IMG/VR virus record: IMGVR_UViG_3300035158_000293
Span: 59,799-123,798 of that record
Length of the DNA stretch: 64,000 nucleotides
Origin: a virus
Reading direction: 5' to 3' (one strand)
This document shows positions 1-64,000 of the stretch, piece by piece. The position numbers and the translations under genes were made by a program. Each line of letters begins with the position of its first letter. Positions within the stretch are counted from its first letter, which is position 1. The notes below the pieces were generated by a model. That model was not told where the DNA came from and did no database searches. It saw only the letters and a list, made by a program, of their open reading frames with translations.

Positions 1-3000
1 GCCGTCACCACGTCATCTTCTTGGTCGTCGGAAACGAAGAACACCTTTACGGGACCATCCACGCCTGCGGGCATGATCGCTTTGTCATACTCGACACCAG
101 CAATCACGACCCCTGCGTCGAACACTTCGTAGTTGTCGAGGTCTTCGCCATATATGAACTCGTGTTTGCCGTAAACAGGGTAATACGGCAACGCTTCTTC
201 TGTATCGTCGGCTTCTGTCACACTCTCGTTCATGCGGGCCTTGATCCAGCTCTTGAAGCGGCTGTTCTTATCCTTTGCGGACACGATCTCTATTGTGTAG
301 TCGGACTCGAGCTTTTTGATCTCTTTGAGGAGGTCCGCCTTTTCATCCCAAGTATCTCCATCTAAAGCGTGTTTCATTCTCAAAATGTCGGGCCACTCTT
401 CCGACGGTTTGTCTCGCCACTCCATGTAATTGGTTACGTCCTCAAGCTGACTGATCCCTATGAGCAATTCGGACCCTTTGGGAATCTTCAAATCCCGATC
501 TTTTATAATCCACTCGCCCTCGTTCTTGTAAACCTGTCCAATGAGCTTCAATCCCTCTGTTATTTTGCGCTCAAGCTCTTTCATAGGGACTTCGTCCAAA
601 GCATCGGCGAAGCGCTTGTAAGTGTAGTCCTCCTCACGAAGCTTTGGAATGCCGACCTTCTTCAACCACTTTGCAATATCTCGCGGTCCTCGGATTTTCT
701 TGGGCGGGTTTTTTCGGGCTACGTCCGCCAACTTGCTGTGGCCAGCTATGTGTCGATTTTCCATCACAAGTGTTTTGTATTTCGAATCACTCTTGAACGC
801 CTCTATCATGTATTCGAACACGTTGCGGTAAACCTGTGTTAAACCTATCGGGGTCTTGCTCGCGTCAAACAAACGGTAGAGCGCGTCACAATTCTTGGCG
901 GTGAGATACATGGGGTTATCGTACATAACGCGGCTAACGGCGTTCTCTTCAACAAACGCACGCCCCGGCATCTTCAACGCGGCTGACTTGTTGAACAAGT
1001 ATTGGATGTCCTCGGAGCTACTGACACCCGCAGCGCCTTCGAGCCGTCTCTTTTTCAATGACTCAAGGTGAGACGGCTTGTACACGTCGAACGACAGGTA
1101 GAAAAATTCCGGTATGTCCGCGTCGGTGTAAGACGCCTCGACCAATGGCCGACCTGCAAACGTGGCCGTGTGCTCGTTTGTATCACCGTTAGGTAAACCC
1201 TTCATGTTCGTCTCTCCCAATTTATTGGTGCCACTCTCCAAAAGACCACGCTCTTTCAGTTTGTTGTAAGCCTCGTCCCCCAGCTTGTTTGCGATACTGT
1301 ACGGCATGTTCTTGAACACGTCGTTAATTATGTAGCCGGGTTCGGCTGCACCCCGCGAACGTCGGAAGAATGGGAGAAGCTGATCCAGTATGCCGTCTAC
1401 TGTGTGCCACTTATTACTGCTGGGTTTTTCTTTTTTGATCCGCTTGGCAAGCTCGGCAAGTGTGGCCTTGCGTACTTCCTGCGGCTCAAAGAACTGGTAG
1501 TCGAGAAGGCCCGTACCGGAACCCTCGCCGTACTCCTCTATGAACTCCTCACGAGTCATAGGTACAAACTGTCCGTAACGCTCACCTCTGACGTAAACCT
1601 TCGTGATCTGACGAGGTGACACCCGCCCAATGAACAACGCTTGAGGCTCCTGACCCTTGTCCAGTAGTCCGAACGAAACACTCGGTCGGAAAGACTTGGG
1701 GTACGACTTCCTCCAAAGATCGTCCTCGCGTTCCTGTTCTGCCGGGTTTTGACTGAACAGGTCTTTACCCTGCACCGTGAACCGCAGGATAACGGGTCCG
1801 AACTTTTCGGCTGTTTTGTAGTCCGGCGCGACAAACAACCCACGGTCAAGCCGCTTGCCTCCTGAATAGTGCGGGTAAAGACGGTGTGTTGGCTTGGTGG
1901 CGTCGACGCCTTTGCGGACAAACTCCAAGGCGGTTTTTTGGTCTGTGCCGTGGAACAGTTGGAGTTTGGTGTTGGGCCGTAGCCGTGCGATGCTTCCGCG
2001 CTTGCCTTCATGGAGAGCTTCGGATTCCTCCATCCGCTCCCGCGTTCCAACGCCCTCATTCACCAGCCGTAGTTCGCCATGAGGCACGTCAAACGGGTTG
2101 TCGTAACCTTTGTCAACCGTTCGGAACCAAACACGCCTGTCAGAGCCTTCGGCAAACCGTTTGATAGCCGCATCTGTCTTTGCCACGGCCACTACCTTGT
2201 CACCTTCCCTGACGTTGTACAGGTATTTGCCACGGTGTGTCTGCGTAATAATGTAATCACCGGGTGCGGGTGACGACCACCCTTGTGTACTCTCAATTTT
2301 GAGGTTCCTCTGCGCAAGTTCCTTCATGTGTGCCTGCGTCAACTTTTTTCTGCGGGATCGGCGTTTGCGCGGTTTCATGCCGGGTCGCGCATGGCTCATA
2401 GGCACTACCTGCACGTCGGTGATACCGCTTTTCTTCAACCAATTCTTAACACGGGACACCATGTTCTGATCAAGCACCAGCACCTTGTCCAACCATTCAG
2501 GACGAAACTTGAAATCCCCTCCCCGCAACCATTCGTCTTCTTCCGCGTACTGTTCCATGAAAGCGTCGAGCATCATACCGCGCTTGACGTCCCAAAAATC
2601 ACCGACGAGGTAGTCCTCATATTCTTCCTCTTCGAACGGCTCCCCATCTTCATCAAACACACCTCCCTGAGCAGCGGCGGACGCCAACTCGTCGGGGGTT
2701 TCAATAACCCCGCCCTCCGCGTCAAAAAACTCCTCATACGGGAAGGTATCCATAGCCATGCCGTATGCTTGCTCCGCAGCAACATCGGTCATTTCGGGAG
2801 ACTGTGCGAGGACGTATTCAACAGCCGTTGGGTTTTCGTCAAACCAGTCCTCGGTGTAGTGGACCTCTGTAAAGTGTGATTCGAGTGGTTTGCGATGGAA
2901 CGCTAAAATCACATCGTGATGTGTCCCGAACATCCCACCTTCAAGCGGATAAGTCGAAAGGCTGACGAAAGCGGGTCCGCCCATGTATGATGCGTTGGCT

Positions 3001-3104
3001 TTCAACGTCCGGGATTTGAGGATGTCCCTGAGAGCTTTGTAGTGTGTGGTGTGAAAGAAGTGCTTGGTCTGCGCTTCGAACAGAGAAATTCCGCTGTTAC
3101 CCAT
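1..3104 (-). CDS. Giant phage protein with two ART-like modules (partial, runs off left edge)
   Basis: An open frame runs without a stop from ATG at 3104 (preceded by GGAAGGACAAAACA) to the left edge, at least 1034 codons. Near residues 15-60 an H-T-T-H motif followed by ALRDIL and later VSLSTYP resembles the entry of DarT/RNA-phosphotransferase-like ADP-ribosyltransferase folds. Around residues 380-440 a second block, LFHGTD...GKRLDRGLFVAPDYKTAEKFG, matches the H-G-T ... G-L-F/Y ... A-x-x-F/Y-G pattern of ART-superfamily proteins. The rest is unrecognised. Phages often carry such giant 'polyvalent' proteins, injected with the DNA or held in the virion; that role is inferred from size and neighbours. 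The ART assignment rests on motif resemblance only. Confidence 0.8.
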   Translation of the reverse strand, partial: MGNSGISLFEAQTKHFFHTTHYKALRDILKSRTLKANASYMGGPAFVSLSTYPLEGGMFGTHHDVILAFHRKPLESHFTEVHYTEDWFDENPTAVEYVLAQSPEMTDVAAEQAYGMAMDTFPYEEFFDAEGGVIETPDELASAAAQGGVFDEDGEPFEEEEYEDYLVGDFWDVKRGMMLDAFMEQYAEEDEWLRGGDFKFRPEWLDKVLVLDQNMVSRVKNWLKKSGITDVQVVPMSHARPGMKPRKRRSRRKKLTQAHMKELAQRNLKIESTQGWSSPAPGDYIITQTHRGKYLYNVREGDKVVAVAKTDAAIKRFAEGSDRRVWFRTVDKGYDNPFDVPHGELRLVNEGVGTRERMEESEALHEGKRGSIARLRPNTKLQLFHGTDQKTALEFVRKGVDATKPTHRLYPHYSGGKRLDRGLFVAPDYKTAEKFGPVILRFTVQGKDLFSQNPAEQEREDDLWRKSYPKSFRPSVSFGLLDKGQEPQALFIGRVSPRQITKVYVRGERYGQFVPMTREEFIEEYGEGSGTGLLDYQFFEPQEVRKATLAELAKRIKKEKPSSNKWHTVDGILDQLLPFFRRSRGAAEPGYIINDVFKNMPYSIANKLGDEAYNKLKERGLLESGTNKLGETNMKGLPNGDTNEHTATFAGRPLVEASYTDADIPEFFYLSFDVYKPSHLESLKKRRLEGAAGVSSSEDIQYLFNKSAALKMPGRAFVEENAVSRVMYDNPMYLTAKNCDALYRLFDASKTPIGLTQVYRNVFEYMIEAFKSDSKYKTLVMENRHIAGHSKLADVARKNPPKKIRGPRDIAKWLKKVGIPKLREEDYTYKRFADALDEVPMKELERKITEGLKLIGQVYKNEGEWIIKDRDLKIPKGSELLIGISQLEDVTNYMEWRDKPSEEWPDILRMKHALDGDTWDEKADLLKEIKKLESDYTIEIVSAKDKNSRFKSWIKARMNESVTEADDTEEALPYYPVYGKHEFIYGEDLDNYEVFDAGVVIAGVEYDKAIMPAGVDGPVKVFFVSDDQEDDVVT

Positions 3105-3209
3105 TGTTTTGTCCTTCCGTAAAGTGCGGCGGCTTCACCGGAAGGGCCGTTCAAAAAGGACCGTTTCACGGAAGTTACGACCGCGTTCGTGGAATTCGTT
3201 TACCGGTTG

Positions 3210-6200
3210 TTATGCGAGCATGCCGTAGCCGTCACCAACCTCCAAATCACCTTCAGCCGAAACCATCATGGTTCCGCATTTGGGGCACTCCATGCCCCGC
3301 GCGGTTGACTGTTTCGGTCCTGTGGAGTAACCACAGCCCGGACACCGCATGAGCCCCACAGACATCGCAAAACCACCGCTGGAGAAACCACCCGTGCTCG
3401 CAGTTGTAGTGACTTCCTTGAGCCTTTTTGCGGTCTTGCCTGTGAAGCCGCTCTCTTGATACTTCTTGTACGCCAACTTGTCGAACTTGCCTTTCTTGGC
3501 TTCCCTCTCAAACTGATCCCGCATCATCTCTGCGGCTCTCTGACGTATCTGTGGAGTAACGTCGAGATAAGGAATGCCTACAACCTTGGAGGCACCTTTG
3601 TACGCCGCATTGGACAGAGTGAGAAACTTCTTCACCGCCTGCTCGCGGTCGTAGTCACCTTTGGCGACGTGGTTGATCATCGACCTGCAAGCTTGCTGCC
3701 ATGCGGGTTCCGCGGCCATTTGAATCGTTTTGACAATGAAGTCCGCCATCTTCTTACCATACGGCGTTTCTTCATCGCCTTCTCCTTCATCGAGGTGTTC
3801 CACGCTCTCCATGAACATGCGGACCTTGCGCTGTATCTCCGCCAACCGTGCTGTTTTGTCTAATTTGAAATTGTCGTCCTCTTCATCCTCGTCGGGGTCG
3901 TACTTAGGGCGCGTAGCCTTGATAACAGCCATTAAGTCAACCGCCTCGTTCAACGCTTCGGGAAACAACTCACGACGTCGTGCTTTGACCCGTTCTATCA
4001 TAGGCTCCCATGAACCATATCCGGGATCAAGACGCTCACCATACTGACGCAACGTGTCGGGTGTCATGTACCTTTCTTGTCCGCGCTCTTCAAAGCGTAG
4101 TAACACGCGGCAATCACTCCCGTCGCTCTCGTTTGGGCCGTTTACAAACAACAGACCGACACTCTCCAAATGCACCGACGATTCCCCGATGATTTGCATA
4201 GGCCAATTCTGCTTGACGATGGGCAAGTAAACACCCTCGCTGGTTGAAGCGTTTGCACCAAACGATACCTGATTGAACGGCACCGGCTTGTGTCGGCTAA
4301 GGTGTGCAACCTGCCTTGCGAGTTTGGTCTGTTTCGGGGTTGAGTAGTCGAACGTCTCTTGGAGATTTGACACAACGTCAAACCCTTCAACCACGTAATC
4401 TTTCGGCTTATGTGTGTAAGGGGATAAACCAACAGGCAATCCGGTGGGAGGTACGAATGCGTCAGGGTTGTTGCTCAAATACTCCTCCATGTCCTTGCGT
4501 AGTATCTTCATCAAACCCCTCTTGTCGCCATCCTTTTCAGGGTCTGTTATTTGATCGTTGAAAACCTCCATGAAACGCTGCGCCCACCAAGGGTTCTGAG
4601 GCACGGTAAAGAGTGTTTGCTTCTTGGGGTCGTTCAACGCCCGCCCTATTTCTGCAATGCTGTAATTATTCAACTGCGCAGACTCACCGAATAACTCTTG
4701 CAAATACGATAGGTAGTTTTGTACCTCTGGTTTAAGCCCTTTGAACTTCTCCACGGACTCCAAGTAGCTCTCTTTATCGGTCCGCCCTATTTCTTCAATC
4801 TTGTTACCGCCCTCGCTACTAACCTTAACCAACCAAATTTTTTCGTTCCCCTCGGCATCAACTGCGGCGTAATATGCTTTGCGGTATAATTTCCCTTTGT
4901 GTTTACCTACGCCTTCTGTTTCCTCGTACTTCTCTATGGTATCGAAGGTTAGGTTTTTCAAATCCTCAACCGTTCTACTCACACGGTCAGGAATTACAGG
5001 GCTCGACGGCGGCGCGGGAGGGGCCTCTGTAACGGTAGGCTCAGAATCCAAACCCTCACCGGTGATTTTCTTCTTAATCTTAGCATACCACTCACGAACC
5101 TGATCAAAACCTTCTTTTACATCGTTGCCATAGGTAACATACTCGGCAGCACCTTGATCTATATACCCACCGCGATCCTCAACCTCCTTCAACAAGTCTT
5201 CATTATTCCACGGATAGGTCAACGTAAGATTGAACCCTTCCTTGGACCCTGTCGATTTGGTTGCGCTGCGCTGTACTCCCTCGTCTGTAGTGTAAATCCC
5301 AAAGTAAATGCTCGCCGCGTCTAACCGACCTTGATTAACGGCGTTCAACAACTTTGTAAGGTTGACACTAATACCCGCAGGACCAACCTTTGACGTAAAT
5401 GCTTTAGGCTTTGAATCGCTGGGAGAGAGTTTCAAAGCCCCTTTAACGGTGAAGCCGCCCTCGTTTACTACCTGCTCCTTCGGGATGTTGTTCTTGACCC
5501 ACTCGCGCAGCTCAAGGATTTTAGGATCGGTGGCCGCTTCCTTGGAGTCTTTGACAAACTCCGTGTAAACCTTACCCACGGCTTTCATGGCTTCCTTGAA
5601 AGCCTTAACACTCGGCACCGCCTCTATACCCTCGGACTTGAGGTATTCCTCAACCTGCTTTTCAGTCACAACCATTACATCGCCGTCTGGAACTTCAAAG
5701 GCGAACACACGGTGTACCAAATCAAATCCGCCACCATATGTAGGTAAGTCCTCGACCTGCAAACCCGCCCACTTCAACGAGAAGTCGCGGCCTGCCTCTT
5801 CACTTTTCAAACCCATGCCTTCAACCGCATCACCAGAGATGATCTTCACGTTGACTACAGGCTTGACTATGGGAACCCCGTAATTTGAGAACTCTTGTGT
5901 TGTAGCCTGAGTCTCCCCGTACTGAGAAGCAAACTCCGCTATCTTGACTTGCTTTTCGTCCGTATAGGTATCGGCTTCTTGATCTGCCGGTTTTTCGGCT
6001 TCTGTATCTGCCATAGCGTCGTCTTGTGTAGCGCCGGGTTCCAGATCAGGCTCCCCGGTTTCTTCGGGCGTTGGAATGTCCAACTGTTGCTCTCCGGGTA
6101 CGCCTTCGACGGGCCACATGTCACCGTCCTCATACATATCGAGCAACTGATCATCCCAAACGTGGGTCAGCGTGTCCTGCCCAAGTAGATACAGCAAATA

Positions 6201-8039
6201 GAGAGGATCACCGTCAGGGTCGTTAATGACCGCGTAGATGTACGCCTTATTACCCGACGTATCGGTAACGTAATCCTTCAATTTGACCGGGCTTCCGTTC
6301 GCTTTGGCTGCCTTTGCAAAGTCGGTAGTGTGGATATTAACCATCTCAACACCGGCTTCAGCAATGTCTTGCAATTCCGGCTGTGTCGCCACGTAAGCTT
6401 CGACCTCTGTACGACGGATGTCGTCAGAAGGAACGTCAACCTCTGTCTCGGGGACCGCGGAACTGGGTAGAGAAGCCCCGACGTAATCACCCCACTCGGT
6501 GACAACTTTGTTCGTCAACTTCGACAGGCTGTGAATGTACTTTTTCAGAACGGCTTTGATGGACTTCTCGCTCGGCATGACCATCCAATCGCCAAGCTTG
6601 TCCTGCCATTTGCCGTTGGCCTGCACCGTATAGGTTGCGAAAGGTTTCCCCTGCTCCACACCGAAGCCACGAGTCTCCACCGTCATGGTGTTGTACATCT
6701 CGCCGGTAGCTCTCACAAGGAACTCAACGCGCAGATGTGGGAGCCCGACGCCCGGACCATAACCGGGGTCTTTTTGTGGTTCAACGTAAGCCACAAGCAC
6801 CGCTGTGTCGGGTTGCCCTCCGGTTTTCGTAGTGTTCGTTTTTTCCACCGCCACAATAACGGGGAAGGAACCACCCAACTTGATCGTGTCGGGAATGTTT
6901 CCAGACTGGGCAAGTCGATCAGCCACGGGCTTCAACGCCTTGCGTAACGCGGGTTTGTATCGCGCCAAGAGCTTTTCCAACTCTTTCACGGTGTACTTCT
7001 TTTTAAGCCCTTGTTTGCGACGGTGTTTCGTCTTGAAGTAGTACTTCTTGGGGAACTTCTTGGCCTTGGCTTCATACAACGCAACAAGATCAGACCTGTC
7101 GTACAGACTTTCACAAATGCGAGCCTTTGCACGAGTCAATTGCGTGCTTGACATTGAGTCAAACCGCTCCCGCAGACGCTCTATGTCTTCTGTAAGCGGT
7201 GTCCAATTCTCTGCGTCCGTAGTCACCCATCGAACCTTTTGGGCATCCTCTGCCACCACCCTGATTCGACCACCTATACGATGAAGCTGTGCTTGTTCCA
7301 AATCCACGTCGAAGAGGTGCTCCACAAGCTTGCCAGCGAGCACCTTTTCAACCACGGCCTCCTCATATTTCTTCATGGTGTCTTTCGCCAACTCCGGCTC
7401 TTTTTCTGGCTTCTTGTCTTCTTCCTCCTCTTCGCTACCTTTGTCTTTCTTTTTTGTCGCGGGTCCGGGACGTCCACCCTTGACGGGCTTGCCTTCAAGG
7501 ATAACCACATCAGACACCACCCCGTCTTCGGGAGCCACCGAACCACCATTCACCAGCATATCGAAGGTTGCGATGCTGCTCGTAGTGCTTCTCAGACGCT
7601 CAAACTCCATATCAGACCACTTGCCCTCGAAAATAGCGAGGAAGGAACTACTTCCGGGGCGTACCTGCGTCTCCACGAATTTCTCATACAGGTCACGACG
7701 CTTGGTTAAAAGAAAGGTTTCAAATTCCAGAGCGGCCATGCCGGTGTCAGAGTTGGTGTACGTGGCGTCCTTCTCTATGAATTTCTTGGCAAACTCACGA
7801 GCATCGACGCTCCCCAAAGCAACCGCTGTCTCCGTGATCAGATCAATATATGCCGCCGGATGTGCAACCGTCTCGCCCGTGATTGTAGTGGGAAGGTCAA
7901 GCCTGTCCCGCATGTCAGCGATGCGATCATAGAGAGAAACGTCGAGCTTGTCCACAAGGTCCGCCTCCAAGCGGCCTTCTTCAAGAGCTTGACGCAGACG
8001 TTTGCCTGAATACAGCGTGCATTTGGGTTGGGCCTTCAT
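3210..8039 (-). CDS. 1609-aa giant protein with C-terminal zinc ribbon
   Basis: Start ATG at 8039 has GGGAGGT eight bases upstream. No catalytic family was recognised. Visible features are a charged low-complexity stretch near residues 190-215 (Lys/Glu rich, KKKDKGSEEEEEDKKPEK), a basic region near residues 340-370, an acidic DEDEEDD stretch near residue 1380, and a C-terminal four-cysteine ribbon (CPGC...CPKCG). Together with the preceding giant gene it probably encodes a virion or ejected protein; a large polyvalent protein is the alternative. It contains two dispersed palindrome sites, at 4367 (exact) and 7148 (one mismatch). Confidence 0.8.
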   Translation of the reverse strand: MKAQPKCTLYSGKRLRQALEEGRLEADLVDKLDVSLYDRIADMRDRLDLPTTITGETVAHPAAYIDLITETAVALGSVDAREFAKKFIEKDATYTNSDTGMAALEFETFLLTKRRDLYEKFVETQVRPGSSSFLAIFEGKWSDMEFERLRSTTSSIATFDMLVNGGSVAPEDGVVSDVVILEGKPVKGGRPGPATKKKDKGSEEEEEDKKPEKEPELAKDTMKKYEEAVVEKVLAGKLVEHLFDVDLEQAQLHRIGGRIRVVAEDAQKVRWVTTDAENWTPLTEDIERLRERFDSMSSTQLTRAKARICESLYDRSDLVALYEAKAKKFPKKYYFKTKHRRKQGLKKKYTVKELEKLLARYKPALRKALKPVADRLAQSGNIPDTIKLGGSFPVIVAVEKTNTTKTGGQPDTAVLVAYVEPQKDPGYGPGVGLPHLRVEFLVRATGEMYNTMTVETRGFGVEQGKPFATYTVQANGKWQDKLGDWMVMPSEKSIKAVLKKYIHSLSKLTNKVVTEWGDYVGASLPSSAVPETEVDVPSDDIRRTEVEAYVATQPELQDIAEAGVEMVNIHTTDFAKAAKANGSPVKLKDYVTDTSGNKAYIYAVINDPDGDPLYLLYLLGQDTLTHVWDDQLLDMYEDGDMWPVEGVPGEQQLDIPTPEETGEPDLEPGATQDDAMADTEAEKPADQEADTYTDEKQVKIAEFASQYGETQATTQEFSNYGVPIVKPVVNVKIISGDAVEGMGLKSEEAGRDFSLKWAGLQVEDLPTYGGGFDLVHRVFAFEVPDGDVMVVTEKQVEEYLKSEGIEAVPSVKAFKEAMKAVGKVYTEFVKDSKEAATDPKILELREWVKNNIPKEQVVNEGGFTVKGALKLSPSDSKPKAFTSKVGPAGISVNLTKLLNAVNQGRLDAASIYFGIYTTDEGVQRSATKSTGSKEGFNLTLTYPWNNEDLLKEVEDRGGYIDQGAAEYVTYGNDVKEGFDQVREWYAKIKKKITGEGLDSEPTVTEAPPAPPSSPVIPDRVSRTVEDLKNLTFDTIEKYEETEGVGKHKGKLYRKAYYAAVDAEGNEKIWLVKVSSEGGNKIEEIGRTDKESYLESVEKFKGLKPEVQNYLSYLQELFGESAQLNNYSIAEIGRALNDPKKQTLFTVPQNPWWAQRFMEVFNDQITDPEKDGDKRGLMKILRKDMEEYLSNNPDAFVPPTGLPVGLSPYTHKPKDYVVEGFDVVSNLQETFDYSTPKQTKLARQVAHLSRHKPVPFNQVSFGANASTSEGVYLPIVKQNWPMQIIGESSVHLESVGLLFVNGPNESDGSDCRVLLRFEERGQERYMTPDTLRQYGERLDPGYGSWEPMIERVKARRRELFPEALNEAVDLMAVIKATRPKYDPDEDEEDDNFKLDKTARLAEIQRKVRMFMESVEHLDEGEGDEETPYGKKMADFIVKTIQMAAEPAWQQACRSMINHVAKGDYDREQAVKKFLTLSNAAYKGASKVVGIPYLDVTPQIRQRAAEMMRDQFEREAKKGKFDKLAYKKYQESGFTGKTAKRLKEVTTTASTGGFSSGGFAMSVGLMRCPGCGYSTGPKQSTARGMECPKCGTMMVSAEGDLEVGDGYGMLA
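4367..4381. promoter_or_regulatory. Dispersed palindrome, exact, in 1609-aa gene
   Basis: TTGACACAACGTCAA on plus. Read in the gene as FDVVSN. CG form. Confidence 0.85.
7148..7162. promoter_or_regulatory. Dispersed palindrome, one mismatch, in 1609-aa gene
   Basis: TTGACATTGAGTCAA on plus. Read as FDSMSS in the gene. Confidence 0.6.
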
Positions 8040-8041
8040 AA

Positions 8042-8083
8042 AAAATACCTCCCACGTAAATGGTTTAGCGTAGAAGGTATTTT
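8042..8083 (-). repeat. Inverted repeat spanning -10 box and Shine-Dalgarno
   Basis: Arms at 8042-8056 and 8069-8083 pair over 15 bp (read as RNA from the minus strand, two are G-U pairs). The loop adds a TAAA/TTTA pairing around a 3-base tip. One arm holds the GGGAGGT ribosome site of the 1609-aa gene, the other its TAAAAT -10 box. In transcripts reading in from the cas operon the ribosome site would be hidden; in DNA it could be an operator. Confidence 0.6.
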
Positions 8084-8106
8084 ACTATGTGCCGTCCCGT
8101 ATTCAA
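8079..8106 (-). promoter_or_regulatory. Sigma70-type promoter for the 1609-aa gene
   Basis: On the minus strand TTGAAT (8101-8106), a 16-bp spacer and TAAAAT (8079-8084). The expected start is near 8072, giving a leader of about 30 nt to the ATG at 8039. Confidence 0.5.
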
Positions 8107-8170
8107 CCTCTTTCGGAGCTTTCGCCGCGCCCCCTCTCCAATTCAAGCCACACTCTTCTGAGGGGAAACG

Positions 8171-9079
8171 CTAGTCCCACTCCACCTGTTCCGTCTTGTC
8201 CATGAAGGTCACGCCAGCAGGCCACTTTTCGGGGACCATTATCATGTAGTCCGTGAAAACTCGCGGGGAAAGAACATCGTCTTTCAACGCCACCTGCACG
8301 GCCTCGAACAGGTGAAACGCTTGGCAATTCCCCAAGGTGTCGGCATGCTCCCACACAAACAACCGACGTGTAGACATACGGCCTCGCCCCGCCGACCGGC
8401 TAAGGTCGAACATGTGGATGATGGCTTCCCACAGAGCATCCAAATCGGCGTAGGTAAAGCCTGTGTCTGCGGCGAGCATGGGGTTGACGAAACCTTCTGC
8501 GACGTACAAACCGTAAGGGATCGTGTACTTGGAACCCATCTCCGTCTCGCTTTTGTGCGAGTCCGTTTTCTCCTGCGTAGTGTACGCCACCCGCGTGATC
8601 ATGTGGTTTTTGATCAGAACACGGCTCACCGACCGAGCATCTGTTATCTGTACCGGCCCTGTAACTTGTCCGTTGTTGAACGCCGTAGTGCTCATTACCG
8701 CACCGAACGCCCGTACATCGAAAAAGTTTGCGCACATCCAATCCCGCGCCTGCGCAATGTCGTCCTTTGTGGCTTTCTCGGGGTCGATTTTCAAATTATC
8801 GTAGGACATCCTCTGACGACTCTCGAGAGCGTGCCCCGCCAGCACGAAGATGTCCTGCCCCTTTTCGACTTTACCGCCTTGCGAGTGCTTGTAGTAGTGA
8901 AAGTCCCGTATCTTGCGCTTCAGGCTTCCGTTGGAAACAAGCCCTTGAAATGTTTCCGGGTCCGTCCGTGGAGCGTTGTTGAAATCGGGATCACCGTTGG
9001 GGTTTCCGTCCACACAATCGAACATGATGAGAAAATCGTACCGCCGGTCAACTACCTTGTCACGTTTGGCGTCTGCCAT
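8171..9079 (-). CDS. cas7: Cas7 (Csd2) of type I-C CRISPR
   Basis: This 302-aa protein forms the Cascade backbone that coats crRNA. The N-terminus has the family signature FDCVDGNPNGDPD followed by N-x-PRTDPETFQGLVS and LKRKIRDF, typical of type I-C Cas7; a glycine-rich SAGRGRMSTRR segment lies near residue 240. Start ATG 9079 has an AAAGGA site. It is the last gene of the operon, downstream of the array, so its message must cross all nine repeats. Cleavage of the repeats by Cas5 would separate cas7 from cas5-cas8c. Length is normal and no key region is missing. Confidence 0.95.
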   Translation of the reverse strand: MADAKRDKVVDRRYDFLIMFDCVDGNPNGDPDFNNAPRTDPETFQGLVSNGSLKRKIRDFHYYKHSQGGKVEKGQDIFVLAGHALESRQRMSYDNLKIDPEKATKDDIAQARDWMCANFFDVRAFGAVMSTTAFNNGQVTGPVQITDARSVSRVLIKNHMITRVAYTTQEKTDSHKSETEMGSKYTIPYGLYVAEGFVNPMLAADTGFTYADLDALWEAIIHMFDLSRSAGRGRMSTRRLFVWEHADTLGNCQAFHLFEAVQVALKDDVLSPRVFTDYMIMVPEKWPAGVTFMDKTEQVEWD

Positions 9080-9135
9080 TTTGTGATCCTTTCGTTTTTT
9101 GTTTGTTTCAACCTTTTTTTTTCAACATAACCCGT

Positions 9136-9605
9136 TTTCAATCCGCGCACATGTGCGAGTGTTACTGTTGGTGCGAGTGTTGGATTTGAACCCTTCACAG
9201 TTTTCAATCCGCGCACATGTGCGAGTGTTACCTCACCCATGCGATGGGCTGTGGCAGAATGTTTTCAATCCGCGCACATGTGCGAGTGTTACCCGGTATG
9301 ATCCGTCTCTCCCTTTCAATCCGCGCACATGTGCGAGTGTTGCTGTGATAAACTATCGGTCTGATCCTGTCTTTCAATCCGCGCACATGTGCGAGTGTTA
9401 CCACCTGACCGCTTTTCCTTTTTTCAATCCGCGCACATGTGCGAGTGTTACCAATGGACGCTCATCCAGCTTGCAGTTTTTCAATCCGCGCACATGTCCA
9501 AGCGTTACTTTATTTTCAATCCGCGCACATGTACGAGTGTTGTCATGTCCTCCATGATCGGCTCAACTTTGTGTCTTTCAATCCGCGCACATGTGCGAGT
9601 GTTAC
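9136..9605 (-). CRISPR. Type I-C-like CRISPR array, 9 repeats, irregular short spacers
   Basis: Nine 30-nt repeats start at 9136, 9202, 9263, 9314, 9372, 9422, 9479, 9514 and 9576 (plus-strand view begins TTTCAATCCG, holds the palindrome CGCACATGTGCG, ends GAGTGTTAC). Read on the minus strand they end in GGATTGAAA, the standard I-C 3' handle, so crRNAs run with the cas genes. Spacers in plus-strand order are 36, 31, 21, 28, 20, 27, 5 and 32 nt; I-C spacers are normally about 34-36. The repeats at 9314, 9479 and 9514 carry changes; in the latter two the palindrome is damaged. Spacer 9166-9201 contains an 11-nt piece of the repeat. There is no leader: the repeat at 9576-9605 contains the cas8c stop codon. 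Confidence 0.95.
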
Positions 9606-11446
9606 TGGCTTTCGGTAGTTTCCGTTTCGGCCTCCTTTCTGGCGATAGCTTCCTCTGCCTGCTGTCGATCATGGGCTTTTTGGTGGTAAAAACCGACGGC
9701 GAAAAGCGCCTGATCTTCCGGGCTTTGCTGTGTCGGGAACCGCTCTATTCGATTCATTACGTCTGTCACCCGCTGGTCAATCGCGTGGCCTGCCGCCACA
9801 ATCGCGGGGTTGCGTGATCTCTTGAGTTTCGCAATGTGGTAGCGAGCCTTCGGGTTCATCTCGGAAAAAGCTTGATCCGGTACGACCGCGGCGTTACGGA
9901 AAAACTGCTCGGCAACCGTCCGCTGTATCTTGAAAATGGCTTTGTACTGCAAAGTGTCGTAGATAGCCAGCAAACGCCCACACAGGTAGGCGGGGTGGTT
10001 ATTGTTGTGGTCCAATTGCGCTTCCACGTTGCCCTCCTCTAAATCATTCAAACATACCCGCAGAAGTGCAAGTTTCTGTGACGCCCTCTGCATAGGGTCA
10101 GTACAAAAAATCCTTTCCAACAACCGTGAGAGCACTCGTCGGTCGAGCGGTTCGTTGAACAGCGCCCGCCACACCAAACTCTGCTGGATGTGGTCCTCTG
10201 GACTTTTACCTTTTGTCGCCGCACCCTCCATTGCGGGGTCTGCAAGTGTTTTTTGTAGTTTCCACAATGCGGGCGCTCGAACAAAGCGTCCGCTGTAGGG
10301 GCTCTGAACTCGCACGTCGTGGAACCATTGCCACACGTTTTCGTATATCTCCCCTATGGTGTTGTCATCGTACCGCCGCACGATCATGCGGGACATGTTC
10401 GCTGTAACGGTAAGTGAGTGAAAGCGCAAATCCGTAACCTGTGGTAGTGGTTCCGATTCTGTTCCTGCACCAAAAACTTGACACAACGTCAAACCCTGCT
10501 TCGGAGCATCCAGAACAGCACTTACAATGTCCGGGTCGGGGTTGTTCACGAACTCCATCGGAGGGTGTAAAACAGGTTCGTCGGTCCAGCACAGTAGTGC
10601 CGCGCCCCGGATATTGTATCGCGTTCGCACCTCTTTCTCGGACCTGTACCGGAGCAGATCGTTCAACGCCATAACATACGCTTTGGATGCTCGTATGCTC
10701 ATCGGGCAGTTTTGATTTTGTTTCCATCCAAACGACTCGAACGCCGCACGATTAAACGATATGAGCGATACACCCGAAGGCATACCCCCGATATTGGTGC
10801 AATGTTTGATTTTATCGTGCGTCCGCGACAACGGTCCATACTCCCCCGTCACAATACAGTATCCGTGCCCCGCGGAAGCGTGGCGTTCGAAAACACCCTC
10901 CTCGTAGTAATCTGCCCAATACTGTCGCAGGGCCTCACGCTCGACCACAGGTTCAGGTGAAGTGCTTCCGGGGATTGCGCAGTATAACGCCAACCGATTG
11001 TTGGCTACAACACCTCGTTCAACAGCTAACTCTCTGGCCTTTTTGACCACTTCGGGGTCCGCATAGAACGCCACACACGCCTTAACCGCTGGATCGTCGG
11101 TAACGTCTGCGATTGTATTCCACAATTCAACCGAGGCAACGTGACGTTCGTTGTGATTTCGCTCTTTACCTTCCGGTGTCCATGCGGGGTCCGCCCCCAA
11201 AATATACTGCACCGCGTCGCACCCCGGTAGTGGGTACAACCCGCCGGACCTGTGGTGCGGAGATTTGGGGGCTGAAAGGGTTGTTTGACCTTCCGGTGCA
11301 ATATCTTCAAAAGGCATAATGTCCACAAGCCCGCCTTTTGCATCGAGAGCAACTACGAAGTGTACCAAACCCTCTTCAAACGCTGGGTTGTTCAACTCGT
11401 CAGACAGGTTGCTTTCCGCATAGGCACACAAAGCCTTCAAATACAT
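9602..11446 (-). CDS. cas8c: Cas8c (Csd1) large subunit of type I-C Cascade
   Basis: This 614-aa protein matches the I-C large subunit in size, in its N-terminus (YLKALCAYAESN) and in its position between cas5 and cas7. In characterised systems Cas8c recognises the PAM, opens the target and docks Cas3. The ATG at 11446 (after GGGGGA) overlaps the cas5 stop at 11437. The stop codon TAA lies within the first transcribed repeat of the array. A dispersed palindrome copy is embedded at 10478-10492, read there in a different frame from other in-gene copies. No Cas3 gene is near, so a docking partner would have to come from the host or is not needed. Confidence 0.93.
   Translation of the reverse strand: MYLKALCAYAESNLSDELNNPAFEEGLVHFVVALDAKGGLVDIMPFEDIAPEGQTTLSAPKSPHHRSGGLYPLPGCDAVQYILGADPAWTPEGKERNHNERHVASVELWNTIADVTDDPAVKACVAFYADPEVVKKARELAVERGVVANNRLALYCAIPGSTSPEPVVEREALRQYWADYYEEGVFERHASAGHGYCIVTGEYGPLSRTHDKIKHCTNIGGMPSGVSLISFNRAAFESFGWKQNQNCPMSIRASKAYVMALNDLLRYRSEKEVRTRYNIRGAALLCWTDEPVLHPPMEFVNNPDPDIVSAVLDAPKQGLTLCQVFGAGTESEPLPQVTDLRFHSLTVTANMSRMIVRRYDDNTIGEIYENVWQWFHDVRVQSPYSGRFVRAPALWKLQKTLADPAMEGAATKGKSPEDHIQQSLVWRALFNEPLDRRVLSRLLERIFCTDPMQRASQKLALLRVCLNDLEEGNVEAQLDHNNNHPAYLCGRLLAIYDTLQYKAIFKIQRTVAEQFFRNAAVVPDQAFSEMNPKARYHIAKLKRSRNPAIVAAGHAIDQRVTDVMNRIERFPTQQSPEDQALFAVGFYHQKAHDRQQAEEAIARKEAETETTESQ
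10478..10492. promoter_or_regulatory. Dispersed palindrome, exact, in cas8c
   Basis: TTGACACAACGTCAA on plus. Read as LTLCQ in the gene, another frame than the 4367 copy. Confidence 0.85.
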
Positions 11447-12147
11447 CGCAATTCCCCCCACGCCTTCCTGTCCAAAACCACGAAGGGGTCTGTATTGATG
11501 ACCCCATCACGCATGACCGCTCGGTAGAACACGGGCGTGTTGTGGCCGTTTTCCCTGTAGACGATGCCGTACAACATTGTCCCCAAATCCTTCGTGACAG
11601 GAATGGGGGTGCCTTCATCGCCTGTCAGACACGTTATGTTTGCGGCATACTCTCGACATCCGAGGTACGGTTGGTGAAACTGTTGCCCCTCCCGTAAGCG
11701 ACGCAGGAACATCTCCTTGTATTTGGTCGGTCTGCTCTGTTTGTCCGCTCGATGAACCTTCGGATATGCCGTCACAATGTAGTCAACGTCCCGCAAGATT
11801 CGCCCTGTGCGGTTTGTTGTGTGCCTCGCTTGTCCCGCACCGCCCGGCTGTGGTCGGTAGGTGGAGGGGTCGCCCATCCACCGCTTTACCGTGCGCGGAG
11901 CAACTTTATTGAGGAGTTCGTTCGTCGCAAAGCTCTGCCATTTGATGGGTTTCAACACCGCAATGCTGGTGATTATCCAAATGAATTCGGGCTTCCCGAG
12001 GATAGCCCGCAGAGCACCGCGTAGTGCAGACGGTGTCGGCACCTCGTAGGATACTCGTTCAGCCTTCCCCTCGGGTCGTGTGAAACACGCCAAAGCCCCT
12101 CTGATCCTCACCGTTACGCTCGCGTGTTTTTGTCTTGTGGTAGTCAT
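11437..12147 (-). CDS. cas5: Cas5 (Cas5c/Cas5d), the type I-C pre-crRNA processing subunit
   Basis: A 236-aa protein starting at ATG 12147 behind GGGGGTGTGC; upstream in-frame residues lie in the promoter and are not coding. Near residue 20, CFTRPEGKAERVSYEV and TPSALRGALRAI match Cas5 of type I-C, the only Cas5 branch that cuts pre-crRNA because I-C lacks Cas6. It is first in the operon behind a good promoter at 12170-12198. Since the array is in the same transcript, its product both makes crRNAs and would cut its own operon mRNA between cas8c and cas7. Confidence 0.93.
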   Translation of the reverse strand: MTTTRQKHASVTVRIRGALACFTRPEGKAERVSYEVPTPSALRGALRAILGKPEFIWIITSIAVLKPIKWQSFATNELLNKVAPRTVKRWMGDPSTYRPQPGGAGQARHTTNRTGRILRDVDYIVTAYPKVHRADKQSRPTKYKEMFLRRLREGQQFHQPYLGCREYAANITCLTGDEGTPIPVTKDLGTMLYGIVYRENGHNTPVFYRAVMRDGVINTDPFVVLDRKAWGELRCI

Positions 12148-12169
12148 GCACACCCCCTTTTTTATTTTT

Positions 12170-12198
12170 AGTTTACCCGGTGGAGCGAGTTTTGTCAA
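12170..12198 (-). promoter_or_regulatory. Promoter of the cas5-cas8c-array-cas7 operon
   Basis: Minus-strand TTGACA (12193-12198), 17-bp spacer, TAAACT (12170-12175), about 20 bp upstream of the cas5 start. The -35 is consensus but is not part of the dispersed palindrome, so this operon may escape that control. Confidence 0.75.
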
Positions 12199-12239
12199 GA
12201 AAAAGCAAGAAAAAAATTTAGGCGCACATGCAATCACGG

Positions 12240-12659
12240 TCAATAAGTGCGTTCCTGAAAGGTTTGGCGCATTCTATCTACGACAAATTGGATAACGTGC
12301 TCCATTAAAGAACGTATAACCAACTGTCCGTGCTCCTCCAACAGCTCTTTGGCGGCTTGTGACACAATTTCGCTACCCCAACTGCCAACGCTCGCACCCC
12401 CACTCGTACCTTCGCTATCCAAGTACTCCTTAACAGCTTCCTTGAAGTAGTCTCGCACCTCTTCCTTGATCATTTCCCGTAAAAGTGAAGGCTTGCTCTC
12501 ACCGCCTTTTTTGCGGGGCTTGGTGAATTCTTCGATCTCTTGCTGGATTATCTGGTTCCGAGTGTCTTCGTCCATCGTTTCAACAAGGCTCTCGCGAATT
12601 GCTGCTTTCACACGAGAAGACCACACATCCGCAAGGTCTGGTTTAACATTGTAACCCAT
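12240..12659 (-). CDS. Hypothetical protein, 139 aa
   Basis: The start is taken at ATG 12659 because GGAGGT lies just before it; an in-frame ATG 15 bases further up contains that ribosome site and is less likely. The protein is mostly helical and charged, with a KPRKKGGESKP patch in the middle and Gly/Ser-rich GTSGGASVGSWGS near residue 95. No family was recognised. It sits directly upstream of the cas promoter and shares its direction. Confidence 0.7.
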   Translation of the reverse strand: MGYNVKPDLADVWSSRVKAAIRESLVETMDEDTRNQIIQQEIEEFTKPRKKGGESKPSLLREMIKEEVRDYFKEAVKEYLDSEGTSGGASVGSWGSEIVSQAAKELLEEHGQLVIRSLMEHVIQFVVDRMRQTFQERTY

Positions 12660-12705
12660 GACTACCTCCTTCATGTTTGTTCCACAAAACGCGCACAGCC
12701 GTAGC

Positions 12706-13026
12706 TCACGTTGTTTTCTTGGGTCTTATGATGCGTTTCTTGCCCGGTCGTTTGCCGATGCGTTTTACGACCTTCTGTGGCTTTTTTGGTTTCTTCGGTT
12801 TCTTCGGTTTTCTAATCCGTTTTTTAGCGCGGTGAAGGTTATCGTACCGGTCAACGTGCAGTTTGCCGTCAGCATCTTTGACTTGGCAACATACCTTACT
12901 TTTGCCTGCACGCCCCACGAGGGTACCTGATCGTCTTACTACCTCCCCCGAGGCCCGGTCAAAAAACGTGAAGAGAACGCGGTCGCCCGGTCTAAAGCCG
13001 TGTGTATCAAAGGCTTCACCCGCCAT
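12706..13026 (-). CDS. Small basic protein with SH3-like start and Lys-rich tail
   Basis: ATG 13026 overlaps the stop of the upstream gene (13016), suggesting translational coupling. Residues 10-60 (FRPGDRVLF...SGTLVGRAGK) look like a small beta-barrel of the SH3/KOW type. The last 40 residues are nearly all Lys, Arg and Pro (repeated KKPKKP), as in nucleic-acid-binding tails. Specific function unknown. Confidence 0.7.
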   Translation of the reverse strand: MAGEAFDTHGFRPGDRVLFTFFDRASGEVVRRSGTLVGRAGKSKVCCQVKDADGKLHVDRYDNLHRAKKRIRKPKKPKKPKKPQKVVKRIGKRPGKKRIIRPKKTT

Positions 13027-13330
13027 TGTCTTCTCCATCGGCCTCTTGAGCACCCGACAACCGAGCCAACGCAAGGGTCAAGCTCCGCGCCGTGTAGCCC
13101 TCATTCTCCACTACCACATGCGACAACGCATCCACCGCACTATCAACCGCATTTTCCAGCGCGACGGCATCCCCTGCCTCAACCAACGCCCGAAAGTGAT
13201 CTGCGGTAACACCACAAAATACCCGTACCAGCGTCGTGTCACCGAGTTTGATCTCAGCATAAAGATCGGAAGAGTAGTCCATCTTGCTGCCCCCAGTCAG
13301 TTTAACCGGTTTGTCATGTCGCGATGCCAT
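13016..13330 (-). CDS. Hypothetical protein, 104 aa
   Basis: ATG 13330 follows AGGGGGC. No family is recognised; the second half (RALVEAGDAVALENAVDSAV) is helical and the C-terminus acidic. Its own promoter lies at 13361-13389. It is coupled to the Lys-rich gene downstream. Confidence 0.65.
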   Translation of the reverse strand: MASRHDKPVKLTGGSKMDYSSDLYAEIKLGDTTLVRVFCGVTADHFRALVEAGDAVALENAVDSAVDALSHVVVENEGYTARSLTLALARLSGAQEADGEDNGG

Positions 13331-13360
13331 CACAGCCCCCTGAACAATGTGTGTTTCTTC

Positions 13361-13389
13361 ATTATACCTTACGAAGGCAGTTCTTGCAA
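13361..13389 (-). promoter_or_regulatory. Sigma70-type promoter
   Basis: Minus-strand TTGCAA (13384-13389), 17-bp spacer, perfect TATAAT (13361-13366). It overlaps the 3' end of the preceding gene and would drive the 13330 and 13026 genes. Confidence 0.7.
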
Positions 13390-13601
13390 AGTTTTTTTCG
13401 CGTTTCTTCGCTCACAGGGAGAATCTTTCTTATTTTCCCTGTGAGATAACAGGTTGTAGTCACCCGATCCCCCACCCCCACTTCCTCTTCGGTTATGAGG
13501 TGGAGAACACCTTTATTACTGTAAGTGTAAAGACTTACGATTTTGTACCCTGTTAAATCCGTCTGTTGCGCTTCGTTGTCTGCTACACGTATTTTTGACA
13601 T
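13362..13601 (-). CDS. Hypothetical protein, 79 aa, start codon inside a palindrome
   Basis: The ATG (13599-13601) lies inside the dispersed 15-bp palindrome copy at 13595-13609, and the upstream methyltransferase stop TGA is in the same motif, so stop, operator-like site and start are superimposed. The C-terminus has a C-x2-C pair (KNCLRKV after KKLC). Small beta-rich protein (ITEEEVGVGDRVTTTC); function unknown. Confidence 0.65.
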   Translation of the reverse strand: MSKIRVADNEAQQTDLTGYKIVSLYTYSNKGVLHLITEEEVGVGDRVTTTCYLTGKIRKILPVSEETRKKLCKNCLRKV

Positions 13602-13609
13602 TGTGTCAC
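13595..13609. promoter_or_regulatory. Dispersed palindrome, one mismatch, at gene junction
   Basis: TTGACATTGTGTCAC on plus. Includes a stop codon and the next start codon. Confidence 0.7.
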
Positions 13610-14877
13610 ACCCCCAAACGTACAAGCGGAATTCTTGCTCGTGCTTGTGCAATTTTTGCACTTCCCAAATCTTTCTCAATTAACACAAAGTCGTACTCCA
13701 AACGCTGGGCCGCAAGTCCTGTTGTTCCTGAACCGGCAAACGGGTCCAAAAGCAAACCGCCCTCGGGAGGTTGTACGAGCTTACACAAATACTCCATGAG
13801 TGCAAGCGGCTTGACTGTTGGATGTTTGTTGACTACACGACCATCGTCTGTGCGTTCCTTTCGTGAGGCTTTCGCGCAGTAAAAGAACCGCGCAGCACTA
13901 CCTTCGTCCCCGAACGTGTCCGTCGCGACCGTATCAGGCTTCCATTCCCCGTACACATTCTTTCCAGCACTCTCGGACATCTGCCTGCGCGTCCCTTTCT
14001 TCATGAACCCGCTTTTTGTGTTCGGGAAGTGTTGTAGAACCTCAGCGCTCCCGTCGTGGATCAGGTTGGCGGGGAAGCGGCCTTTTTTGGAAGCACGCAA
14101 CCCTCCTTGTGCAGTAGGATCACCCTTACCCACTAGCCCCATAAACTTATCCGACATAAAACCAGCGCCAGAGGCACCATCCTGCCTAACCCAACCCGGA
14201 CCATCCACTCTACATCCGTCTATGTTTAAGCCAGCTACACCATGCTCAAGTGCGTTTTGTGCGTATGTTCCATCGAGCGGTTTCATGCAAAGCCACCAAC
14301 ATTCTACGGATGGCTTGAGTGCCGTCCCCCAGCCATCCCAAAGTTGGGCAGCGTGAGTGGCGGGGGCGGTGATGTCCAGCACGTTCTCGCCCTTTTGGTA
14401 TTCCCCCGGACGATAGTTGTGATCTTTGGCGTTACTACGATTGAGGTGCTCTGTGCCACCACCTTTCCTTCGAACTTTAGCAATCACCTCCCGCTCCGCA
14501 CCAGCGGCCTTGTCTAGTGCCTTTGAGATGTCATGGTTTTTGGGGAACCCCTGTCCTGTAACGTAGTAAACACAATCCCTTACAACAAAACCTGCGTCCT
14601 CTAATCCCATAGCGGTCCAATGGCTCGTGCGAGGGAGCGCCCAACACAGACAATGTGCGCCGGGTTTTAGAACCCGCAGGACTTCCCCCATAACAAGTGT
14701 CAACCACTCAATCCATTTGTCCCTACCTCCTTTGTTTGAATCCCATTGCTTGCCCATGAATGAGATTCCGGCGGGAGGGTCGGTGACACATGCGGTGAAT
14801 GTGTTGTCCGGGAGCCGCTTCAAGACATCCAAGCAGTCTCCGTTGACTACGGTGTTTTTTATGTCATGGAGAATCAT
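13606..14877 (-). CDS. DNA N4-cytosine/N6-adenine methyltransferase
   Basis: This 423-aa protein has permuted (beta-class) order. Motif IV TDPPAGISFMG is near residue 36, the AdoMet-binding DPFAGSGTTG near residue 385, and HPTVKPLALMEYL just before it. The catalytic tetrapeptide is DPPA instead of DPPY/W/F; the same context occurs in other phage enzymes as I remember them, so it may be a subfamily feature. A long variable target-recognition insert separates the motifs. ATG 14877 overlaps the upstream stop (ATGA). It is paralogous to the frameshifted enzyme at 15906-17685. The likely role is self-modification against restriction, or epigenetic control. Confidence 0.9.
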   Translation of the reverse strand: MILHDIKNTVVNGDCLDVLKRLPDNTFTACVTDPPAGISFMGKQWDSNKGGRDKWIEWLTLVMGEVLRVLKPGAHCLCWALPRTSHWTAMGLEDAGFVVRDCVYYVTGQGFPKNHDISKALDKAAGAEREVIAKVRRKGGGTEHLNRSNAKDHNYRPGEYQKGENVLDITAPATHAAQLWDGWGTALKPSVECWWLCMKPLDGTYAQNALEHGVAGLNIDGCRVDGPGWVRQDGASGAGFMSDKFMGLVGKGDPTAQGGLRASKKGRFPANLIHDGSAEVLQHFPNTKSGFMKKGTRRQMSESAGKNVYGEWKPDTVATDTFGDEGSAARFFYCAKASRKERTDDGRVVNKHPTVKPLALMEYLCKLVQPPEGGLLLDPFAGSGTTGLAAQRLEYDFVLIEKDLGSAKIAQARARIPLVRLGV

Positions 14878-15272
14878 TCCGAACCCTCTTGTGTGCTTGG
14901 TATCACCAGCTTTGCGTCAAGAGCCTCTAATTCTTGCAAGCATTGAACCACACGGCTCATTCGTTGGAGATTGTCCAACCCCGCGCTTGCATTCAAAATC
15001 TCAACACCCGCAGATGGGAGGAACCCAAGGACGAACTTGCTACACCCGACACACTTGTACGACCGCAGGAAACAGACCCTATCAGGTTTAGCTATCCCCT
15101 TGCTGATAGCCCATTGGTTTGTGGCCGTATGATAGCGGGATGCAACACCGTAGCGCTGCAACACTTCCTCGACCTTCCGTTGCATCTCAGGTTGTACAGC
15201 GCGGGGATGACCGCTGTCAGCCGAAACCTGATCAAGGTCAACTGGCCCCTCTGTATGTCCCTTTTCAGTCAT
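14874..15272 (-). CDS. Hypothetical protein, 132 aa, with C-x2-C
   Basis: ATG 15272 follows AGGAGGCGCGGC and overlaps the upstream stop; the long in-frame extension upstream is rejected. A short CVGC pair is visible around residue 75 (SYKCVGCSKF). No family recognised. It is translationally coupled to the methyltransferase downstream. Confidence 0.7.
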   Translation of the reverse strand: MTEKGHTEGPVDLDQVSADSGHPRAVQPEMQRKVEEVLQRYGVASRYHTATNQWAISKGIAKPDRVCFLRSYKCVGCSKFVLGFLPSAGVEILNASAGLDNLQRMSRVVQCLQELEALDAKLVIPSTQEGSE

Positions 15273-15609
15273 GCCGCGCCTCCTGCCCGTGTTTTGATCC
15301 CGCTTTGTTGCCCCAACTCTCGTGCCAGTAACGCGCAACTGGCCATAGGGCCGCACGACACCGACCACCCTTGTACCTATAAAATACAATCCAAAAGTGC
15401 GTACCTACCTGCACAGCGTGTGGTAGGGACTCAAATCTGGCCTTGGCTATTTGACACACTACGCCGACCCCTTCAGGGCCTATAAATTCAACATACCAAT
15501 CCGCCCCGTTTGCAGCCTCGCCCTTAACCTCTGCATCGTAAGATTCAACCACTTCGGTCAGGTGTTCGGGGTATTTCCACGCAAACTTCTCCTCACCTGC
15601 GTTTTTCAT
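15265..15609 (-). CDS. Hypothetical protein, 114 aa
   Basis: ATG 15609 begins MKNAGEEKFAWKYPEHL. It has a WYVEFIGPEG segment and a YRYKGGRC turn; these look like a small beta-rich domain without a recognised family. It overlaps the next gene start by 8 nt. Confidence 0.65.
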   Translation of the reverse strand: MKNAGEEKFAWKYPEHLTEVVESYDAEVKGEAANGADWYVEFIGPEGVGVVCQIAKARFESLPHAVQVGTHFWIVFYRYKGGRCRAALWPVARYWHESWGNKAGSKHGQEARHD

Positions 15610-15624
15610 ACGACCTCCTCGAGA

Positions 15625-15885
15625 CTAATCGTAAACAAGCTTTGGAATGCGCAGGCGTGTATCGGCTGGCCGTGTGGACATCTCTAACCGGAGAGTCGTA
15701 AGTTCCGCCTCTATTTGGCGTAACCTTTCCTCTATCCATTCATTGTTGGGTGTCCAGTCGGTGCGCTTGTAAAGCCTAACCTCCCGACAGTCACAAGAAC
15801 CTACGGGACACTTACCTTCCCGGTTCCATAGACATTCAGAACATTCGTGGTGAATGTCTTTGGCCAGTTTGTTGTGGTGAAACAT
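15625..15885 (-). CDS. Small Cys-rich protein, 86 aa
   Basis: Residues 15-33 contain C-x2-C ... C-x5-C-x-C (CSECLWNREGKC, GSCDC), a probable small metal site, followed by a helical region (EERLRQIEAELTTLRLEM) likely to form a coiled coil. Function unknown; one of many Cys-rich small proteins in this phage. Confidence 0.65.
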   Translation of the reverse strand: MFHHNKLAKDIHHECSECLWNREGKCPVGSCDCREVRLYKRTDWTPNNEWIEERLRQIEAELTTLRLEMSTRPADTRLRIPKLVYD

Positions 15886-15905
15886 CTCTCCCTCCCTACC
15901 GGGGG

Positions 15906-17376
15906 CTAACAGAAACGCACAAGCGGAACCTGCACTCTGTTCTGTGCCACGCGAGCGCTGTTCAACTCTTTCTCAATCAACACAAAGTCGCAACCCACAC
16001 TACGAGCCGCGAGCCCTGTTGTTCCTGAACCGGCAAACGGATCGAGGATAATCCCGCCAGTCGGCGTCCGTACCAATTTGCACAAATACTCCATAAGTGC
16101 AAGCGGCTTGACTGTTGGATGCTTGTTGACTACGCGGCCATTGTCTGTGCGCTCTTTTTTATTTACCTTGGCACAATAGAAGAACCGCGTTGTGTTCTGC
16201 GAATGGTACGGGCACGGGTCCATGTCCTTCACCTTCTTGAACATGCCCTCGCTTTGCTGTTTAGTCAAAGGAGGATCACACGTACCGTCCGCTTCTCGCC
16301 ATGCACAGTTAGCGCACGAGGGTTCGACGTCGGGATCACATTGCTGGAAAAATCTTGATGCTCCACCCTTGTCGCCATGTTGGTTATGTGGACCGCCCTC
16401 ACCACGAATAAACCCTGTTATGCCATCACTACTGTAACCGCCAACCTTGCGCTTCATAGCACCTGATTGTGTGACACCACTCTGGTCGTCCAACAGACGT
16501 ACCGGGCAATCAGGGTGGCACTCCCACACCTCCACCGTTTCTTTGCCGTCAGCGTCGCCGTGACAAGGGCCACACGGTTCTTTTCCGCCTTTTTCGGCTC
16601 CCACGTTGGCAAAGCCGCCCGGACGCTTTCCTGAGCCTCCTGCGCGTTTGTCACCTCTCACTTGTGTAGTCCCTCTGCAACGACACGCTGGGTGGTGTGT
16701 GAGAATTATGTTGGCTGGCCAACGACCTTGTTTGTGGGCTCCTGTCGGTATCGCGTTTGTCTCGGGACGATCTTCTCGACCTTCCGCCGTTCGCCACGCA
16801 TTGAAATTACGACCGCCGCCCGGAACGGGTGATCCGGGGTTGATTCTACACCCGTCAATGTTCAGACCAGCTACACCATGCTCAAGCGCATTTTGAGCGT
16901 ATGTCCCATCGAGCGGTTTCATCGCCACAATCACGCTTTCCCATGCTGGTTTGAGTGCTGTCCCCCATCCGTCCCAAAGCTGGGCAGCGTCGGTGGAGGC
17001 TTCGTATACATTCCCGCTGTGTGCCAACCCGTAGATCGTCCCGTCGCCCCGTCTATCAGTCTTGACGCCTCTTCGTGTGAGGCGCAAGTCCTCTGCTCGA
17101 ACTCTGTCCCTCCACTTTGGCGACACTCCCAACCGATCAACAAGGATGTTGTATGCTTCAAGAGACGGAACACGAAAGCCGTGATCGGTTCTTTCCCAGT
17201 TGTCTGTCACATAACCGTACTGAGGGAACCACCCCTTCAATTCCCGGCGCGACACACCCGCTTGTTCGCGGCACATCCGTATTTCTTTAGCCAGCTCTTT
17301 TCTCGCTTGTAGGTGTAGAGCCGACCGACCTCCCGCCTTGTCAATCGCCTTCGCAATGTCATGGTTTTTGGGGAAG
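15906..17376 (-). pseudogene. Second DNA methyltransferase, C-terminal part after frameshift
   Basis: Contains FPKNHDIAKAIDKAGG, an XRE-like helix-turn-helix segment (LAKEIRMCREQAGVSRREL, then VTDNWERTDHGF), the target-recognition region and C-terminal motifs HPTVKPLALMEYL and DPFAGSGTTG. The matching N-terminal half with motif IV is in another frame (17377-17685). Comparison with the paralogue at 13606 suggests a 4-base insertion at about 17376-17380: removing four bases would rejoin GSG directly to FPKN. Unless +1 frameshifting rescues it, the enzyme is inactive. It also carries extra Cys-rich segments (CRCRGTT, CGPCHGD, CANCAW) absent from the paralogue. Confidence 0.75.
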
Positions 17377-17685
17377 CTAACCAGAGCCATACAGCCACAT
17401 AATGCAATCGCGGATTTCGAAACCCGCATCTTCGATTGCACATGTCAGCCGATGGCTCGTTCTGGTCCCTCCGAAGGCCAGTAGATGTCCGCCGGGCTTG
17501 AGTACACGGAGAACCTCTTTCCAGTAAGTCTCCCCCGGCACGCCGTGATCCCAATCCTTACTCATAAAAAATAATCCATATGGCGGGTCTGTTACACAAG
17601 CATCAATACAAGCGTCAGGAAGACGCTTCAAAACCTCCAAGCAATCTCCATTGACTACGGTATTCAAAACATCGTTAAAGCACAC
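17377..17685 (-). pseudogene. Second DNA methyltransferase, N-terminal part with DPPY
   Basis: Start GTG 17685 is nine bases after AGGAGG. Encodes VNGDCLEVLKRLPD then TDPPYGLFFM, the catalytic motif IV, and RVLKPGGHLLAFGG. It stops at TAG 17377 immediately after YGSG, exactly where the paralogue continues with FPKNHD in the other frame. The fragment lacks the AdoMet motif I, which is in the downstream frame. The intact DPPY suggests the break is recent, programmed, or a sequence error. Confidence 0.75.
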
Positions 17686-17698
17686 CGTTGACAACCTC

Positions 17699-18016
17699 CT
17701 ATCGGCCACCTCGCTTAACAGCCCTACAAAGCCGACCGCAAATACCTTGGCCTTTGGGAGATAGAACGATAAGGCTCGCGGCTCTGTGTTTCACTTTGAC
17801 TGCATCGACACGTTCATTTGCCTCGTCGTGATCTGCATAGAACTCCACGACGTTCAAACCTTTAAGCAAGCGATCTGCGTCCACCTCGATGTAACGAAAT
17901 GGCAAGGGTGAGAAGTCGGAAGTTACGACGTAAACTTGAGGTAGCCCTTCTATGAGAAAGAAAGAGTAAAGGAGTCCCGAGTAGGATTCGGGTTCTTTTT
18001 GTGAAGTCAGTCGCAT
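17699..18016 (-). CDS. Hypothetical protein, 105 aa
   Basis: ATG 18016. The central part (VYVVTSDFSPLPFRYIEVDADRL is split here as VYVVTSDFSPLPF and RYIEVDADRL) suggests an alpha/beta fold; the C-terminus is basic. Function unknown. It precedes the frameshifted methyltransferase. Confidence 0.6.
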   Translation of the reverse strand: MRLTSQKEPESYSGLLYSFFLIEGLPQVYVVTSDFSPLPFRYIEVDADRLLKGLNVVEFYADHDEANERVDAVKVKHRAASLIVLSPKGQGICGRLCRAVKRGGR

Positions 18017-18019
18017 GGC

Positions 18020-18316
18020 TCACATGTCCTCAAATGTTAAGGGCTGTGTGCTCGAGGTGTCGCACGCTGTACACCCCGAAGTATTGACCTCTCTCGGGCG
18101 TCTACGTCTGTTTGAACGAATAATTGCCGCACGCCCAAGTTTTTTTGCAGTTACTACGAAGGGAGGTATCTTGGCTTTGGATTGGCACTTACTGCACACA
18201 TCAACATTACAACGAAAACATACCCCATAAGACCAAGCTTCCACCTCCACCAAGTGACGCATGACGTTTTCCTCTGCGCCGCAGTAATCGCAGTACCTTA
18301 CCAAACGCTCTCCCAT
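18020..18316 (-). CDS. Small zinc-ribbon-like protein, 98 aa
   Basis: Three cysteine pairs are visible: YCDYCG near residue 10, CFRC and CSKCQSK near residues 34-45. This spacing fits a treble-clef or double ribbon. The RRRRPRE stretch could contact nucleic acid. ATG 18316; stop is 4 nt before the next start. Confidence 0.65.
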   Translation of the reverse strand: MGERLVRYCDYCGAEENVMRHLVEVEAWSYGVCFRCNVDVCSKCQSKAKIPPFVVTAKKLGRAAIIRSNRRRRPREVNTSGCTACDTSSTQPLTFEDM

Positions 18317-18342
18317 GTTGCTTACCTTTCAAGCGTGTCAAA

Positions 18343-18414
18343 GCTGGGGATGGGAATTGAACCCACAACCCCCGGTTTACAAAACCGGCGCTCTGCCAAT
18401 TGAGCTACCCCAGC
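18343..18414 (-). tRNA. tRNA-Thr(TGT)
   Basis: A full cloverleaf: acceptor GCTGGGG, D-arm AGCTCAATTGGCAGAGC, anticodon loop TTTGTAA between CCGGT and ACCGG, T-arm GTGGGTTCAATTCCCAT. CCA is not encoded. Confidence 0.95.
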
Positions 18415-18424
18415 GTGGTGCAAT

Positions 18425-19411
18425 TTATGCAGGAGGACTCCACCTAGCGGCGCTGTAACCTAGCGGCGCTTGGACGCCCATACAGGCACTACCATAACAG
18501 TCCCCTTGCGGGAATGAGGTCCACGTTGGCAGAAAGACGGTATATACTCCTAACACCAACGACGCCTTAAGGCTGTATTGATCATTAACACCGACCAAGA
18601 CACCATCCCCTACGTTATTCTCGTCTCGGTAAATACGCAAGCCAAGGTCCGGGATCACACCCGCGAGACTACACCAACTGTCTGATGTGAGGTCGCCGGG
18701 ACTTTCTGATGGGATGAACCGCTCGCCAAAAGCGTCTTGGATTTGGAGGCAAACCTCTGGACAAGCGAGGGCCCAATGCCCGCACGTATGACGTGTTCGG
18801 ATGCAGAGACTACTTTGCGCACCCTCCAACACAGAGACCATGTCGTTCCCCGTCTCAAAGTCGCGCTTCCCGATACCTCGAAGTGCTTCCTCGAACACGC
18901 ACCGTCCAACTAACTCAACTAGACTGTCGGTGCTCACGGTTTCCAAAGATTTACCCTGTGGCGGTCTTAGATGTGTCTGTCGGGTTGTTATGTTATCGCT
19001 TCCGATTCCCAAATCGACACTCGGTTCGCCCGTCTCGCTTTGATAGGTCCGGTACGTCGCGTAGACTACCGGTGCATACCACGGCCTTACTGTAGGCTGG
19101 ATCGAGAACAGAGCAGCTAGAGGACTTAACATTAAAACACGGGTGGTGACATCAAAAATCTGTTCCGGCGTTAGACCTCCAAACTGTTTATCTGCTTCCT
19201 GCAACTCGATAATGCTTGGACCCCTCTGCTGTAACGTCCTTTTTGTATTCTCAAGAATAAGTGCTACTGCCGAAGGTGAGAGCAAACTTACTTCCTCGTG
19301 CGGCTCCACGAACTCCCGCCAACCCCCTTGTTCCACGCTCATCTGTGCCAGCTTTGCCCCTGTTTCTGAAAGTGGGGTGTACGCGCCAACCGCTTTGCTT
19401 ACCAATTTCAT
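18425..19411 (-). CDS. Putative capsid-like structural protein, 328 aa
   Basis: Two segments recall T4 gp23-type major capsid proteins: LFSIQPTVRPWYAPVVYATY in the first half (compare the family's I-V-x-x-Q-P-M-x-G-P segment) and the near-C-terminal IYRDENNVGDGVLVGVND (compare I/V-D-P-x-A-x-x-D-Y-I-L-V-G). The match is weak and the gene is 18 kb from the portal, so this may be a minor or accessory capsid protein or something unrelated. ATG 19411 follows AGGAGG. It sits just downstream of Cys-rich small genes and upstream of tRNA-Thr. Confidence 0.45.
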   Translation of the reverse strand: MKLVSKAVGAYTPLSETGAKLAQMSVEQGGWREFVEPHEEVSLLSPSAVALILENTKRTLQQRGPSIIELQEADKQFGGLTPEQIFDVTTRVLMLSPLAALFSIQPTVRPWYAPVVYATYRTYQSETGEPSVDLGIGSDNITTRQTHLRPPQGKSLETVSTDSLVELVGRCVFEEALRGIGKRDFETGNDMVSVLEGAQSSLCIRTRHTCGHWALACPEVCLQIQDAFGERFIPSESPGDLTSDSWCSLAGVIPDLGLRIYRDENNVGDGVLVGVNDQYSLKASLVLGVYTVFLPTWTSFPQGDCYGSACMGVQAPLGYSAARWSPPA

Positions 19412-19427
19412 ACTACCTCCTGCTTTT

Positions 19428-19922
19428 TCAGCTTTCGCCTAAACGCTCTTCCCAGCGCTCAAGACATGTGATGATTTCGTTGATCTTCTGGCTGAGGAAG
19501 CCGCTCCCCTGACACTTCTCAGGCACACCCACGCCCTGTGGACGTAGTTCTTCGGAGTCTTGGGCTTCTGACTCGGCACAGGCTTCGTTTTGTTTTTTAA
19601 GCTTTGCGGCGGCCTCCTGTGCCGCTTCTTTCTCCGCGTACTCTTCGCATAGGCCGTGGACCTCATTCATGAGACTTATCCACTCCCCAGCGTCTGCTTC
19701 GGGGCCGTTTTCGATAAAGGGATCAATCTCGAAGTCGAACAAGGCGTTGACTACACCTGTAATCTCTTTGAGAAGAGTGGTACGCCGTTTGAACTCCCTG
19801 AGAATCTTGACCAGTCGCTCGTCCGCGCCGTCGGCAGCGATCTGGCTTGAACACTTTGTGCAAACCCCTCCGCAACATTTGGCCAACTCGCCACAGATCG
19901 AGCACCTCGTTAGCATAGTCAT
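19428..19922 (-). CDS. Protein with N-terminal double C-x2-C, 164 aa
   Basis: Residues 7-25 hold CSICGELAKCCGGVC and TKCS, a compact zinc site; the middle is a charged helical region (EEYAEKEAAQEAAAKLKK) and the C-terminus another helix. ATG 19922 follows AGGAG with 7-nt spacing. A palindrome copy lies 59 nt upstream at 19981-19995. Function unknown. Confidence 0.7.
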   Translation of the reverse strand: MTMLTRCSICGELAKCCGGVCTKCSSQIAADGADERLVKILREFKRRTTLLKEITGVVNALFDFEIDPFIENGPEADAGEWISLMNEVHGLCEEYAEKEAAQEAAAKLKKQNEACAESEAQDSEELRPQGVGVPEKCQGSGFLSQKINEIITCLERWEERLGES

Positions 19923-19980
19923 CAGAACGCTCCTGCTTGCTTGGCTGTTTCCAACTTTCGGAGGATTTCCTGCACAGCTA

Positions 19981-19995
19981 TTGACACAATGTCAA
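19981..19995. promoter_or_regulatory. Dispersed palindrome, exact, between genes
   Basis: TTGACACAATGTCAA on plus. Includes the stop of the zinc-finger gene, 59 nt before the next start. Confidence 0.85.
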
Positions 19996-20771
19996 TCCTC
20001 AGCCTCTGCCACTTGTAGTCTACGGAGGATTTCGTCTCTCCCCGGCTTGCAAACGTCCTGCAAAGGCGTCACCTCGGCAAAAGACAAAACTGCGCAGGTG
20101 TGACACTTGCGGTCTTCATCATACAAACACGCGGGACAGTCCGGGTTGCACACAACCGGAGTAGGGGCAGTTACAGGTTTGGTGTGTTTGGTTATCTCCA
20201 TCTTCTTCCCGCCGTTGATCTCCACCTTCATGGTGAAACTCACACCAGCATAATCCGCCAAACCTCCTGTAGTCAGTTGCTTTTGTACGGGTGTATGCGG
20301 GGTTTGTTGTGCAGGCCCTCGCGGAGCAGGTGCAGTATGGCGCATACAACGATTATCGAGGTAAACACGTATGTTCGAAGAGTGACACTCGGGGCAAGCC
20401 CGTTTTGCCGCTTCTGTTTCTTCAACCGTTTCCTTCTCCCACCAAACGGTGACTGTTTCACAATCTGCACAGTCCGTTCGAAAAAGCTTTTTGCTCTGCG
20501 GCATCACCATACTCCAATCCACGTCTTCCAACAGCAAGTAGTAAGCACAGTCAGGGTTATGGGGTCCGGCATCGTCGTAATCCCAATCGTAACCGGGCTT
20601 CTTTATTGCACAACTGCCGCAATAGCGCTCCTGCTCACACCAATACGCTGTCTGTTCTGTCACAATGCGCTTACACCCGTCGCCAGCACACTTGTACAAC
20701 CGCTTGTGTTTAGGATCGGTCACTACCCTCGCTGTCTCGTTCTTCTTCCGATCCGGTTTCGGGTTCCCCAT
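19992..20771 (-). CDS. Multi-zinc-finger protein, 259 aa
   Basis: At least four cysteine clusters are visible: YKCAGDGCKR near residue 27, CEQERYCGSC near residue 45, CADCE and CPECH near residues 100-130, and CNPDCPAC with CHTCAV near residues 210-230. The spacing suggests several small ribbons; protein or nucleic-acid contacts are likely but no family was recognised. The stop TGA lies inside a palindrome copy (19981-19995). The start ATG 20771 overlaps the upstream gene. Confidence 0.7.
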   Translation of the reverse strand: MGNPKPDRKKNETARVVTDPKHKRLYKCAGDGCKRIVTEQTAYWCEQERYCGSCAIKKPGYDWDYDDAGPHNPDCAYYLLLEDVDWSMVMPQSKKLFRTDCADCETVTVWWEKETVEETEAAKRACPECHSSNIRVYLDNRCMRHTAPAPRGPAQQTPHTPVQKQLTTGGLADYAGVSFTMKVEINGGKKMEITKHTKPVTAPTPVVCNPDCPACLYDEDRKCHTCAVLSFAEVTPLQDVCKPGRDEILRRLQVAEAED

Positions 20772-21240
20772 CAGTCTCGTTCCTCTCTTCCTTAATCACA
20801 AGGGTATCAGTTACGCCCTCTGAAGCCTCTGTTGGGGTTTGTGTGGGCTCTGGCGGTGTTTCTTCCTCGTGCGAAGCCACCGCCTCAACCCTTCGAAACC
20901 GCTTGGCCAGAGCTACCGCATCGTCAATACGGCTGTGAAGCGTGGGGTCCGTAGTCTTTTTCAGTTTCTCTGCGGCGTCTGCGAGTCCTTCATCGGTGGC
21001 AGGAAGCTCGTTTATGACGTTTTCAGTATGCAACGCCATCATAATAACGCCCTTGTGCAGGTCGTTGCGCACGTTGCTCTTGAGTCCTAAGTACGCATCA
21101 AATTGAGGTGAACGCAGGACGCCTATCAACATGGGTAGAGTTTTTGATAACTCATTGAGCATCATGAAAGCCTGTTGACAGATTTGACCGACTTGTTGAT
21201 CGGGTCTTAATTGTTGTGGTTCAGGGTTCTGTGGTTGCAC
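20710..21240 (-). CDS. Hypothetical protein, 176 aa, acidic tail
   Basis: Start taken at GTG 21240, behind AAGGAGGACATA; in-frame codons upstream overlap that ribosome site. The N-terminal half is helical (QICQQAFMMLNELSKTL), the C-terminal third is Glu/Thr/Pro-rich and disordered. It overlaps the zinc-finger gene by 62 nt. Unknown function. Confidence 0.65.
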   Translation of the reverse strand: MQPQNPEPQQLRPDQQVGQICQQAFMMLNELSKTLPMLIGVLRSPQFDAYLGLKSNVRNDLHKGVIMMALHTENVINELPATDEGLADAAEKLKKTTDPTLHSRIDDAVALAKRFRRVEAVASHEEETPPEPTQTPTEASEGVTDTLVIKEERNETDGEPETGSEEERDSEGSDRS

Positions 21241-21250
21241 TATGTCCTCC

Positions 21251-21889
21251 TTAAAGGTTCTGTAATACAAAAGCTATGTCGCCTTGGACACCTTCAGCCT
21301 CCAAAATCATGCGACTCCACACTTCGTAAGTTTCTGGTTTGGCTCTACACTCCGACCACAAAGCCTCCATAGAGAGCCATTCTGCGGAAAGGGTTTCCGG
21401 TTCCGCAACCGCCACGTTTCCGGGCTCCACTACAACGAGGTGAACCAACCCAAAGTGAACTTGCCCCACAGCATTAGATTCATCATTCAAGGTACCTAAC
21501 AAAACGGGCTCACCCCCAACGTAAGGAGCCGCGAGTGACAACTCTTCCCTCAACTCTCGCTGTATCCCGTAGTGAATAATATCAAACGGTGTCTGTTGCT
21601 CGGACTGATCCCCCGGATTGATGTGCCCTCCGGCACCAATGCTGTGGAAGCCGTGGAGACGCGCCTCACCACCGCCTTTCTTGCGAGTCATCCGCAACAC
21701 CTGCCGTTTAGTATTTGCTACAAGGGTGTACGGTATGATTTGTTTGAACGCAGGGTCATGCTCCGCGTAATCGCGCTCGATAAAGAACATAATACCCAAC
21801 GGGGGATACACGTTACCGCGGGAAAACCCATTAGGAGCACAACCGTGGCCAAAAATGAACTGGCGTTTTGTGACGTAAATAAACTCCAT
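21251..21889 (-). CDS. Nudix-type hydrolase, 212 aa
   Basis: The segment GAGGHINPGD followed about 20 residues later by GIQRELREEL fits the Nudix box (G-x5-E-x7-R-E-x2-E-E), with a longer linker than usual. Such enzymes hydrolyse nucleoside diphosphate derivatives; the neighbours ThyX and the HAD nucleotidase fit nucleotide housekeeping. ATG 21889 follows AGAGG, which also pairs with CCTCT of the thyX end in a small hairpin. Confidence 0.75.
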   Translation of the reverse strand: MEFIYVTKRQFIFGHGCAPNGFSRGNVYPPLGIMFFIERDYAEHDPAFKQIIPYTLVANTKRQVLRMTRKKGGGEARLHGFHSIGAGGHINPGDQSEQQTPFDIIHYGIQRELREELSLAAPYVGGEPVLLGTLNDESNAVGQVHFGLVHLVVVEPGNVAVAEPETLSAEWLSMEALWSECRAKPETYEVWSRMILEAEGVQGDIAFVLQNL

Positions 21890-21902
21890 CTCAAAACCTC
21901 TG

Positions 21903-22760
21903 TTAGAGGGGTTTATGGACGATTACACCGCGCTCCCGATCTACAACCATATCGCAGAAAACCGAGGGCACAAGAATATGGAACGCTTCGAGAAGATCAA
22001 GCGCCATACTGCGAATTTCCCATTGGGCGTGCTTCTCTCCGCGTAGTTTGAAAATGTGCCGCCACTCCCGCAAGTTTGTGGTGAACGTAATCTCCGAGCA
22101 CGTCGCGTTAGGCAAAACAAAGCGAGCATCCTCGTTTTTCAACCCCATATCCTGCAAACGTATGTACAAGTCCCGCGTTGCATCCATGTGGGCTGTAAAA
22201 AGCTCCAACGCTTCAGGGCGCTCTTTAATTGCTGGGGGTGTAACGTAGCGGAAGCTATCTTCGTTGACGTACCTCTGGCTTTGCTGTGTAATACTCGCCA
22301 ACCGGTGACGCACGAATTGGTGTGTGAACGCACGCGACCCGCCGCGAACGCGCACCGTCGCGGAAGCGTGCTCGAGAACGGATTCATGCCCACGCTTTAT
22401 GACCATGCGAATGAATTTCTCCGCAGAGTCTCTGTACGCGGCTACAATCTCGTAAACACGCCCGTCGTGCGCAAGTTGCTTCCCCAACAGGGCCTCAAGG
22501 TCTGCAATAACCCACGACACCTTAGCGGACACCACACCGCTGTCCACCAATATATCTCTGTGTTCTGAGTTTTCCCACAGTAGTTGGTGTAACAACGGTC
22601 GCTCCACCGACGCTGACTCCTCATTCGATGTTGACGAAATGAAACGGAGCTTGAAGATGGGATGGGAAGTCTGTTTGTCGAATGACAAGTACGCTGTTCG
22701 TCCGCACTCCTCAATGACCTCTTCAGCGTTTGGTGTTAGCGCGATTACTTCAACGTCCAT
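21903..22760 (-). CDS. thyX: Flavin-dependent thymidylate synthase ThyX
   Basis: Makes dTMP from dUMP using FAD and methylene-tetrahydrofolate. The signature RHR-x7-S is present (RHRLASITQQS, residues 151-161), with SQRY following, the upstream HESVLEHA and the C-terminal NLREWRHIFKLR. At 285 aa it is longer than typical ThyX (about 215-250); the extra is an insertion near residues 33-103. Upstream of it is the HU gene, with a terminator between. Together with NrdJ and Tmk it supplies dTTP. Confidence 0.95.
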   Translation of the reverse strand: MDVEVIALTPNAEEVIEECGRTAYLSFDKQTSHPIFKLRFISSTSNEESASVERPLLHQLLWENSEHRDILVDSGVVSAKVSWVIADLEALLGKQLAHDGRVYEIVAAYRDSAEKFIRMVIKRGHESVLEHASATVRVRGGSRAFTHQFVRHRLASITQQSQRYVNEDSFRYVTPPAIKERPEALELFTAHMDATRDLYIRLQDMGLKNEDARFVLPNATCSEITFTTNLREWRHIFKLRGEKHAQWEIRSMALDLLEAFHILVPSVFCDMVVDRERGVIVHKPL

Positions 22761-22801
22761 TTTGCCCCCTTAAAAACTGCGGTTGCTGTGGTTAAGTACA
22801 C

Positions 22802-22841
22802 AAAAAACCTCCCCTCCGCTACACTCTTAGAGAAGGGGAGG
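22802..22841 (-). terminator. Rho-independent terminator after HU gene
   Basis: Minus strand CCTCCCCT ... GGGGAGG followed by TTTTTTG. It lies between the HU gene and thyX, so thyX is either read through or has its own start. Confidence 0.85.
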
Positions 22842-22852
22842 AATTTGCAAGA

Positions 22853-23128
22853 TCAACCCGCGACGCTGTCCTTGAGTGTTTTGCCCGGTCGGAACTTGGG
22901 CACGGTAGTCGCCGGAATCTGCATGGTCTCACCTGTGTGAGGATTCCGTCCGGCTCGCGCTTTCCGCTCCTGCACCTCGAATGCCCCGAAACCAACAATC
23001 TGCACACGCCTACCTTCAGCCAATGCCTCGGTCACGACATCGACGAAAGCATCGAGCATTCGGCCCGCTTCCACTTTTGTTGTGTCCGCGCGGACAGCAA
23101 TACCTTCAATTAGCTCTCTCTTCTGCAT
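22853..23128 (-). CDS. HU-family DNA-binding protein, 91 aa
   Basis: Full-length HU: MQKRELIEGIAVRAD start, VQIVGFGAFEVQERKAR and RNPHTGETMQIPATTVPKF in the beta arm, ending KTLKDSVAG. ATG 23128 follows AAGGAGG. It bends and compacts DNA as a dimer; in a phage it may serve genome packaging or recombination. It is followed by its own terminator, suggesting strong separate expression. Two divergent relatives lie near the packaging genes. Confidence 0.95.
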   Translation of the reverse strand: MQKRELIEGIAVRADTTKVEAGRMLDAFVDVVTEALAEGRRVQIVGFGAFEVQERKARAGRNPHTGETMQIPATTVPKFRPGKTLKDSVAG

Positions 23129-23152
23129 TGTAACCTCCTTGAAAAAAGTATG

Positions 23153-23692
23153 TTACCGCCTGCAACACTTCTTGAATTTTTTTCCACTACCGCAAGGACA
23201 AGGAGCATTCGCCCCGACCTTCTTACGTTTGCGTTGAAAAGTGTCCACGTCCGGGTCAACCCATACCATGTTTCCATCGAGTAGTAGTTGCGCCGCCATG
23301 TACACCAAATTGTGATCCTGCCAATCGTCGGAATCCTCGGAAGTAAAGACGACTTCAGGCTTCCCGTGTAACGTGTAATGCACAGTCAAACGACGGTACA
23401 CCGGAACAAGCAAATGTCGTTGTTGCTTATACACCCGGACCCGCCGCTTGTATTCAGGGGACGAACCCGCCTCGGGGTAGACAGCAAGGTTGTAAACTGG
23501 CGCTTGAACCACACCGGGGATGTGCAGGTACGCAATGCGTTCGAGCCGACCCACCTGAGTGGTTGTAAGGATTTGAGCACCTTCCTTCTTCGCCAACCGC
23601 ATGAGAGGTTTGGCAACGCTCTCATAGATGTCTGCGTCGCTTGTGGTTGTATCAAAGGTTTGCTGGCCCAAGGTCTTATCCGTAAACCTCAT
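23153..23692 (-). CDS. SEC-C motif protein, 179 aa
   Basis: The C-terminus CPCGSGKKFKKCC is the SEC-C zinc motif first known from SecA and found on many proteins. The preceding 150 residues are unrecognised. Start chosen at ATG 23692, behind GGGGAGATACACATA; the in-frame region above overlaps the HAD gene. Substrate or partner unknown. Confidence 0.8.
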   Translation of the reverse strand: MRFTDKTLGQQTFDTTTSDADIYESVAKPLMRLAKKEGAQILTTTQVGRLERIAYLHIPGVVQAPVYNLAVYPEAGSSPEYKRRVRVYKQQRHLLVPVYRRLTVHYTLHGKPEVVFTSEDSDDWQDHNLVYMAAQLLLDGNMVWVDPDVDTFQRKRKKVGANAPCPCGSGKKFKKCCRR

Positions 23693-23706
23693 TATGTGTA
23701 TCTCCC

Positions 23707-24270
23707 CTATTGGTGGCCGGTAGCCTTGATCACACTCATAACCCGCTCTACAACCTTCGCAGGAGAGTCGTGTGTCCACCACTCTGCACCCTCATTCCAC
23801 GGCTGTGGGAAGAGGAGCGCGTGACCGTGCGAACGAAAGTTGAAAACATTGGCGGGTTTGTCATCGATCAAAAGAGCCGTTGGGCTTGCGCACAAGTGTT
23901 TTTTGTTGGTTATGATGAAATCACGGAAGTCTCGCCCAAAAACATCCTCTAACCAGAGCTTTTTCCCGACAAGGGAAGTTACGTCCCACGAAGGGGATGT
24001 GAGAAAGGCAAACTCGTAGTCACTCTCAATCAACGTCTCCCATAAAAGACGCGCCCACGGGTATTCAGGAACGTAACGCCAAAAGTCAACTCCCGCGGCA
24101 TCAATGACTTTCCAAAAAGTACTGGAATCCAGCCCGAGCACTTTCTCAGCAGACCACTCCCCCTTCGGCCACGTATCGTAGAGGTCTTCTCGTCCATGCG
24201 CTTTGAGCATCGCCCGTGGGGTGTCCAAAAGGACACCATCAATGTCACAGAACACTTTGGTTATAGGCAT
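23707..24270 (-). CDS. HAD-family 5'(3')-deoxyribonucleotidase-like
   Basis: Motif I FCDIDGVLLDTP at residues 6-17 (nucleophile and acid Asp), motif II FLTSPSW near residue 93, motif IV LLIDDKPANV near residue 140. Size (187 aa) and layout fit small 5' nucleotidases that dephosphorylate dNMPs. ATG 24270 follows GGGGGGC. Its place beside thyX, HU and Nudix genes supports a nucleotide-pool role. Confidence 0.8.
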   Translation of the reverse strand: MPITKVFCDIDGVLLDTPRAMLKAHGREDLYDTWPKGEWSAEKVLGLDSSTFWKVIDAAGVDFWRYVPEYPWARLLWETLIESDYEFAFLTSPSWDVTSLVGKKLWLEDVFGRDFRDFIITNKKHLCASPTALLIDDKPANVFNFRSHGHALLFPQPWNEGAEWWTHDSPAKVVERVMSVIKATGHQ

Positions 24271-24320
24271 TAGCCCCCCTTGATTGTCTACCCAAAGTGT
24301 ACCGCATGAATCAGCCCGTG

Positions 24321-24575
24321 TCAAGCATTTTCTATTTTTTTATCCCGGTCAGAGGAATATCGGAGGTTTTTCATCCCTCCGGGCTTGATTCGCTTGCCCT
24401 TGAACCTGTGAGGCCGCTGTTTTCTTAATCGCTTGCCTGCTTCTGTTTCGTAGTTCTTACCTATTGGAACCTCTCGCGGGTCGTCACAACACCGCAACTC
24501 CACCAACTCGGACAAGGTAAAAAGCGTTCGCGTGGTTACAGGCATAGCTGCATAGCTCGCGTATGTGCATTGCAT
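24321..24575 (-). CDS. Hypothetical basic protein, 84 aa
   Basis: ATG 24575 behind GGGGGTG. The C-terminal half is strongly basic (RLRKQRPHRFKGKRIKPGG); a CC pair is near residue 30. Function unknown. A palindrome copy and possible promoter lie about 120 nt upstream. Confidence 0.6.
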   Translation of the reverse strand: MQCTYASYAAMPVTTRTLFTLSELVELRCCDDPREVPIGKNYETEAGKRLRKQRPHRFKGKRIKPGGMKNLRYSSDRDKKIENA

Positions 24576-24693
24576 CTGCTTCACCCCCACCGGGACTCAA
24601 ACCCTCTACAAGAAGTGTACAGCATGATTCACACATGTGCAACCATAAAATCTACTTTTTACAGCATGGCCGGGGTGATATGCAAATAATACA

Positions 24694-24708
24694 TTGACGT
24701 TGTGTCAA
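24694..24708. promoter_or_regulatory. Dispersed palindrome, exact, intergenic
   Basis: TTGACGTTGTGTCAA on plus; sits between a terminator and the 24575 gene, in the spacer of a possible TTTATG/TATTAT promoter. Confidence 0.85.
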
Positions 24709-24711
24709 CAT

Positions 24712-24744
24712 AAAAAGACGCCGTTGGTCGGGCAACCAACGGCG
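24712..24744 (-). terminator. Rho-independent terminator after methyltransferase gene
   Basis: Ten-base-pair stem (24719-24728 with 24735-24744), loop of six, then a run of five T on the minus strand (24712-24716). The 24576-24822 gap holds this terminator and the palindrome at 24694; a weak TTTATG/17/TATTAT promoter spans the palindrome. Nothing else is seen there. Confidence 0.85.
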
Positions 24745-24822
24745 CGGCGGACCTATTTCTACCGTAACGAGCTTGTGGTGCTGTCTCCTGTGAGGAGATG
24801 CAGAGCCAACATATATAATATA

Positions 24823-25476
24823 TCACATCCAACGGGGTTTGTCAAGTGGAGGACTTAGTAAATGGAAGGTTTCGCCGTGAGGTCTATCCCACGCCTTATC
24901 ATAAGTAAAGAAGGCGTAAAGGGTTGAGTCAACTTTACCATCTCCGGTAAAAGATGGTCTTTTTGACACAAACGCCATGTGTCTTGGGAATATCTCCTCT
25001 TCGTGGAACTTACGGCGCGAATCAGACTCCATCCACGCAGCTCGTAACAGCAGTAGCACCACGCCGTCGTCTTTCGTAACAGCAAGGCACTTACGAACGA
25101 AAGGCAAAAGAATTTCGGAAGAGTACGGGGGATTGGTAGCTACAACATCGAACTTGAATTCCGGGGGTGCCCACTTCAAAAAGTCTGTGCAGGTGTCACA
25201 AACGTCGAACAGCCCTTTTGGAGGGGACACCTCTCGAACATCCACACCACGCACTTCGCACGAGGGCCAACGTGTCTTAACCACTTGTGCAAAAGGTGCG
25301 TGATCACCACACCCCGGCTCCAAAAATTTTTCGGGTGCGGTTTGTAGAGGAAAAGCATCGAAGAAGGACTGAACCAACGCCAACGGCGTCTGGTAATTGT
25401 CATTGGCTATGCGTTTGCGCTTGGGTTCTTTCTTAACAGGTTTCTTGACCCGCTTAGGTCTTTTGTGTACGCGCAC
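24823..25476 (-). CDS. DNA adenine-N6 methyltransferase, NPPY type
   Basis: A 217-aa protein with FLEPGCGDHAPFA (AdoMet motif I) near residue 50 and ATNPPYSSEIL (catalytic NPPY) near residue 110, in alpha/gamma-class order. The start is taken at GTG 25476 behind AAAGGGGGC; longer in-frame readings overlap the tail-fibre gene. The N-terminus is very basic (HKRPKRVKKPVKKEPKRK), probably DNA-contacting. A terminator follows. Target sequence unknown. Confidence 0.85.
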   Translation of the reverse strand: MRVHKRPKRVKKPVKKEPKRKRIANDNYQTPLALVQSFFDAFPLQTAPEKFLEPGCGDHAPFAQVVKTRWPSCEVRGVDVREVSPPKGLFDVCDTCTDFLKWAPPEFKFDVVATNPPYSSEILLPFVRKCLAVTKDDGVVLLLLRAAWMESDSRRKFHEEEIFPRHMAFVSKRPSFTGDGKVDSTLYAFFTYDKAWDRPHGETFHLLSPPLDKPRWM

Positions 25477-25520
25477 ATCGCCCCCTTTTGTCTTTTGAAC
25501 TCCTACGTCTGTAGGTTTGG

Positions 25521-27461
25521 TTACGCTTGTACTCGTTCGAGTAATTCTACCCGCTCGGTTAATTCCTTGATCGCTTGAATAAGCACGGGGATGAGCTTCT
25601 GTGGCTTCATTCCCCACGTTTCACAATCCTCATCCTTCGGCTTATGAACCACCTCCGGGATGTGTTTGTAGACGTCTTGTGCAATGAGTCCGATCTGCTC
25701 TTTCCTATGTGGTTCATCAACGACCAAATGGTCATCCTCAACGTGCCAATCGTGTATCTTGAACCGCTTGGGCTCCAATGCGCAGATGGTTTCGAGTCCG
25801 TAGTTCAAGGCTCTAATGTCACTCTTAATCCTGCGGTCCGAAGCAACCGCCCACGACAACGTACCCGACCCGTTCGTCGTAAGCTGGTCGCCGTCATCGC
25901 CGTCGGCATCCGGCAAGACCCAAATCTGATCGGCTGTCAAAGCGGGGGCTTCAAACCCAACGTAATTGGAAGAACCCGAATCATAGAAGCGCAACTCCTT
26001 ACGATTCCACAAGGCTGCGTAGTTTTGTGCTACTGTAAAAGCGAGTGCGCCGTTAAAACCAACGGAAAATGTGTCGGCACCCGGAGCCGTGAGTTTCGCG
26101 ACGTTACTAGTACCACTCCCAAACACAAACGTATTGTCATTAGCCCCTGTGTCAACATACTGCCCTATGGCACAGGACACCTCTCCAGCAGCAATCGCGT
26201 AGTGGCCGAAGGCCAGAGCCCGATCACTTGTCGCATCCGAATAATAACCATAGGCAAATGACTGGTTCGCTGTTGAATCACACGCATTGCCTCCCGCAAA
26301 CGATCCGCTGCCTGTTGCGGTACAACTCCTTCCGAAACCAACGGAGTACGCACCTATTGACCCCAAGGCGGATGCAGGACACCACATAGCCCGAAAAGCT
26401 CCGTAATCCGTAGTGTCATTGTAAAACCGCAGGTATAAGTCATTCGTGGTGTCCTCGGCTTCGAAGCCTGAAGAGCCATCAGACATCTGGATTGCATACT
26501 GTGAACCAGTAGAGGAACCGCCCCCAGCGTCTTCCCATGAAAGAGTACCATCGCCTGCGGTTGTTAGAACCTGCCCATTTGACCCGTCAGAGTCGGGCAA
26601 GACCCAAATCTGATCGGCTGTCAAAGCAGGGGCTTCAAACCCAACGTAGTTGGAATTATCGGAGTCGTACCAACGGAATTCATTGGCGTTCCAGAGACAA
26701 GCGTACCCCTCTGCAACAGTAAAGTCCGGCTTGTCAACATTACCTTTGTTGAAACCAACGGAAAATGTCGAAGCCGCCGGTGCCTTGCACCGCTGCGTAC
26801 TGGAAACGCCCTGCCCGAGGATAAGCGCGTTGTTATAGGCGGAGGTCACATACTGCCCGATCCCGCAGGAATAGTCACCGGAAACAGTATTGTGCCGTCC
26901 AAACGCCGCCGAGTACTCACCGCTAACGCTGAGCGAGCTACCTGCGCCAAACGCGCTCTCACCGCTGACTGTGCTGTGCGAGCCAAGGCAAACTGCCCGT
27001 GCCTCACTCGCGGTACAGTTATATCCTCCTGCAAACGAATTAGCGCCAGTAGCATCTGTGCTCTCACCACACGCAAACGCCGATAACCCTGTGGCATTCG
27101 TGCGAGTACCACAAGCGAACGAGGCCCATCCCGAGGCTTCCGTATCGTGGCCGGTGGCAAAAGATCGATGTCCGATAGTCCCTAAACCATTAGGGAAGTA
27201 CCCTACACGGAAAGCGCCGTCGTTTGTTGTGTTGTTGTAGCAACGGAAGTAAATATCGTTCGCAGTATCTTCGGAGTCGAGACCTCCCGATCCGTCCGAT
27301 ATTGGAACAGCGTATTGAGAGCCGCTACCAACCACGTCCAATCGTCTCCACACAGCCCCGTCATAACCCCGGAAATTGGTACCGTCAAACTTTACCAACC
27401 CCGCGTAAGCGGCTGAAGTGTTTGCGTATGCGATAACACCTTTGCGTCGTCTGAAAGCCAT
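25521..27461 (-). CDS. Tail fibre or spike with S74 intramolecular chaperone
   Basis: A 646-aa protein. The last 130 residues are a Peptidase_S74/endosialidase chaperone: S-D-R-R-I-K (Ser-Lys dyad), EQIGLIAQDVYKHIPEVV, a C-terminal trimerising helix. S74 domains cut themselves off after helping fibres trimerise. The body consists of two tandem modules, each starting QYA(V/I)..SDGSGG...ND-Y-R and ending YVGFEAPALTADQIWVLPD; between are YadA/Hia-head-like repeats (A/S-x-G-x-x-A pattern). ATG 27461; the promoter is at 27499. A host-recognition role is inferred. Confidence 0.88.
   Translation of the reverse strand: MAFRRRKGVIAYANTSAAYAGLVKFDGTNFRGYDGAVWRRLDVVGSGSQYAVPISDGSGGLDSEDTANDIYFRCYNNTTNDGAFRVGYFPNGLGTIGHRSFATGHDTEASGWASFACGTRTNATGLSAFACGESTDATGANSFAGGYNCTASEARAVCLGSHSTVSGESAFGAGSSLSVSGEYSAAFGRHNTVSGDYSCGIGQYVTSAYNNALILGQGVSSTQRCKAPAASTFSVGFNKGNVDKPDFTVAEGYACLWNANEFRWYDSDNSNYVGFEAPALTADQIWVLPDSDGSNGQVLTTAGDGTLSWEDAGGGSSTGSQYAIQMSDGSSGFEAEDTTNDLYLRFYNDTTDYGAFRAMWCPASALGSIGAYSVGFGRSCTATGSGSFAGGNACDSTANQSFAYGYYSDATSDRALAFGHYAIAAGEVSCAIGQYVDTGANDNTFVFGSGTSNVAKLTAPGADTFSVGFNGALAFTVAQNYAALWNRKELRFYDSGSSNYVGFEAPALTADQIWVLPDADGDDGDQLTTNGSGTLSWAVASDRRIKSDIRALNYGLETICALEPKRFKIHDWHVEDDHLVVDEPHRKEQIGLIAQDVYKHIPEVVHKPKDEDCETWGMKPQKLIPVLIQAIKELTERVELLERVQA
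25919..26664 (-). repeat. Two near-identical DNA segments in tail fibre gene
   Basis: The stretch beginning cccaaatctgatcggctgtc at about 25919 recurs almost unchanged at about 26608. It encodes the same module end in both copies, marking an internal duplication of about 690 bp. Confidence 0.8.
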
Positions 27462-27498
27462 GCCATCTCCGCACGAAACAAGGGAAATTCACACAGCT

Positions 27499-27527
27499 AT
27501 TCTAGCCCTCGCTCGCCGCAATGTCAA
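27499..27527 (-). promoter_or_regulatory. Strong sigma70-type promoter for tail fibre gene
   Basis: Minus-strand TTGACA (27522-27527), 17-bp spacer, TAGAAT (27499-27504). It lies at the 3' end of the preceding gene. Its start TTGACATTG matches one half of the dispersed palindrome but the other half is lost. Confidence 0.75.
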
Positions 27528-27930
27528 CATCTGTTGGAGGATGTGCTTGTACTGGTGCGGTAATCGCTACGAAAGTCTTGTAAGGGTTCTTGAAGCCCAA
27601 CCGCCGAAAAAGAAACGCCAACGGTGTTTTCCAAAACATGAAGGAAATAAAGCGCGTAAGCCAACCGAAGGTGTTTATCAGAAAATCGACATCCACCAAC
27701 CGTTCCCCGGAAGGCACTTGTGCCTGTACTTGCGCATAGACACGAGTGAACACAAGCTCGGAAACTACGCGGTTTCTTACTGCTTTCAACCGATTCGTTG
27801 CAGAAGCGTCGCTGGACGCCGCGATTTTCTGTTCGAGAGCATCTCGCGCTTCAGCCAACGGGTAGTCTGCAAACTCTTGCGCTTCCTCGGGCAACCCTTC
27901 CAATTCCCCCAAGGTTTCGTAAACTCTCAC
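27502..27930 (-). CDS. Hypothetical protein, 142 aa
   Basis: Start GTG 27930 behind AGGAGGCCGT; the longer in-frame reading overlaps nrdJ. The N-terminal half is helical and acidic (YETLGELEGLPEEAQEF), followed by LAEARDALEQKIAA. The C-terminal half has a hydrophobic stretch (FISFMFWKTPLAFLFRRL) that could be an amphipathic or membrane helix. Function unknown; it directly follows nrdJ. Confidence 0.65.
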   Translation of the reverse strand: MRVYETLGELEGLPEEAQEFADYPLAEARDALEQKIAASSDASATNRLKAVRNRVVSELVFTRVYAQVQAQVPSGERLVDVDFLINTFGWLTRFISFMFWKTPLAFLFRRLGFKNPYKTFVAITAPVQAHPPTDVDIAASEG

Positions 27931-27938
27931 ACGGCCTC

Positions 27939-30215
27939 CTAATCCCGGTCCTGACTCCACTTGCAAGCGGGGCACACTTTTCGATCTTCGTCGTCCAAAT
28001 GCAACGGCGCACCACACGCAGGACACAAGCCGTGCTCTGCGTCGCGCAGTTTGAAGAGAATAGCGTGATTGTCTACCTTCGCCGCGTTGTCCTCAATGAA
28101 CCGACGAAGTACATGCGCTATACCATCCACACACGAGCGCACCGGCCCAAATTCAGGGTCCATACCCATTTTAGGGCATTGAATGCCCTCAATCTGGTCT
28201 AGTACTTCCTCGGGGCGTACACCACACCGCAACGCGAGTGAGATCAAACGCCCGAACGCCTGATTTTGAGAAGCCAAACACCCACCAGCCTTACCTACGT
28301 TTGCGAATACCTCAAACGCAGCACCACCAATGTGATTGATGGTCACAAACATGCTCCCACAACCCGTCTTGATTTTCGTAGTCTCCCCCAAGACCTTGGC
28401 GGGTCGAGGCAAAGGCTCGGGACATTGAACCTCCTGATCATCGTCCTCTTTGTCCTTCAACGCCATAGGCTGATCAGGGTAACTACCATTGCGATAAACG
28501 GTAACGCCCTTGACGCCCAACTCAATCGCGAGCTTGAACACCTTAGCGATGTCTTCCTCTGACGCCACAAACGGGAAATTGACCGTTTTTGAAACCGCGT
28601 TGTCAACGTGATGTTGAAAAGCTGCTTGCATCCTGACGTGCCACTCGGGACTGACATCGTGAGCACAAACGAAAAGTGCCTTTATATCAGGGGGAACCTC
28701 TTCGATGTGCTGTAACGAACCTTCTTCGTAGATGCGCTCAAAAAGCTCCTCACTCGCAAAGCCGTGTTGCACCGCCACAGATTTGAAGAACGGGTGTACC
28801 TCCATGATTTGCTGGTCTTTTTCGAGGATGTTCCGTTTGAACACGAAACTGAATAGCGGCTCAATTCCCGATGAACAACCTGCGATGATAGAGATTGTGC
28901 CCGTCGGAGCTATGGTCGTAATCGTGGCGTTCCGCATCGTAGTCCCTTTGTAAATGGACTTGTCAATGTTGGGAAACGGCCCTTTCTCCTTGCCTAACGC
29001 CTTCGACACCTCGTGGCCCCGCGTATTGATAAACTCCATAACCTCCTCGGCCAGCTTCGTAGCGGCACGCGAGTTATAGGGCAACTTCAAATAAAACAGA
29101 AGGTCAGCCCAACCCATGACGCCGAGCCCGATTTTACGGTTGCCGCGCACCATTTCCTGTATCTCAGGAAGCGGGAATTTCCCCATCGTCACCACGTTGT
29201 CGAGGAAGCGCACCGCAGTTTCCACGGCTATGTCCAAACTATCCCAGTCTATGCCGTCTGTTTCGGGATCGTAGAACTTGCTCAGGTTTATCGATCCCAA
29301 ATTGCACGCCTCGTAAGGCAGGAGAGGTTGCTCCCCACATGGGTTGGTGGCACAAATCTTTCCCACCTTGGGGGTTGGATTATCCTTATTGATCCTATCA
29401 ATAAAGATGACCCCCGGCTCACCTCGATTCCATGCACAAGCCACAATCAGGTCAAACACCGCCTGCGCAGATAACTTCCCTTCTGCTTTTTTCGTTCGCG
29501 GGTTGATCAAATCGTAGTCCTGCCCCTTTTCCAATGCCTCGAGAAACTTGTCGGTTACGGCAACCGACAAGTTGAAGTTGTTCATCTTGGTCAAGTCCTG
29601 CTTGATCCCTATGAACTCAATTATGTCGGGGTGGTCTACTCGCATGACGCCCATATTGGCACCGCGGCGAAACCCTCCCTGATTGATGCTATCGGTAGCT
29701 TGGTTGAATACTGCCATGAAAGGAAGCGGCCCTGAAGAGGTACCGTGCGACGTTGAAACTGTGTCACCTTTAGGACGTAGGCATGAAAAATCAAAACCCG
29801 TACCCCCACCGGACTTATGGACCTTGGCACCGTTCGTAACCCCGAGGAAAATGTCGTCCACCGAGTCACCTAACGGGAGCACAAAACACCCCGCGAGTTG
29901 CTGAAGCGTCCGTCCCGCGTTCATGAGCGTGGGCGAATTGGGCATAAACTCACATCGCGCCATAGCATTGTAAAACCGCACCGCCCACTCCAACACTACC
30001 TCGTTGGCCTTCTCACTCTTGCGATCCTTTTCAGGAACCTCCGCAGACGCAATGTTGTAAGCGACCCGCCAAAACATATCTTCTGGCGTCTCATTCGCTT
30101 TTTTGTACTGGTCCTTCTTCAGGTAACGCTCCCGAAGGACGCTCACAGCGTTCTCTGTCAGGTTGACTTTCGCTAAACGCTTTTTGTACTTCTCCGGCAA
30201 ATCTTCGCGCAACAT
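27939..30215 (-). CDS. nrdJ: Class II (B12-dependent) ribonucleotide reductase NrdJ
   Basis: A 758-aa enzyme reducing ribonucleotides with adenosylcobalamin. Seen: SPTLMNAGRTLQQLAGCFVLP (first redox Cys), HKSGGGTGFDFS, GGFRRGANMGVM, NPCGEQPLLPYEACNLGSI (radical-site Cys region), APTGTISIIAGCSSGIEP, and a C-terminal ribbon CPACGAPLH/CPACKW. This matches NrdJ rather than class I NrdA; no small subunit gene is nearby, as expected. ATG 30215. Needs host cobalamin, which limits possible hosts. Confidence 0.96.
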   Translation of the reverse strand: MLREDLPEKYKKRLAKVNLTENAVSVLRERYLKKDQYKKANETPEDMFWRVAYNIASAEVPEKDRKSEKANEVVLEWAVRFYNAMARCEFMPNSPTLMNAGRTLQQLAGCFVLPLGDSVDDIFLGVTNGAKVHKSGGGTGFDFSCLRPKGDTVSTSHGTSSGPLPFMAVFNQATDSINQGGFRRGANMGVMRVDHPDIIEFIGIKQDLTKMNNFNLSVAVTDKFLEALEKGQDYDLINPRTKKAEGKLSAQAVFDLIVACAWNRGEPGVIFIDRINKDNPTPKVGKICATNPCGEQPLLPYEACNLGSINLSKFYDPETDGIDWDSLDIAVETAVRFLDNVVTMGKFPLPEIQEMVRGNRKIGLGVMGWADLLFYLKLPYNSRAATKLAEEVMEFINTRGHEVSKALGKEKGPFPNIDKSIYKGTTMRNATITTIAPTGTISIIAGCSSGIEPLFSFVFKRNILEKDQQIMEVHPFFKSVAVQHGFASEELFERIYEEGSLQHIEEVPPDIKALFVCAHDVSPEWHVRMQAAFQHHVDNAVSKTVNFPFVASEEDIAKVFKLAIELGVKGVTVYRNGSYPDQPMALKDKEDDDQEVQCPEPLPRPAKVLGETTKIKTGCGSMFVTINHIGGAAFEVFANVGKAGGCLASQNQAFGRLISLALRCGVRPEEVLDQIEGIQCPKMGMDPEFGPVRSCVDGIAHVLRRFIEDNAAKVDNHAILFKLRDAEHGLCPACGAPLHLDDEDRKVCPACKWSQDRD

Positions 30216-30256
30216 GACAACCCCCTAATCGACTCGATTGGTGTAGTTATTATGGT

Positions 30257-30517
30257 TTACAGCGGGCAGTTTCCATTCGGGCACTCTGGTCCGCTGAAAC
30301 TGTCTGCCCCTGCGTTGAAAGGTTTGTGCTTACCGTTTTTACCGTTGGTTCCGTTGGTTCTGTACACGCCGTTGGTGCCGCCTATACGGGCCAAACGGTT
30401 CTCAGGCAAACGAAGTGCTCCAAACGCCTCCAACCATTGATACAATGCGGACAACTCCTCGTCCGCTACGTCGTAAGTGTAAGTGCCACCGTCACTTTTG
30501 ATTGTAACCTCTGCCAT
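30257..30517 (-). CDS. Hypothetical protein, 86 aa, Asn/Gly-rich centre
   Basis: N-terminal 35 residues (VTIKSDGGTYTYDVADEE) look like a small beta unit and helix. The middle is GTNGVYRTNGTNGKNGK, low complexity from a short DNA repeat. The C-terminus has CPNGNC. ATG 30517. Sits between nrdJ and a zinc-ribbon gene; function unknown. Confidence 0.6.
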   Translation of the reverse strand: MAEVTIKSDGGTYTYDVADEELSALYQWLEAFGALRLPENRLARIGGTNGVYRTNGTNGKNGKHKPFNAGADSFSGPECPNGNCPL

Positions 30518-30520
30518 CTG

Positions 30521-30802
30521 TTACTCCTGTTCTTTTTTAGGTAGTCGTATTTCACCTTGTCCTGTTTGCAAGTATTGCTTGGCCCGTTCGTTTTCCAAAC
30601 GTCGACGCTCTAACCACACCAAACCGCAGTCGACACAGTAAACGTACTGCTTGGAGGATCGACCTGTACCCTCCCGCACTTCGAGGCGGCGCACGCTAAT
30701 CTCGGCACCGCACTCGTCGCAAGCTTTACGCATTCTTGAATTGACGGCTCTCACCTCTACACGTCGAGGTCCATGCCATAATCCGGGCTTGCGTCGACCC
30801 AT
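30521..30802 (-). CDS. Small zinc-ribbon protein, 93 aa
   Basis: Two C-x2-C pairs, CDECG near residue 28 and CVDCG near residue 56, fit a single zinc ribbon; flanking sequence is basic. ATG 30802 (MGRRKPGLWHGPRRVEV). Resembles many phage small ribbons without assigned role. Confidence 0.65.
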   Translation of the reverse strand: MGRRKPGLWHGPRRVEVRAVNSRMRKACDECGAEISVRRLEVREGTGRSSKQYVYCVDCGLVWLERRRLENERAKQYLQTGQGEIRLPKKEQE

Positions 30803-30844
30803 ACTATCACCGTCCTCATATTGCTGAAAAAGTGAAATGCCGCG

Positions 30845-31198
30845 TTACGAGGTTTCTTCGTTGTGTTCACGGATTTCATCGTAGGTCGCCGGTGTTGGAG
30901 GGGTAACTGTCCCCGCCTCCAAACCCTGATAGGTTGTGACCACCGTATGAGTAGCGTAACCCCAATCTTGGATTAACTCCCACACGGTTTTTCCAACCCA
31001 ATCGCCGGGAACCCAAGTGTTGCCGGATTCGTCGGCCAACTTCTCCACCGCAGTAGTCATATCTGTTGAAGTGGGAATGCACACCCCAGCATCTTGCCTG
31101 CGCATAGGGTACAATTTCAACAATGCCCGTGTTACGGTATCGTTCGGCCCTGCAAAGCCCGGATCACGAAATATGTTTGTTGCCACCGTTACCCTCAC
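30845..31198 (-). CDS. Hypothetical protein, 117 aa
   Basis: Start at position 31198 (ATNIFRDPGFAGPNDTV near the N-terminus); a WVPGDWVGKTVWELIQDWGY segment is distinctive. No family recognised. Overlaps the upstream gene by 35 nt. Confidence 0.6.
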   Translation of the reverse strand: MRVTVATNIFRDPGFAGPNDTVTRALLKLYPMRRQDAGVCIPTSTDMTTAVEKLADESGNTWVPGDWVGKTVWELIQDWGYATHTVVTTYQGLEAGTVTPPTPATYDEIREHNEETS

Positions 31199-31664
31199 GT
31201 TCGCGTTCGTGTTGCTTGGCCCTCAAAATCCACAATGCTCGGTCCACCGCGTCCGCCGCTCTCTTCTTACCACTTTTCAACCCGTTACTACACAGGACGT
31301 CGTCGGCCTGCTCCAAAAACTGTTCCACGATAAAAAGCGACTGTGTTACCACGTCCACTACCTCGCGGGGTGATACACACGGCTCTTCATCGCCACGACT
31401 TTCCACCAACGCCTTGAACAACAGATGGTCGTCCTGCGCTCCTGCGCTTTTGTTGGGTTTGTGGACTCTCTGATAGTACGCCACAGCGTCCATAATCCCC
31501 TCAACAACCTCTCTGCGTTCAAACGCGCACCGACCAGCATAATACCGGAGGGTCGGTAGTGCAAGAGGATCATCCCCGCAGAGGATAAAATAAGGCCATT
31601 CCGGGGGGTGCCCATCACGCCCAAATACTGCGTGATCAAACACCTGCGTCACTCTCTGGTTCAT
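31164..31664 (-). CDS. Hypothetical protein, 166 aa
   Basis: Start at ATG 31664 with GAGAAAG upstream; the extended frame overlaps the preceding gene. Helical protein with a basic C-terminus (LRAKQHEREREGNGG). No family recognised. Confidence 0.65.
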   Translation of the reverse strand: MNQRVTQVFDHAVFGRDGHPPEWPYFILCGDDPLALPTLRYYAGRCAFERREVVEGIMDAVAYYQRVHKPNKSAGAQDDHLLFKALVESRGDEEPCVSPREVVDVVTQSLFIVEQFLEQADDVLCSNGLKSGKKRAADAVDRALWILRAKQHEREREGNGGNKHIS

Positions 31665-32274
31665 CGACATCTTTCTCATCCAAAGGTAGTTCTTCCTTTT
31701 TCGTCTCCGCACCTTCTTCATGCGCGGCCCCCGCCAACGTAGGCAGGGTCTTCCCAAACATTTCCTGCAAAGTCTCGGGCGTCAAGGACATAAACTCACC
31801 ACCCAATGATTCCCCGGTGTAGCCCGCGGCCTCCTTCATACGGCCTATTGCCTTTTCAATCGCCGCCTCGATAACCTCGGGGCTGAAGTGGTCGGCAACG
31901 TCGACGCCCTCTGTACGATCCGCAATACGCTTAACAAGCTCCGTAGCGGACTGCAAAGCTGTGCGTTTAGCCACGAAGTAATGCCCGAAGTCTTCCGGCT
32001 CCAATTTACCCTGCGCCTCCAATGCCTTGTGTGCTTTCTTCTGTGCCTTGAAGTAGTTGTGGTAAACATTCGTGACTGCACCCTCGGCCCACTCTTCCAA
32101 CCTGTCGCGCAGATACAGGTAAAACCGCTCTTTCCGGTCTTGTGTGGAATCCAACTGTTCACGGGTGTCTTTTCGCCACCGTGCCCACCAACGACTCCCA
32201 CCCAACACAACCCATAAAAAGACTACGACGTAAGCCAGAATTTGTACCCACGCGCTATTCAAAAACTCTTCCAT
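31636..32274 (-). CDS. Membrane-anchored protein, 212 aa
   Basis: One N-terminal transmembrane segment (VQILAYVVVFLWVVLGG, residues 9-25) is followed by a Trp/Arg-rich cytoplasmic edge and a long helical, charged body. The tail is acidic. ATG 32274 behind AGGAGCGGG. A spanin or holin role is possible but not supported by a motif. Confidence 0.65.
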   Translation of the reverse strand: MEEFLNSAWVQILAYVVVFLWVVLGGSRWWARWRKDTREQLDSTQDRKERFYLYLRDRLEEWAEGAVTNVYHNYFKAQKKAHKALEAQGKLEPEDFGHYFVAKRTALQSATELVKRIADRTEGVDVADHFSPEVIEAAIEKAIGRMKEAAGYTGESLGGEFMSLTPETLQEMFGKTLPTLAGAAHEEGAETKKEELPLDEKDVDEPESDAGV

Positions 32275-32612
32275 CACCCGCTCCTTTGTTTCTTGTCCGG
32301 CACGATACCACACCGGCCTGAAATTTTGGTCGTGTACTCTTTACACCGGTTATACACGTCTGACAACATTGACGTTGTGTCAAAAAACTCTGGTGGCACC
32401 GGATAACCCTCTGTCAAATCTCGAAACATCGTCACCGTGATCTTCGTCCAATGTTTGAAGTTCGCGGTAGTGAAGAAACATAAACCTTCTGTTGGGCTGA
32501 ACGCCAAGTGGCACGCCCCATTACCATCCAAAACGTCGAATACGATGATCACATGGTCGGCCATCGCTGGACAGTAAGGAGCCAAGAAGTAACCTATGAT
32601 GCGAGCATTCAT
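32274..32612 (-). CDS. Hypothetical protein, 112 aa
   Basis: ATG 32612 overlaps the upstream stop (ATGA). It encodes VIIVFDVLDGNG in the first half. A palindrome copy at 32369-32383 is read here as FDTTS, a different frame from copies in other genes. Unknown function. Confidence 0.65.
   Translation of the reverse strand: MNARIIGYFLAPYCPAMADHVIIVFDVLDGNGACHLAFSPTEGLCFFTTANFKHWTKITVTMFRDLTEGYPVPPEFFDTTSMLSDVYNRCKEYTTKISGRCGIVPDKKQRSG
32369..32383. promoter_or_regulatory. Dispersed palindrome, exact, in a gene
   Basis: TTGACGTTGTGTCAA on plus. Read as FDTTS in the 112-aa gene. Confidence 0.85.
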
Positions 32613-32977
32613 TCTTCATCGTTTGGTTTTGTGGTGTTTGTAGGGTTGTCAACCTCGCGCAGAGTGCAACCAAGTTCATTGGCCATGTGTTCCAGATTGG
32701 TAAGCAACCCGGTGTGTACTGTGTTAAGCACCTGAACAGCTACCGCGATTGCGCCTGCAAGGGTTTTTCGATACCCTTTCTTCTCCGCCTCTTCAACATA
32801 CTCTGGTAAGGTTTCCCTCACCATGACTTCAAAAGCCACGCGCCCGTAGTCAGGCGACAGCCGAAAGAGTTTTATGCGTTGACTCTCTGCACTCTTTCTA
32901 GCGTGCTGGTCCCTGCGGACCTTTAGGTTTGGGACGTCGATTGGGGTCAGGTCTTGCTTCGGGCGTTGCTCTTCCAT
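32609..32977 (-). CDS. Hypothetical protein, 122 aa
   Basis: Start ATG 32977 behind GGAAAGGTG. The central region (YGRVAFEVMVRETLPEYVEE then AVAVQVLNTVHTG) is helical. Coupled to the downstream gene by a 4-nt overlap and overlapping the upstream gene by 80 nt. Confidence 0.6.
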   Translation of the reverse strand: MEEQRPKQDLTPIDVPNLKVRRDQHARKSAESQRIKLFRLSPDYGRVAFEVMVRETLPEYVEEAEKKGYRKTLAGAIAVAVQVLNTVHTGLLTNLEHMANELGCTLREVDNPTNTTKPNDEE

Positions 32978-33536
32978 CACCTTTCCTTTTCTTCACTTCC
33001 TCAAGTTTACGCAAAAGCTCTAACCGCTTACCTTGCAGTTCATCGTGCGTAGAAGCTTCCGGCATAGAAGGTGCAGACGCGGCTTCACTCTGTTCTGGTT
33101 CTGGTCGGTTTGCGTCTTGGCGGGCGTCGAATGCTCCTATGTACTTTTTGTGCTTTTCCTTGTAGTCTCTAACCGCGCCTTTTATGGCATTCGCCGTGTC
33201 CTGCACGCCTTGTTTAACATTTGCAAACGTCAAGTCCACAAAACGATGCAACGCGCCTGTACGACAAGGTACATGGAAACCCTTTTGTTCAAGCTTACGC
33301 CCAACTACATTGACGCTTGAATCGTCTTCGGACAGCCTTGGCTTTGGTCCAGACTGCACTTGTTGTGGATCGTATTTCGGCGCTTCCTTTTCCGGCACGA
33401 CGTACACGCTTCTAGGGAATACCCTGCGGACACGATAGACTGCATCCACTACCAAAGAATCGGGGTCATCCAACTTCGTTGGCCCAACGAAACGCAACCG
33501 GAGTCCGGGATACAACTGATCAAGCGCCAGCGCCAT
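32898..33536 (-). CDS. Hypothetical protein, 212 aa, basic disordered tail
   Basis: ATG 33536 behind GAGGACG. The N-terminus (LYPGLRLRFVGPTKLDDPDS) looks like a small beta-barrel, then VVGRKLEQKGFHVPC and a helix; the last 60 residues are Glu/Lys/Pro-rich. No family recognised. Confidence 0.65.
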   Translation of the reverse strand: MALALDQLYPGLRLRFVGPTKLDDPDSLVVDAVYRVRRVFPRSVYVVPEKEAPKYDPQQVQSGPKPRLSEDDSSVNVVGRKLEQKGFHVPCRTGALHRFVDLTFANVKQGVQDTANAIKGAVRDYKEKHKKYIGAFDARQDANRPEPEQSEAASAPSMPEASTHDELQGKRLELLRKLEEVKKRKGDGRATPEARPDPNRRPKPKGPQGPAR

Positions 33537-33891
33537 CAACGTCCTCCAAACCGGGAACACTCTGGTCGTCGAGGGTGTCCAAAGCCTGCTCTGCTTGCTT
33601 CAAGGCGTCCTCGTCGATTTCTGAAAACTCTGCGTACATTCCGGGGGCCGCACAAGGGATTTGACGGTCGTCATCAATATACGCCACAAGGTCTACAACC
33701 TCCTCGATAGGATAGTAACGAAGACCCAAACGATCTCCCCCCTCGGAATCCTTAACCACAGTTATCAGAGGCAAATTAGCCAAGTTACCTTCGGCGTGTA
33801 AAGGCAGAGCCGTAGTGTGTACACGCCCATAAACTGTTTCTTGACTTGGCCCGTGCGTGAAACACACCTCGACATAAAGCAAATCGTCCAC
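33520..33891 (-). CDS. Hypothetical protein, 123 aa
   Basis: Start taken at GTG 33891 with GGGGGA five bases upstream. Acidic C-terminus. First coding gene after the promoter at 34034, with a leader of about 135 nt that contains a possible 17-codon ORF at 33975-34028. Function unknown. Confidence 0.6.
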   Translation of the reverse strand: MDDLLYVEVCFTHGPSQETVYGRVHTTALPLHAEGNLANLPLITVVKDSEGGDRLGLRYYPIEEVVDLVAYIDDDRQIPCAAPGMYAEFSEIDEDALKQAEQALDTLDDQSVPGLEDVDGAGA

Positions 33892-34033
33892 TACATCCCC
33901 CAATCTGCACAGAGACTTGTGGCGTCCCGATACATATTTGGTTTTGTTGGGAGTTAGCCCGTTGACATGTTTTTTCAGCGTTGCATGTCGCGTAGCCCGG
34001 AAACGTGCTCGTTACTCCCGCGGTCCATTTAAT

Positions 34034-34061
34034 AGTATAGCACGGATTTCGACGAGTGCAA
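34034..34061 (-). promoter_or_regulatory. Extended -10 promoter
   Basis: Minus-strand TTGCAC (34056-34061), 16-bp spacer, TATACT (34034-34039) preceded by TGC. The expected start coincides with an ATG at 34028. Confidence 0.7.
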
Positions 34062-34070
34062 GTTGAACCC

Positions 34071-34457
34071 CTATTTTTTATGCCTATCTTCACACTCCCA
34101 CCCGTCCAAAGTACACCTCAAAACCTTGCCACACCAACAGTTACCGCGTACCGGCAAACGATAAAACGACGTTTCGCGATAACCCTCCTCACCTGACGCA
34201 ATAGACGGCTCTGGAAGGCGTTCTTTTAGGTTTTCGATAACGGACACCACATCAGGCATCAAAATCGCTTCTGCGGGCGCTGGTGGGCTTTCTTCGGGCG
34301 TTGTGACGAAGGCTTCCGGTTCCCATGTCACACCCGGCATCTCACGTAGTCGAATACCGCCGGTGTGTTTCTCCACTTCCGAAATGACAAAAGCCCCGGC
34401 ACCGTAACGCTCACGGTCGCTGGGGCTTTGGAAAAACACTCGGTCTCCGGGCCTCAT
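34071..34457 (-). CDS. Hypothetical protein, 128 aa
   Basis: MRPGDRVFFQSPSD start resembles a small SH3-like barrel; the C-terminus has NCWCGKVLRC, a likely metal site. ATG 34457 overlaps the upstream stop by 4 nt. Unknown role. Confidence 0.65.
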   Translation of the reverse strand: MRPGDRVFFQSPSDRERYGAGAFVISEVEKHTGGIRLREMPGVTWEPEAFVTTPEESPPAPAEAILMPDVVSVIENLKERLPEPSIASGEEGYRETSFYRLPVRGNCWCGKVLRCTLDGWECEDRHKK

Positions 34458-34951
34458 TCCTTCGCCTCGAATTTGACCCGAACACTCTTCGTCGGCTTGG
34501 TGCTCGCTTTCACGTTGGCCGCGAAAACCTCGGCGTCGAACACTTCACCCCGCAAGGTAGCGAGAGCCTCTGCGAGGTCCATAGCCTCACCCTTCCACGA
34601 GGGGCGACGCTGTTCCGTTTCCAGCACCTTGACGGCAAAATTGCCGTCCTCGAAGTCCCCGCCTGCCGCATGGACAGCTTTGGCGTGCGCCTCCAGACGC
34701 TTGAGGGCGGTCTTGGCCTCCGACAAGAGCCTCACAAGGTCCAGCCCGAAACGCGCCTGATCCTGCGTCACGCGCGTTTCTGACTCGTCGAGCGAGGCAG
34801 TAAGTTGCTGTGCCCGTTCTTGCAGAAGGTCGGTTAGTCCCGCGAGGGAAGGTAGAGCTTCGTTAGCGACAGGAGGTGTAAAAAGGCTCGGGCTCGACGT
34901 CGCCGGTTTTTTGGCCTTCTTGGGCCTTGGCTTCCTCTTTTTCTTCGCCAT
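34454..34951 (-). CDS. Hypothetical protein, 165 aa, GC-rich gene
   Basis: The N-terminus is Lys/Pro-rich (AKKKRKPRPKKAKKPA), then a helical region (GLDLVRLLSEAKTALKRLEAHA) and FAVKVLETEQRRPSWKGEA. Base composition is clearly higher in GC than most neighbours. ATG 34951 with GGGAAGAG. Nucleic-acid binding is likely from the tail; function unknown. Confidence 0.7.
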   Translation of the reverse strand: MAKKKRKPRPKKAKKPATSSPSLFTPPVANEALPSLAGLTDLLQERAQQLTASLDESETRVTQDQARFGLDLVRLLSEAKTALKRLEAHAKAVHAAGGDFEDGNFAVKVLETEQRRPSWKGEAMDLAEALATLRGEVFDAEVFAANVKASTKPTKSVRVKFEAKE

Positions 34952-34976
34952 TCTCTTCCCTTTCGTTGTCGTTCAG

Positions 34977-35008
34977 AAAAAAGGCCCGGTCGGTGGGGAA
35001 CCGGGCCT
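34977..35008 (-). terminator. Strong rho-independent terminator
   Basis: Minus-strand AGGCCCGGT / ACCGGGCCT stem of nine pairs, then TTTTTT. It closes the single-gene unit 35031-35441 begun by the consensus promoter at 35529. Confidence 0.93.
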
Positions 35009-35030
35009 CGAACATGCCGGGGGGTCGAGA

Positions 35031-35441
35031 TCAGAAACCCGGCACGGTGTAGAGCCTGTTGATGCACTCCGCGAGGGCGTCTGCGTCGTTCTCGGGAACG
35101 GCCTCGGGGCTGAGGGCGGCGAGCAGGCCGCGTGCCTTGACGACCAACTGCCACGTAAGCACGACAACGGGGGTGTCCTCGGAGGAGGCGGCGAACTCGA
35201 CGAGCCTCTTAGCGGCGAAGATGTATGCCGCTTTCCTCATTTGGAGCGTGGGGGCGTCACCGGCGGCGTACTTGATCTGCCGGTACTCGTCGTAGCTGGC
35301 GGGGTCTCTTGTCTGAAGCACCTCGACCGGGGTACGCCGGATTTCGCGCACCATTGCCTCGGCCACGGTCACGACATGATACTCGCCATCGACCTCGTGA
35401 AACGGATTGACAGCTTCGTTCAGCGCAGTCTTGTAATCCAT
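35031..35441 (-). CDS. Hypothetical protein, 136 aa, highly expressed unit
   Basis: ATG 35441 behind GAGAAGGGACAAGAC. Helical protein (HVVTVAEAMVREIRRTPVEV, MRKAAYIFAAKRLVEFAAS); no family recognised. It stands alone between a perfect consensus promoter and a strong terminator, and is GC-rich, so high early expression is expected. Host-takeover or abundant structural roles are both possible; neither is shown. Confidence 0.75.
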   Translation of the reverse strand: MDYKTALNEAVNPFHEVDGEYHVVTVAEAMVREIRRTPVEVLQTRDPASYDEYRQIKYAAGDAPTLQMRKAAYIFAAKRLVEFAASSEDTPVVVLTWQLVVKARGLLAALSPEAVPENDADALAECINRLYTVPGF

Positions 35442-35528
35442 GTCTTGTCCCTTCTCCGAGCGACGATTCAAAAAAGGCGGAGCCGGTCGTCGTCGCCCAA
35501 CCAGCCCGTTTTTCAAGTCTTCACCCAT

Positions 35529-35557
35529 ATTATACCCGATGGATCGCGGGGTGTCAA
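35529..35557 (-). promoter_or_regulatory. Perfect consensus sigma70 promoter
   Basis: Minus-strand TTGACA (35552-35557), exactly 17 bp, TATAAT (35529-35534). Both boxes are 6/6. Leader to the ATG at 35441 is about 80 nt. Confidence 0.93.
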
Positions 35558-35613
35558 GCGAATTTCAAAAAAAATTTCCGGGACCGGCGGGAATTACACG
35601 GTAAAATCTGGCC

Positions 35614-35829
35614 TCACCTGTATTTATCGCGACCTGTGCGTCGGACAATTTTCAGATTCCCCGCCTCGATCCACTTCACGAACCGGTACGCCTCACACCG
35701 CTCCGCGCAGTATTTGCGCAGGATGTTCCGCTCCCCGCCTGCCTCCAAATCCTGTATCGCCTGCCACACACGACAGCCGGAGAGACTACAGTACTCCCGT
35801 AAGAATTTATGCGATTGGGCGTCGCTCAC
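35614..35829 (-). CDS. Small Cys-containing protein, 71 aa
   Basis: GTG 35829 overlaps the upstream stop. Four Cys (YCSLSGC, YCAERC) could form a metal site; basic C-terminus. Unknown function. Confidence 0.6.
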   Translation of the reverse strand: MSDAQSHKFLREYCSLSGCRVWQAIQDLEAGGERNILRKYCAERCEAYRFVKWIEAGNLKIVRRTGRDKYR

Positions 35830-36059
35830 TTTTCGTTCTCGCGCTTATCCGTGGCCTCCGTGGACTCGTCGGCTTTCCCGTCCGGGGTTTTCGGTCGGAT
35901 CACCGGCGCACCGGTTTTCTTGTCCACACCGCCTATCACGGTGGCGTCCTCTACAAGTGGACCGGCCAATTTGCCTTTCCCTTTGCATTTGGGGCAAGGG
36001 ATGCACTCACCATCCGATAACCTGATGACTTTTTCGCCTTTGCATTTGTCACACAGCAT
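35826..36059 (-). CDS. DnaJ-type zinc-finger mini-protein, 77 aa
   Basis: Start ATG 36059. CDKCKGEK and CPKCKGKGK are two C-x2-C-x-G-x-G-like repeats of the DnaJ central zinc domain, without J-domain. The remainder is disordered and charged. A palindrome copy (36081-36095) lies 22 nt upstream of the start; an in-frame TTG inside that palindrome is not taken as start. Confidence 0.7.
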   Translation of the reverse strand: MLCDKCKGEKVIRLSDGECIPCPKCKGKGKLAGPLVEDATVIGGVDKKTGAPVIRPKTPDGKADESTEATDKRENEK

Positions 36060-36080
36060 ACTACCGCCGTCCTTTCCTCG

Positions 36081-36095
36081 TTGACATTGTGTCAA
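36081..36095. promoter_or_regulatory. Dispersed palindrome, exact, before zinc-finger gene
   Basis: TTGACATTGTGTCAA on plus, between a terminator and the start at 36059. Confidence 0.85.
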
Positions 36096-36111
36096 ACGTC
36101 AAACCTAGAAG

Positions 36112-36145
36112 AAAAACCGGGGGGCGACATACAGCCGTCCCCCGG
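36112..36145 (-). terminator. Rho-independent terminator
   Basis: Minus-strand CCGGGGG stem (36117-36123 with 36139-36145) followed by TTTTT. It separates the 36159-36972 genes from the zinc-finger gene and its palindrome. Confidence 0.8.
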
Positions 36146-36158
36146 CCACGGAAAAGGG

Positions 36159-36278
36159 TTATCCTTCTTTCCAAATTTTCGTTGTTTCCTCGCTGAACCG
36201 CTTTTTCAACGCACCGCTCTCGTAAAGAGAGAGCACCGATTTCGCTCGTGCTTCCGAAGATCGCTTATCGCCGCCCAC
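36159..36278 (-). CDS. Tiny hypothetical protein, 39 aa
   Basis: GTG 36278 six bases after a perfect AAGGAGG. Sequence GGDKRSSEARAKSVLSLYES is basic and helical. It ends just before a terminator, as expected for a last gene. Another ATG by the same ribosome site (other frame, 25 codons) is less likely. Confidence 0.5.
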   Translation of the reverse strand: MGGDKRSSEARAKSVLSLYESGALKKRFSEETTKIWKEG

Positions 36279-36972
36279 AACATACCTCCTTCGCCGCCTG
36301 CATGATTTCCTCTCGGAACATCTCGACAAACATCTGTATTGCCCTTGCACCGTGTAGCCACGCGCATGAGCGCTCGACAGAAACACCCTGCAAGGGGAGC
36401 ATTATACAAGGGTCTTTTGAGAAAAGCGCCAAAAGTTCGGGTGTGAGTTTGTGGACACCACGCCGAAAAACCTCGCGGAAGTCCACCGCAAACCACCGCT
36501 GTCCCTCTATCCGAGCAAACACACCATGAGGAACGCTCCCGTCCTTGGACCAGACAACCCTCCCCGTCCCTTGCTCACGGTAAAGGTGGTCGTCAAACCC
36601 CGGAACAGGCTCGTAGACACAACAACACTCTGCGTCCCACTTGGCTTGGACGTGTAACGCCTCAACCACGTCGTGGTACCAGTCGCGAACAGAACAGCGC
36701 AAGCGGTCCAACGCCTCTTGCGCTTCCTGAAGCGCCTCCCCAAACGTAGCGGCGCTCCGGGCTGTCAACGTCTCCCGCCACACACGCAGATTGGCCACCA
36801 CGAGGTACGCCTGCACAACGGGTTCTCCGGGCGCGACGAACAAATCGGTATCCGTCTGCGTCGGTACGATTTCCCATTGTGGCGCTTGCACGTCTGGATA
36901 CGTCCGCGCAAGCTCTGGCGTGCCATAATGGTTGAGCACCGCCAGCATGTCCGAACAATCTCGCACTCGCAT
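36265..36972 (-). CDS. Hypothetical protein, 235 aa
   Basis: ATG 36972 behind GGAGGGATAACC; promoter 37009-37037. Contains SVRDWYHDVVEALHVQAKW and a C-terminal helix (VEMFREEIMQAAKEV). No family recognised. Starts a two-gene unit with the 39-aa gene. Confidence 0.7.
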   Translation of the reverse strand: MRVRDCSDMLAVLNHYGTPELARTYPDVQAPQWEIVPTQTDTDLFVAPGEPVVQAYLVVANLRVWRETLTARSAATFGEALQEAQEALDRLRCSVRDWYHDVVEALHVQAKWDAECCCVYEPVPGFDDHLYREQGTGRVVWSKDGSVPHGVFARIEGQRWFAVDFREVFRRGVHKLTPELLALFSKDPCIMLPLQGVSVERSCAWLHGARAIQMFVEMFREEIMQAAKEVCCGRR

Positions 36973-37008
36973 GGTTATCCCTCCACAGGTACGTCGCTCT
37001 CCAATCAC

Positions 37009-37037
37009 ATTATCGTCCATACACCCCCGGAAGTCAA
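37009..37037 (-). promoter_or_regulatory. Strong sigma70-type promoter
   Basis: Minus-strand TTGACT (37032-37037), 17 bp, GATAAT (37009-37014). About 40 bp upstream of the 235-aa gene. Confidence 0.82.
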
Positions 37038-37077
37038 GTTTTTTCTCAAAAATCTTCGCAGACGGCGAGAAACGCAA

Positions 37078-37536
37078 TCAAAATGGCGTTTTGAAATCCA
37101 AGCCGTCAACGTCCCTTGTACCATGTTCCTCGGGGTCGTCCAAATCAACATAGGAATCAGCACCTTCAAGGGTGTATTGATAGATGTACATGGTGCTCCA
37201 AACCTCATGTAGTACCTGCACATACAGATCATGCCCCCAAACCCTTGCCGCCTCACTCTTGAAATTGGAGAACTGTTGATCCTCGATTAATTGCGTGACC
37301 ACCTCAATCCAGTCCTCTTTCCTCACAATGAGCCTGTATCGGTAGTCCTTGTTTGGGGTTTCCTTAATCTCTATGTCCCCCAACAACTTGCCGCACACAC
37401 TCTTGAGCGCATTCAGATGATCTTTGTCTCGCGCCCGTATCTGTATTACCTCTGGATCGGGCTGACCCTTTTTAGGCCCTGTTAAATGTAAGCCGCAAGT
37501 GGCGCTGAAAAAGCCGTAAGGCGTGAAAAACCACAT
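37078..37536 (-). CDS. Hypothetical protein, 152 aa
   Basis: ATG 37536 behind GGAAGGGGG; frames further up cross the promoter. It includes WIEVVTQLIEDQQFSNFK and a C-terminal acidic segment. No family recognised. Its promoter has the palindrome just after the expected transcription start. Confidence 0.7.
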   Translation of the reverse strand: MWFFTPYGFFSATCGLHLTGPKKGQPDPEVIQIRARDKDHLNALKSVCGKLLGDIEIKETPNKDYRYRLIVRKEDWIEVVTQLIEDQQFSNFKSEAARVWGHDLYVQVLHEVWSTMYIYQYTLEGADSYVDLDDPEEHGTRDVDGLDFKTPF

Positions 37537-37568
37537 ACTTAGCCCCCTTCCGTGGAAAGCAACGACGC

Positions 37569-37583
37569 TTGACACAATGTCAA
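37569..37583. promoter_or_regulatory. Dispersed palindrome, exact, at +5 to +19 of a promoter
   Basis: TTGACACAATGTCAA on plus; arms extended to GCTTGACA/TGTCAAGC. Just after the start of the 37595 promoter. Confidence 0.9.
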
Positions 37584-37594
37584 GCTTCACCCAC

Positions 37595-37623
37595 AGTATA
37601 TCCGCCATGCCGGGGAAAATCAA
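37595..37623 (-). promoter_or_regulatory. Promoter with palindrome at its start site
   Basis: Minus-strand TTGATT (37618-37623), 17 bp, TATACT (37595-37600). Expected start near 37588; the 15-bp palindrome occupies 37569-37583, where a bound protein would block escape or elongation. Confidence 0.78.
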
Positions 37624-37668
37624 GTTAATTTTCAAAAAAATTTCCGGGGGTGCCGAGAATCATCGTGA

Positions 37669-38508
37669 TTAAAGGTGGCCTGTGCGTTTTATTTTGCGCA
37701 AGCGTGTGATGTGGCCTCCGCGGGTTGTGGCGGCTTCTTCCGCTACCTGCTCGATTTGTTCAGGGGAAGCAACGCGGATCATGAGCTTGTCACGGCAGTT
37801 CGTCAAACAAATCGTGAGACCGCTCCGAGGTGTAGTCGGGAGGAGTAACTTGGTGTATGGACTGTTCTCAAACATGTAACGACACGAGGGGCATGTGACT
37901 TTGTCGTTCGGACCACTCCACCAAATTAACACGTTTTGAGGCAAACCCATAACCCTCGCGCTGTCATAGAAAGACTCGAGCGCGTCAACGTACATTCGTG
38001 TTCGCCTATCCAGAGGCATTTTGTAGTTGCCGGTTACAACGGCTTCGATATACTTATTCAAAAACCGCATCTCGTGTTGCATAGCGGACTTAATCCACAT
38101 CTTGTCGTGGTCCGACAAGTCAATAAGCGGCTTCCCTTTTCCTGCGCCCTCTCCGGGAACCCCGCCTGCACGAAGCCCTGCCATGTACACTTTGTTCCAA
38201 GCGTCCTTCATGGTAGTTACCACAGCCTCGCGAAACTCCTCCGCGTCTATCCGACCCGCCTGAAACGCCCCTATACTCGCCATAAGCGCGGGGTAGACCT
38301 CTTTTTTAATGCGCTTCAACTTGCGCTTGCCGACGGTCTGCCCCTTTTTTCGGGCGTTGGCCACTTGTTCAGGGGTCACGTCTCCCAACTTCTCCGAAGA
38401 GTCGATTGTCAACTCATACGGTGAAGCGGTTCCGAGAGCTTTACCCTCCATAATCAAGAGGTCGTCCTCGTACACTACGTGTCTCTTCGGTGCATCCCTC
38501 GTAGGCAT
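37669..38508 (-). CDS. Phage head morphogenesis (minor capsid) protein
   Basis: A 279-aa protein downstream of the portal. It ends with W-S-G-P-N-D-K-V-T-CPSC then PRSGLTICLTNCRD, the Cys/Asn pattern seen at the C-terminus of SPP1 gp7/Mu gpF-like head morphogenesis proteins. Upstream, ALMASIGAFQAGRIDAEEF fits the helical N-domain of that family. Position after terL and portal supports it. Confidence 0.75.
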   Translation of the reverse strand: MPTRDAPKRHVVYEDDLLIMEGKALGTASPYELTIDSSEKLGDVTPEQVANARKKGQTVGKRKLKRIKKEVYPALMASIGAFQAGRIDAEEFREAVVTTMKDAWNKVYMAGLRAGGVPGEGAGKGKPLIDLSDHDKMWIKSAMQHEMRFLNKYIEAVVTGNYKMPLDRRTRMYVDALESFYDSARVMGLPQNVLIWWSGPNDKVTCPSCRYMFENSPYTKLLLPTTPRSGLTICLTNCRDKLMIRVASPEQIEQVAEEAATTRGGHITRLRKIKRTGHL

Positions 38509-38996
38509 TTTCGATACGCCTCAAAACCTGTTGGTGAATACGACCTTTGGCGGTGTTCCTGAGTCCGTCTGCGCCAACGCTTTGACAACGCATGGTCTTT
38601 TCGTTTGTGGTCCCAAATAGGAGGGCAAACAAGTTTGACGTAATTCTGAAAAGGGACATGCGGACGGAAACGTGGACACGAAAACGTCATCCCTTTTTCA
38701 TACCCGTGTTTTGGCGTCACCGGTATAGCAAAGAACACGCCGAAACAAGGTACCGAAACGACTTTGCCCTTCGCTACCTGCTCCACCAACTCCTCAAGAA
38801 AATACGTCATGGCAATGTGTGCATCTTCCGGCGTTAGCCCTGTTTCAACAACCACACGAGCAATACACGCCCGTAACGGGTTTGCGTACTCCTCACGACT
38901 GAAATAAGGCACTTTCACCTTGTGTAATTTGGGCAATCTTACTGCCTTGCGTTTACCCCAATCAGTAGAACCTGTGGGATCGGGTGCTTTCCCCAT
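38475..38996 (-). CDS. HU/IHF-like protein near portal, 173 aa
   Basis: The segment AMTYFLEELVEQVAKGKVV then SVPCFGVFFAIPVTPKHGY matches HU/IHF architecture (two helices, then G-x-V-x-I-x-x-F-G-x-F). The C-terminus is basic. ATG 38996 is in the packaging operon, overlapping the head gene by 34 nt. DNA bending at the packaging site is an inference. Confidence 0.65.
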   Translation of the reverse strand: MGKAPDPTGSTDWGKRKAVRLPKLHKVKVPYFSREEYANPLRACIARVVVETGLTPEDAHIAMTYFLEELVEQVAKGKVVSVPCFGVFFAIPVTPKHGYEKGMTFSCPRFRPHVPFQNYVKLVCPPIWDHKRKDHALSKRWRRRTQEHRQRSYSPTGFEAYRKCLRGMHRRDT

Positions 38997-38999
38997 ACG

Positions 39000-40811
39000 T
39001 TAGTCCTCCAAAACTTCCGCGTTCGGATTCGAACTTTGTAAACCCTCTAAATCCTCTTGCAAAATTTTCGCCTCTTTATCATCTTCATAAGTGTCACTCA
39101 AAACCCGACCCTTGATTGTCGGAGGTAGCAAACTTGGGTCAGTCTGAGCGAGCATCTGATCTGCGGCCATGTGTTCCTGTCCGTACTCTGCGAAGTCCCC
39201 TATGATTTTCCGCAACCGAGGGGATTTGTGAACAGCTTCCGCTACCAACCTTTGTTCCTCTGCACTCAAGGGGTAAAACCCCTTGCTCTGTTCTTCGTAA
39301 AGCTGCTCCCGCCACTCCTTCATGTCCATGAGTTTATCGACGCCTTTTGGAGGCTCCATACTCGCTCCGAAGCCACCAAAACCACCACCGCCGCCAAAAC
39401 CACCACCCTCGCCGCCTTGTTGCGCTTGCTTGGGTTTGTTGGTCAATTTCGTAACCAACTCTTCAGGAAGCTTTGCGTAGTTCAACAAAATGTACACACT
39501 CCATGTACGAGCGTCCAACCCCATATCCTGCGCCAAACGACTCATGGACTCAATAATCTGATAGCGCAGTTGTATCAATTCCAAACGCTCCCATTCGTCC
39601 AAGTAACTGATTGGGGACATCTGTACGAGGAACGGGTGTTTGTCAATGTTGTAATCCGTCATTTCCGGGTCCGTTGGGAGCAACGTGTAGTGTACGTCCA
39701 AAAGCTGGCGCATACCATAGATGACGCAGGTCTGAACACGTTTGATTGTTCTTGCCCAACGCACGTCTTGTTGAACCAACGTGGCCTTGGCGTTAATCTC
39801 CCCCTCGTAGCCGAAGTACGCCTTTGGCGCTTTCGCAGCACCAAAGAACGCATTGATGAAGTAATTGAGGTCGTACAACATGTCCATATTGCCTGCACCG
39901 GACAGTTGCTCGATCCGTGTCTGACTCCCCTCGAACGTGGGCAGAAATATGTCTTCCAGCGGGGTCAAAGGGTTGTACTGTTTTTTGTAGTCCGGGCTCG
40001 CAGGGTCAACGTACTCATGTTTTCGGAAGCGTTTACGGAAGGCGTTCAACGCGCTGGCCGCTTCATGTTCTTCCAGATGGGAAACATCCACAAGAATCAT
40101 ATTCCTGTCCGGGGCACGGCGCAAACGGTACATGAGTACGGCATCCTCAGCCAAACTCAATTGCCTCCACGGTCGAAAGATGTTCTCCAATAAGGAACTA
40201 CCATACCCCGAAGTGTCGTCCTTACCAAGATACCGAAAGTGTATGTAGTCCCAAGGCCACGACACCTTTCGAGATTTATTCCGGTACTTTTTACCTGTCT
40301 CTGTAAACCCTATCAGGCGGCTGTATTTGTCCTGCAACCGTGTCATGTCTTTTGCTTCTACGGGGTGCCACGCCAGCACACCTTTTCCCGTCTGATAGAT
40401 CAAGCGTTGGAACGCATCCCCGTACTTTGTCATACGTCGTACAATCGCAGGCAACCGCGCCTCAGCCTGTACATTGCGCAAACACTCATTACCGGCTTCA
40501 ATCATCTTTGTCGATTCGGACTCGACCCATACGATCTTACCTTTGTCGTAGTCCTTTTGACAAGTTTCCTCCGCGTAAGCATCGAGAAGGGCGGACACCA
40601 ACGGAAACGTATCCATCTCTTCAAATAACTGATAGCGCTGTGCTCTGTTTGGGGAGAGTTGGAATTGGCTTTTGAACCAATCACGATCCGGTGCCGTACC
40701 CTCCATATCGGCATCGAACATGATCGGGTGAGACTGCTTCTTATACAACCCGAGTAGCCGCCAAAACCATCCCACTTTGTGTGGATTACCTTTAGGTTCA
40801 CTACCAGTCAT
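39000..40811 (-). CDS. Portal protein (T4 gp20 type), 603 aa
   Basis: Forms the dodecameric head vertex channel. MFDADMEGTAPDRDWFKSQF, then DTFPLVSALLDAYAEETCQKD, WPWDYIHFRYLG, LRRAPDRNMILVDVSHLEEH, TFEGSQTRIEQLSGAGNM and FFGAAKAPKAYFGYEGEINA match gp20-type portals. A Gly-rich loop (GGEGGGFGGGGGFGGFG) near residue 475 is a local feature. ATG 40811 overlaps the terL stop. It is immediately downstream of the large terminase as in many phages. Confidence 0.9.
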   Translation of the reverse strand: MTGSEPKGNPHKVGWFWRLLGLYKKQSHPIMFDADMEGTAPDRDWFKSQFQLSPNRAQRYQLFEEMDTFPLVSALLDAYAEETCQKDYDKGKIVWVESESTKMIEAGNECLRNVQAEARLPAIVRRMTKYGDAFQRLIYQTGKGVLAWHPVEAKDMTRLQDKYSRLIGFTETGKKYRNKSRKVSWPWDYIHFRYLGKDDTSGYGSSLLENIFRPWRQLSLAEDAVLMYRLRRAPDRNMILVDVSHLEEHEAASALNAFRKRFRKHEYVDPASPDYKKQYNPLTPLEDIFLPTFEGSQTRIEQLSGAGNMDMLYDLNYFINAFFGAAKAPKAYFGYEGEINAKATLVQQDVRWARTIKRVQTCVIYGMRQLLDVHYTLLPTDPEMTDYNIDKHPFLVQMSPISYLDEWERLELIQLRYQIIESMSRLAQDMGLDARTWSVYILLNYAKLPEELVTKLTNKPKQAQQGGEGGGFGGGGGFGGFGASMEPPKGVDKLMDMKEWREQLYEEQSKGFYPLSAEEQRLVAEAVHKSPRLRKIIGDFAEYGQEHMAADQMLAQTDPSLLPPTIKGRVLSDTYEDDKEAKILQEDLEGLQSSNPNAEVLED

Positions 40812-43691
40812 TTACTTGTCCTTTATGTTTGCTCTCAACTTTTCCCAATCCACAGTCATACCACCAATTCTCTGGACCTTGGGTGGCTTCTCAATATCGG
40901 CCCCTTTCGGGTCTACCACACGCCCTGAAGCCACGCGGAATTCATCCACATCCATCACCGGCGGGAGATTAGCGCGGACACGATCATCACGAATCGTATT
41001 CCAAAAAGAGCCACACACCGCGTCTGAAACGTCTTTTCGGCCTTTGCCTCCCTTGGAAGACTTCGCAGGGTGGTCAACCTTCCTACGCTGAAGATCGCGT
41101 TGCAGGTCGAGCATCTCCTCAATGAACGGGTCATAACTGTACATCGCTATTCTACGCTCATAGAGTGCGTTCTTCAAGCTCATATATGGTTCGTCCGACC
41201 TGTCCACAGACGTCAAACCCGCCTCCACCCGCTGTTTCCGTAGTATCTGTACAGAGTCCCTCGATTGAAAACCATCGAAGGTAACACGCATCACATTCAA
41301 ACCGATACGCCGCAGAAACAGGATAAAGCTACGGATTTTGGACAAGTCGATTTCTGAACCCGGTGGAGGCCATATTTGAAGCATGAAATCAATTATTACG
41401 AAGGGACTCTCCTTGACGAACGGCACACCGTCAGGTCCATTGCGTTTGTGCCGAACCATACCACTCAGGTGGGAAACAGCCAGCCCCGCACAATCACCTG
41501 TCAACGCCAAGTCAACGTGCATCAAACGGGGAGCCGTCGGATTTATCCGAGGAACCCATTCGCTGGCCTTGTTGCGACAAAACTTTCGAACGTCGAAGTA
41601 GTCCTCTATCCCAACATCGTCCCGCGTATCCAACGTGATTACATCCCGTGTAAAGGGATGCTTCAGGTTGCCGCTCACCGCCTCCGCAAGCGACGTTCGG
41701 TCGCTGATTAGAGGCGAGAGGTTGAATGTGGCAACACCAGCTATGTCCCGTAGCGCCTGATCGGTGTCTGCTTCGAAATCTTCACGAAACTCCCACGGTA
41801 TCTCCACCGTCATGGCATTTTCCCGCGACTGTTCCTCGTCCCTCAAAATACGACTTTGTGCATACCTGTCGCCAACCTCCACACGAAAACCGGGCCACGT
41901 AAACTTCTTGTTCTTAACTTCCCACAAGCGGTAGTCAGAGACATACGTGCGCTTGGACCCCTTTGTCCGCGCCAAATGCTCTTCAAGGAAACTCGTTTGC
42001 GCATTTCGTGAGGACATCAAGATCATTAGGCCCGGAACTGTACCGCCCGACCGAATAAAACGTGACTTCATTCGAGTGTGAGTTGCATTGTACAGGTCGT
42101 AAGCCTGCCCCGTGAACTTGCCTTGTTCTTTTGACTCCTTCACGCGCATGAAGTTTACCTCGTCCAAAACAAAACTGAACAAGTCCAAGCCGAGGGCGTG
42201 CAACTCCTGACTACCGGGGATCACCTGTATGCGTCTGTCGGTAAAGTCTATTTTAGAATCAATCTTGGTCGACCGCGGGAAATCATATTTGAAGTAGGGC
42301 GATACATCTATGAAGCCCCGCAGCTTGTAATATCCAGTATCGGCAACCTGCCGTTTCGTTATGGAATAAATGCCGAACACAATCAACGAATCTGTTAGTA
42401 GGTCATAGTAACCCGCAGGGTCGCGAAGGCAGGACATGCAGTAAATCTTATATGCGATAGCCGACATAGCCAACGTGGTGTTGTGGCTTATAAACCCGTC
42501 AGAGATGTATGATGGGTCGCCGTCCACCGTCAAATCATAGCAATGTGCCTGTGATGTTTCTTTACTTGACACAACGTCAATCAGGTAGTTTTCCAGCAAG
42601 TCGTCCGGCAACCCACCCCAAACAGGATCACTCGGCAAGTCTATTTCCGCTGTGCTATACGTCCAAGTGCTTGTTGCCCGATCTCGCGTCACCTCCATCG
42701 GGTATAGACGCTCTATGTAGTAGGACTGAAACCCTGTCTGTGGGTTGACCTTTGTCGGGGTAATCTCCACGTACCAACCAACCATTGTGGCAAGCGCGGA
42801 AACCTCACGAACGACCTCCAGACTCCCAAAACGCGCCCCATTCGTATAGTAACCGTTCAAAAACCTGACGATGGTGGAGCGTGTACCTAAAAGGACTTCG
42901 TCCGGGATAGGGCCATTCAAAACAACACCTTGCTGATACACGTAGTACCGCTCTGCGGAACCGAAGGCTGTGGCCTGCACTTGTAACAACGTATCACCTG
43001 TTTCAAGGTCTTCCAAAGCCTTCCATTCTATCTCCCTTGAAACTCGGTTATATACACGGATTCGGTGGTTTGGGCGGCCCTCTAGTACTTGACCGCGACG
43101 TGTATGAACCTTGATAGTAGCTGTGACCCCTTCGTCATGTGTGCTGGTTATGGGATGAAGTCCTGTTTCGGTTTGTACAAGTGTGCCTTCTTTACCATAC
43201 AAGTCCTTTATCCGACGCGGACCTTGCGCAGTATTTATGTACGTGTTTTCTTCAACACACTTCCCAATGCCAATGGCTCCTGTCATTATCCACTCAAAAA
43301 CCTCACTCCCCGGCTTGAAAACCTGCCTCAAATCTTCTCGCCAACGCTCGTGTAAACCAGAGAGAGCACGCCCAAGGTAGTAATCGTCGGTAACGAACTG
43401 GTCTATGGAAACTGGTTTGCGAACGTAATCCACTTCCCAAATTGTATCGTGAATAGCGTTTTGAGCTTCACCCTCCACAATGGCTTCCGCAAGCCATTGC
43501 ACTACGAGGTCGCGCTCGTGGTCGGACAAGTCATCAAACAAATCGCGTCGCTTGTGGAGGGCCTCCAAAGCGACGCGATCAAATAGCCGACCTTCTGACT
43601 CTCTTTTGACACTTTCTGGACGTTTCACAGCGTCAAAAACGGAGCGCTTGCCTACAGGCTTACGACGTATCCTTTTTTTCTTTTTTGCCAT
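40812..43691 (-). CDS. terL: Terminase large subunit with intein
   Basis: A 959-aa precursor; the exteins add to 699 aa. The ATPase Walker A GAIGIGK-TT is split by the intein between K144 and T405. Walker B FSFVLDEVNFM lies near residue 510; the nuclease domain shows LMHVDLALTGDCAGLAVSH near residue 730 and later FDGFQS and SDAVCGSFWN. ATG 43691 overlaps terS. Precursor without splicing cannot bind ATP, so splicing is required. Confidence 0.93.
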   Translation of the reverse strand: MAKKKKRIRRKPVGKRSVFDAVKRPESVKRESEGRLFDRVALEALHKRRDLFDDLSDHERDLVVQWLAEAIVEGEAQNAIHDTIWEVDYVRKPVSIDQFVTDDYYLGRALSGLHERWREDLRQVFKPGSEVFEWIMTGAIGIGKCVEENTYINTAQGPRRIKDLYGKEGTLVQTETGLHPITSTHDEGVTATIKVHTRRGQVLEGRPNHRIRVYNRVSREIEWKALEDLETGDTLLQVQATAFGSAERYYVYQQGVVLNGPIPDEVLLGTRSTIVRFLNGYYTNGARFGSLEVVREVSALATMVGWYVEITPTKVNPQTGFQSYYIERLYPMEVTRDRATSTWTYSTAEIDLPSDPVWGGLPDDLLENYLIDVVSSKETSQAHCYDLTVDGDPSYISDGFISHNTTLAMSAIAYKIYCMSCLRDPAGYYDLLTDSLIVFGIYSITKRQVADTGYYKLRGFIDVSPYFKYDFPRSTKIDSKIDFTDRRIQVIPGSQELHALGLDLFSFVLDEVNFMRVKESKEQGKFTGQAYDLYNATHTRMKSRFIRSGGTVPGLMILMSSRNAQTSFLEEHLARTKGSKRTYVSDYRLWEVKNKKFTWPGFRVEVGDRYAQSRILRDEEQSRENAMTVEIPWEFREDFEADTDQALRDIAGVATFNLSPLISDRTSLAEAVSGNLKHPFTRDVITLDTRDDVGIEDYFDVRKFCRNKASEWVPRINPTAPRLMHVDLALTGDCAGLAVSHLSGMVRHKRNGPDGVPFVKESPFVIIDFMLQIWPPPGSEIDLSKIRSFILFLRRIGLNVMRVTFDGFQSRDSVQILRKQRVEAGLTSVDRSDEPYMSLKNALYERRIAMYSYDPFIEEMLDLQRDLQRRKVDHPAKSSKGGKGRKDVSDAVCGSFWNTIRDDRVRANLPPVMDVDEFRVASGRVVDPKGADIEKPPKVQRIGGMTVDWEKLRANIKDK
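42480..43259 (-). other. Intein (260 aa) in terminase Walker A
   Basis: Residues 145-404 of the precursor. Starts CVEENTYI (Cys1), has ETGDTLLQVQ-type beta segments and GRPNHRIRV (block B-like), and ends GFISHN before Thr+1. Between are degenerate homing-endonuclease-like stretches (RFLNGYYTNGARFG, similar to the G-x-x-x-x-D-G part of LAGLIDADG). Excision is exact at GIGK/TTLA. The endonuclease looks decayed. It contains a palindrome copy at 42566. Confidence 0.9.
42566..42580. promoter_or_regulatory. Dispersed palindrome, exact, in the intein
   Basis: TTGACACAACGTCAA on plus. Read as IDVVSS. Confidence 0.85.
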
Positions 43692-44313
43692 CAGTATCGT
43701 CCAAACCTAAATTGCCTCTGTTCGCGATTAGTTTCTTGATGTCCTTATCTCGAAGCAACTCGTCAATGACATTGCGCACGCGCTCCCTCGAAGTGGCTCG
43801 CTCCTCTGCCGTAAGTTTACTCTGCCGCTCTTCGTTCTCCACCTCGATAATGTCACTACCCCCCGATTTTAACAGCACACTCACGTTCACGCCAGTATTT
43901 ATCCGATCCTTGCTGGTGGGGGCCAACCCAACGCGATCCAGAATATCCCTAGCGGCTGAGAACTGTGCTTTTGTAGGGGTTGGTCGTCGTATCCGAGGTC
44001 TCCCGGACTCGTCCAACGCTAATGAGCCATCTGAATTCCTTACGTATTCTGGCCCTTCCAGCGTGTGTTCAAGTATCTCTATGGCACGAGGAGAAAGACG
44101 TGAGAGCTTGCGCCGACTAATAAACTTGCTGGCAGCATCCAGTACTTCTTGGTTGTTGAACTCACGCTCCAAAAGGTGCAACATGCTGCGCACCTCTGGT
44201 CGTGCCAAGAACTCCTCAATGTCACTACTAGACAAGCCCCGCTCTATCAACCCTGCGGGGCCAAACTGGAAAGCCGCTTCCACCAACTTCTTATCCGTCG
44301 ACGACAGAGCCAT
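43660..44313 (-). CDS. terS: Terminase small subunit-like, 217 aa
   Basis: Directly upstream of terL (overlap 32 nt). N-terminal helix-turn-helix-like region (GPAGLIERGLSSSDIEEFL), central LSPRAIEILEHTLEG, C-terminal charged coiled coil. Position and size support DNA recognition for packaging; sequence evidence alone is weak. Confidence 0.6.
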   Translation of the reverse strand: MALSSTDKKLVEAAFQFGPAGLIERGLSSSDIEEFLARPEVRSMLHLLEREFNNQEVLDAASKFISRRKLSRLSPRAIEILEHTLEGPEYVRNSDGSLALDESGRPRIRRPTPTKAQFSAARDILDRVGLAPTSKDRINTGVNVSVLLKSGGSDIIEVENEERQSKLTAEERATSRERVRNVIDELLRDKDIKKLIANRGNLGLDDTDGKKEKKDTS

Positions 44314-44809
44314 CGTTCAACACCTTCTTCAACCCGGTAGATAGAATGAGTCGGACGTGCTTGCGCGGCTCTGCCTCCTCAAGCTCACCAGTTACAGGAT
44401 GCCGGTAGTTGGTACCCTTGCGGGCATACGGCTCCAACCTAGCAAGGTGTGGTATGGTTACAGGAACGCCCGCGATCAAAGCCTTGCGTATAAATTTTAC
44501 AAGGGTTTGAATGATCGCCTTTGCACCGCTTTGTTTAAGGGAAAACTCACGGCGCAATTCGTTTTCCATATCAGAGCCTACAACCCGGTCTGCGGTATCC
44601 CAATCTATATTGGGAATGGGCTTGTAAACCCTTGGTCGTCCGCGTTTCTTTTTTCCCTCATCCGGCGGAGGTTCTGCAATAAGCCGTTTAGCTGCGCGGG
44701 TGAAGTTTTTTGGAAGTCCTCTACTACGCAAACTGTCAGGGGATTCGCGATTGATTCTAACCTTACATCCAAAATTGGATTTGCCGCTTTTGCTTTCACG
44801 CCTAACCAT
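44291..44809 (-). CDS. IHF-like protein with AT-hook, 172 aa
   Basis: ATG 44809 seven bases after GAGGAGG. An AT-hook, KKKRGRPRVYKP, near residue 55 is followed by an HU/IHF fold: AIIQTLVKFIRKALIAGVPV, IPHLARLEPYARKG, RHPVTGELEEAEPRKHVRL. Overlaps the nuclease gene by 205 nt in another frame; both readings have support. Probably binds the packaging site or bends DNA. Confidence 0.75.
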   Translation of the reverse strand: MVRRESKSGKSNFGCKVRINRESPDSLRSRGLPKNFTRAAKRLIAEPPPDEGKKKRGRPRVYKPIPNIDWDTADRVVGSDMENELRREFSLKQSGAKAIIQTLVKFIRKALIAGVPVTIPHLARLEPYARKGTNYRHPVTGELEEAEPRKHVRLILSTGLKKVLNDGSVVDG

Positions 44810-45204
44810 CGGGCAACCTCCTCATAGACCATAACGTAGATCGGCTGTCTATTCCGTGTGAAAACCAACAAAGGGCACAAGTCAACCGATTCAGCTTGCT
44901 CCTCTGCCTGTTCCCACCACGCTAAAGGCCCCCACCTTTTCTGTGTGAACATACCGTCGAAGGTCCATCCCTCGCGATTTTTGGCCTCCACACAGAAAGG
45001 AAAAACAATTCCCGGCTTGTGCAAAACGTCTCCGGCACCCTCCCAATGGCCCGAAGACGGCATACTGTTTGTAGTACGACGGCGAAAAGGCAAATCGTAA
45101 ACACTCTTTTTCGACCAATCTGTATCAGGCACGAGCCATCCGCTAAACGCTCTGCAAACCGCGTTCTCGAATCTGTTTCCCTTACTCTGTCCGTTTACCG
45201 CCAC
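44605..45204 (-). CDS. PD-(D/E)XK nuclease, resolvase-like, 199 aa
   Basis: GTG 45204 behind GGAGGG. Core: GNRFENAVCRAFSGWL (helix with E), GDVLHKPG, then FCVEAKNREGW (E-x-K). This order fits Holliday-junction-resolvase or RecB-like PD-(D/E)XK folds. Head of the packaging operon behind promoter 45236. Resolution of branched DNA before packaging is an inference. Confidence 0.7.
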   Translation of the reverse strand: MAVNGQSKGNRFENAVCRAFSGWLVPDTDWSKKSVYDLPFRRRTTNSMPSSGHWEGAGDVLHKPGIVFPFCVEAKNREGWTFDGMFTQKRWGPLAWWEQAEEQAESVDLCPLLVFTRNRQPIYVMVYEEVARWLGVKAKAANPILDVRLESIANPLTVCVVEDFQKTSPAQLNGLLQNLRRMREKRNADDQGFTSPFPI

Positions 45205-45235
45205 AACACCCTCCACCTATCACATCACTACTACT

Positions 45236-45264
45236 ATTATACCACACTCTTACCCGTATTGCAC
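45236..45264 (-). promoter_or_regulatory. Extended -10 promoter of packaging operon
   Basis: Minus-strand perfect TATAAT (45236-45241) preceded by TGG; -35 GTGCAA (45259-45264) at 17 bp is weak. It would drive the nuclease, IHF-like, terS, terL, portal and head genes. Confidence 0.72.
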
Positions 45265-45277
45265 GCCGTTTTGCAAA

Positions 45278-47158
45278 TTAACTCTCTACGACGCTTGCAC
45301 TTGTACCATCATGTTGTACGATAAGTAACCTATCTGCAATTTCTTTTAAGCCTTCTGTATGAGTTATAAGCGTAACAGGTACGTCACGGGATACTTCAAA
45401 CAACAAATCCCCTATGGTTTCTACACCAGACTTGTCAAGACCGTCAAAAATTTCATCTGCAAAAAACTGTTTGATGGGTTTCAAATTACGAGAGGCGGCA
45501 ATGTCCCTAAAAGCCAAAAGCAAACTTAAATCCAATCGCTTTTTCTGTCCTTTGCTCGCTCCTGCATACGTATCAGTACACGAAGGGATAACGCCTTCCA
45601 CAACCATCTCTTCCTTCACTTTGTCGGACGACTTCAACTGCCGAACGGCTGACAATGAGACTTGAGCACCGGCCCCAAGTAGTCGATGCGCGTAAGCCGT
45701 TGCTCTGCTTGTTATCTCAGGTATCTGCGCCTCTATCAAAAAGGACTTCAAGCCTTTGTTACCGAACGCCTCGGCCAAAAACTCCAAGACGGAAACTTCA
45801 CCTTTGACACGCTCTATTACTGCCTCCGTCTCCCTTCTCTGTTGTTCCAGACTCTCTATTTCAGCTTCTTGTTTTTCTGTGGTTTCTTGACGGTGTGTCA
45901 CCCACTCCCGTAACAACTTGATGTGTTCAAGTAGTTTGTCAAGTTCAAGCTTCCACACCTCCACTTCACGAGTTTCTTCCTGTAACTCTCGCTCAAGGTC
46001 CGCCAAACGGTGGTTCTCCTCTTTTAGCGGTAAAACCAAGGCGTCTATCTGGTCCCTAAGCCATGTCTCATCCGCTTGCAAAAGGGCACTCTCCGTAGTC
46101 AACTGCGAGTACTCTGCTTGCAACGCACCAATAACGCTGTGTGCTCTGTTTTTTGAAAGAGTTTGCTGACACGTCGGACACTCCGCTCCCGCCAATTTTT
46201 CAAATTTGGCTATCCGCCGTTGGACTGCGGACATCTCCCCCTTAACCTCTGCAACGGCGGCCTCGTACTCTCTCAGTTCCTCGGTTAGTTTGCTTTTCCG
46301 ATCTTGGTAAATCCGTGCCGCACGCGCATAAGCTCGAGCCAATCTGCTATCCCTTTGTTTCTCCTCATTAAAGTCGGCCTCTACGCTCTCAAGGCGTTTT
46401 TGCCTGCGTTTGTATACTATCTGCACCAAGCGGTACTTCAACCGTGCTTGTTGAAGTGCCTCTTCTACGTTACCTCTATCCTGATCGGTTTGTTTTGCTT
46501 CTTCCAAGGCCCTCTTGCACCTGTCCAACGTGGCCCTCACACCCTCAAGCTTGGTTTCCTTCCGTGTCAACTCCGTTGTTTTGTGTTTCAACCGACGTTT
46601 GGCTATCTTCTCAGCCTCCCCGTAGACCTCAAGACCCAACAATGTTTCGAGAATTTGCTTCCGCCCCGAATCTGTTGTGGAGAAAAAGGACTTTACGTCC
46701 TCACGCGCACCAAATGCCACAGAGTTTGAAAAGGTCACGTAGTCCATGCCCAACAACTGCGTAATCGCAAGGTCTGTCTGTGGATTGGTCCCTCGACTGC
46801 AATCCTCACCATCAACTATCAGGTGTACATTGTTTTTGTGTTTTCTGTGCTTTCGATGCCGCGCCACCTTTATTACCCGCTCGCTCGTGTGCAACGTAAC
46901 TGACACACGGGCACCACCCTTCGATCCTAAACGCACCACTTCGTCTTTCGCGTAGCGTTCCCGAACACAACGACCAAAGAGCGCCCATGCGACGCCATCG
47001 ATCAGGAAAGATTTGCCTGCGCCGTTGCTATCACACCCTTTGCGCCCCTCCATACGGCCTTCTATCACCGTCAAACCGGGCCTTGAAAAATCCACGGTGA
47101 CATCCGCAAACGGACCAAAATTCTGGTAGTTGACTTCCCCGATTTGAAACACGTTCAA
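45278..47158 (-). CDS. sbcC: SbcC/Rad50-like ATPase (T4 gp46 type)
   Basis: A 626-aa SMC-type ATPase. N-terminal Walker A CDSNGAGKSFLIDG, zinc hook CPTCQ in the middle of two long coiled coils, signature GQKKRLDLSLLLAFRD and Walker B FADEIFDGLDKSG. With the neighbouring gp47-like nuclease it processes DNA ends for recombination-dependent replication. The stop is 4 nt inside the 3' side of the promoter gap. Slightly shorter coils than bacterial SbcC, as in T4 gp46. Confidence 0.94.
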   Translation of the reverse strand: MNVFQIGEVNYQNFGPFADVTVDFSRPGLTVIEGRMEGRKGCDSNGAGKSFLIDGVAWALFGRCVRERYAKDEVVRLGSKGGARVSVTLHTSERVIKVARHRKHRKHKNNVHLIVDGEDCSRGTNPQTDLAITQLLGMDYVTFSNSVAFGAREDVKSFFSTTDSGRKQILETLLGLEVYGEAEKIAKRRLKHKTTELTRKETKLEGVRATLDRCKRALEEAKQTDQDRGNVEEALQQARLKYRLVQIVYKRRQKRLESVEADFNEEKQRDSRLARAYARAARIYQDRKSKLTEELREYEAAVAEVKGEMSAVQRRIAKFEKLAGAECPTCQQTLSKNRAHSVIGALQAEYSQLTTESALLQADETWLRDQIDALVLPLKEENHRLADLERELQEETREVEVWKLELDKLLEHIKLLREWVTHRQETTEKQEAEIESLEQQRRETEAVIERVKGEVSVLEFLAEAFGNKGLKSFLIEAQIPEITSRATAYAHRLLGAGAQVSLSAVRQLKSSDKVKEEMVVEGVIPSCTDTYAGASKGQKKRLDLSLLLAFRDIAASRNLKPIKQFFADEIFDGLDKSGVETIGDLLFEVSRDVPVTLITHTEGLKEIADRLLIVQHDGTSASVVES

Positions 47159-48246
47159 CCCCTCGCTTCATCCAAGATTTGCAAACCGACCTTGACTATC
47201 TTCTCTGCTTTTTTCCCCACGATGCCTTTGAACGCGCAATACCGAGTCAGCACGTCGGTGTCGGGAGTGCTCACCTGTACGTCGATGCGAGGCTTCACCG
47301 CGTCTTTCATCTTTACCTTGGACGCCTCCACGTTCTTCGTGCGCTCCATGACCTTTGATACTACCAATTCAACATCATCCGCCTCGTCAAACGCCACACG
47401 GACATAATCGGACCCGCCAACGCCCGAGACATCATAATCGCTGTCTTTTATGAGGTGAAACCGCGGTGAAACGTCGTTCTCAACAAAACGCAGGCCCCAA
47501 TCGTCCGCCGCGTGGAAATGCAATAGCCCCGGAACCGTACCCGCCTCCCTGTAATCCAAATGCCACGGCGACCCCACGTAAACTACGTTCGAGGGCGCTT
47601 TAACACGGCCACCATCCCGAAGGTAATTATGGACTTCCCTCGGCAATTTAGACGTCGGCACAAATTGGTGTTTGTGGACATCTCCCAAAATAATCCAATC
47701 GAACTCTGCGGTGTGCAGATATTCCAATGGCACGCCCTTGTCCTTGTCGGGAAACAAACCCGCTACCAACAAGTGTGAACAGAGGATACAACTCTCCTCT
47801 TGTACTGCCTCTGCAACCTGCTTTTTGATCACTTCGGGATCATCATTCCACGGGACCAAGTAGAAATTTGGGTCCACACTCCACGGTTGTGGACTCTCCA
47901 CCACCTCCACAATACCGCGCAACGCCTGCAAACTGTTTTGTTTTGGATTGCGCAGGTACGAATCATGATTCCCAGCGAGTACGGTAATCGGCCTATCGTA
48001 CTCCGAAACCAAATCATCGAAAAGTCTACACACCGCGTCAATAAGAGACACCGGCAACTCTGTGCGGCTATCAAAAATATCCCCGAGAACCAAAAACGCA
48101 GACGCACCTCGCTTGACTTCCCGCTCAAATAATACACGGAACCCCTGCAACATGTCTGTCAAGCGCGTAGTTATCCCGTCGGATGTAACCGTCGAGTGCT
48201 TGTGCTGTTCTTGAAAATGCAAATCCGCAAAAATACCATACCCCAT
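47155..48246 (-). CDS. sbcD: SbcD/Mre11-like nuclease (T4 gp47 type)
   Basis: Metallophosphoesterase motifs in order: ADLHFQE, LVLGDIFDSR, VLAGNHDSY, CSHLLVAGLF, ILGDVHKHQF. ATG 48246; overlaps sbcC by 4 nt. 363 aa. Forms the nuclease dimer bound by the SbcC-like ATPase. Confidence 0.94.
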   Translation of the reverse strand: MGYGIFADLHFQEQHKHSTVTSDGITTRLTDMLQGFRVLFEREVKRGASAFLVLGDIFDSRTELPVSLIDAVCRLFDDLVSEYDRPITVLAGNHDSYLRNPKQNSLQALRGIVEVVESPQPWSVDPNFYLVPWNDDPEVIKKQVAEAVQEESCILCSHLLVAGLFPDKDKGVPLEYLHTAEFDWIILGDVHKHQFVPTSKLPREVHNYLRDGGRVKAPSNVVYVGSPWHLDYREAGTVPGLLHFHAADDWGLRFVENDVSPRFHLIKDSDYDVSGVGGSDYVRVAFDEADDVELVVSKVMERTKNVEASKVKMKDAVKPRIDVQVSTPDTDVLTRYCAFKGIVGKKAEKIVKVGLQILDEARG

Positions 48247-48254
48247 GATTCCAC

Positions 48255-49370
48255 CTATTCAGGCCAAACCGCCCCATACCATGCCAACCAAGGGCGAATG
48301 TAGTGGCCCCATTCTGTTTCAGTCAAAAGTTTCAAATCCACATATTGAGGCAAAGCATACTGGTAGAGGGAAGGAGCGAGCGTCGGCAACCAAACCGATA
48401 CACCCCCAGCCTGCGTGACTTCCTCTCCGGCAACTTTAGCCAAAACCACACGGTCCAACGCTGTACACAGGTTGCGCGTGTCCATATCCGCGAAGTCCTG
48501 CAAAGCGCGTGCGTAGTCTTTCAAGTCCACAAACTGATCGTCATCAAAACTCACGGCTTGGTGCCGCGCATACATGTGACGTTCGGGAGCCTCCGCAAAC
48601 GAAGCTGCTCCACGCACAGAGAACTCGCTGACGGCGTTTTTGAGGGCCTCGACGTGGTCGGTGTCGTATGCGACGTGCAAACCCCTTCTTCGCGCCTCTG
48701 GCGACCTGTGGTGCTTGTGCCAATGTTGTGCCTCCACCCGCGCAAATTCTTTCACAGGCACCGCGGGGTTACGCTTCAAATAACGCATCGTTGTGTAGTA
48801 ATCCCAACCACGCCTTACTTCAGACTCAGGACAAGCAAGAATAACCTCACAGAGAGATGCAAACTCGCACAAAACTTCCAAACCACCCATAAAACAAGCG
48901 TCGAAGCCTATGAAAGCAAAAACACCGTCGGGCACAGCCTCTACCAAGCTCGCGAGTGTCTTATCTGTCCCCATCCCAAACCATTGATTGCCATGACCCC
49001 ACAAAACGAGGCCGTAGCGATCTGCGGGAAACGTCTGAACACCCCACGCTATGTACGCGGACAAACTTGACACAACGTCATTCGATGGAACGGGTCTGTC
49101 CGTTATTCTGCCGGTTTCGTATTTCGCGCCCTCCTGCAAACAGTAAAGCATATTGAACCGCGCACTTGAGCCCACGCGCCCCATCTCCCCTAAATCTGCA
49201 TACAACAGGGTTTGTATATCCTCCTCAACCCCAGCGTAGAACATTATGGTCCACGTTTCCTCGCCGGGATACTTCACCGCGTCAGGATCGGGGGTCAAGG
49301 CGTCTCCAACATCTTGAAAGACTGAACAGCCGGTGAGCACTACCAACACCAAGAACAAAACTCGCCGCAT
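48255..49370 (-). CDS. Clostripain-family (C11) cysteine peptidase lipoprotein
   Basis: A 371-aa protein with lipobox LTGC (Cys15), so a lipid-anchored exported protein. Peptidase C11 features: WTIMFYAGVEED, YGLVLWGHGNQW (catalytic His126), IGFDACFMGG (catalytic Cys159). Clostripain and caspases share this clan CD fold. The gene is 4 nt upstream of the 5' nuclease gene's end and 8 nt from sbcD, in an otherwise replication operon. Possible roles: superinfection exclusion, attacking surface proteins, or regulating lysis. Such a gene is unusual in a phage. Confidence 0.88.
   Translation of the reverse strand: MRRVLFLVLVVLTGCSVFQDVGDALTPDPDAVKYPGEETWTIMFYAGVEEDIQTLLYADLGEMGRVGSSARFNMLYCLQEGAKYETGRITDRPVPSNDVVSSLSAYIAWGVQTFPADRYGLVLWGHGNQWFGMGTDKTLASLVEAVPDGVFAFIGFDACFMGGLEVLCEFASLCEVILACPESEVRRGWDYYTTMRYLKRNPAVPVKEFARVEAQHWHKHHRSPEARRRGLHVAYDTDHVEALKNAVSEFSVRGAASFAEAPERHMYARHQAVSFDDDQFVDLKDYARALQDFADMDTRNLCTALDRVVLAKVAGEEVTQAGGVSVWLPTLAPSLYQYALPQYVDLKLLTETEWGHYIRPWLAWYGAVWPE
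49067..49081. promoter_or_regulatory. Dispersed palindrome, one mismatch, in C11 peptidase gene
   Basis: TTGACACAACGTCAT on plus. Read as NDVVSS. Confidence 0.7.
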
Positions 49371-49373
49371 AGC

Positions 49374-50405
49374 TCACCCCCGCAATTTCTCTGCACGTTT
49401 GAAGGGTTTCAAAAACTTCTCAGGGTCGCCAAGAACGGAATTGAATTTCAAGCGTTTACAAAACCGAAGGAAGCCGTAGAGATCGACTTTCGGTTTGCGC
49501 TTCAGTATTGTGTTTAGGACAGATAAACCGCCGAACGAGTTCTTCAGATCAATACCTCGAATTACGTCGTCCAACCACCGCGCACTCTCCACGATGTTCT
49601 GCTCATATTTGCGGAGCTTACCCTCTTTCGCCTCCAAAAGACGCACCAAGGCCCTCATCTTTTGCCGCGGGGTTGTATAAGTCTCCAACTCCTCGCGGTA
49701 GTCCTCACACAAACTCTTTGCTCTTTTCTGTCCACAACCCGCCGCGCCGGGGATGCCATCAGACGGGTCGCCAATAAGTGCTTTTGCCACCAAATACAAC
49801 GAAAGCGGAAACCCGGTGCGCTCCTCAAAATTATCTGTGTCTATGAATTCTTTCTTCGACAAATTCCAAATGTCCGCACCCATCGCCACACATTGCCACA
49901 AGTCTTTGTCCCCTGTGACTACAATAGGTCTCGGCCCACCCTTCTTTACTACGGCCTGAACACAAGCGGCCACCGCGTCGTCAGCTTCTCTGTCTTGGAA
50001 GCTAGAACACACCACGCCGAGCAACTCCAGCAGATCACGAGCCAAATCCAACTGTCGAAATAACTGTTCTTCTTCTTCCTCTGTAAACCTGTCCTTCCGG
50101 TTCTTTTTTCGTGCTTCCTTGTAGTGCTCAAAAAGCTCTCTCCGAAATTCAGGCACGCCGCAATCAAAAAAAGCCACAATCCGACCTGCGTTGACGCCGG
50201 GTAACGCCAACAATGCCCTCAGAGACGTGAGCGTGCGATAAACACCGCCCGTAACAATTGTTTTTGTGTCTGCAACGCCTTCGGTGCGCACACCCTGCAC
50301 ACGCTCGACCACTTTCAAATCGTCGTGGGCCGTAACCATAATGTTGCGGTAAATAAACGAATTGGCGTCGATTACTACTGTTCGCGGTGGTTTATGCACC
50401 ATCAT
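49374..50405 (-). CDS. FEN/PolA-type 5'-3' exonuclease (T4 RNase H type)
   Basis: Motifs VVIDANSFIYR, FQDREADDAVAACV, VTGDKDLWQC, and helix-hairpin GDPSDGIPGAAGCGQK. A 343-aa enzyme removing RNA primers or flaps. ATG 50405 (or 50402) after AGGAGG. It fits with the polymerase, which lacks a 5' nuclease domain. Confidence 0.9.
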   Translation of the reverse strand: MMVHKPPRTVVIDANSFIYRNIMVTAHDDLKVVERVQGVRTEGVADTKTIVTGGVYRTLTSLRALLALPGVNAGRIVAFFDCGVPEFRRELFEHYKEARKKNRKDRFTEEEEEQLFRQLDLARDLLELLGVVCSSFQDREADDAVAACVQAVVKKGGPRPIVVTGDKDLWQCVAMGADIWNLSKKEFIDTDNFEERTGFPLSLYLVAKALIGDPSDGIPGAAGCGQKRAKSLCEDYREELETYTTPRQKMRALVRLLEAKEGKLRKYEQNIVESARWLDDVIRGIDLKNSFGGLSVLNTILKRKPKVDLYGFLRFCKRLKFNSVLGDPEKFLKPFKRAEKLRG

Positions 50406-50709
50406 CGGGCCTCCTAATCTTTTTGCGAACGCACTTGTTAGCCATGAACCTATCCACCGCCGCAGTAATACAGGCTTTCAACTCTGCGTGGTCCTGATTT
50501 GTAAACGTGTCCACCGTATCCGCTACAACAACAACACCATCCGGCAAGTCCTCTGTCGGAACTCCGTGGTACCCTCTATCCCCAAGCATGTGGCGATTGA
50601 CGGCCACATCCACAGAATTTGACCCCTTCAAGCGCTTGGAAATTTTCCGAACAGCACTATCAGGAGACTTCGCCGTAACATCGAAAACCACGGTTATGCG
50701 AAAACGCAT
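50392..50709 (-). CDS. Hypothetical protein, 105 aa
   Basis: ATG 50709. N-terminal half RITVVFDVTAKSPDSAVRK resembles a small alpha/beta (ferredoxin-like) domain; CITAAVDRFMANKCVRKK at the end is basic. Overlaps the exonuclease start by 14 nt. Confidence 0.6.
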   Translation of the reverse strand: MRFRITVVFDVTAKSPDSAVRKISKRLKGSNSVDVAVNRHMLGDRGYHGVPTEDLPDGVVVVADTVDTFTNQDHAELKACITAAVDRFMANKCVRKKIRRPDDGA

Positions 50710-50717
50710 GTTACCCC

Positions 50718-51254
50718 CTATGCACCCTCTGAATCAACGTCATCGGGTGGGCTTTCCCCTTCTTCGCGCAAAAGCTTCGCCAACTCATAACCTTTCCGTG
50801 TACTGCTCCGCACTACGTCGTCCGTAAAATTGTAAACTGTCGCGCCCACAATGTCCGAGATCAACTGCGCGACTTCCAAAGGTAACTCGGAAATTTGAAC
50901 CCCCAACACCTCTGCCACGGCGGTCAAAAGCTCATACCACACCTCGTCGTAGTACTCTTCATCAACGACCTCTCCCTCCATATCGGAAACTTCGTCGAGA
51001 TCGTGCTGGCGATGCCACTCGTCAACCCACTTCATGTACTTCTGATAGTTTGCCAAAACCGTTTTCTCCGGCGTCGTTTCCTTAACCCCTTGCACCTGTA
51101 AGCCGAGGAAAAAGACCCCACGCCACGGGGTCGTGGTGTCTTTAGGTGAGAGCCCGTCGAGATTCGCAAATGAAAACATAGGTGTGTCATAGCCCGCTTG
51201 GTGTGCTAATTGACACATGAGCTTGTACAACGCCAGAAACTCACGCTTCTTCAT
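50718..51254 (-). CDS. Hypothetical protein, 178 aa
   Basis: ATG 51254 after the ParB-like gene's terminator. Contains a strongly acidic segment (DMEGEVVDEEYYDEVWYE) and ends DDVDSEGA. No family recognised. Confidence 0.65.
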   Translation of the reverse strand: MKKREFLALYKLMCQLAHQAGYDTPMFSFANLDGLSPKDTTTPWRGVFFLGLQVQGVKETTPEKTVLANYQKYMKWVDEWHRQHDLDEVSDMEGEVVDEEYYDEVWYELLTAVAEVLGVQISELPLEVAQLISDIVGATVYNFTDDVVRSSTRKGYELAKLLREEGESPPDDVDSEGA

Positions 51255-51281
51255 GCTACAACCACCCTTAAAACGAACACG

Positions 51282-51318
51282 AAAAGAGGCAGGTATCGTC
51301 TCAAACGATGCCTGCCTC
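51282..51318 (-). terminator. Rho-independent terminator after parB-like gene
   Basis: Minus-strand stem GAGGCAGGCATCGT / ACGATACCTGCCTC (14 positions, one mismatch) with TTTT after it. Confidence 0.9.
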
Positions 51319-51336
51319 AAATGGTCGGGACCGGAT

Positions 51337-52659
51337 TCAGTCTTCGTCGATTTCAGCGAGGTCAGCATCGGAAGGCTCGTCGATCTCAACCCCCTCACCT
51401 TCCTCTTCCTCGACCTCTTCTTCGTAGTCTTCCACTTCTTCCGCATTCGGGTCGTACACAACCTCTGCGGCGACTTCGGGTTCCTCTTCGGGTTCCTCTT
51501 CGGGTTCCTCTTCGGGTTCCTCACCGTCGGCCTTCTTCTTGGCCTTCAGTTCTTTTTCCTCGTAGGCTTCCGCAATGGCTTTGATCATCGCATTCACCAC
51601 GGCGAGGTCTTTCTCGGCCTGAATCGGGTCTTCTGCTTCGCCGGGGTCCAGCGGAGGCAATTTGGGGTCGGCCAAATCACCACGCTCCCACAGAATAAGA
51701 CCCACGGCTCCGCGGGTTTCACAGTAGTCTAACGTCCCCACTTCGGACTCGGGGTCGTCGGTGTAAACCAAACCCGCTTCATTCAGATGGTAACAGTAAA
51801 ACGACAGGAGCTTGTTCTTCGCCCGCGCACCCTTCCAAACGTAGAGCGCCCGGTCGCGCTCGACGCCTTTTTTGTGTGTGGCAACCTCGCCGTCCTTCGT
51901 GCTTGTGGACATCTTCTCAGCGGTCTGTTTCGCCAAGGATTTGATCCGGCGAGCAGACGGCCCATTGTCCAACTCGCTCGCAATAGCCTCGCGAGTTTCG
52001 TCCGAGAGCTTGGCCGCTTCAAGAGCCGCCGTAGGTGTGAGCGTCCCGGCCCGAACCCTCTGCTGGATGTCATCGGGGGCTGTTACGAGCTTGATCCCGC
52101 GGCGCACGGTCCTCTCATGCACCCCTGTGCATTCACCGATCTTGACGATGGACCAGCCATGCTTCTTGCGCAATTCGTAGAAGGCACGGCCCATCTCAAT
52201 GTCATTCAGCCGGTGTCGGCTGTCTTGTGAATTCTCAGCCACCGACAAAGCCAACCTGCCCGCGGGGTCTTCTGTAAGGTGTGGGCGAATCATGACCTGA
52301 ATCGTGGCGAAACCCAACTCTGTACAGGCCGCGTGCCTACGGAACCCTGCGATGACTCGGTACTTGCCCTTCGCCTTGGGATCGGGGATGACGCTTATCG
52401 GATGGATTAGACCCTCTTCACCAATGGATGCCTTGAGGTTGGTCAAATCACCGATGTGCTCCCGTGGGTTGTCGTCGGGGTCCGCGATGATCTTGTCCAC
52501 CGGAAGCTCTGCCGACTCTGCCTTTGGCGGGGACAACACGTCCTGCGCTGTTGCTTGTTCTTCAACCTGCTCTTCGACCTGCTCACTACCCTTTTCGAGC
52601 TTCTCGGGAGCGAGTGTTTTTTTCTTGCCCTTCTTGGGCGACTTCTTCTTCTTGGCCAT
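51337..52659 (-). CDS. ParB-like DNA-binding protein, 440 aa
   Basis: ParB N-domain: LPVDKIIADPDDNPREH, GEEGLIHPISVIP, YRVIAGFRRHAACTELG. Then a KorB/ParB helix-turn-helix (KHGWSIVKIGECTGVHERTV) and a C-terminal acidic region with EEPEEEPEEEPE repeats. Phage ParB-like proteins act in segregation, or as transcription factors. No ParA is in the window. Its promoter at 52708-52736 has the dispersed palindrome, suggesting self-control. ATG 52659 after CAGGAG. Confidence 0.85.
   Translation of the reverse strand: MAKKKKSPKKGKKKTLAPEKLEKGSEQVEEQVEEQATAQDVLSPPKAESAELPVDKIIADPDDNPREHIGDLTNLKASIGEEGLIHPISVIPDPKAKGKYRVIAGFRRHAACTELGFATIQVMIRPHLTEDPAGRLALSVAENSQDSRHRLNDIEMGRAFYELRKKHGWSIVKIGECTGVHERTVRRGIKLVTAPDDIQQRVRAGTLTPTAALEAAKLSDETREAIASELDNGPSARRIKSLAKQTAEKMSTSTKDGEVATHKKGVERDRALYVWKGARAKNKLLSFYCYHLNEAGLVYTDDPESEVGTLDYCETRGAVGLILWERGDLADPKLPPLDPGEAEDPIQAEKDLAVVNAMIKAIAEAYEEKELKAKKKADGEEPEEEPEEEPEEEPEVAAEVVYDPNAEEVEDYEEEVEEEEGEGVEIDEPSDADLAEIDED
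51479..51522 (-). repeat. 12-nt tandem repeat in parB-like gene
   Basis: The unit ggttcctcttcg is repeated about four times in succession and encodes the EEPE repeats. Slippage at such repeats can vary tail length. Confidence 0.9.
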
Positions 52660-52707
52660 CTTGCACTCCTGTAAAAAAATGGGGTCAAACGTCTGTCCAC
52701 CACTTGA

Positions 52708-52736
52708 AGCTTACCACACGTTTGACACAATGTCAA
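52708..52736 (-). promoter_or_regulatory. parB-like gene promoter with palindrome over -35
   Basis: Minus-strand TTGACA (52731-52736), 17 bp, TAAGCT (52708-52713). The -35 is the first arm of the exact palindrome at 52722-52736, so binding would block RNA polymerase. Confidence 0.7.
52722..52736. promoter_or_regulatory. Dispersed palindrome, exact, over -35 of parB-like gene
   Basis: TTGACACAATGTCAA on plus; one arm is the -35 TTGACA. Confidence 0.92.
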
Positions 52737-52766
52737 TCTTTTTTTCCAGAATCTTCCGGTGGGGCG

Positions 52767-53969
52767 TCAATCTGCACCATTATCCTCGTCGTCCGCCACC
52801 AAATCGTGGAAAAAAGACGTCTCCGCAATCTGTTGGAGGTACGCTGCTTCCGCCGCTTCCCGAAATTCCACATCTTCCATCCGCTTCAGCCATTGTCCAC
52901 GTCGAAACTGAACCTCCGTCCACGGCGCTTGGTAGTAGCCCCCGCTGGTGGTTTTTATCACCTTTTGCCCTATCAGAAAATGGAACATTGTAAACTCGGG
53001 AGACGGACCATAACGGAAATCCAAAATCCATTTGCAGGACTGGTGTGGGGGGAAAATCTTGTTCTTCTCTATGTCGGCTGTCACCGTGTAGCCGATTTTC
53101 CGCGCAACCTTGTTGACTGTCTTTTTCAAAAAGGCTCGCCACACCTTAACACGAGTTGTAGCCGCGTAATCCACAGCAACCCCGCCAACGGTCGCCTGAT
53201 TTGTTCCAAAGCCGCCACTCCCACCGAACTGTGTACGTAGCTGATTTATAAACATCAAATGCACATCGGACCTAGCCACGCGCCGGTATGCTTTTCGGCA
53301 ACCTTCCGACATGGATTTCGCCAAGCCTGCCGGTCTCTTTTTGTCAGTCGCAGAAGCCGCTTCCCACTCGTCTCTCGGAATAGACGCCGCTATTGAATCC
53401 CACACGATTAAAATAGGGGGTTTCTCTCCCGTCTTCAGCCCGTCAATGGTGTCCAAACAAGCCCATAGAGTATCCCAACACTCCTCCACATCCTTGGGAG
53501 TAGAACGGATAACTCGGCTCTCGTCAATACCCAACTGCACGAGCTTACGCTTCTCCAACGAATTCTCTGTGTCAATGTAGTAACAAAGCCCACCAATATC
53601 CAGACAGGACTTGACGGCTATGTGTGACAAGGCACTTTTACCGCTACCCTCCTTGCCAAATATCTCGCTAATACGACCGACAGGCCACCCACCACCTAAA
53701 ATTTCATCGAGGTTGGCAAAGCCTGTGGGAAGCCATTCTTCCACGTCGGATAAGAGATCGTCTTGCAGAACATTGACATCGTCCTTGTTGGCCACCTTCT
53801 TCTTGATCGCCTGTGCCAACGATCCTGTGAGCGCCTTTACGCTGGCAAGATCAGGTTTTTTAGCTTTCTTTTTTCCGTTTTTTGGCTTTTCGGCGTCTTT
53901 TGCCGTTGCGCCCCGCTTCGAGGCCATCTCTTTCGTCTTCGCGTTTTTCTTCGCTCGTTTTTTCGGCAT
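52767..53969 (-). CDS. recA: RecA/UvsX-like recombinase, 400 aa
   Basis: Walker A GKEGSGKS at residues 105-112, Walker B ILIVWDSIAA, loop L1/L2 regions ending SDVHLMFINQLRTQFGG and FGTNQATVGGVAVDYAAT (ring-forming NQ-x-R variant). The first 45 residues are Lys-rich, overlapping the previous gene in another frame by 110 nt. ATG 53969 follows AAGGAGAAAC. Strand exchange in phage recombination and replication. Confidence 0.93.
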   Translation of the reverse strand: MPKKRAKKNAKTKEMASKRGATAKDAEKPKNGKKKAKKPDLASVKALTGSLAQAIKKKVANKDDVNVLQDDLLSDVEEWLPTGFANLDEILGGGWPVGRISEIFGKEGSGKSALSHIAVKSCLDIGGLCYYIDTENSLEKRKLVQLGIDESRVIRSTPKDVEECWDTLWACLDTIDGLKTGEKPPILIVWDSIAASIPRDEWEAASATDKKRPAGLAKSMSEGCRKAYRRVARSDVHLMFINQLRTQFGGSGGFGTNQATVGGVAVDYAATTRVKVWRAFLKKTVNKVARKIGYTVTADIEKNKIFPPHQSCKWILDFRYGPSPEFTMFHFLIGQKVIKTTSGGYYQAPWTEVQFRRGQWLKRMEDVEFREAAEAAYLQQIAETSFFHDLVADDEDNGAD

Positions 53970-54240
53970 GTAGTTTCTCCTTGTCTCGCGCCAACGCTAT
54001 AAGGGCATCAAGACCACCGGACTCTAACGCCGTGTGGAACTCTTCCCATAGACCCAACTCATTTAGGAGCGCGATACCGTAAGCACGCTCTACGTCCTTC
54101 TCCAATTCAAGCATGTCCGCTTCTGGATCATCCCCCAACTCACGGGTTATCTCTGCATGCGGTTTCAACGTCTCGTACTTGCGAACCCGCAACGCAGGAC
54201 CAAAACCCATAGTCACGATGTCACCTTTCCTGTAAGCCAT
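53860..54240 (-). CDS. Hypothetical protein, 126 aa, overlaps recA
   Basis: ATG 54240 after AGGAAAGGTG. Starts YRKGDIVTMGFGPALRVRK, an SH3-like start. The last 35 residues are basic and lie in another frame over the recA start. The overlap may force the shared basic composition. Function unknown. Confidence 0.65.
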   Translation of the reverse strand: MAYRKGDIVTMGFGPALRVRKYETLKPHAEITRELGDDPEADMLELEKDVERAYGIALLNELGLWEEFHTALESGGLDALIALARDKEKLHAEKTSEEKREDERDGLEAGRNGKRRRKAKKRKKES

Positions 54241-54266
54241 CTCAGCCCCCTGCTATTACAACGCTG

Positions 54267-54307
54267 AAAAATGTAGGGGGGTACACGGCCAAATGTACCC
54301 CCTCTAC
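54267..54307 (-). terminator. Rho-independent terminator after SSB gene
   Basis: Minus-strand GGGGGTACA / TGTACCCCC stem, extended by GTAG/CTAC, then ATTTTT. Closes the SSB-like gene. Confidence 0.85.
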
Positions 54308-54324
54308 CGTGCGTGGTGGGAGAA

Positions 54325-55560
54325 TTACTTCGCCTTCTTCTTGATCTTGGAAGACGCCGGTTTCTTCGGTACAGAACCCTTCTTGCGCTTGGACTTCTTA
54401 CGCTTGGGCTTGACCTCTTTCGGCGGCTCTACAATCTTGAATGAGCCTTCGTAAAGCCCCCAAGTGTCCTCGAAGCCGTCAACTTCGACGTCGTAGAAGA
54501 TGTCACCATCCTCGTCCTCACCTTCACCCACGATACGTCCGCGGTATGTCGGTTCGTCCTCTTCGTCCTCGTCAACAAACTCCACAAGGGTTTCCCCGAT
54601 TACGATTTCACCCGAGGTTCCTTCATCCTCAGCCTCTTCTTCGTAATCCTCGTCGGTTTCGGGCTCTTCTCCCTCGTCGGGAACACGGCCCTTATCGGGG
54701 AAGTCTGTTTCTACCTCTTCCGCACCCTCATCCTCTTCAGGCTCCTCTTCCTCCTGCGCCTTGCGCTTGGTTCTGGCTTTCTGCTTCGCGCTGTTTGACG
54801 CGAGCCCCTTCTTGCGCTTCTTGCTCGCTTTGCCGCTCCGCCGTTCTTCGGGGAGGTAGTCCTCTGGAATGGGTTCGTGTGATAGGAGCGAGTACAAGTC
54901 CTGCAACACGTCCCAATCGGGTTTGCGCAGGTTCCCCTCCAGATCGAAGGCTTCGCACGCCTCAACGATTGCTTGCAGGGCTTCCTCGTCGTCCACAATC
55001 GGAGAGGGGTCTTGGAATTTGACCGAGTATTCGGTGTCCAAACCCGAACCGTATTTGCGCACGATGAAGTTACGCCCGGTGACAGGATCGCTGATGTCGT
55101 CGGGGTCGTCTCCGAGGTCTTCGTCACCAATGATGAATTCACACAAAGCCATGTAGACTGTTTTACGAGCCGGGAAAATTCGGATGTTCGGCTTCGTGGG
55201 ATCGTCCCCAAGGTTGGCCATGTCAAGCACAGCAAGGTAGTACCGCGTGCTCTGCGTGATCAGATTGCGGAGTTCTTCCTTTTCCTCTTTCGAGGCTTCC
55301 CGCCGCATCTCCGTCAGAAGATCAGCCACGGGATCAGGGTCGCCCCACGTCTCAGGACTTACAGTTCCACCACCACGTTCACCAACAGAGGGTGAATAGT
55401 ATTCCACGACCTGCTTGCCCGGCAACTCTCCTGCTTTGATGGGGAGTAGACGGTACAGACCGCGCTTGAAACCCTTCATGCGAATGAAGAGCCCCTGCGA
55501 CATGTCGTTCATTTCGCGCTTCAGCCTCTTGCGAAGCTTGTCCAAGTTGGCTCTAGCCAT
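54325..55560 (-). CDS. gp32-like single-strand DNA-binding protein, 411 aa
   Basis: The core is basic with GLYRLLPIKAG, YYSPSVGERGGG, ETWGDPDPVADLL and NIRIFPARKTVYMALCEF, following T4 gp32 layout (core OB region then an acidic tail). The C-terminal third is highly acidic (EEEPEEDEGAEEVE) and ends in Lys-rich sequence. ATG 55560 in an operon between polymerase and recA. Cys ligands of T4's zinc site are not evident. Confidence 0.72.
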   Translation of the reverse strand: MARANLDKLRKRLKREMNDMSQGLFIRMKGFKRGLYRLLPIKAGELPGKQVVEYYSPSVGERGGGTVSPETWGDPDPVADLLTEMRREASKEEKEELRNLITQSTRYYLAVLDMANLGDDPTKPNIRIFPARKTVYMALCEFIIGDEDLGDDPDDISDPVTGRNFIVRKYGSGLDTEYSVKFQDPSPIVDDEEALQAIVEACEAFDLEGNLRKPDWDVLQDLYSLLSHEPIPEDYLPEERRSGKASKKRKKGLASNSAKQKARTKRKAQEEEEPEEDEGAEEVETDFPDKGRVPDEGEEPETDEDYEEEAEDEGTSGEIVIGETLVEFVDEDEEDEPTYRGRIVGEGEDEDGDIFYDVEVDGFEDTWGLYEGSFKIVEPPKEVKPKRKKSKRKKGSVPKKPASSKIKKKAK

Positions 55561-56074
55561 CTTCGGTCCTTTCCTTCCTTATGGAAGATTGGTACAGTAA
55601 ACCTTGTAAAATTTTGCACCTGTGCTCGTGTGCGTCCTTAATCGCCCGAAGTAAACCGTAGTGCTCTCGGGTATCTTTCAACGCCCTGCGCAGAGTAACC
55701 ACCGGCTTGTCTCGTTGGACGTAAGATCGTATTTCGCCCTCGCGATATTCACCTGCTTCCTCTGCCCGCCAATTGCGGTGGATTAAATCCGCCTCGGCTA
55801 CCGCCCTATCCAACTCCGCTTCCAATTCTCGCACTTTCGCCAAAACCCGCTCGGCTTGGTACGCCCAAAAAGCAAATCTCGCAGGGGCTTTCTTGGCTTC
55901 ACTTTTGATTTCTCGTGGAGCATCAGGTATCAACAACTCCTCATGAGGATCAAAGTGAACTACTTTGTCACCCTCGAGCTTCACCCTAATCAGAATACCA
56001 TTCAGGTATTCTTCTGCACGCCCCAGTATTCGAGCCGTTTGCTTGTTTCTAGGCCGTCTCGGGCCTTTAGCCAT
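55553..56074 (-). CDS. Hypothetical helical protein, 173 aa
   Basis: ATG 56074 after GAGGTAGTC. Long helices (AYQAERVLAKVRELEAELD, TLRRALKDTREHYGLLRAIK) predict a coiled coil. Between polymerase and SSB in the operon; a recombination mediator or loader is possible from position only. Confidence 0.65.
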   Translation of the reverse strand: MAKGPRRPRNKQTARILGRAEEYLNGILIRVKLEGDKVVHFDPHEELLIPDAPREIKSEAKKAPARFAFWAYQAERVLAKVRELEAELDRAVAEADLIHRNWRAEEAGEYREGEIRSYVQRDKPVVTLRRALKDTREHYGLLRAIKDAHEHRCKILQGLLYQSSIRKERTEDG

Positions 56075-56081
56075 GACTACC

Positions 56082-59000
56082 TCACCACAACACGCTCTTC
56101 TCTGCTTTGGTGGACATAACTTCCCACAACTCGTCCACACTCACAGGATCGCGTATGGTTTTGCCGTCTTCATCATAAAGCGGAGTATTGGCCGTGGTTC
56201 CGATCTTGTACGGGTCGAAATCAACCATTGATCGCCATGTAGGGCCTATCTCACAATCGGAACGTATTGGCACCCGCAACCAATCCCAGTCGAGACCCGG
56301 TAGAGCCTCGTCGGAGTATTTCGGTAAGTTCTCCATCACCTCCTTTACCATGCACGACAATTCCAAAAATTCATCCACATGGCAATCAAATATGATTGAG
56401 TCGTGAACCGTAAGGATCATCTTAGACTGAAAACCGCGTTTTTGCATCCTGCGGTGCAGTAACACGATTGACATTAACGTCATGTCCCCTGCGGCTGACT
56501 GGATAGGGAAATTTGTGGCTTGTCGCAACGCACGCGCAATAATCTTATTATCACCGCTGAATACTTCGGGTAGCCGTCGTTTGCGGCCTGTAAACGTCTC
56601 AATAAAGCCTGTTTTCTGAACATGATCGTGCAATGCTTCAATGCCTGCCGCCAAGCCGGGCCGGACTTCGAAAAACTTATCCATTAGAGCTTGACATTCT
56701 TCTATTGACATGAAAATGCCGTCGCCTTGCAAAGAACCCTGTAATCCGGGAGCCCCTATGCCATAGATTATACCGAAATTGACACGCTTGGCACGGGTAC
56801 GCCAACTCTTCTGATCCTTTTTTGGCAGCGCGTAGTACTCCTCTGGCGACAAATCTGAGATAGCTATACCACTCAACGTATGGAGGTCTTCGTCGTCGAG
56901 GTACGCTTGTATCATGTCAGCATCGTCGAAGTAACAGGCCGCTACACGCAACTCTATCTGTGAAAAGTCTGCCTGCATGAGCAAGCCCGCGTCACCAAAA
57001 CGTGAAATGTATGCCTGTTTGATCTTCGCGTCGCCTTTGTTCGGCACATTCTGCAAATTAGGTGACGATGAACTCAAACGTCCGGTCACAGTCCCATGAA
57101 TTTTGTAGGTTGAATGGACGTAATCATTCGGATCACGTCGTTCGCGTAACGACCGTACAAAAGTATTACGCAATACGGCTACACCACGGTACTCTAAAAC
57201 CTTCTCACACAAGGCATTTCCGCCGCTTTTGTATGCCTGCAACACGTCCTCTTTTGTTGAAAAGTGTTGCCATTCTTTATTCGCAATCGCTTCCTCAACC
57301 ACCTCGTCGAACTCCAACCGGTCGTTTTCTTTTTGCTCCCGCTGGAACCTGTCGTACAAGCGGTCAAAGCCGGTGTTTGTTAATTCGGTCGGGCGTTCTC
57401 CGTAGTAATCAAAAAGGACATACTGCAACTGCACCCACGAACCGGGGTTGAACTCACCACCTTTGACATTGATCCCTCGATTTGGAGCCTCCGCCACGAA
57501 TTGGCACACCGGAGGCAAAAGACTGATTTCCCGCTCAAGCCTCTCCATAATCTCGGAGTACTCTGCCCACAAAAACTCGGCTACATCTGGATCGACTTTC
57601 GCCCCGTTGTACTCCATTTCCGCCAATGCCGCGCTCAACTGCGGAAAGAAAACCTCGGCCAACGTGCGGAGCTTCGGATTGTCCACGTACTCTTCTTCTG
57701 CGCACAAACCGGCGTCTACACGAACCGTAACGTCGGCGTCCATCGCCGCGTATTTGAACAACAACTCGCCGGGGATATTGGCGTAACTACCCTTGTGGGC
57801 AGGATCAGCCGCTTTATTTGCGTCCTTGTACCTTTCCAGTACGAGATCATAACCACCCATACCTGTATACGCGAAAGCCAACTGTTTTAACCCGTGGGTA
57901 CCCTGCTTTTCATTAAGCGTCAAGTGCGTCAACATAGTATCTCGAGCAACCTGCGGCGGGTCTGCACGTAAACCGTGTCGAATATGTTGACGGTCAAACT
58001 TTTCGTTCTGCGCTATGAAAGGGATTCGCTCGTCGGAAAGGAAATCACGAAGTAGTCCGCGCAAAACCTCACGCTCCTCTGAAGTCCAAGGGGCATCCAC
58101 ATGCTCCAAGGGTATTGTATAGCCTACACCCGCTGTATTTGACAAAGACACACACAACAACTGTGGGTATTTGGTGTCGAACGGGCTCAAGGAGCCTGTT
58201 TCTGTATCGTATGCAACCGGTGTGCCTTTGTTGATAGCAGAACTGCGCAACTGTTCCAGCAGGGTTTCGGCTTGTTCGAGGGTATTCACTACATGATATT
58301 CACCCTCACCAGCCAGCATCTCCACATCGTCCTGTAAAAAGCGAAGACTCCGATCTATCGCATCGCAAAAACGGTCAATCTCGTAATCGGCACGGAGGAT
58401 ATACGCGGGGTGTAAACAACCCAGTATCTTCAAGTTAGGGAACTCCGGGCGTGTACAATCGAGGAACTTGCCTGTGAACGTGGTAATACCCTTTTGCTCA
58501 GTTAAAAACTCCAACGGTACGTTGCCCATCGCGACTACCAACTGCGGCTTGCGCTCTGTGATCTCTTGTATAAGCGCAGGGCCACAGGCATGGATAATCG
58601 TTTTTGATGGTGTTCTGTTCAAGGGTGGGCGGCACCTTACCACATTCGTAACCCCATAAGACACGCCGTCATCACCGAAAACGTCCTCAAGGGCCATACG
58701 CAGTATTTTACCCGATTTGCCTACAAAAGCCTCGCCTCGGTCATCCTCAATCTTTCCGGGGGCCTCCCCAACAAACAACACAGAGCAGGGGGTCCATACT
58801 TCACGAATGCACGGGTGTTGGATTGTGTGGACCTCTTTTGTCTGAATCTTCTCTGCATCCCGTTGGTAGTCCTCTGCCAGCAGGTCATCGAAATCCTCAC
58901 GGAACGGAGCCAACGGGCAGTAAACACAGCCCGATTTGGGGTACTCACGTTGGTGTAAAACCTGCCGAACCATTGGGACTTCTTCGGGTTTTAACCTCTG

Positions 59001-59084
59001 AGCCCTTTGTTGGGGTTTTTTGGCTTTACGCTTCGGTTTCCGTCTTTTCACTTTTGCCCGTCGAGGCGCTTTTTTACTCATCAT
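56082..59084 (-). CDS. Family A DNA polymerase with N-terminal UDG-like domain
   Basis: 1000 aa. Residues 30-240: UDG family 4/5-like domain (CVYCPLAPF cluster cysteines, LFVGEAPGKIEDDRGEAFVG, VTNVVRCRPPLNR, LGCLHPAYIL). Then a 3'-5' exonuclease (VAYDTETGSLS; later YAAMDADVTVR). Then polymerase motifs A MQADFSQIELRVAA, B RTRAKRVNFGIIYGIG, C LTVHDSIIFDCH. Start at ATG ATG 59084 overlapping the prior stop. SPO1-type phage polymerases have the same fusion. No 5' nuclease domain; supplied by 49374-50405. Confidence 0.94.
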   Translation of the reverse strand: MMSKKAPRRAKVKRRKPKRKAKKPQQRAQRLKPEEVPMVRQVLHQREYPKSGCVYCPLAPFREDFDDLLAEDYQRDAEKIQTKEVHTIQHPCIREVWTPCSVLFVGEAPGKIEDDRGEAFVGKSGKILRMALEDVFGDDGVSYGVTNVVRCRPPLNRTPSKTIIHACGPALIQEITERKPQLVVAMGNVPLEFLTEQKGITTFTGKFLDCTRPEFPNLKILGCLHPAYILRADYEIDRFCDAIDRSLRFLQDDVEMLAGEGEYHVVNTLEQAETLLEQLRSSAINKGTPVAYDTETGSLSPFDTKYPQLLCVSLSNTAGVGYTIPLEHVDAPWTSEEREVLRGLLRDFLSDERIPFIAQNEKFDRQHIRHGLRADPPQVARDTMLTHLTLNEKQGTHGLKQLAFAYTGMGGYDLVLERYKDANKAADPAHKGSYANIPGELLFKYAAMDADVTVRVDAGLCAEEEYVDNPKLRTLAEVFFPQLSAALAEMEYNGAKVDPDVAEFLWAEYSEIMERLEREISLLPPVCQFVAEAPNRGINVKGGEFNPGSWVQLQYVLFDYYGERPTELTNTGFDRLYDRFQREQKENDRLEFDEVVEEAIANKEWQHFSTKEDVLQAYKSGGNALCEKVLEYRGVAVLRNTFVRSLRERRDPNDYVHSTYKIHGTVTGRLSSSSPNLQNVPNKGDAKIKQAYISRFGDAGLLMQADFSQIELRVAACYFDDADMIQAYLDDEDLHTLSGIAISDLSPEEYYALPKKDQKSWRTRAKRVNFGIIYGIGAPGLQGSLQGDGIFMSIEECQALMDKFFEVRPGLAAGIEALHDHVQKTGFIETFTGRKRRLPEVFSGDNKIIARALRQATNFPIQSAAGDMTLMSIVLLHRRMQKRGFQSKMILTVHDSIIFDCHVDEFLELSCMVKEVMENLPKYSDEALPGLDWDWLRVPIRSDCEIGPTWRSMVDFDPYKIGTTANTPLYDEDGKTIRDPVSVDELWEVMSTKAEKSVLW

Positions 59085-59337
59085 CAGGTCTCGTGTGTAG
59101 AAACGGGTGCTTGTAAATGTCCTCTGCACGAACCCACGGCAATATGTCGCTCTCTTCAACAAGACTCGCCGCGCATCGCTGTTCGCCTTTGGACACCGTA
59201 GTGCTTCTTGCTTTCGGTAACAAGAAAACAGGCCGCGTTTCACATTGTCTCTCGTAACAAACCAAACGCAGCCCGCAACGATCACACTCCGGCACACGCG
59301 CCGGACGACCAAAACAAGGTGGTTGCCCTTCTGACAT
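59074..59337 (-). CDS. Small Cys-rich protein, 87 aa
   Basis: CDRCGLRLVC in the first third plus other Cys fits a small metal site; the rest is mixed. ATG 59337 is coupled to the polymerase (overlap 11 nt). Unknown function. Confidence 0.65.
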   Translation of the reverse strand: MSEGQPPCFGRPARVPECDRCGLRLVCYERQCETRPVFLLPKARSTTVSKGEQRCAASLVEESDILPWVRAEDIYKHPFLHTRPDDE

Positions 59338-59406
59338 GTAAAACCTTTCGAGGTGTCGTTACGGTAAATGTTGCGTAGTCGAGGGGTCCAACCTCAACTT
59401 GCCTAT

Positions 59407-59435
59407 ATTCTACTACATGAACGCCGAGTGCGCAA
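59407..59435 (-). promoter_or_regulatory. Promoter of polymerase operon
   Basis: Minus-strand TTGCGC (59430-59435), 17 bp, TAGAAT (59407-59412). Palindrome 59498-59512 is 60 bp upstream. Confidence 0.65.
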
Positions 59436-59497
59436 GCTCTTTTTGGGTTTTTTCTTTTTGTAGCCCTATCAGGCGGGAACCCTGCGGAAGAAAAGTT

Positions 59498-59512
59498 TTG
59501 ACATTGTGTCAA
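59498..59512. promoter_or_regulatory. Dispersed palindrome, exact, between genes
   Basis: TTGACATTGTGTCAA on plus. Includes the stop of the 83-aa gene and lies upstream of the polymerase promoter. Confidence 0.85.
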
Positions 59513-59760
59513 TCAGCATCGCGCTCCAAACGCTTCTGCTTTATGTCCTGCATGCAATTTTTGCACACCAAAGGGTAAAAGAAATGTTCTTCACCCGCCA
59601 ACGCGATCTCCTCAAGCTCTTCGCGGTCAATGGTCGAGAGGATTCTCAATTTGTCCGTGCCGCCACACAGCGACACCGCGGTTCCAAACCCGACCGAATC
59701 GCACAAGCTCGCATGAATGATCGCACGCTTTGAGGGTCTACCCAAACCAAACTTCGCCAT
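59509..59760 (-). CDS. Hypothetical protein, 83 aa
   Basis: ATG 59760. Contains GLGRPSKRAIIHASLCDS and a C-x2-C near the C-terminus (VCKNCMQDIK). The stop TGA lies in a palindrome copy. A GC-rich hairpin (59777-59802) without T-run lies just before the start. Confidence 0.6.
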   Translation of the reverse strand: MAKFGLGRPSKRAIIHASLCDSVGFGTAVSLCGGTDKLRILSTIDREELEEIALAGEEHFFYPLVCKNCMQDIKQKRLERDAD

Positions 59761-59843
59761 GTCTACACCCGATAAGGCCGGGGCAGGTAAAACGCCCCGG
59801 CAATGTTTTCGCGAACGAATCAAAATCACCGAAGCACTTATAG

Positions 59844-60287
59844 TCAGTCACTCACACCCACAACAAACTCCTCCTTAACCCAACCCGTCTCACCCTCGGA
59901 AGCACCATCGAGAAAACGCACCTCGTAAATAACCCCGGTGTCGTCCTTGAAGAATTCATAAGAGGATTCACTCAAAACAACCGCGTGTGTCACCTCCCGT
60001 AGTCGCTTGATTTGAATTTCCATAGCTAACTCAAGCACCAAACGCTCGGTCGCTTCCGCTGAAAGTTCACGACCTCTGTCCGGGTACTTGGCCGCCTCTT
60101 CCTCAACCCGCCGCCACGACGCCTCGTCACCAAAAAAGAAAGCGTCTCCGTTGATGGTGATCTCCTGCGGCTCTGGTTCTTTTTGCTCTGGTTCGGTGTC
60201 ACTTTCTGGTGTGGCCTCGTCGTCACACCCAATAAACACGCACAAAAACAACGCACCCAAGAACACCGGTAGCCACTTGTTGATCAT
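59844..60287 (-). CDS. Lipoprotein, 147 aa
   Basis: Signal peptide with lipobox FIGC (Cys21, MINKWLPVFLGALFLCVFIGC is the full signal; shown here as INKWLPVFLGALFLCVFIG). After it an acidic Pro-rich linker (EPEQKEPEPQE) and a helical domain. Likely surface or periplasmic; superinfection exclusion is a common role for phage lipoproteins, not shown here. Confidence 0.78.
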   Translation of the reverse strand: MINKWLPVFLGALFLCVFIGCDDEATPESDTEPEQKEPEPQEITINGDAFFFGDEASWRRVEEEAAKYPDRGRELSAEATERLVLELAMEIQIKRLREVTHAVVLSESSYEFFKDDTGVIYEVRFLDGASEGETGWVKEEFVVGVSD

Positions 60288-60329
60288 TTCGTACCCCCTA
60301 CAGTAAAAAGAGTTATGAAACCCACGCCT

Positions 60330-60358
60330 CATGTACAGTACCAAGAGCCGTTTGTCAA
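60330..60358 (-). promoter_or_regulatory. Candidate promoter for lipoprotein gene
   Basis: Minus-strand consensus TTGACA (60353-60358), 17 bp, weak TACATG (60330-60335). Confidence 0.5.
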
Positions 60359-60374
60359 GGTATTTTCTAAAAAA

Positions 60375-60764
60375 TTACCGTATTGAACGTGTAGCCACCT
60401 TTTTATTCTGCTTCTTCTGTTGCTCGCCCCGTAGTTCCAACCTAGCAAACAACTCCACTTTCCACCACGGACATGACCACCTAGCCCATGTGCCCACCAA
60501 GCGGTCAGCCACGCGATCAAACGCCGCACACCAAAGCTCCCACTCTGAATCGTCACATAGCCTAGCTCGCCACGCCTTCAAATCCCACGCATGGACTACG
60601 CTATACGCAGTAGCAAACCGCCACCGCAAGCCGGGGAGTTCTTTGTCAAACTCGTACAACACTTTCCAAATCACCGGCTGCAACCCTGCTTCAAGCGCCG
60701 CCCGCTTCACATACATACGGTAGTCATCACTTGCGTCGTAAGGTCCGTATGTCAGTCTATACAT
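60375..60764 (-). CDS. Hypothetical Trp-rich protein, 129 aa
   Basis: ATG 60764 after AAAGGTG. Unusually rich in Trp (YSVVHAWDLKAWRARL, SEWELWCAAF, WARWSCPWWK). No family recognised. Overlaps tmk by 8 nt. Confidence 0.65.
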   Translation of the reverse strand: MYRLTYGPYDASDDYRMYVKRAALEAGLQPVIWKVLYEFDKELPGLRWRFATAYSVVHAWDLKAWRARLCDDSEWELWCAAFDRVADRLVGTWARWSCPWWKVELFARLELRGEQQKKQNKKVATRSIR

Positions 60765-61488
60765 CTGAGACACCTTTTCTCAAAGGTCTGAGGCGACCAC
60801 TCAACGCAAAAAAGTCATTTACCATACTACAAAGGGCAACATGCACCTGTTCCGCATCACGCTCACCAAGCCATATCCTTCCTAAACGCCCACACCAACT
60901 GTGCAGGTTTTGCGTTGTAATGAGCCAATGGAACACGTCAGCTATCGCCGTCAGACGCTCGGAGGTTTCGTAGTAGGTTTCTGCATCTTGCTCGCATTCG
61001 TAACGAGCCTTCAAACGCGCCAGAGCTGTCTCTACCGGCAACTCTAACAAGAACGTCATGTCCGGTGCAGAAGGGCGCAAGTAGCCATTCACCGTCTGTA
61101 ACCATTCGAGGCGCTCGACGTCTGTTTGCGGCAAGTACGCATGCTGATCCGTCTCCATTGTCTGAAAAGGGCGGCTTCGCATGTCTGCAATTTGATACGC
61201 AAACGAGGACAGCATACTGCGATCTGAAATAACAACATCAGTACTTTCAACATGCCTGCGTGTGTGCAACCTATCAGCCGCAAAGAGGAGCCCAAGCACT
61301 TCAGGACACGGAGGTTCATCTTGTAAGAGTAGCCGCCGAATGAATGCCCCAATTGAGCCTTCTTCCTTGGCGGGCTCTCTACGGACCTTCACGGTATAAC
61401 CCTCTGCCTCGATGGACTCCTTCAACATACGCACCTGAGTGCTCTTACCGCAACCATCTATGCCATCAATCGCAATGCGCATAACCAT
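60757..61488 (-). CDS. tmk: Thymidylate kinase
   Basis: P-loop IDGIDGCGKSTQ at residues 6-17, DR motif VVISDRSMLSSFAYQ near residue 90, LLFAADRLHTRR, LLELPVETALARLKAR. Phosphorylates dTMP to dTDP. Somewhat divergent lid. ATG 61488 after AGGGGC. Works with ThyX and NrdJ. Confidence 0.88.
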   Translation of the reverse strand: MVMRIAIDGIDGCGKSTQVRMLKESIEAEGYTVKVRREPAKEEGSIGAFIRRLLLQDEPPCPEVLGLLFAADRLHTRRHVESTDVVISDRSMLSSFAYQIADMRSRPFQTMETDQHAYLPQTDVERLEWLQTVNGYLRPSAPDMTFLLELPVETALARLKARYECEQDAETYYETSERLTAIADVFHWLITTQNLHSWCGRLGRIWLGERDAEQVHVALCSMVNDFFALSGRLRPLRKGVSDV

Positions 61489-61530
61489 CGTTGCCCCTTT
61501 TCGCCTCTGAACACGTCGGTTTGTGTGGGA

Positions 61531-61614
61531 TGTGGACGCCGGGACTCGAACCCGGAAGAGATTGCTCTCAACGGCTCCTAAGACCGTCGCGTAGTCCAGT
61601 TCCGCCACGTCCAC
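61531..61614 (-). tRNA. tRNA-Leu(TAG)
   Basis: 84 nt, long variable arm (GTTGAGAGCAATCTCTT), anticodon loop CTTAGGA, T-arm CCGGGTTCGAGTCCCGG. Acceptor GTGGACG paired with CGTCCAC; CCA not encoded. Confidence 0.95.
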
Positions 61615-61651
61615 TTAAAAATACCAATCCAGCCCGATCTTACTCCGTCTA

Positions 61652-61724
61652 TGGTGCGGGGCGGGTTCGAACCGCCGACCTGTGGATTTTCAACCCACCG
61701 CTCTTCCAATTGAGCTACCGCACC
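61652..61724 (-). tRNA. tRNA-Phe(GAA)
   Basis: 73 nt; acceptor GGTGCGG/CCGCACC, anticodon loop TTGAAAA, T-arm GGCGGTTCGAACCCGCC. Confidence 0.95.
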
Positions 61725-61796
61725 GTCGAGGGGCTTTTGACGCTGTGCCGCCAAACCCCTCCTCTGCATAAGGTACACAGCCAGTAATGTAACTTT

Positions 61797-62048
61797 TCAA
61801 TTTCCGTGATCGGGCGGAAGTGTCTCAGTCATGGCCTTTTTGAAAGCTTCTTGCAAGACTGAAGGGTCGGCTTTAAGAACTTCCAGAGCTAATTTCGTGA
61901 GCCACCGCGCACCTGTGTCTACCGCCCGCTTACCAAACTCGTTTACTGCCATTTCACATTTGTCACTTGAATAATTCACCCGTAACGGAATCTCAAACTT
62001 CGGTCCGTAGCCGATGTCCAACCACAACTTGACTTTGTTCGCGTCCAT
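61797..62048 (-). CDS. Hypothetical protein, 83 aa
   Basis: ATG 62048 after GGAGGTTAGA. Short beta-like start (KVKLWLDIGYGPKFEIPL) then helices. Between tRNA genes. Function unknown. Confidence 0.65.
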   Translation of the reverse strand: MDANKVKLWLDIGYGPKFEIPLRVNYSSDKCEMAVNEFGKRAVDTGARWLTKLALEVLKADPSVLQEAFKKAMTETLPPDHGN

Positions 62049-62075
62049 TCTAACCTCCAATCGTGTTTTAAGGAA

Positions 62076-62148
62076 TAGAGGCAGGGGGATTCGAACCCCC
62101 GACCACCGGATTAAAAATCCGGTGCTCTGCCAATTGAGCTATGCCTCT
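62076..62148 (-). tRNA. tRNA-Lys(TTT)
   Basis: 73 nt; acceptor AGAGGCA/TGCCTCT, anticodon loop TTTTTAA between CCGGA and TCCGG, T-arm GGGGGTTCGAATCCCCC. Confidence 0.95.
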
Positions 62149-62158
62149 CTAAAGCTTA

Positions 62159-62229
62159 ATGGGGCATCGGGACTTGAACCCGAAACGGCGGGACCAAAAC
62201 CCGCTGTGTTACCATTACACCATGCCCCA
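62159..62229 (-). tRNA. tRNA-Gln(TTG)
   Basis: 71 nt; acceptor TGGGGCA/TGCCCCA, anticodon loop TTTTGGT between GCGGG and CCCGC, T-arm TCGGGTTCAAGTCCCGA. Confidence 0.9.
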
Positions 62230-62277
62230 GCACCTAACCACTTCTAACACCTAGCGCACGCACACCGCCCGTGCTAT

Positions 62278-62469
62278 TCACCTTAACACCTCAAGCAAAC
62301 GTGTACCACCTAAAAGCTTCTTCAAATAGTAACGGCTCGTATACCACTTGCGTTTCGACACGTCTAAAACATGATCCACCATCGCCATAAGAACTGGGTG
62401 GTGCGTAGCCACAATGACTTGCCAACCCTTTCGCGCCACCTGAACTTGTGCTTCTGTCAGTTGTGTCAA
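62278..62469 (-). CDS. Short ATPase-tail-like protein, 63 aa
   Basis: Contains KGWQVIVATHHPVLMAMVDH, which matches the H-loop segment (A-T-H-x-P-x-L) near the C-terminus of ABC/SMC-like ATPases, without any P-loop. Start TTG 62469 (weak) with GGGG upstream. It may be a decayed remnant or a small partner protein. A partial palindrome (TTGACACAAC) covers the start. Confidence 0.45.
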   Translation of the reverse strand: MTQLTEAQVQVARKGWQVIVATHHPVLMAMVDHVLDVSKRKWYTSRYYLKKLLGGTRLLEVLR

Positions 62470-62483
62470 GGGAAACCCCTGTG

Positions 62484-62879
62484 TTAGCCTCTACCTTTTT
62501 GTGAAGGCGCGGGTACATTTTCCTCCAACCACGCTTTGGCCTCCTTCAAACCGAGAAACCGAACCTCCTTTACATATTTGATGGCTTCGATCTTTGACTC
62601 CTCTGCCCACAGGGTGCGGGCAGTTGCAATTATGGCGTTGTCCTCATTATCCACACGCCCCTCGTAGCAACCTACGATCCGCAGAGAGAACTCCACTATC
62701 TCCACCTCGAATTCACACAACAACCGTATCCGAGTATACACCCCGGACGCATAAGGGTCGTAGGTGTACAGTTTGGGTACACCGCCTGTCTCAAAACAGC
62801 CTTTATTTGTGTAATAACGGTCTTTCTTACCCTTATCGCGGATAGCAAAGACCCTTGTCCCTGTCAGGTACTCAAACAT
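62484..62879 (-). CDS. Protein with L7/L12-like C-terminus, 131 aa
   Basis: ATG 62879 after GGGAG. Residues about 95-119, KIEAIKYVKEVRFLGLKEAK, resemble the L7/L12 C-terminal helices (K-x-x-x-I-K-x-V-R-x-x-x-x-L-G-L-K-E-A-K). The N-terminal part (CEFEVEIVEFSLRIVGCYEG) is different. Ribosomal L7/L12 homologues have been reported in phages; here only the helix segment matches. Confidence 0.6.
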   Translation of the reverse strand: MFEYLTGTRVFAIRDKGKKDRYYTNKGCFETGGVPKLYTYDPYASGVYTRIRLLCEFEVEIVEFSLRIVGCYEGRVDNEDNAIIATARTLWAEESKIEAIKYVKEVRFLGLKEAKAWLEENVPAPSQKGRG

Positions 62880-62910
62880 TTACTTCTCCCGTTTGTGCAA
62901 ATTGTACTTT

Positions 62911-63135
62911 TTACTCGACCCGCCGGAAAGAACCACCACACATGCAAGTAGAGAAGATGCCAAGGCTGCCTCCCATCTCGATGTGCTCTTCAATCTCGCC
63001 GTCCACAAGATGACACAACCGACCACAAACAGGGCAACTCACAAGGTAGATGCTAACTGTCTTACCCATGAATAGAGGGTGCTGTTCGCCCGTCCTGTAG
63101 ATGCGCCCTGTGGAATCTGTCTGCCAGTCAAACAT
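62911..63135 (-). CDS. Small zinc-ribbon protein, 74 aa
   Basis: ATG 63135 overlaps the upstream stop. CPVCGRLC near residue 34 and CMCGG near the end make a C4-type site. Unknown function. Confidence 0.65.
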   Translation of the reverse strand: MFDWQTDSTGRIYRTGEQHPLFMGKTVSIYLVSCPVCGRLCHLVDGEIEEHIEMGGSLGIFSTCMCGGSFRRVE

Positions 63136-63358
63136 GGTCACGGCCTCCTCTAGCCCCATCAGTATCGTAAATGCACAACTCACGAGCATAGAGTGCCAAC
63201 CGAGCGGGGTCACGGCCTCCTCTAGCCTCATTGGTGTCGTAAATCCGCAACTCACGAGCATAGAGTGCTATCCGAAACTGTAGAATGTGGTCATCAACCA
63301 CCTGTATCCATGTCCTATTCGAGTAGTCGCCTTTGTCTGTCAATAGTTCTGATTCCAT
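63128..63358 (-). CDS. Hypothetical protein, 76 aa, with internal duplication
   Basis: ATG 63358 after AGAGGTG. The C-terminal half is a 24-residue unit repeated twice (ALYARELRIYDTNEARGGRD, then ALYARELCIYDTDGARGGRD), from the 72-nt DNA duplication. Confidence 0.65.
   Translation of the reverse strand: MESELLTDKGDYSNRTWIQVVDDHILQFRIALYARELRIYDTNEARGGRDPARLALYARELCIYDTDGARGGRDHV
63137..63270 (-). repeat. 72-nt tandem duplication inside a gene
   Basis: Copies at 63137 and 63209 (period 72, in frame), about 85-90% alike by eye over the shared 60 bases. Confidence 0.9.
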
Positions 63359-63422
63359 GCCACACACCTCTAAGAGGGAAAACCTACCTTGTATAGGGAC
63401 AATCTATAAGATCATCACAAAC

Positions 63423-64000
63423 TCACTCCCCGTCCGCGCCTCGTTCTGACAAAGTCGTGGGGTGGGCTCTCCGCGCCTCTCTCAATTTAACCGCAAATTG
63501 ACCTAACTTCGCAATGTAGTCCTTACTGAAATCCACGCTCACCATACCCACGGACAGGGTGATTTCAACGTCCTCGTCGGAAGCCTTCGGGTAGCCTTCC
63601 TGCATATTCAAACACTCGATGATCGCCTGCGCCATAGTGCGTTTCAACCCCGGCTTTATCTCGGCCCCTAAAAAGCGCACAACCACACGGGCAATTTGCC
63701 GCGCACATTCGGCGGAGGGTAACAACGGGATTCTGAGCTGCACAGCACAGCGCGAGGTGCCGCAAAGAGTAAGCCTTACACCCTCCTCGACCACCCTCCG
63801 CCGGAACTCTTCGTCCTCTGCCGCTTTGTGATCAGCTTCCGTCACCTCTTGCCACTCTGACTGTCGCCAGATGTATTTAGGCTCGGGTGGCTGCTCAGGG
63901 TCCAGCCGACACACATAAAGAGGCCAAGCGGGGTTAGCAGGGCCAATGCCTAAAGAATCCAGATACTCCGGGCTCGGAGTGTATGCAAGACACTTCTCCA
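63423..64000 (-). CDS. Hypothetical protein, at least 192 aa (reaches right edge)
   Basis: Open to the right edge. If the base before the edge completes ATG, the protein starts MEKCLAYTPSPEYLDSL. Features PPEPKYIWRQSEWQEV, LRIPLLPSAECARQIARVVV and a helical end. No family recognised. Possibly complete or truncated by the window. Confidence 0.6.
   Translation of the reverse strand, partial: EKCLAYTPSPEYLDSLGIGPANPAWPLYVCRLDPEQPPEPKYIWRQSEWQEVTEADHKAAEDEEFRRRVVEEGVRLTLCGTSRCAVQLRIPLLPSAECARQIARVVVRFLGAEIKPGLKRTMAQAIIECLNMQEGYPKASDEDVEITLSVGMVSVDFSKDYIAKLGQFAVKLREARRAHPTTLSERGADGE

What the first reader, a model, noticed from the sequence alone, without database searches (positions are those of the whole stretch)
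8171..12198. Phage-borne type I-C Cascade without Cas3 or adaptation genes
cas5, cas8c, cas7 and an array are present; cas3, cas1, cas2 and cas4 are absent from the 64 kb. With an intact P(TTGACA/17/TAAACT) promoter and normal-length proteins it should form a DNA-binding complex unable to degrade targets alone. It might silence host or rival phage genes, or borrow host Cas3. Cas3-less I-C systems have been reported in huge phages; the layout here is unusual.
Basis: partly seen in the sequence, partly recalled or inferred. Interest (0 to 1): 0.82.

Follow-up and report, generated by a model that had tools for sequence, protein, structure and literature searches.

The report
Phage CRISPR guide complex lacking scissors
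A large uncultured phage carries the RNA-guided DNA-finding part of a CRISPR system but neither the enzyme that cuts DNA nor the genes that record new invaders, and its nine-repeat guide array, with oddly short spacers, sits inside the gene cluster itself, so it probably switches genes off or blocks them instead of destroying DNA.

Summary
Full-length cas5c, cas8c and cas7c (type I-C) and a CRISPR array form one operon (12198-8171, minus strand) in a 123.8-kb phage record. Profile searches find no Cas3, Cas1, Cas2, Cas4, SF2 helicase or TniQ in that record. The operon's own promoter and unrelated neighbours rule out an overlooked cas3 in it.

It lies between cas8c and cas7, with the cas8c stop codon inside the first repeat. 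None of 83 other I-C loci (a few duplicates) has an array there. Its spacers are short and irregular (32, 5, 27, 20, 28, 21, 31, 36 nt): 4 of 8 intervals lie over 6 nt from the array median, against 4 of 1,036 in 42 arrays with Cas1. Cas8c keeps the internal start for Cas11c and folds like solved I-C Cas8c.

Best reading: a nuclease-free, fixed-guide Cascade that binds and silences DNA (about 0.5). No target was found, so function is inferred. Similar Cas3-less, Cas1-less modules with three degenerate repeats occur in a Pseudomonas prophage, whose host has no Cas3 above cut-off, and on a Streptomyces plasmid. Cas3-less I-C variants in huge phages are already published; this is a new variant.

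The parts
12170..12198 (-). sigma70-like promoter of the operon (TTGACA-17-TAAACT)
   Evidence: joint-best promoter-like match (10 of 12) in 7900-12400; sequence. Consensus match only, not shown to be active.
11437..12147 (-). cas5c (236 aa), predicted pre-crRNA endonuclease and crRNA 5'-handle cap
   Evidence: ATG at 12147 after AAAGGGGGTG. Active-site region: Lys kept (74 of 80 systems), His/Tyr position is Tyr (20 of 80), Leu at the Tyr/His/Phe position (8 of 80), Gly where Trp is usual (72 of 80).
9602..11446 (-). cas8c (614 aa), large subunit for PAM recognition and R-loop formation; overlaps the cas5c end
   Evidence: AlphaFold2 mean pLDDT 86, pTM 0.81; Foldseek to I-C Cas8c 8g9t_K, TM 0.71/0.75
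9602..10027 (-). cas11c, predicted internal in-frame GTG start (141 aa) after AGAGGAGGG
   Evidence: start column within 2 residues of the first residue of the solved D. vulgaris Cas11c chain; this region of the model matches Cas11c 9jhb_B with TM 0.91
9136..9605 (-). CRISPR array: 9 repeats of 30 nt (GTAACACTCGCACATGTGCGCGGATTGAAA and variants), 8 spacers of 32, 5, 27, 20, 28, 21, 31, 36 nt, between cas8c and cas7
   Evidence: spacing outlier; unique position among 83 I-C loci
9576..9605 (-). repeat 1; the cas8c stop codon TAA (9604-9602) lies inside it
9479..9543 (-). repeats 2 and 3 separated by 5 nt; repeat 3 has a broken hairpin stem, so this unit probably makes no usual guide
9166..9201 (-). 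spacer 8 with a partial copy of the repeat's 5' part (AACACTCGCAC) inside: sign of slippage or rearrangement in the array
   Evidence: sequence read directly
8171..9079 (-). cas7c (302 aa), Cascade backbone; separated from the last repeat by a 56-nt leader

Best explanation
It is a phage-encoded, adaptation-less and nuclease-less type I-C Cascade with a fixed guide set. One transcript from the promoter at 12198 covers cas5c-cas8c(cas11c)-array-cas7c. Cas5c would cut the repeats, releasing short crRNAs and separating the cas7 message from the cas5-cas8c message. Cas5c, Cas8c, Cas11c and Cas7 would assemble on the crRNAs, bind matching DNA next to a PAM and form a stable R-loop that blocks transcription or replication of rival phage, plasmid or host genes without degrading them. 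Shown by sequence: the genes, their integrity, the internal Cas11c start, operon order, array structure, and absence of nuclease and adaptation genes from the record. Inferred from known I-C and I-B biology: assembly, processing, PAM-dependent binding and silencing. Unknown: the targets.
For: All Cascade subunits are intact and family-typical. Cas8c keeps 75% of columns conserved in Cas3-bearing systems, more than several phage systems that have Cas3, so there is no sign of decay. No Cas3, SF2 helicase or Cas1 in the record. I-C Cascade with cas3 left out represses genes in N. gonorrhoeae (PMC10865793). In a type I-B system, spacers of 21-24 nt repress strongly while interference and priming disappear, and at 28-30 nt repression persists with weak residual cutting (PMC10989794); six of the eight spacers here (20, 21, 27, 28, 31, 32 nt) are at or below the lower end of usual type I lengths. 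Parallel cases: a Pseudomonas prophage with cas5-8c-7, three degenerate repeats and spacers shared with a viral contig, in a genome with no Cas3 above cut-off, and a Streptomyces plasmid.
Against: No protospacer for any spacer in the phage itself, 50,697 phage records or 72,556 plasmids, nor exact seed-pattern matches for three spacers in IMG/VR. Repeat hairpins are weak (-4.6 to -6.8 kcal/mol for the intact ones, against about -13 to -15 for the canonical-type I-C repeats folded beside them) and, in a full-length fold, the palindromic repeats pair with one another, so processing may be poor. Two adjacent repeats and a partial repeat inside spacer 8 suggest some array erosion. The I-B spacer-length result may not carry over to I-C.
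Confidence: 0.5

Rival explanations
1. The phage Cascade borrows a Cas3 from a host type I-C system and so degrades rival DNA.
For: Cas8c is globally normal; phages whose repeats match the host's have been proposed to use host Cas proteins (PMC7162821).
Against: No genome or viral contig holds the repeat core exactly; most spacers are short, which removes or weakens interference in I-B; the Pseudomonas prophage parallel lives in a genome with no Cas3 above cut-off. The host of this phage is unknown.
Confidence: 0.17
2. Counter-defence: the operon interferes with host type I-C immunity, its repeats or Cascade acting as dominant-negative decoys for host Cas5/Cas7 or Cas3, like RNA anti-CRISPRs.
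For: Racrs are repeat mimics made by phages, and RacrIC1 inhibits type I-C (PMC10651486); short and irregular spacers would not matter for decoys.
Against: Racr candidates are described as solitary repeats not associated with cas genes; here three full Cascade genes and nine repeats are kept. No repeat match to a host system was found.
Confidence: 0.13
3. A decaying remnant of a once complete I-C system: adaptation and cas3 lost, the array eroding without function.
For: Irregular spacers, adjacent repeats 2-3, broken repeat 3, partial repeat in spacer 8.
Against: All three cas genes are open, full length and conserved, with promoter, ribosome sites and internal Cas11c start kept; the core repeat is identical in seven of nine copies over its last 28 nt.
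Confidence: 0.15
4. CRISPR-associated transposon or a Cascade armed with another nuclease (HNH-Cascade).
For: Published type I CASTs, I-C included, mostly lack Cas3 (PMC11656645).
Against: No TniQ in the record; Cas8c and Cas5c have ordinary length and no extra domain.
Confidence: 0.02

Closest known systems
Type I-C (Dvulg) CRISPR-Cas, e.g. Desulfovibrio vulgaris and Neisseria lactamica
   Same: cas5c-cas8c-cas7c order, Cas11c from inside cas8c, repeat ending GGATTGAAA, protein families and Cas8c fold
   Different: no cas3, cas4, cas1 or cas2; array inside the operon between cas8c and cas7 instead of outside it; short irregular spacers; weak repeat hairpin
Type I-C variant of huge phages (Al-Shayeb 2020, PMC7162821)
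   Same: phage-borne, no Cas1/Cas2, no Cas3
   Different: those carry a helicase in place of Cas3 and a second Cas-Phi system; here no SF2 helicase was found; array position and spacer lengths differ from the I-C-related viral loci surveyed here
Cas3-less cas5-8c-7 of the Pseudomonas laurylsulfatiphila prophage (L077) and viral contig L016
   Same: same three genes only; short array of degenerate repeats next to the operon; on a phage
   Different: three repeats upstream of cas5 with spacers of about 34-36 nt; Cas8c about 25% identical to the window's
Type IV-A CRISPR systems of plasmids
   Same: nuclease-free interference through RNA-guided repression is the proposed way of working
   Different: not homologous as a system; IV-A uses DinG; here the proteins are I-C
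CreTA / crRNA-like regulatory RNAs of type I-B
   Same: shortened guides with Cascade give repression without cutting
   Different: toxin-antitoxin modules with one guide; here an array in a phage operon

Membership tests
Type I-C CRISPR-Cas effector module (Cascade) | Cas5c, Cas8c and Cas7c of the I-C families | tested here: met
   NCBIfam above cut-off for all three
Type I-C CRISPR-Cas effector module (Cascade) | Cas11c made from an internal start in cas8c | tested here: met
   in-frame GTG 10027 with AGAGGAGGG at the D. vulgaris position; translation itself not tested
Type I-C CRISPR-Cas effector module (Cascade) | associated repeat array with I-C-type repeat | tested here: met
   9 repeats ending GGATTGAAA
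[quoted passage not shown]
   none in 123.8 kb; record may be incomplete
[quoted passage not shown]
[quoted passage not shown]
   5-36 nt; outlier against 42 Cas1-bearing arrays
Huge-phage I-C variant (PMC7162821) | helicase in place of Cas3 | tested here: not met
   no Helicase_C in the record; other helicase superfamilies not tested
CRISPR-associated transposon | TniQ and Tn7 genes | tested here: not met
   no TniQ
RNA anti-CRISPR (Racr) | solitary repeat without cas genes, similar to a host repeat | tested here: not met
   nine repeats within a cas operon; no host with the repeat core found
Nuclease-free CRISPR silencing (works like) | guide-dependent repression of a target | not testable with these tools
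   needs a reporter experiment; no protospacer found

The most novel reading that the evidence does not exclude
A stand-alone phage gene-silencing device: the array inside the operon works both as a fixed set of short binding-only guides and as a Cas5c processing element that splits the message, so that Cas7, needed in several copies, is made apart from Cas8c and Cas5c. It would be one of several mobile elements that have turned I-C Cascade into a natural CRISPRi system.
Probability: 0.25. Interest if true: 0.78.

Novelty: new variant of a known kind. Interest (0 to 1): 0.58.

Why it matters
Natural CRISPR systems that lost the cutter are known as plasmid type IV and as transposon systems; for phage type I systems the use of a Cascade without Cas3 has remained a suggestion. 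This compact operon of about 4 kb, with guides embedded in it, can be moved whole into E. coli, so whether phages use Cascade as a repressor becomes directly testable. The comparative data (regular arrays with Cas1, irregular ones on viral contigs where no Cas1 was found) also give a measurable sign of arrays that no longer acquire spacers.

Tried and rejected
Spacer targets: own genome (best matches equal shuffles), phages and plasmids (only E>=2 hits), seed patterns of spacers 1, 5 and 7 in IMG/VR (none), all loci in hand (nothing convincing). Exact repeat core in IMG/VR and 84,980 genomes: none. Close relatives of Cas8c or of the downstream 1609-aa protein in IMG/VR: none; portal relatives only at about 50% identity, so conservation of the array in sister phages could not be tested. 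CAST and HNH-Cascade rejected. Rfam: only chance matches. tRNA-like look of spacer 8 (GGGTTCAAATCC...CACCA): dropped, the T-arm does not pair. Cas3-recruitment loss in Cas8c: the conserved-column test shows no region specific to Cas3-less systems, so it does not discriminate. Tree placement of the window's Cas8c/Cas7 is unresolved, on a long branch. Single-sequence AlphaFold of Cas5c failed (pLDDT 32); no viral structure matches Cas8c in BFVD. The L095 'array' in the spacing survey was discarded because its 28-84 nt periodicity does not look like a CRISPR array; HMM-based cas8c-cas7 gaps of L020, L036 and L037 are alignment artefacts, their open frames abut.

Full report
What is there. The window is bases 59,799-123,798 of a 123,798-bp virus record. 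The record is a genuine tailed phage: portal protein, a terminase-like protein, phage DNA polymerase, SbcC/SbcD-like nuclease, single-strand binding protein, ribonucleotide reductase and tail fibres, with five tRNA genes. On the minus strand, from a consensus-like promoter at 12198-12170, lie cas5c (12147-11437), cas8c (11446-9602), a CRISPR array (9605-9136) and cas7c (9079-8171). All three proteins are full length and above the NCBIfam cut-offs for type I-C. Upstream is a 144-aa gene of no known family; downstream, across 131 nt, begins an unrelated 1609-aa gene.

What is missing. Profile searches over the whole record find no Cas3 core, no Cas1, no Helicase_C domain of any kind, and no Cas3, Cas4, Cas1 or Cas2 with profiles I built from plasmid-borne I-C systems. 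TniQ is absent too. The record is linear and may be incomplete, so this holds for 123.8 kb, not for the finished genome.

Anatomy of the array. The nine repeats read GTAACACTCGCACATGTGCGCGGATTGAAA with few changes. The last positions GGATTGAAA are those of other I-C repeats in the loci examined here. Unlike every other I-C system examined, the array lies between cas8c and cas7, and the cas8c stop codon TAA (9604-9602) is part of repeat 1. In 83 other loci (a few of them duplicates) the cas8c-cas7 distance is 24 nt at the median; the three apparent exceptions are alignment ends of abutting genes. Spacer lengths are 32, 5, 27, 20, 28, 21, 31 and 36 nt. In 42 arrays of systems with Cas1, 4 of 1,036 intervals deviate by more than 6 nt from the array median; here 4 of 8 do (Fisher p about 1e-7; intervals within an array are not fully independent). 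In viral contigs where no Cas1 was found, 18 of 164 do. Spacer 8 contains a partial repeat, and repeats 2 and 3 are 5 nt apart, which points to reshaping by slippage or recombination instead of Cas1-Cas2 insertion. The repeat hairpin is weak: -4.6 to -6.8 kcal/mol for the intact variants and -2.5 for repeat 3, against about -13 to -15 for the canonical-type I-C repeats folded beside them.

State of the proteins. Cas8c keeps 36 of 48 columns that are at least 85% conserved among Cas3-bearing systems, better than several phage systems that do have Cas3. AlphaFold2 with 31 relatives gives pLDDT 86 and pTM 0.81, and Foldseek matches it to solved I-C Cas8c (8g9t_K, TM 0.71/0.75) with the C-terminal part matching Cas11c (TM 0.91). 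An in-frame GTG at 10027 after AGAGGAGGG lies within two residues of the first residue of the solved D. vulgaris Cas11c chain, so the separately translated small subunit of I-C (reported for D. vulgaris, PMC7684278) is probably made. Cas5c keeps the invariant lysine of the proposed active site and has Tyr and Leu at the two variable positions, residues also seen in other systems; a Gly replaces the usual Trp next to it. The active-site assignment itself is from memory of the B. halodurans Cas5d work. Nothing shows decay of the proteins.

Mechanism. The parts suffice to make a I-C Cascade. Without Cas3 such a complex binds and represses: an I-C Cascade with cas3 left out is a working repression tool in Neisseria gonorrhoeae (PMC10865793). 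Guide length matters too: in a type I-B system, spacers of 21-24 nt repress strongly while interference and primed adaptation are lost, with or without cas3 (PMC10989794). Most spacers here are at or below the short end, so even a borrowed Cas3 would probably cut poorly. I therefore favour a fixed-guide silencer. The position of the array suggests a second role: Cas5c cleavage would free the cas7 message with its own leader from the cas5-cas8c message, which would end in a repeat hairpin. That is inference only. No target was found, so who is silenced is unknown.

Parallels. The survey turned up similar modules. In Pseudomonas laurylsulfatiphila a prophage-like region (terminase, integrase, antiterminator Q, S24 repressor nearby) carries only cas5-cas8c-cas7, with three degenerate repeats upstream of cas5. 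The same arrangement, about 92% identical as read from the alignment and including the spacers, is on IMG/VR contig L016 (repeats at about 985-1170). That Pseudomonas genome has no Cas3 above the family cut-off, whereas the nearest Pseudomonas relative found (67% in Cas8c) has cas3 through cas2 and a regular array. A Streptomyces linear plasmid has cas5c-cas8c-cas7c with three degenerate repeats just downstream; the Cas8c hit list shows near-identical matches in three further Streptomyces plasmids whose surroundings I did not examine. These cases make a Cas3-independent use of I-C Cascade by mobile elements more likely than any single locus would.

Relation to what is known. Phage type I systems without adaptation or Cas3 are published: PMC7162821 reports a I-C variant in two related huge phages with a helicase in place of Cas3 and suggests repression as one possibility, and PMC11656645 reviews such systems. 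This locus is a new variant: no SF2 helicase, array inside the operon, short irregular spacers. It meets the tests for a I-C Cascade and fails those for a complete I-C system, a CAST and a Racr. Among 50,697 GenBank phage records only two unverified faecal contigs encode a I-C Cas8c, and both carry cas4, cas1 and cas2 as well.

Limits. The host is unknown; close relatives of the phage are not in the collections, so selection on the array could not be tested; all functional steps are inferred. The literature search covers open-access papers only and supplementary files could not be read, so an earlier description of the Pseudomonas or Streptomyces modules may have been missed.

Noticed in passing
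L077 5.9-9.9 kb; L016 985-4799: Pseudomonas prophage and a related viral contig (about 92% identical over the array region) share a Cas3-less cas5-cas8c-cas7 with a three-repeat degenerate mini-array and conserved spacers; host genome without Cas3 above cut-off.
   Followed up: partly
L044 15593-19437: Streptomyces linear plasmid with cas5c-cas8c-cas7c only and three degenerate repeats downstream; near-identical Cas8c hits in three other Streptomyces plasmids (not examined).
   Followed up: partly
L018, L024, L032, L033, L035, L037 (viral contigs): I-C-type arrays on viral contigs where no Cas1 was found have clearly less regular repeat spacing than arrays of systems with Cas1 (18 of 164 vs 4 of 1,036 intervals off by more than 6 nt); could be a general marker of non-acquiring arrays.
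   Followed up: partly
window 9293-9371: Spacers 5 and 6 share GAC(A)GGATCA(G/T)ACCG (shuffle p 0.003 for the pair, not significant after 21 comparisons), in different register.
   Followed up: no
window 13606-14877 and 15906-17441: Two DNA-methylase-like genes upstream of the operon share nearly the same stretches (FPKNHD, WDGWGTALKP, HPTVKPLALMEYLCKLV), apparently paralogues.
   Followed up: no
window 40812-43691: 959-aa terminase-like protein with a sub-threshold intein splicing domain match.
   Followed up: no
record 52088-62902 (window 1-3104) and record 24624-35198: Two giant open frames of 3604 and 3524 aa, not searched.
   Followed up: no
L016 10890-11879: PAPS-reductase-domain protein and a serine recombinase on the same contig as the Cas3-less cas genes; CysH-like proteins also accompany type IV-B CRISPR.
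   Followed up: no
L033 (618,736-bp viral contig): cas7-cas5-cas8c order with a long array and no Cas3 core or Cas1 match in the whole record: a Cas3-less I-C relative on a huge viral contig.
   Followed up: partly
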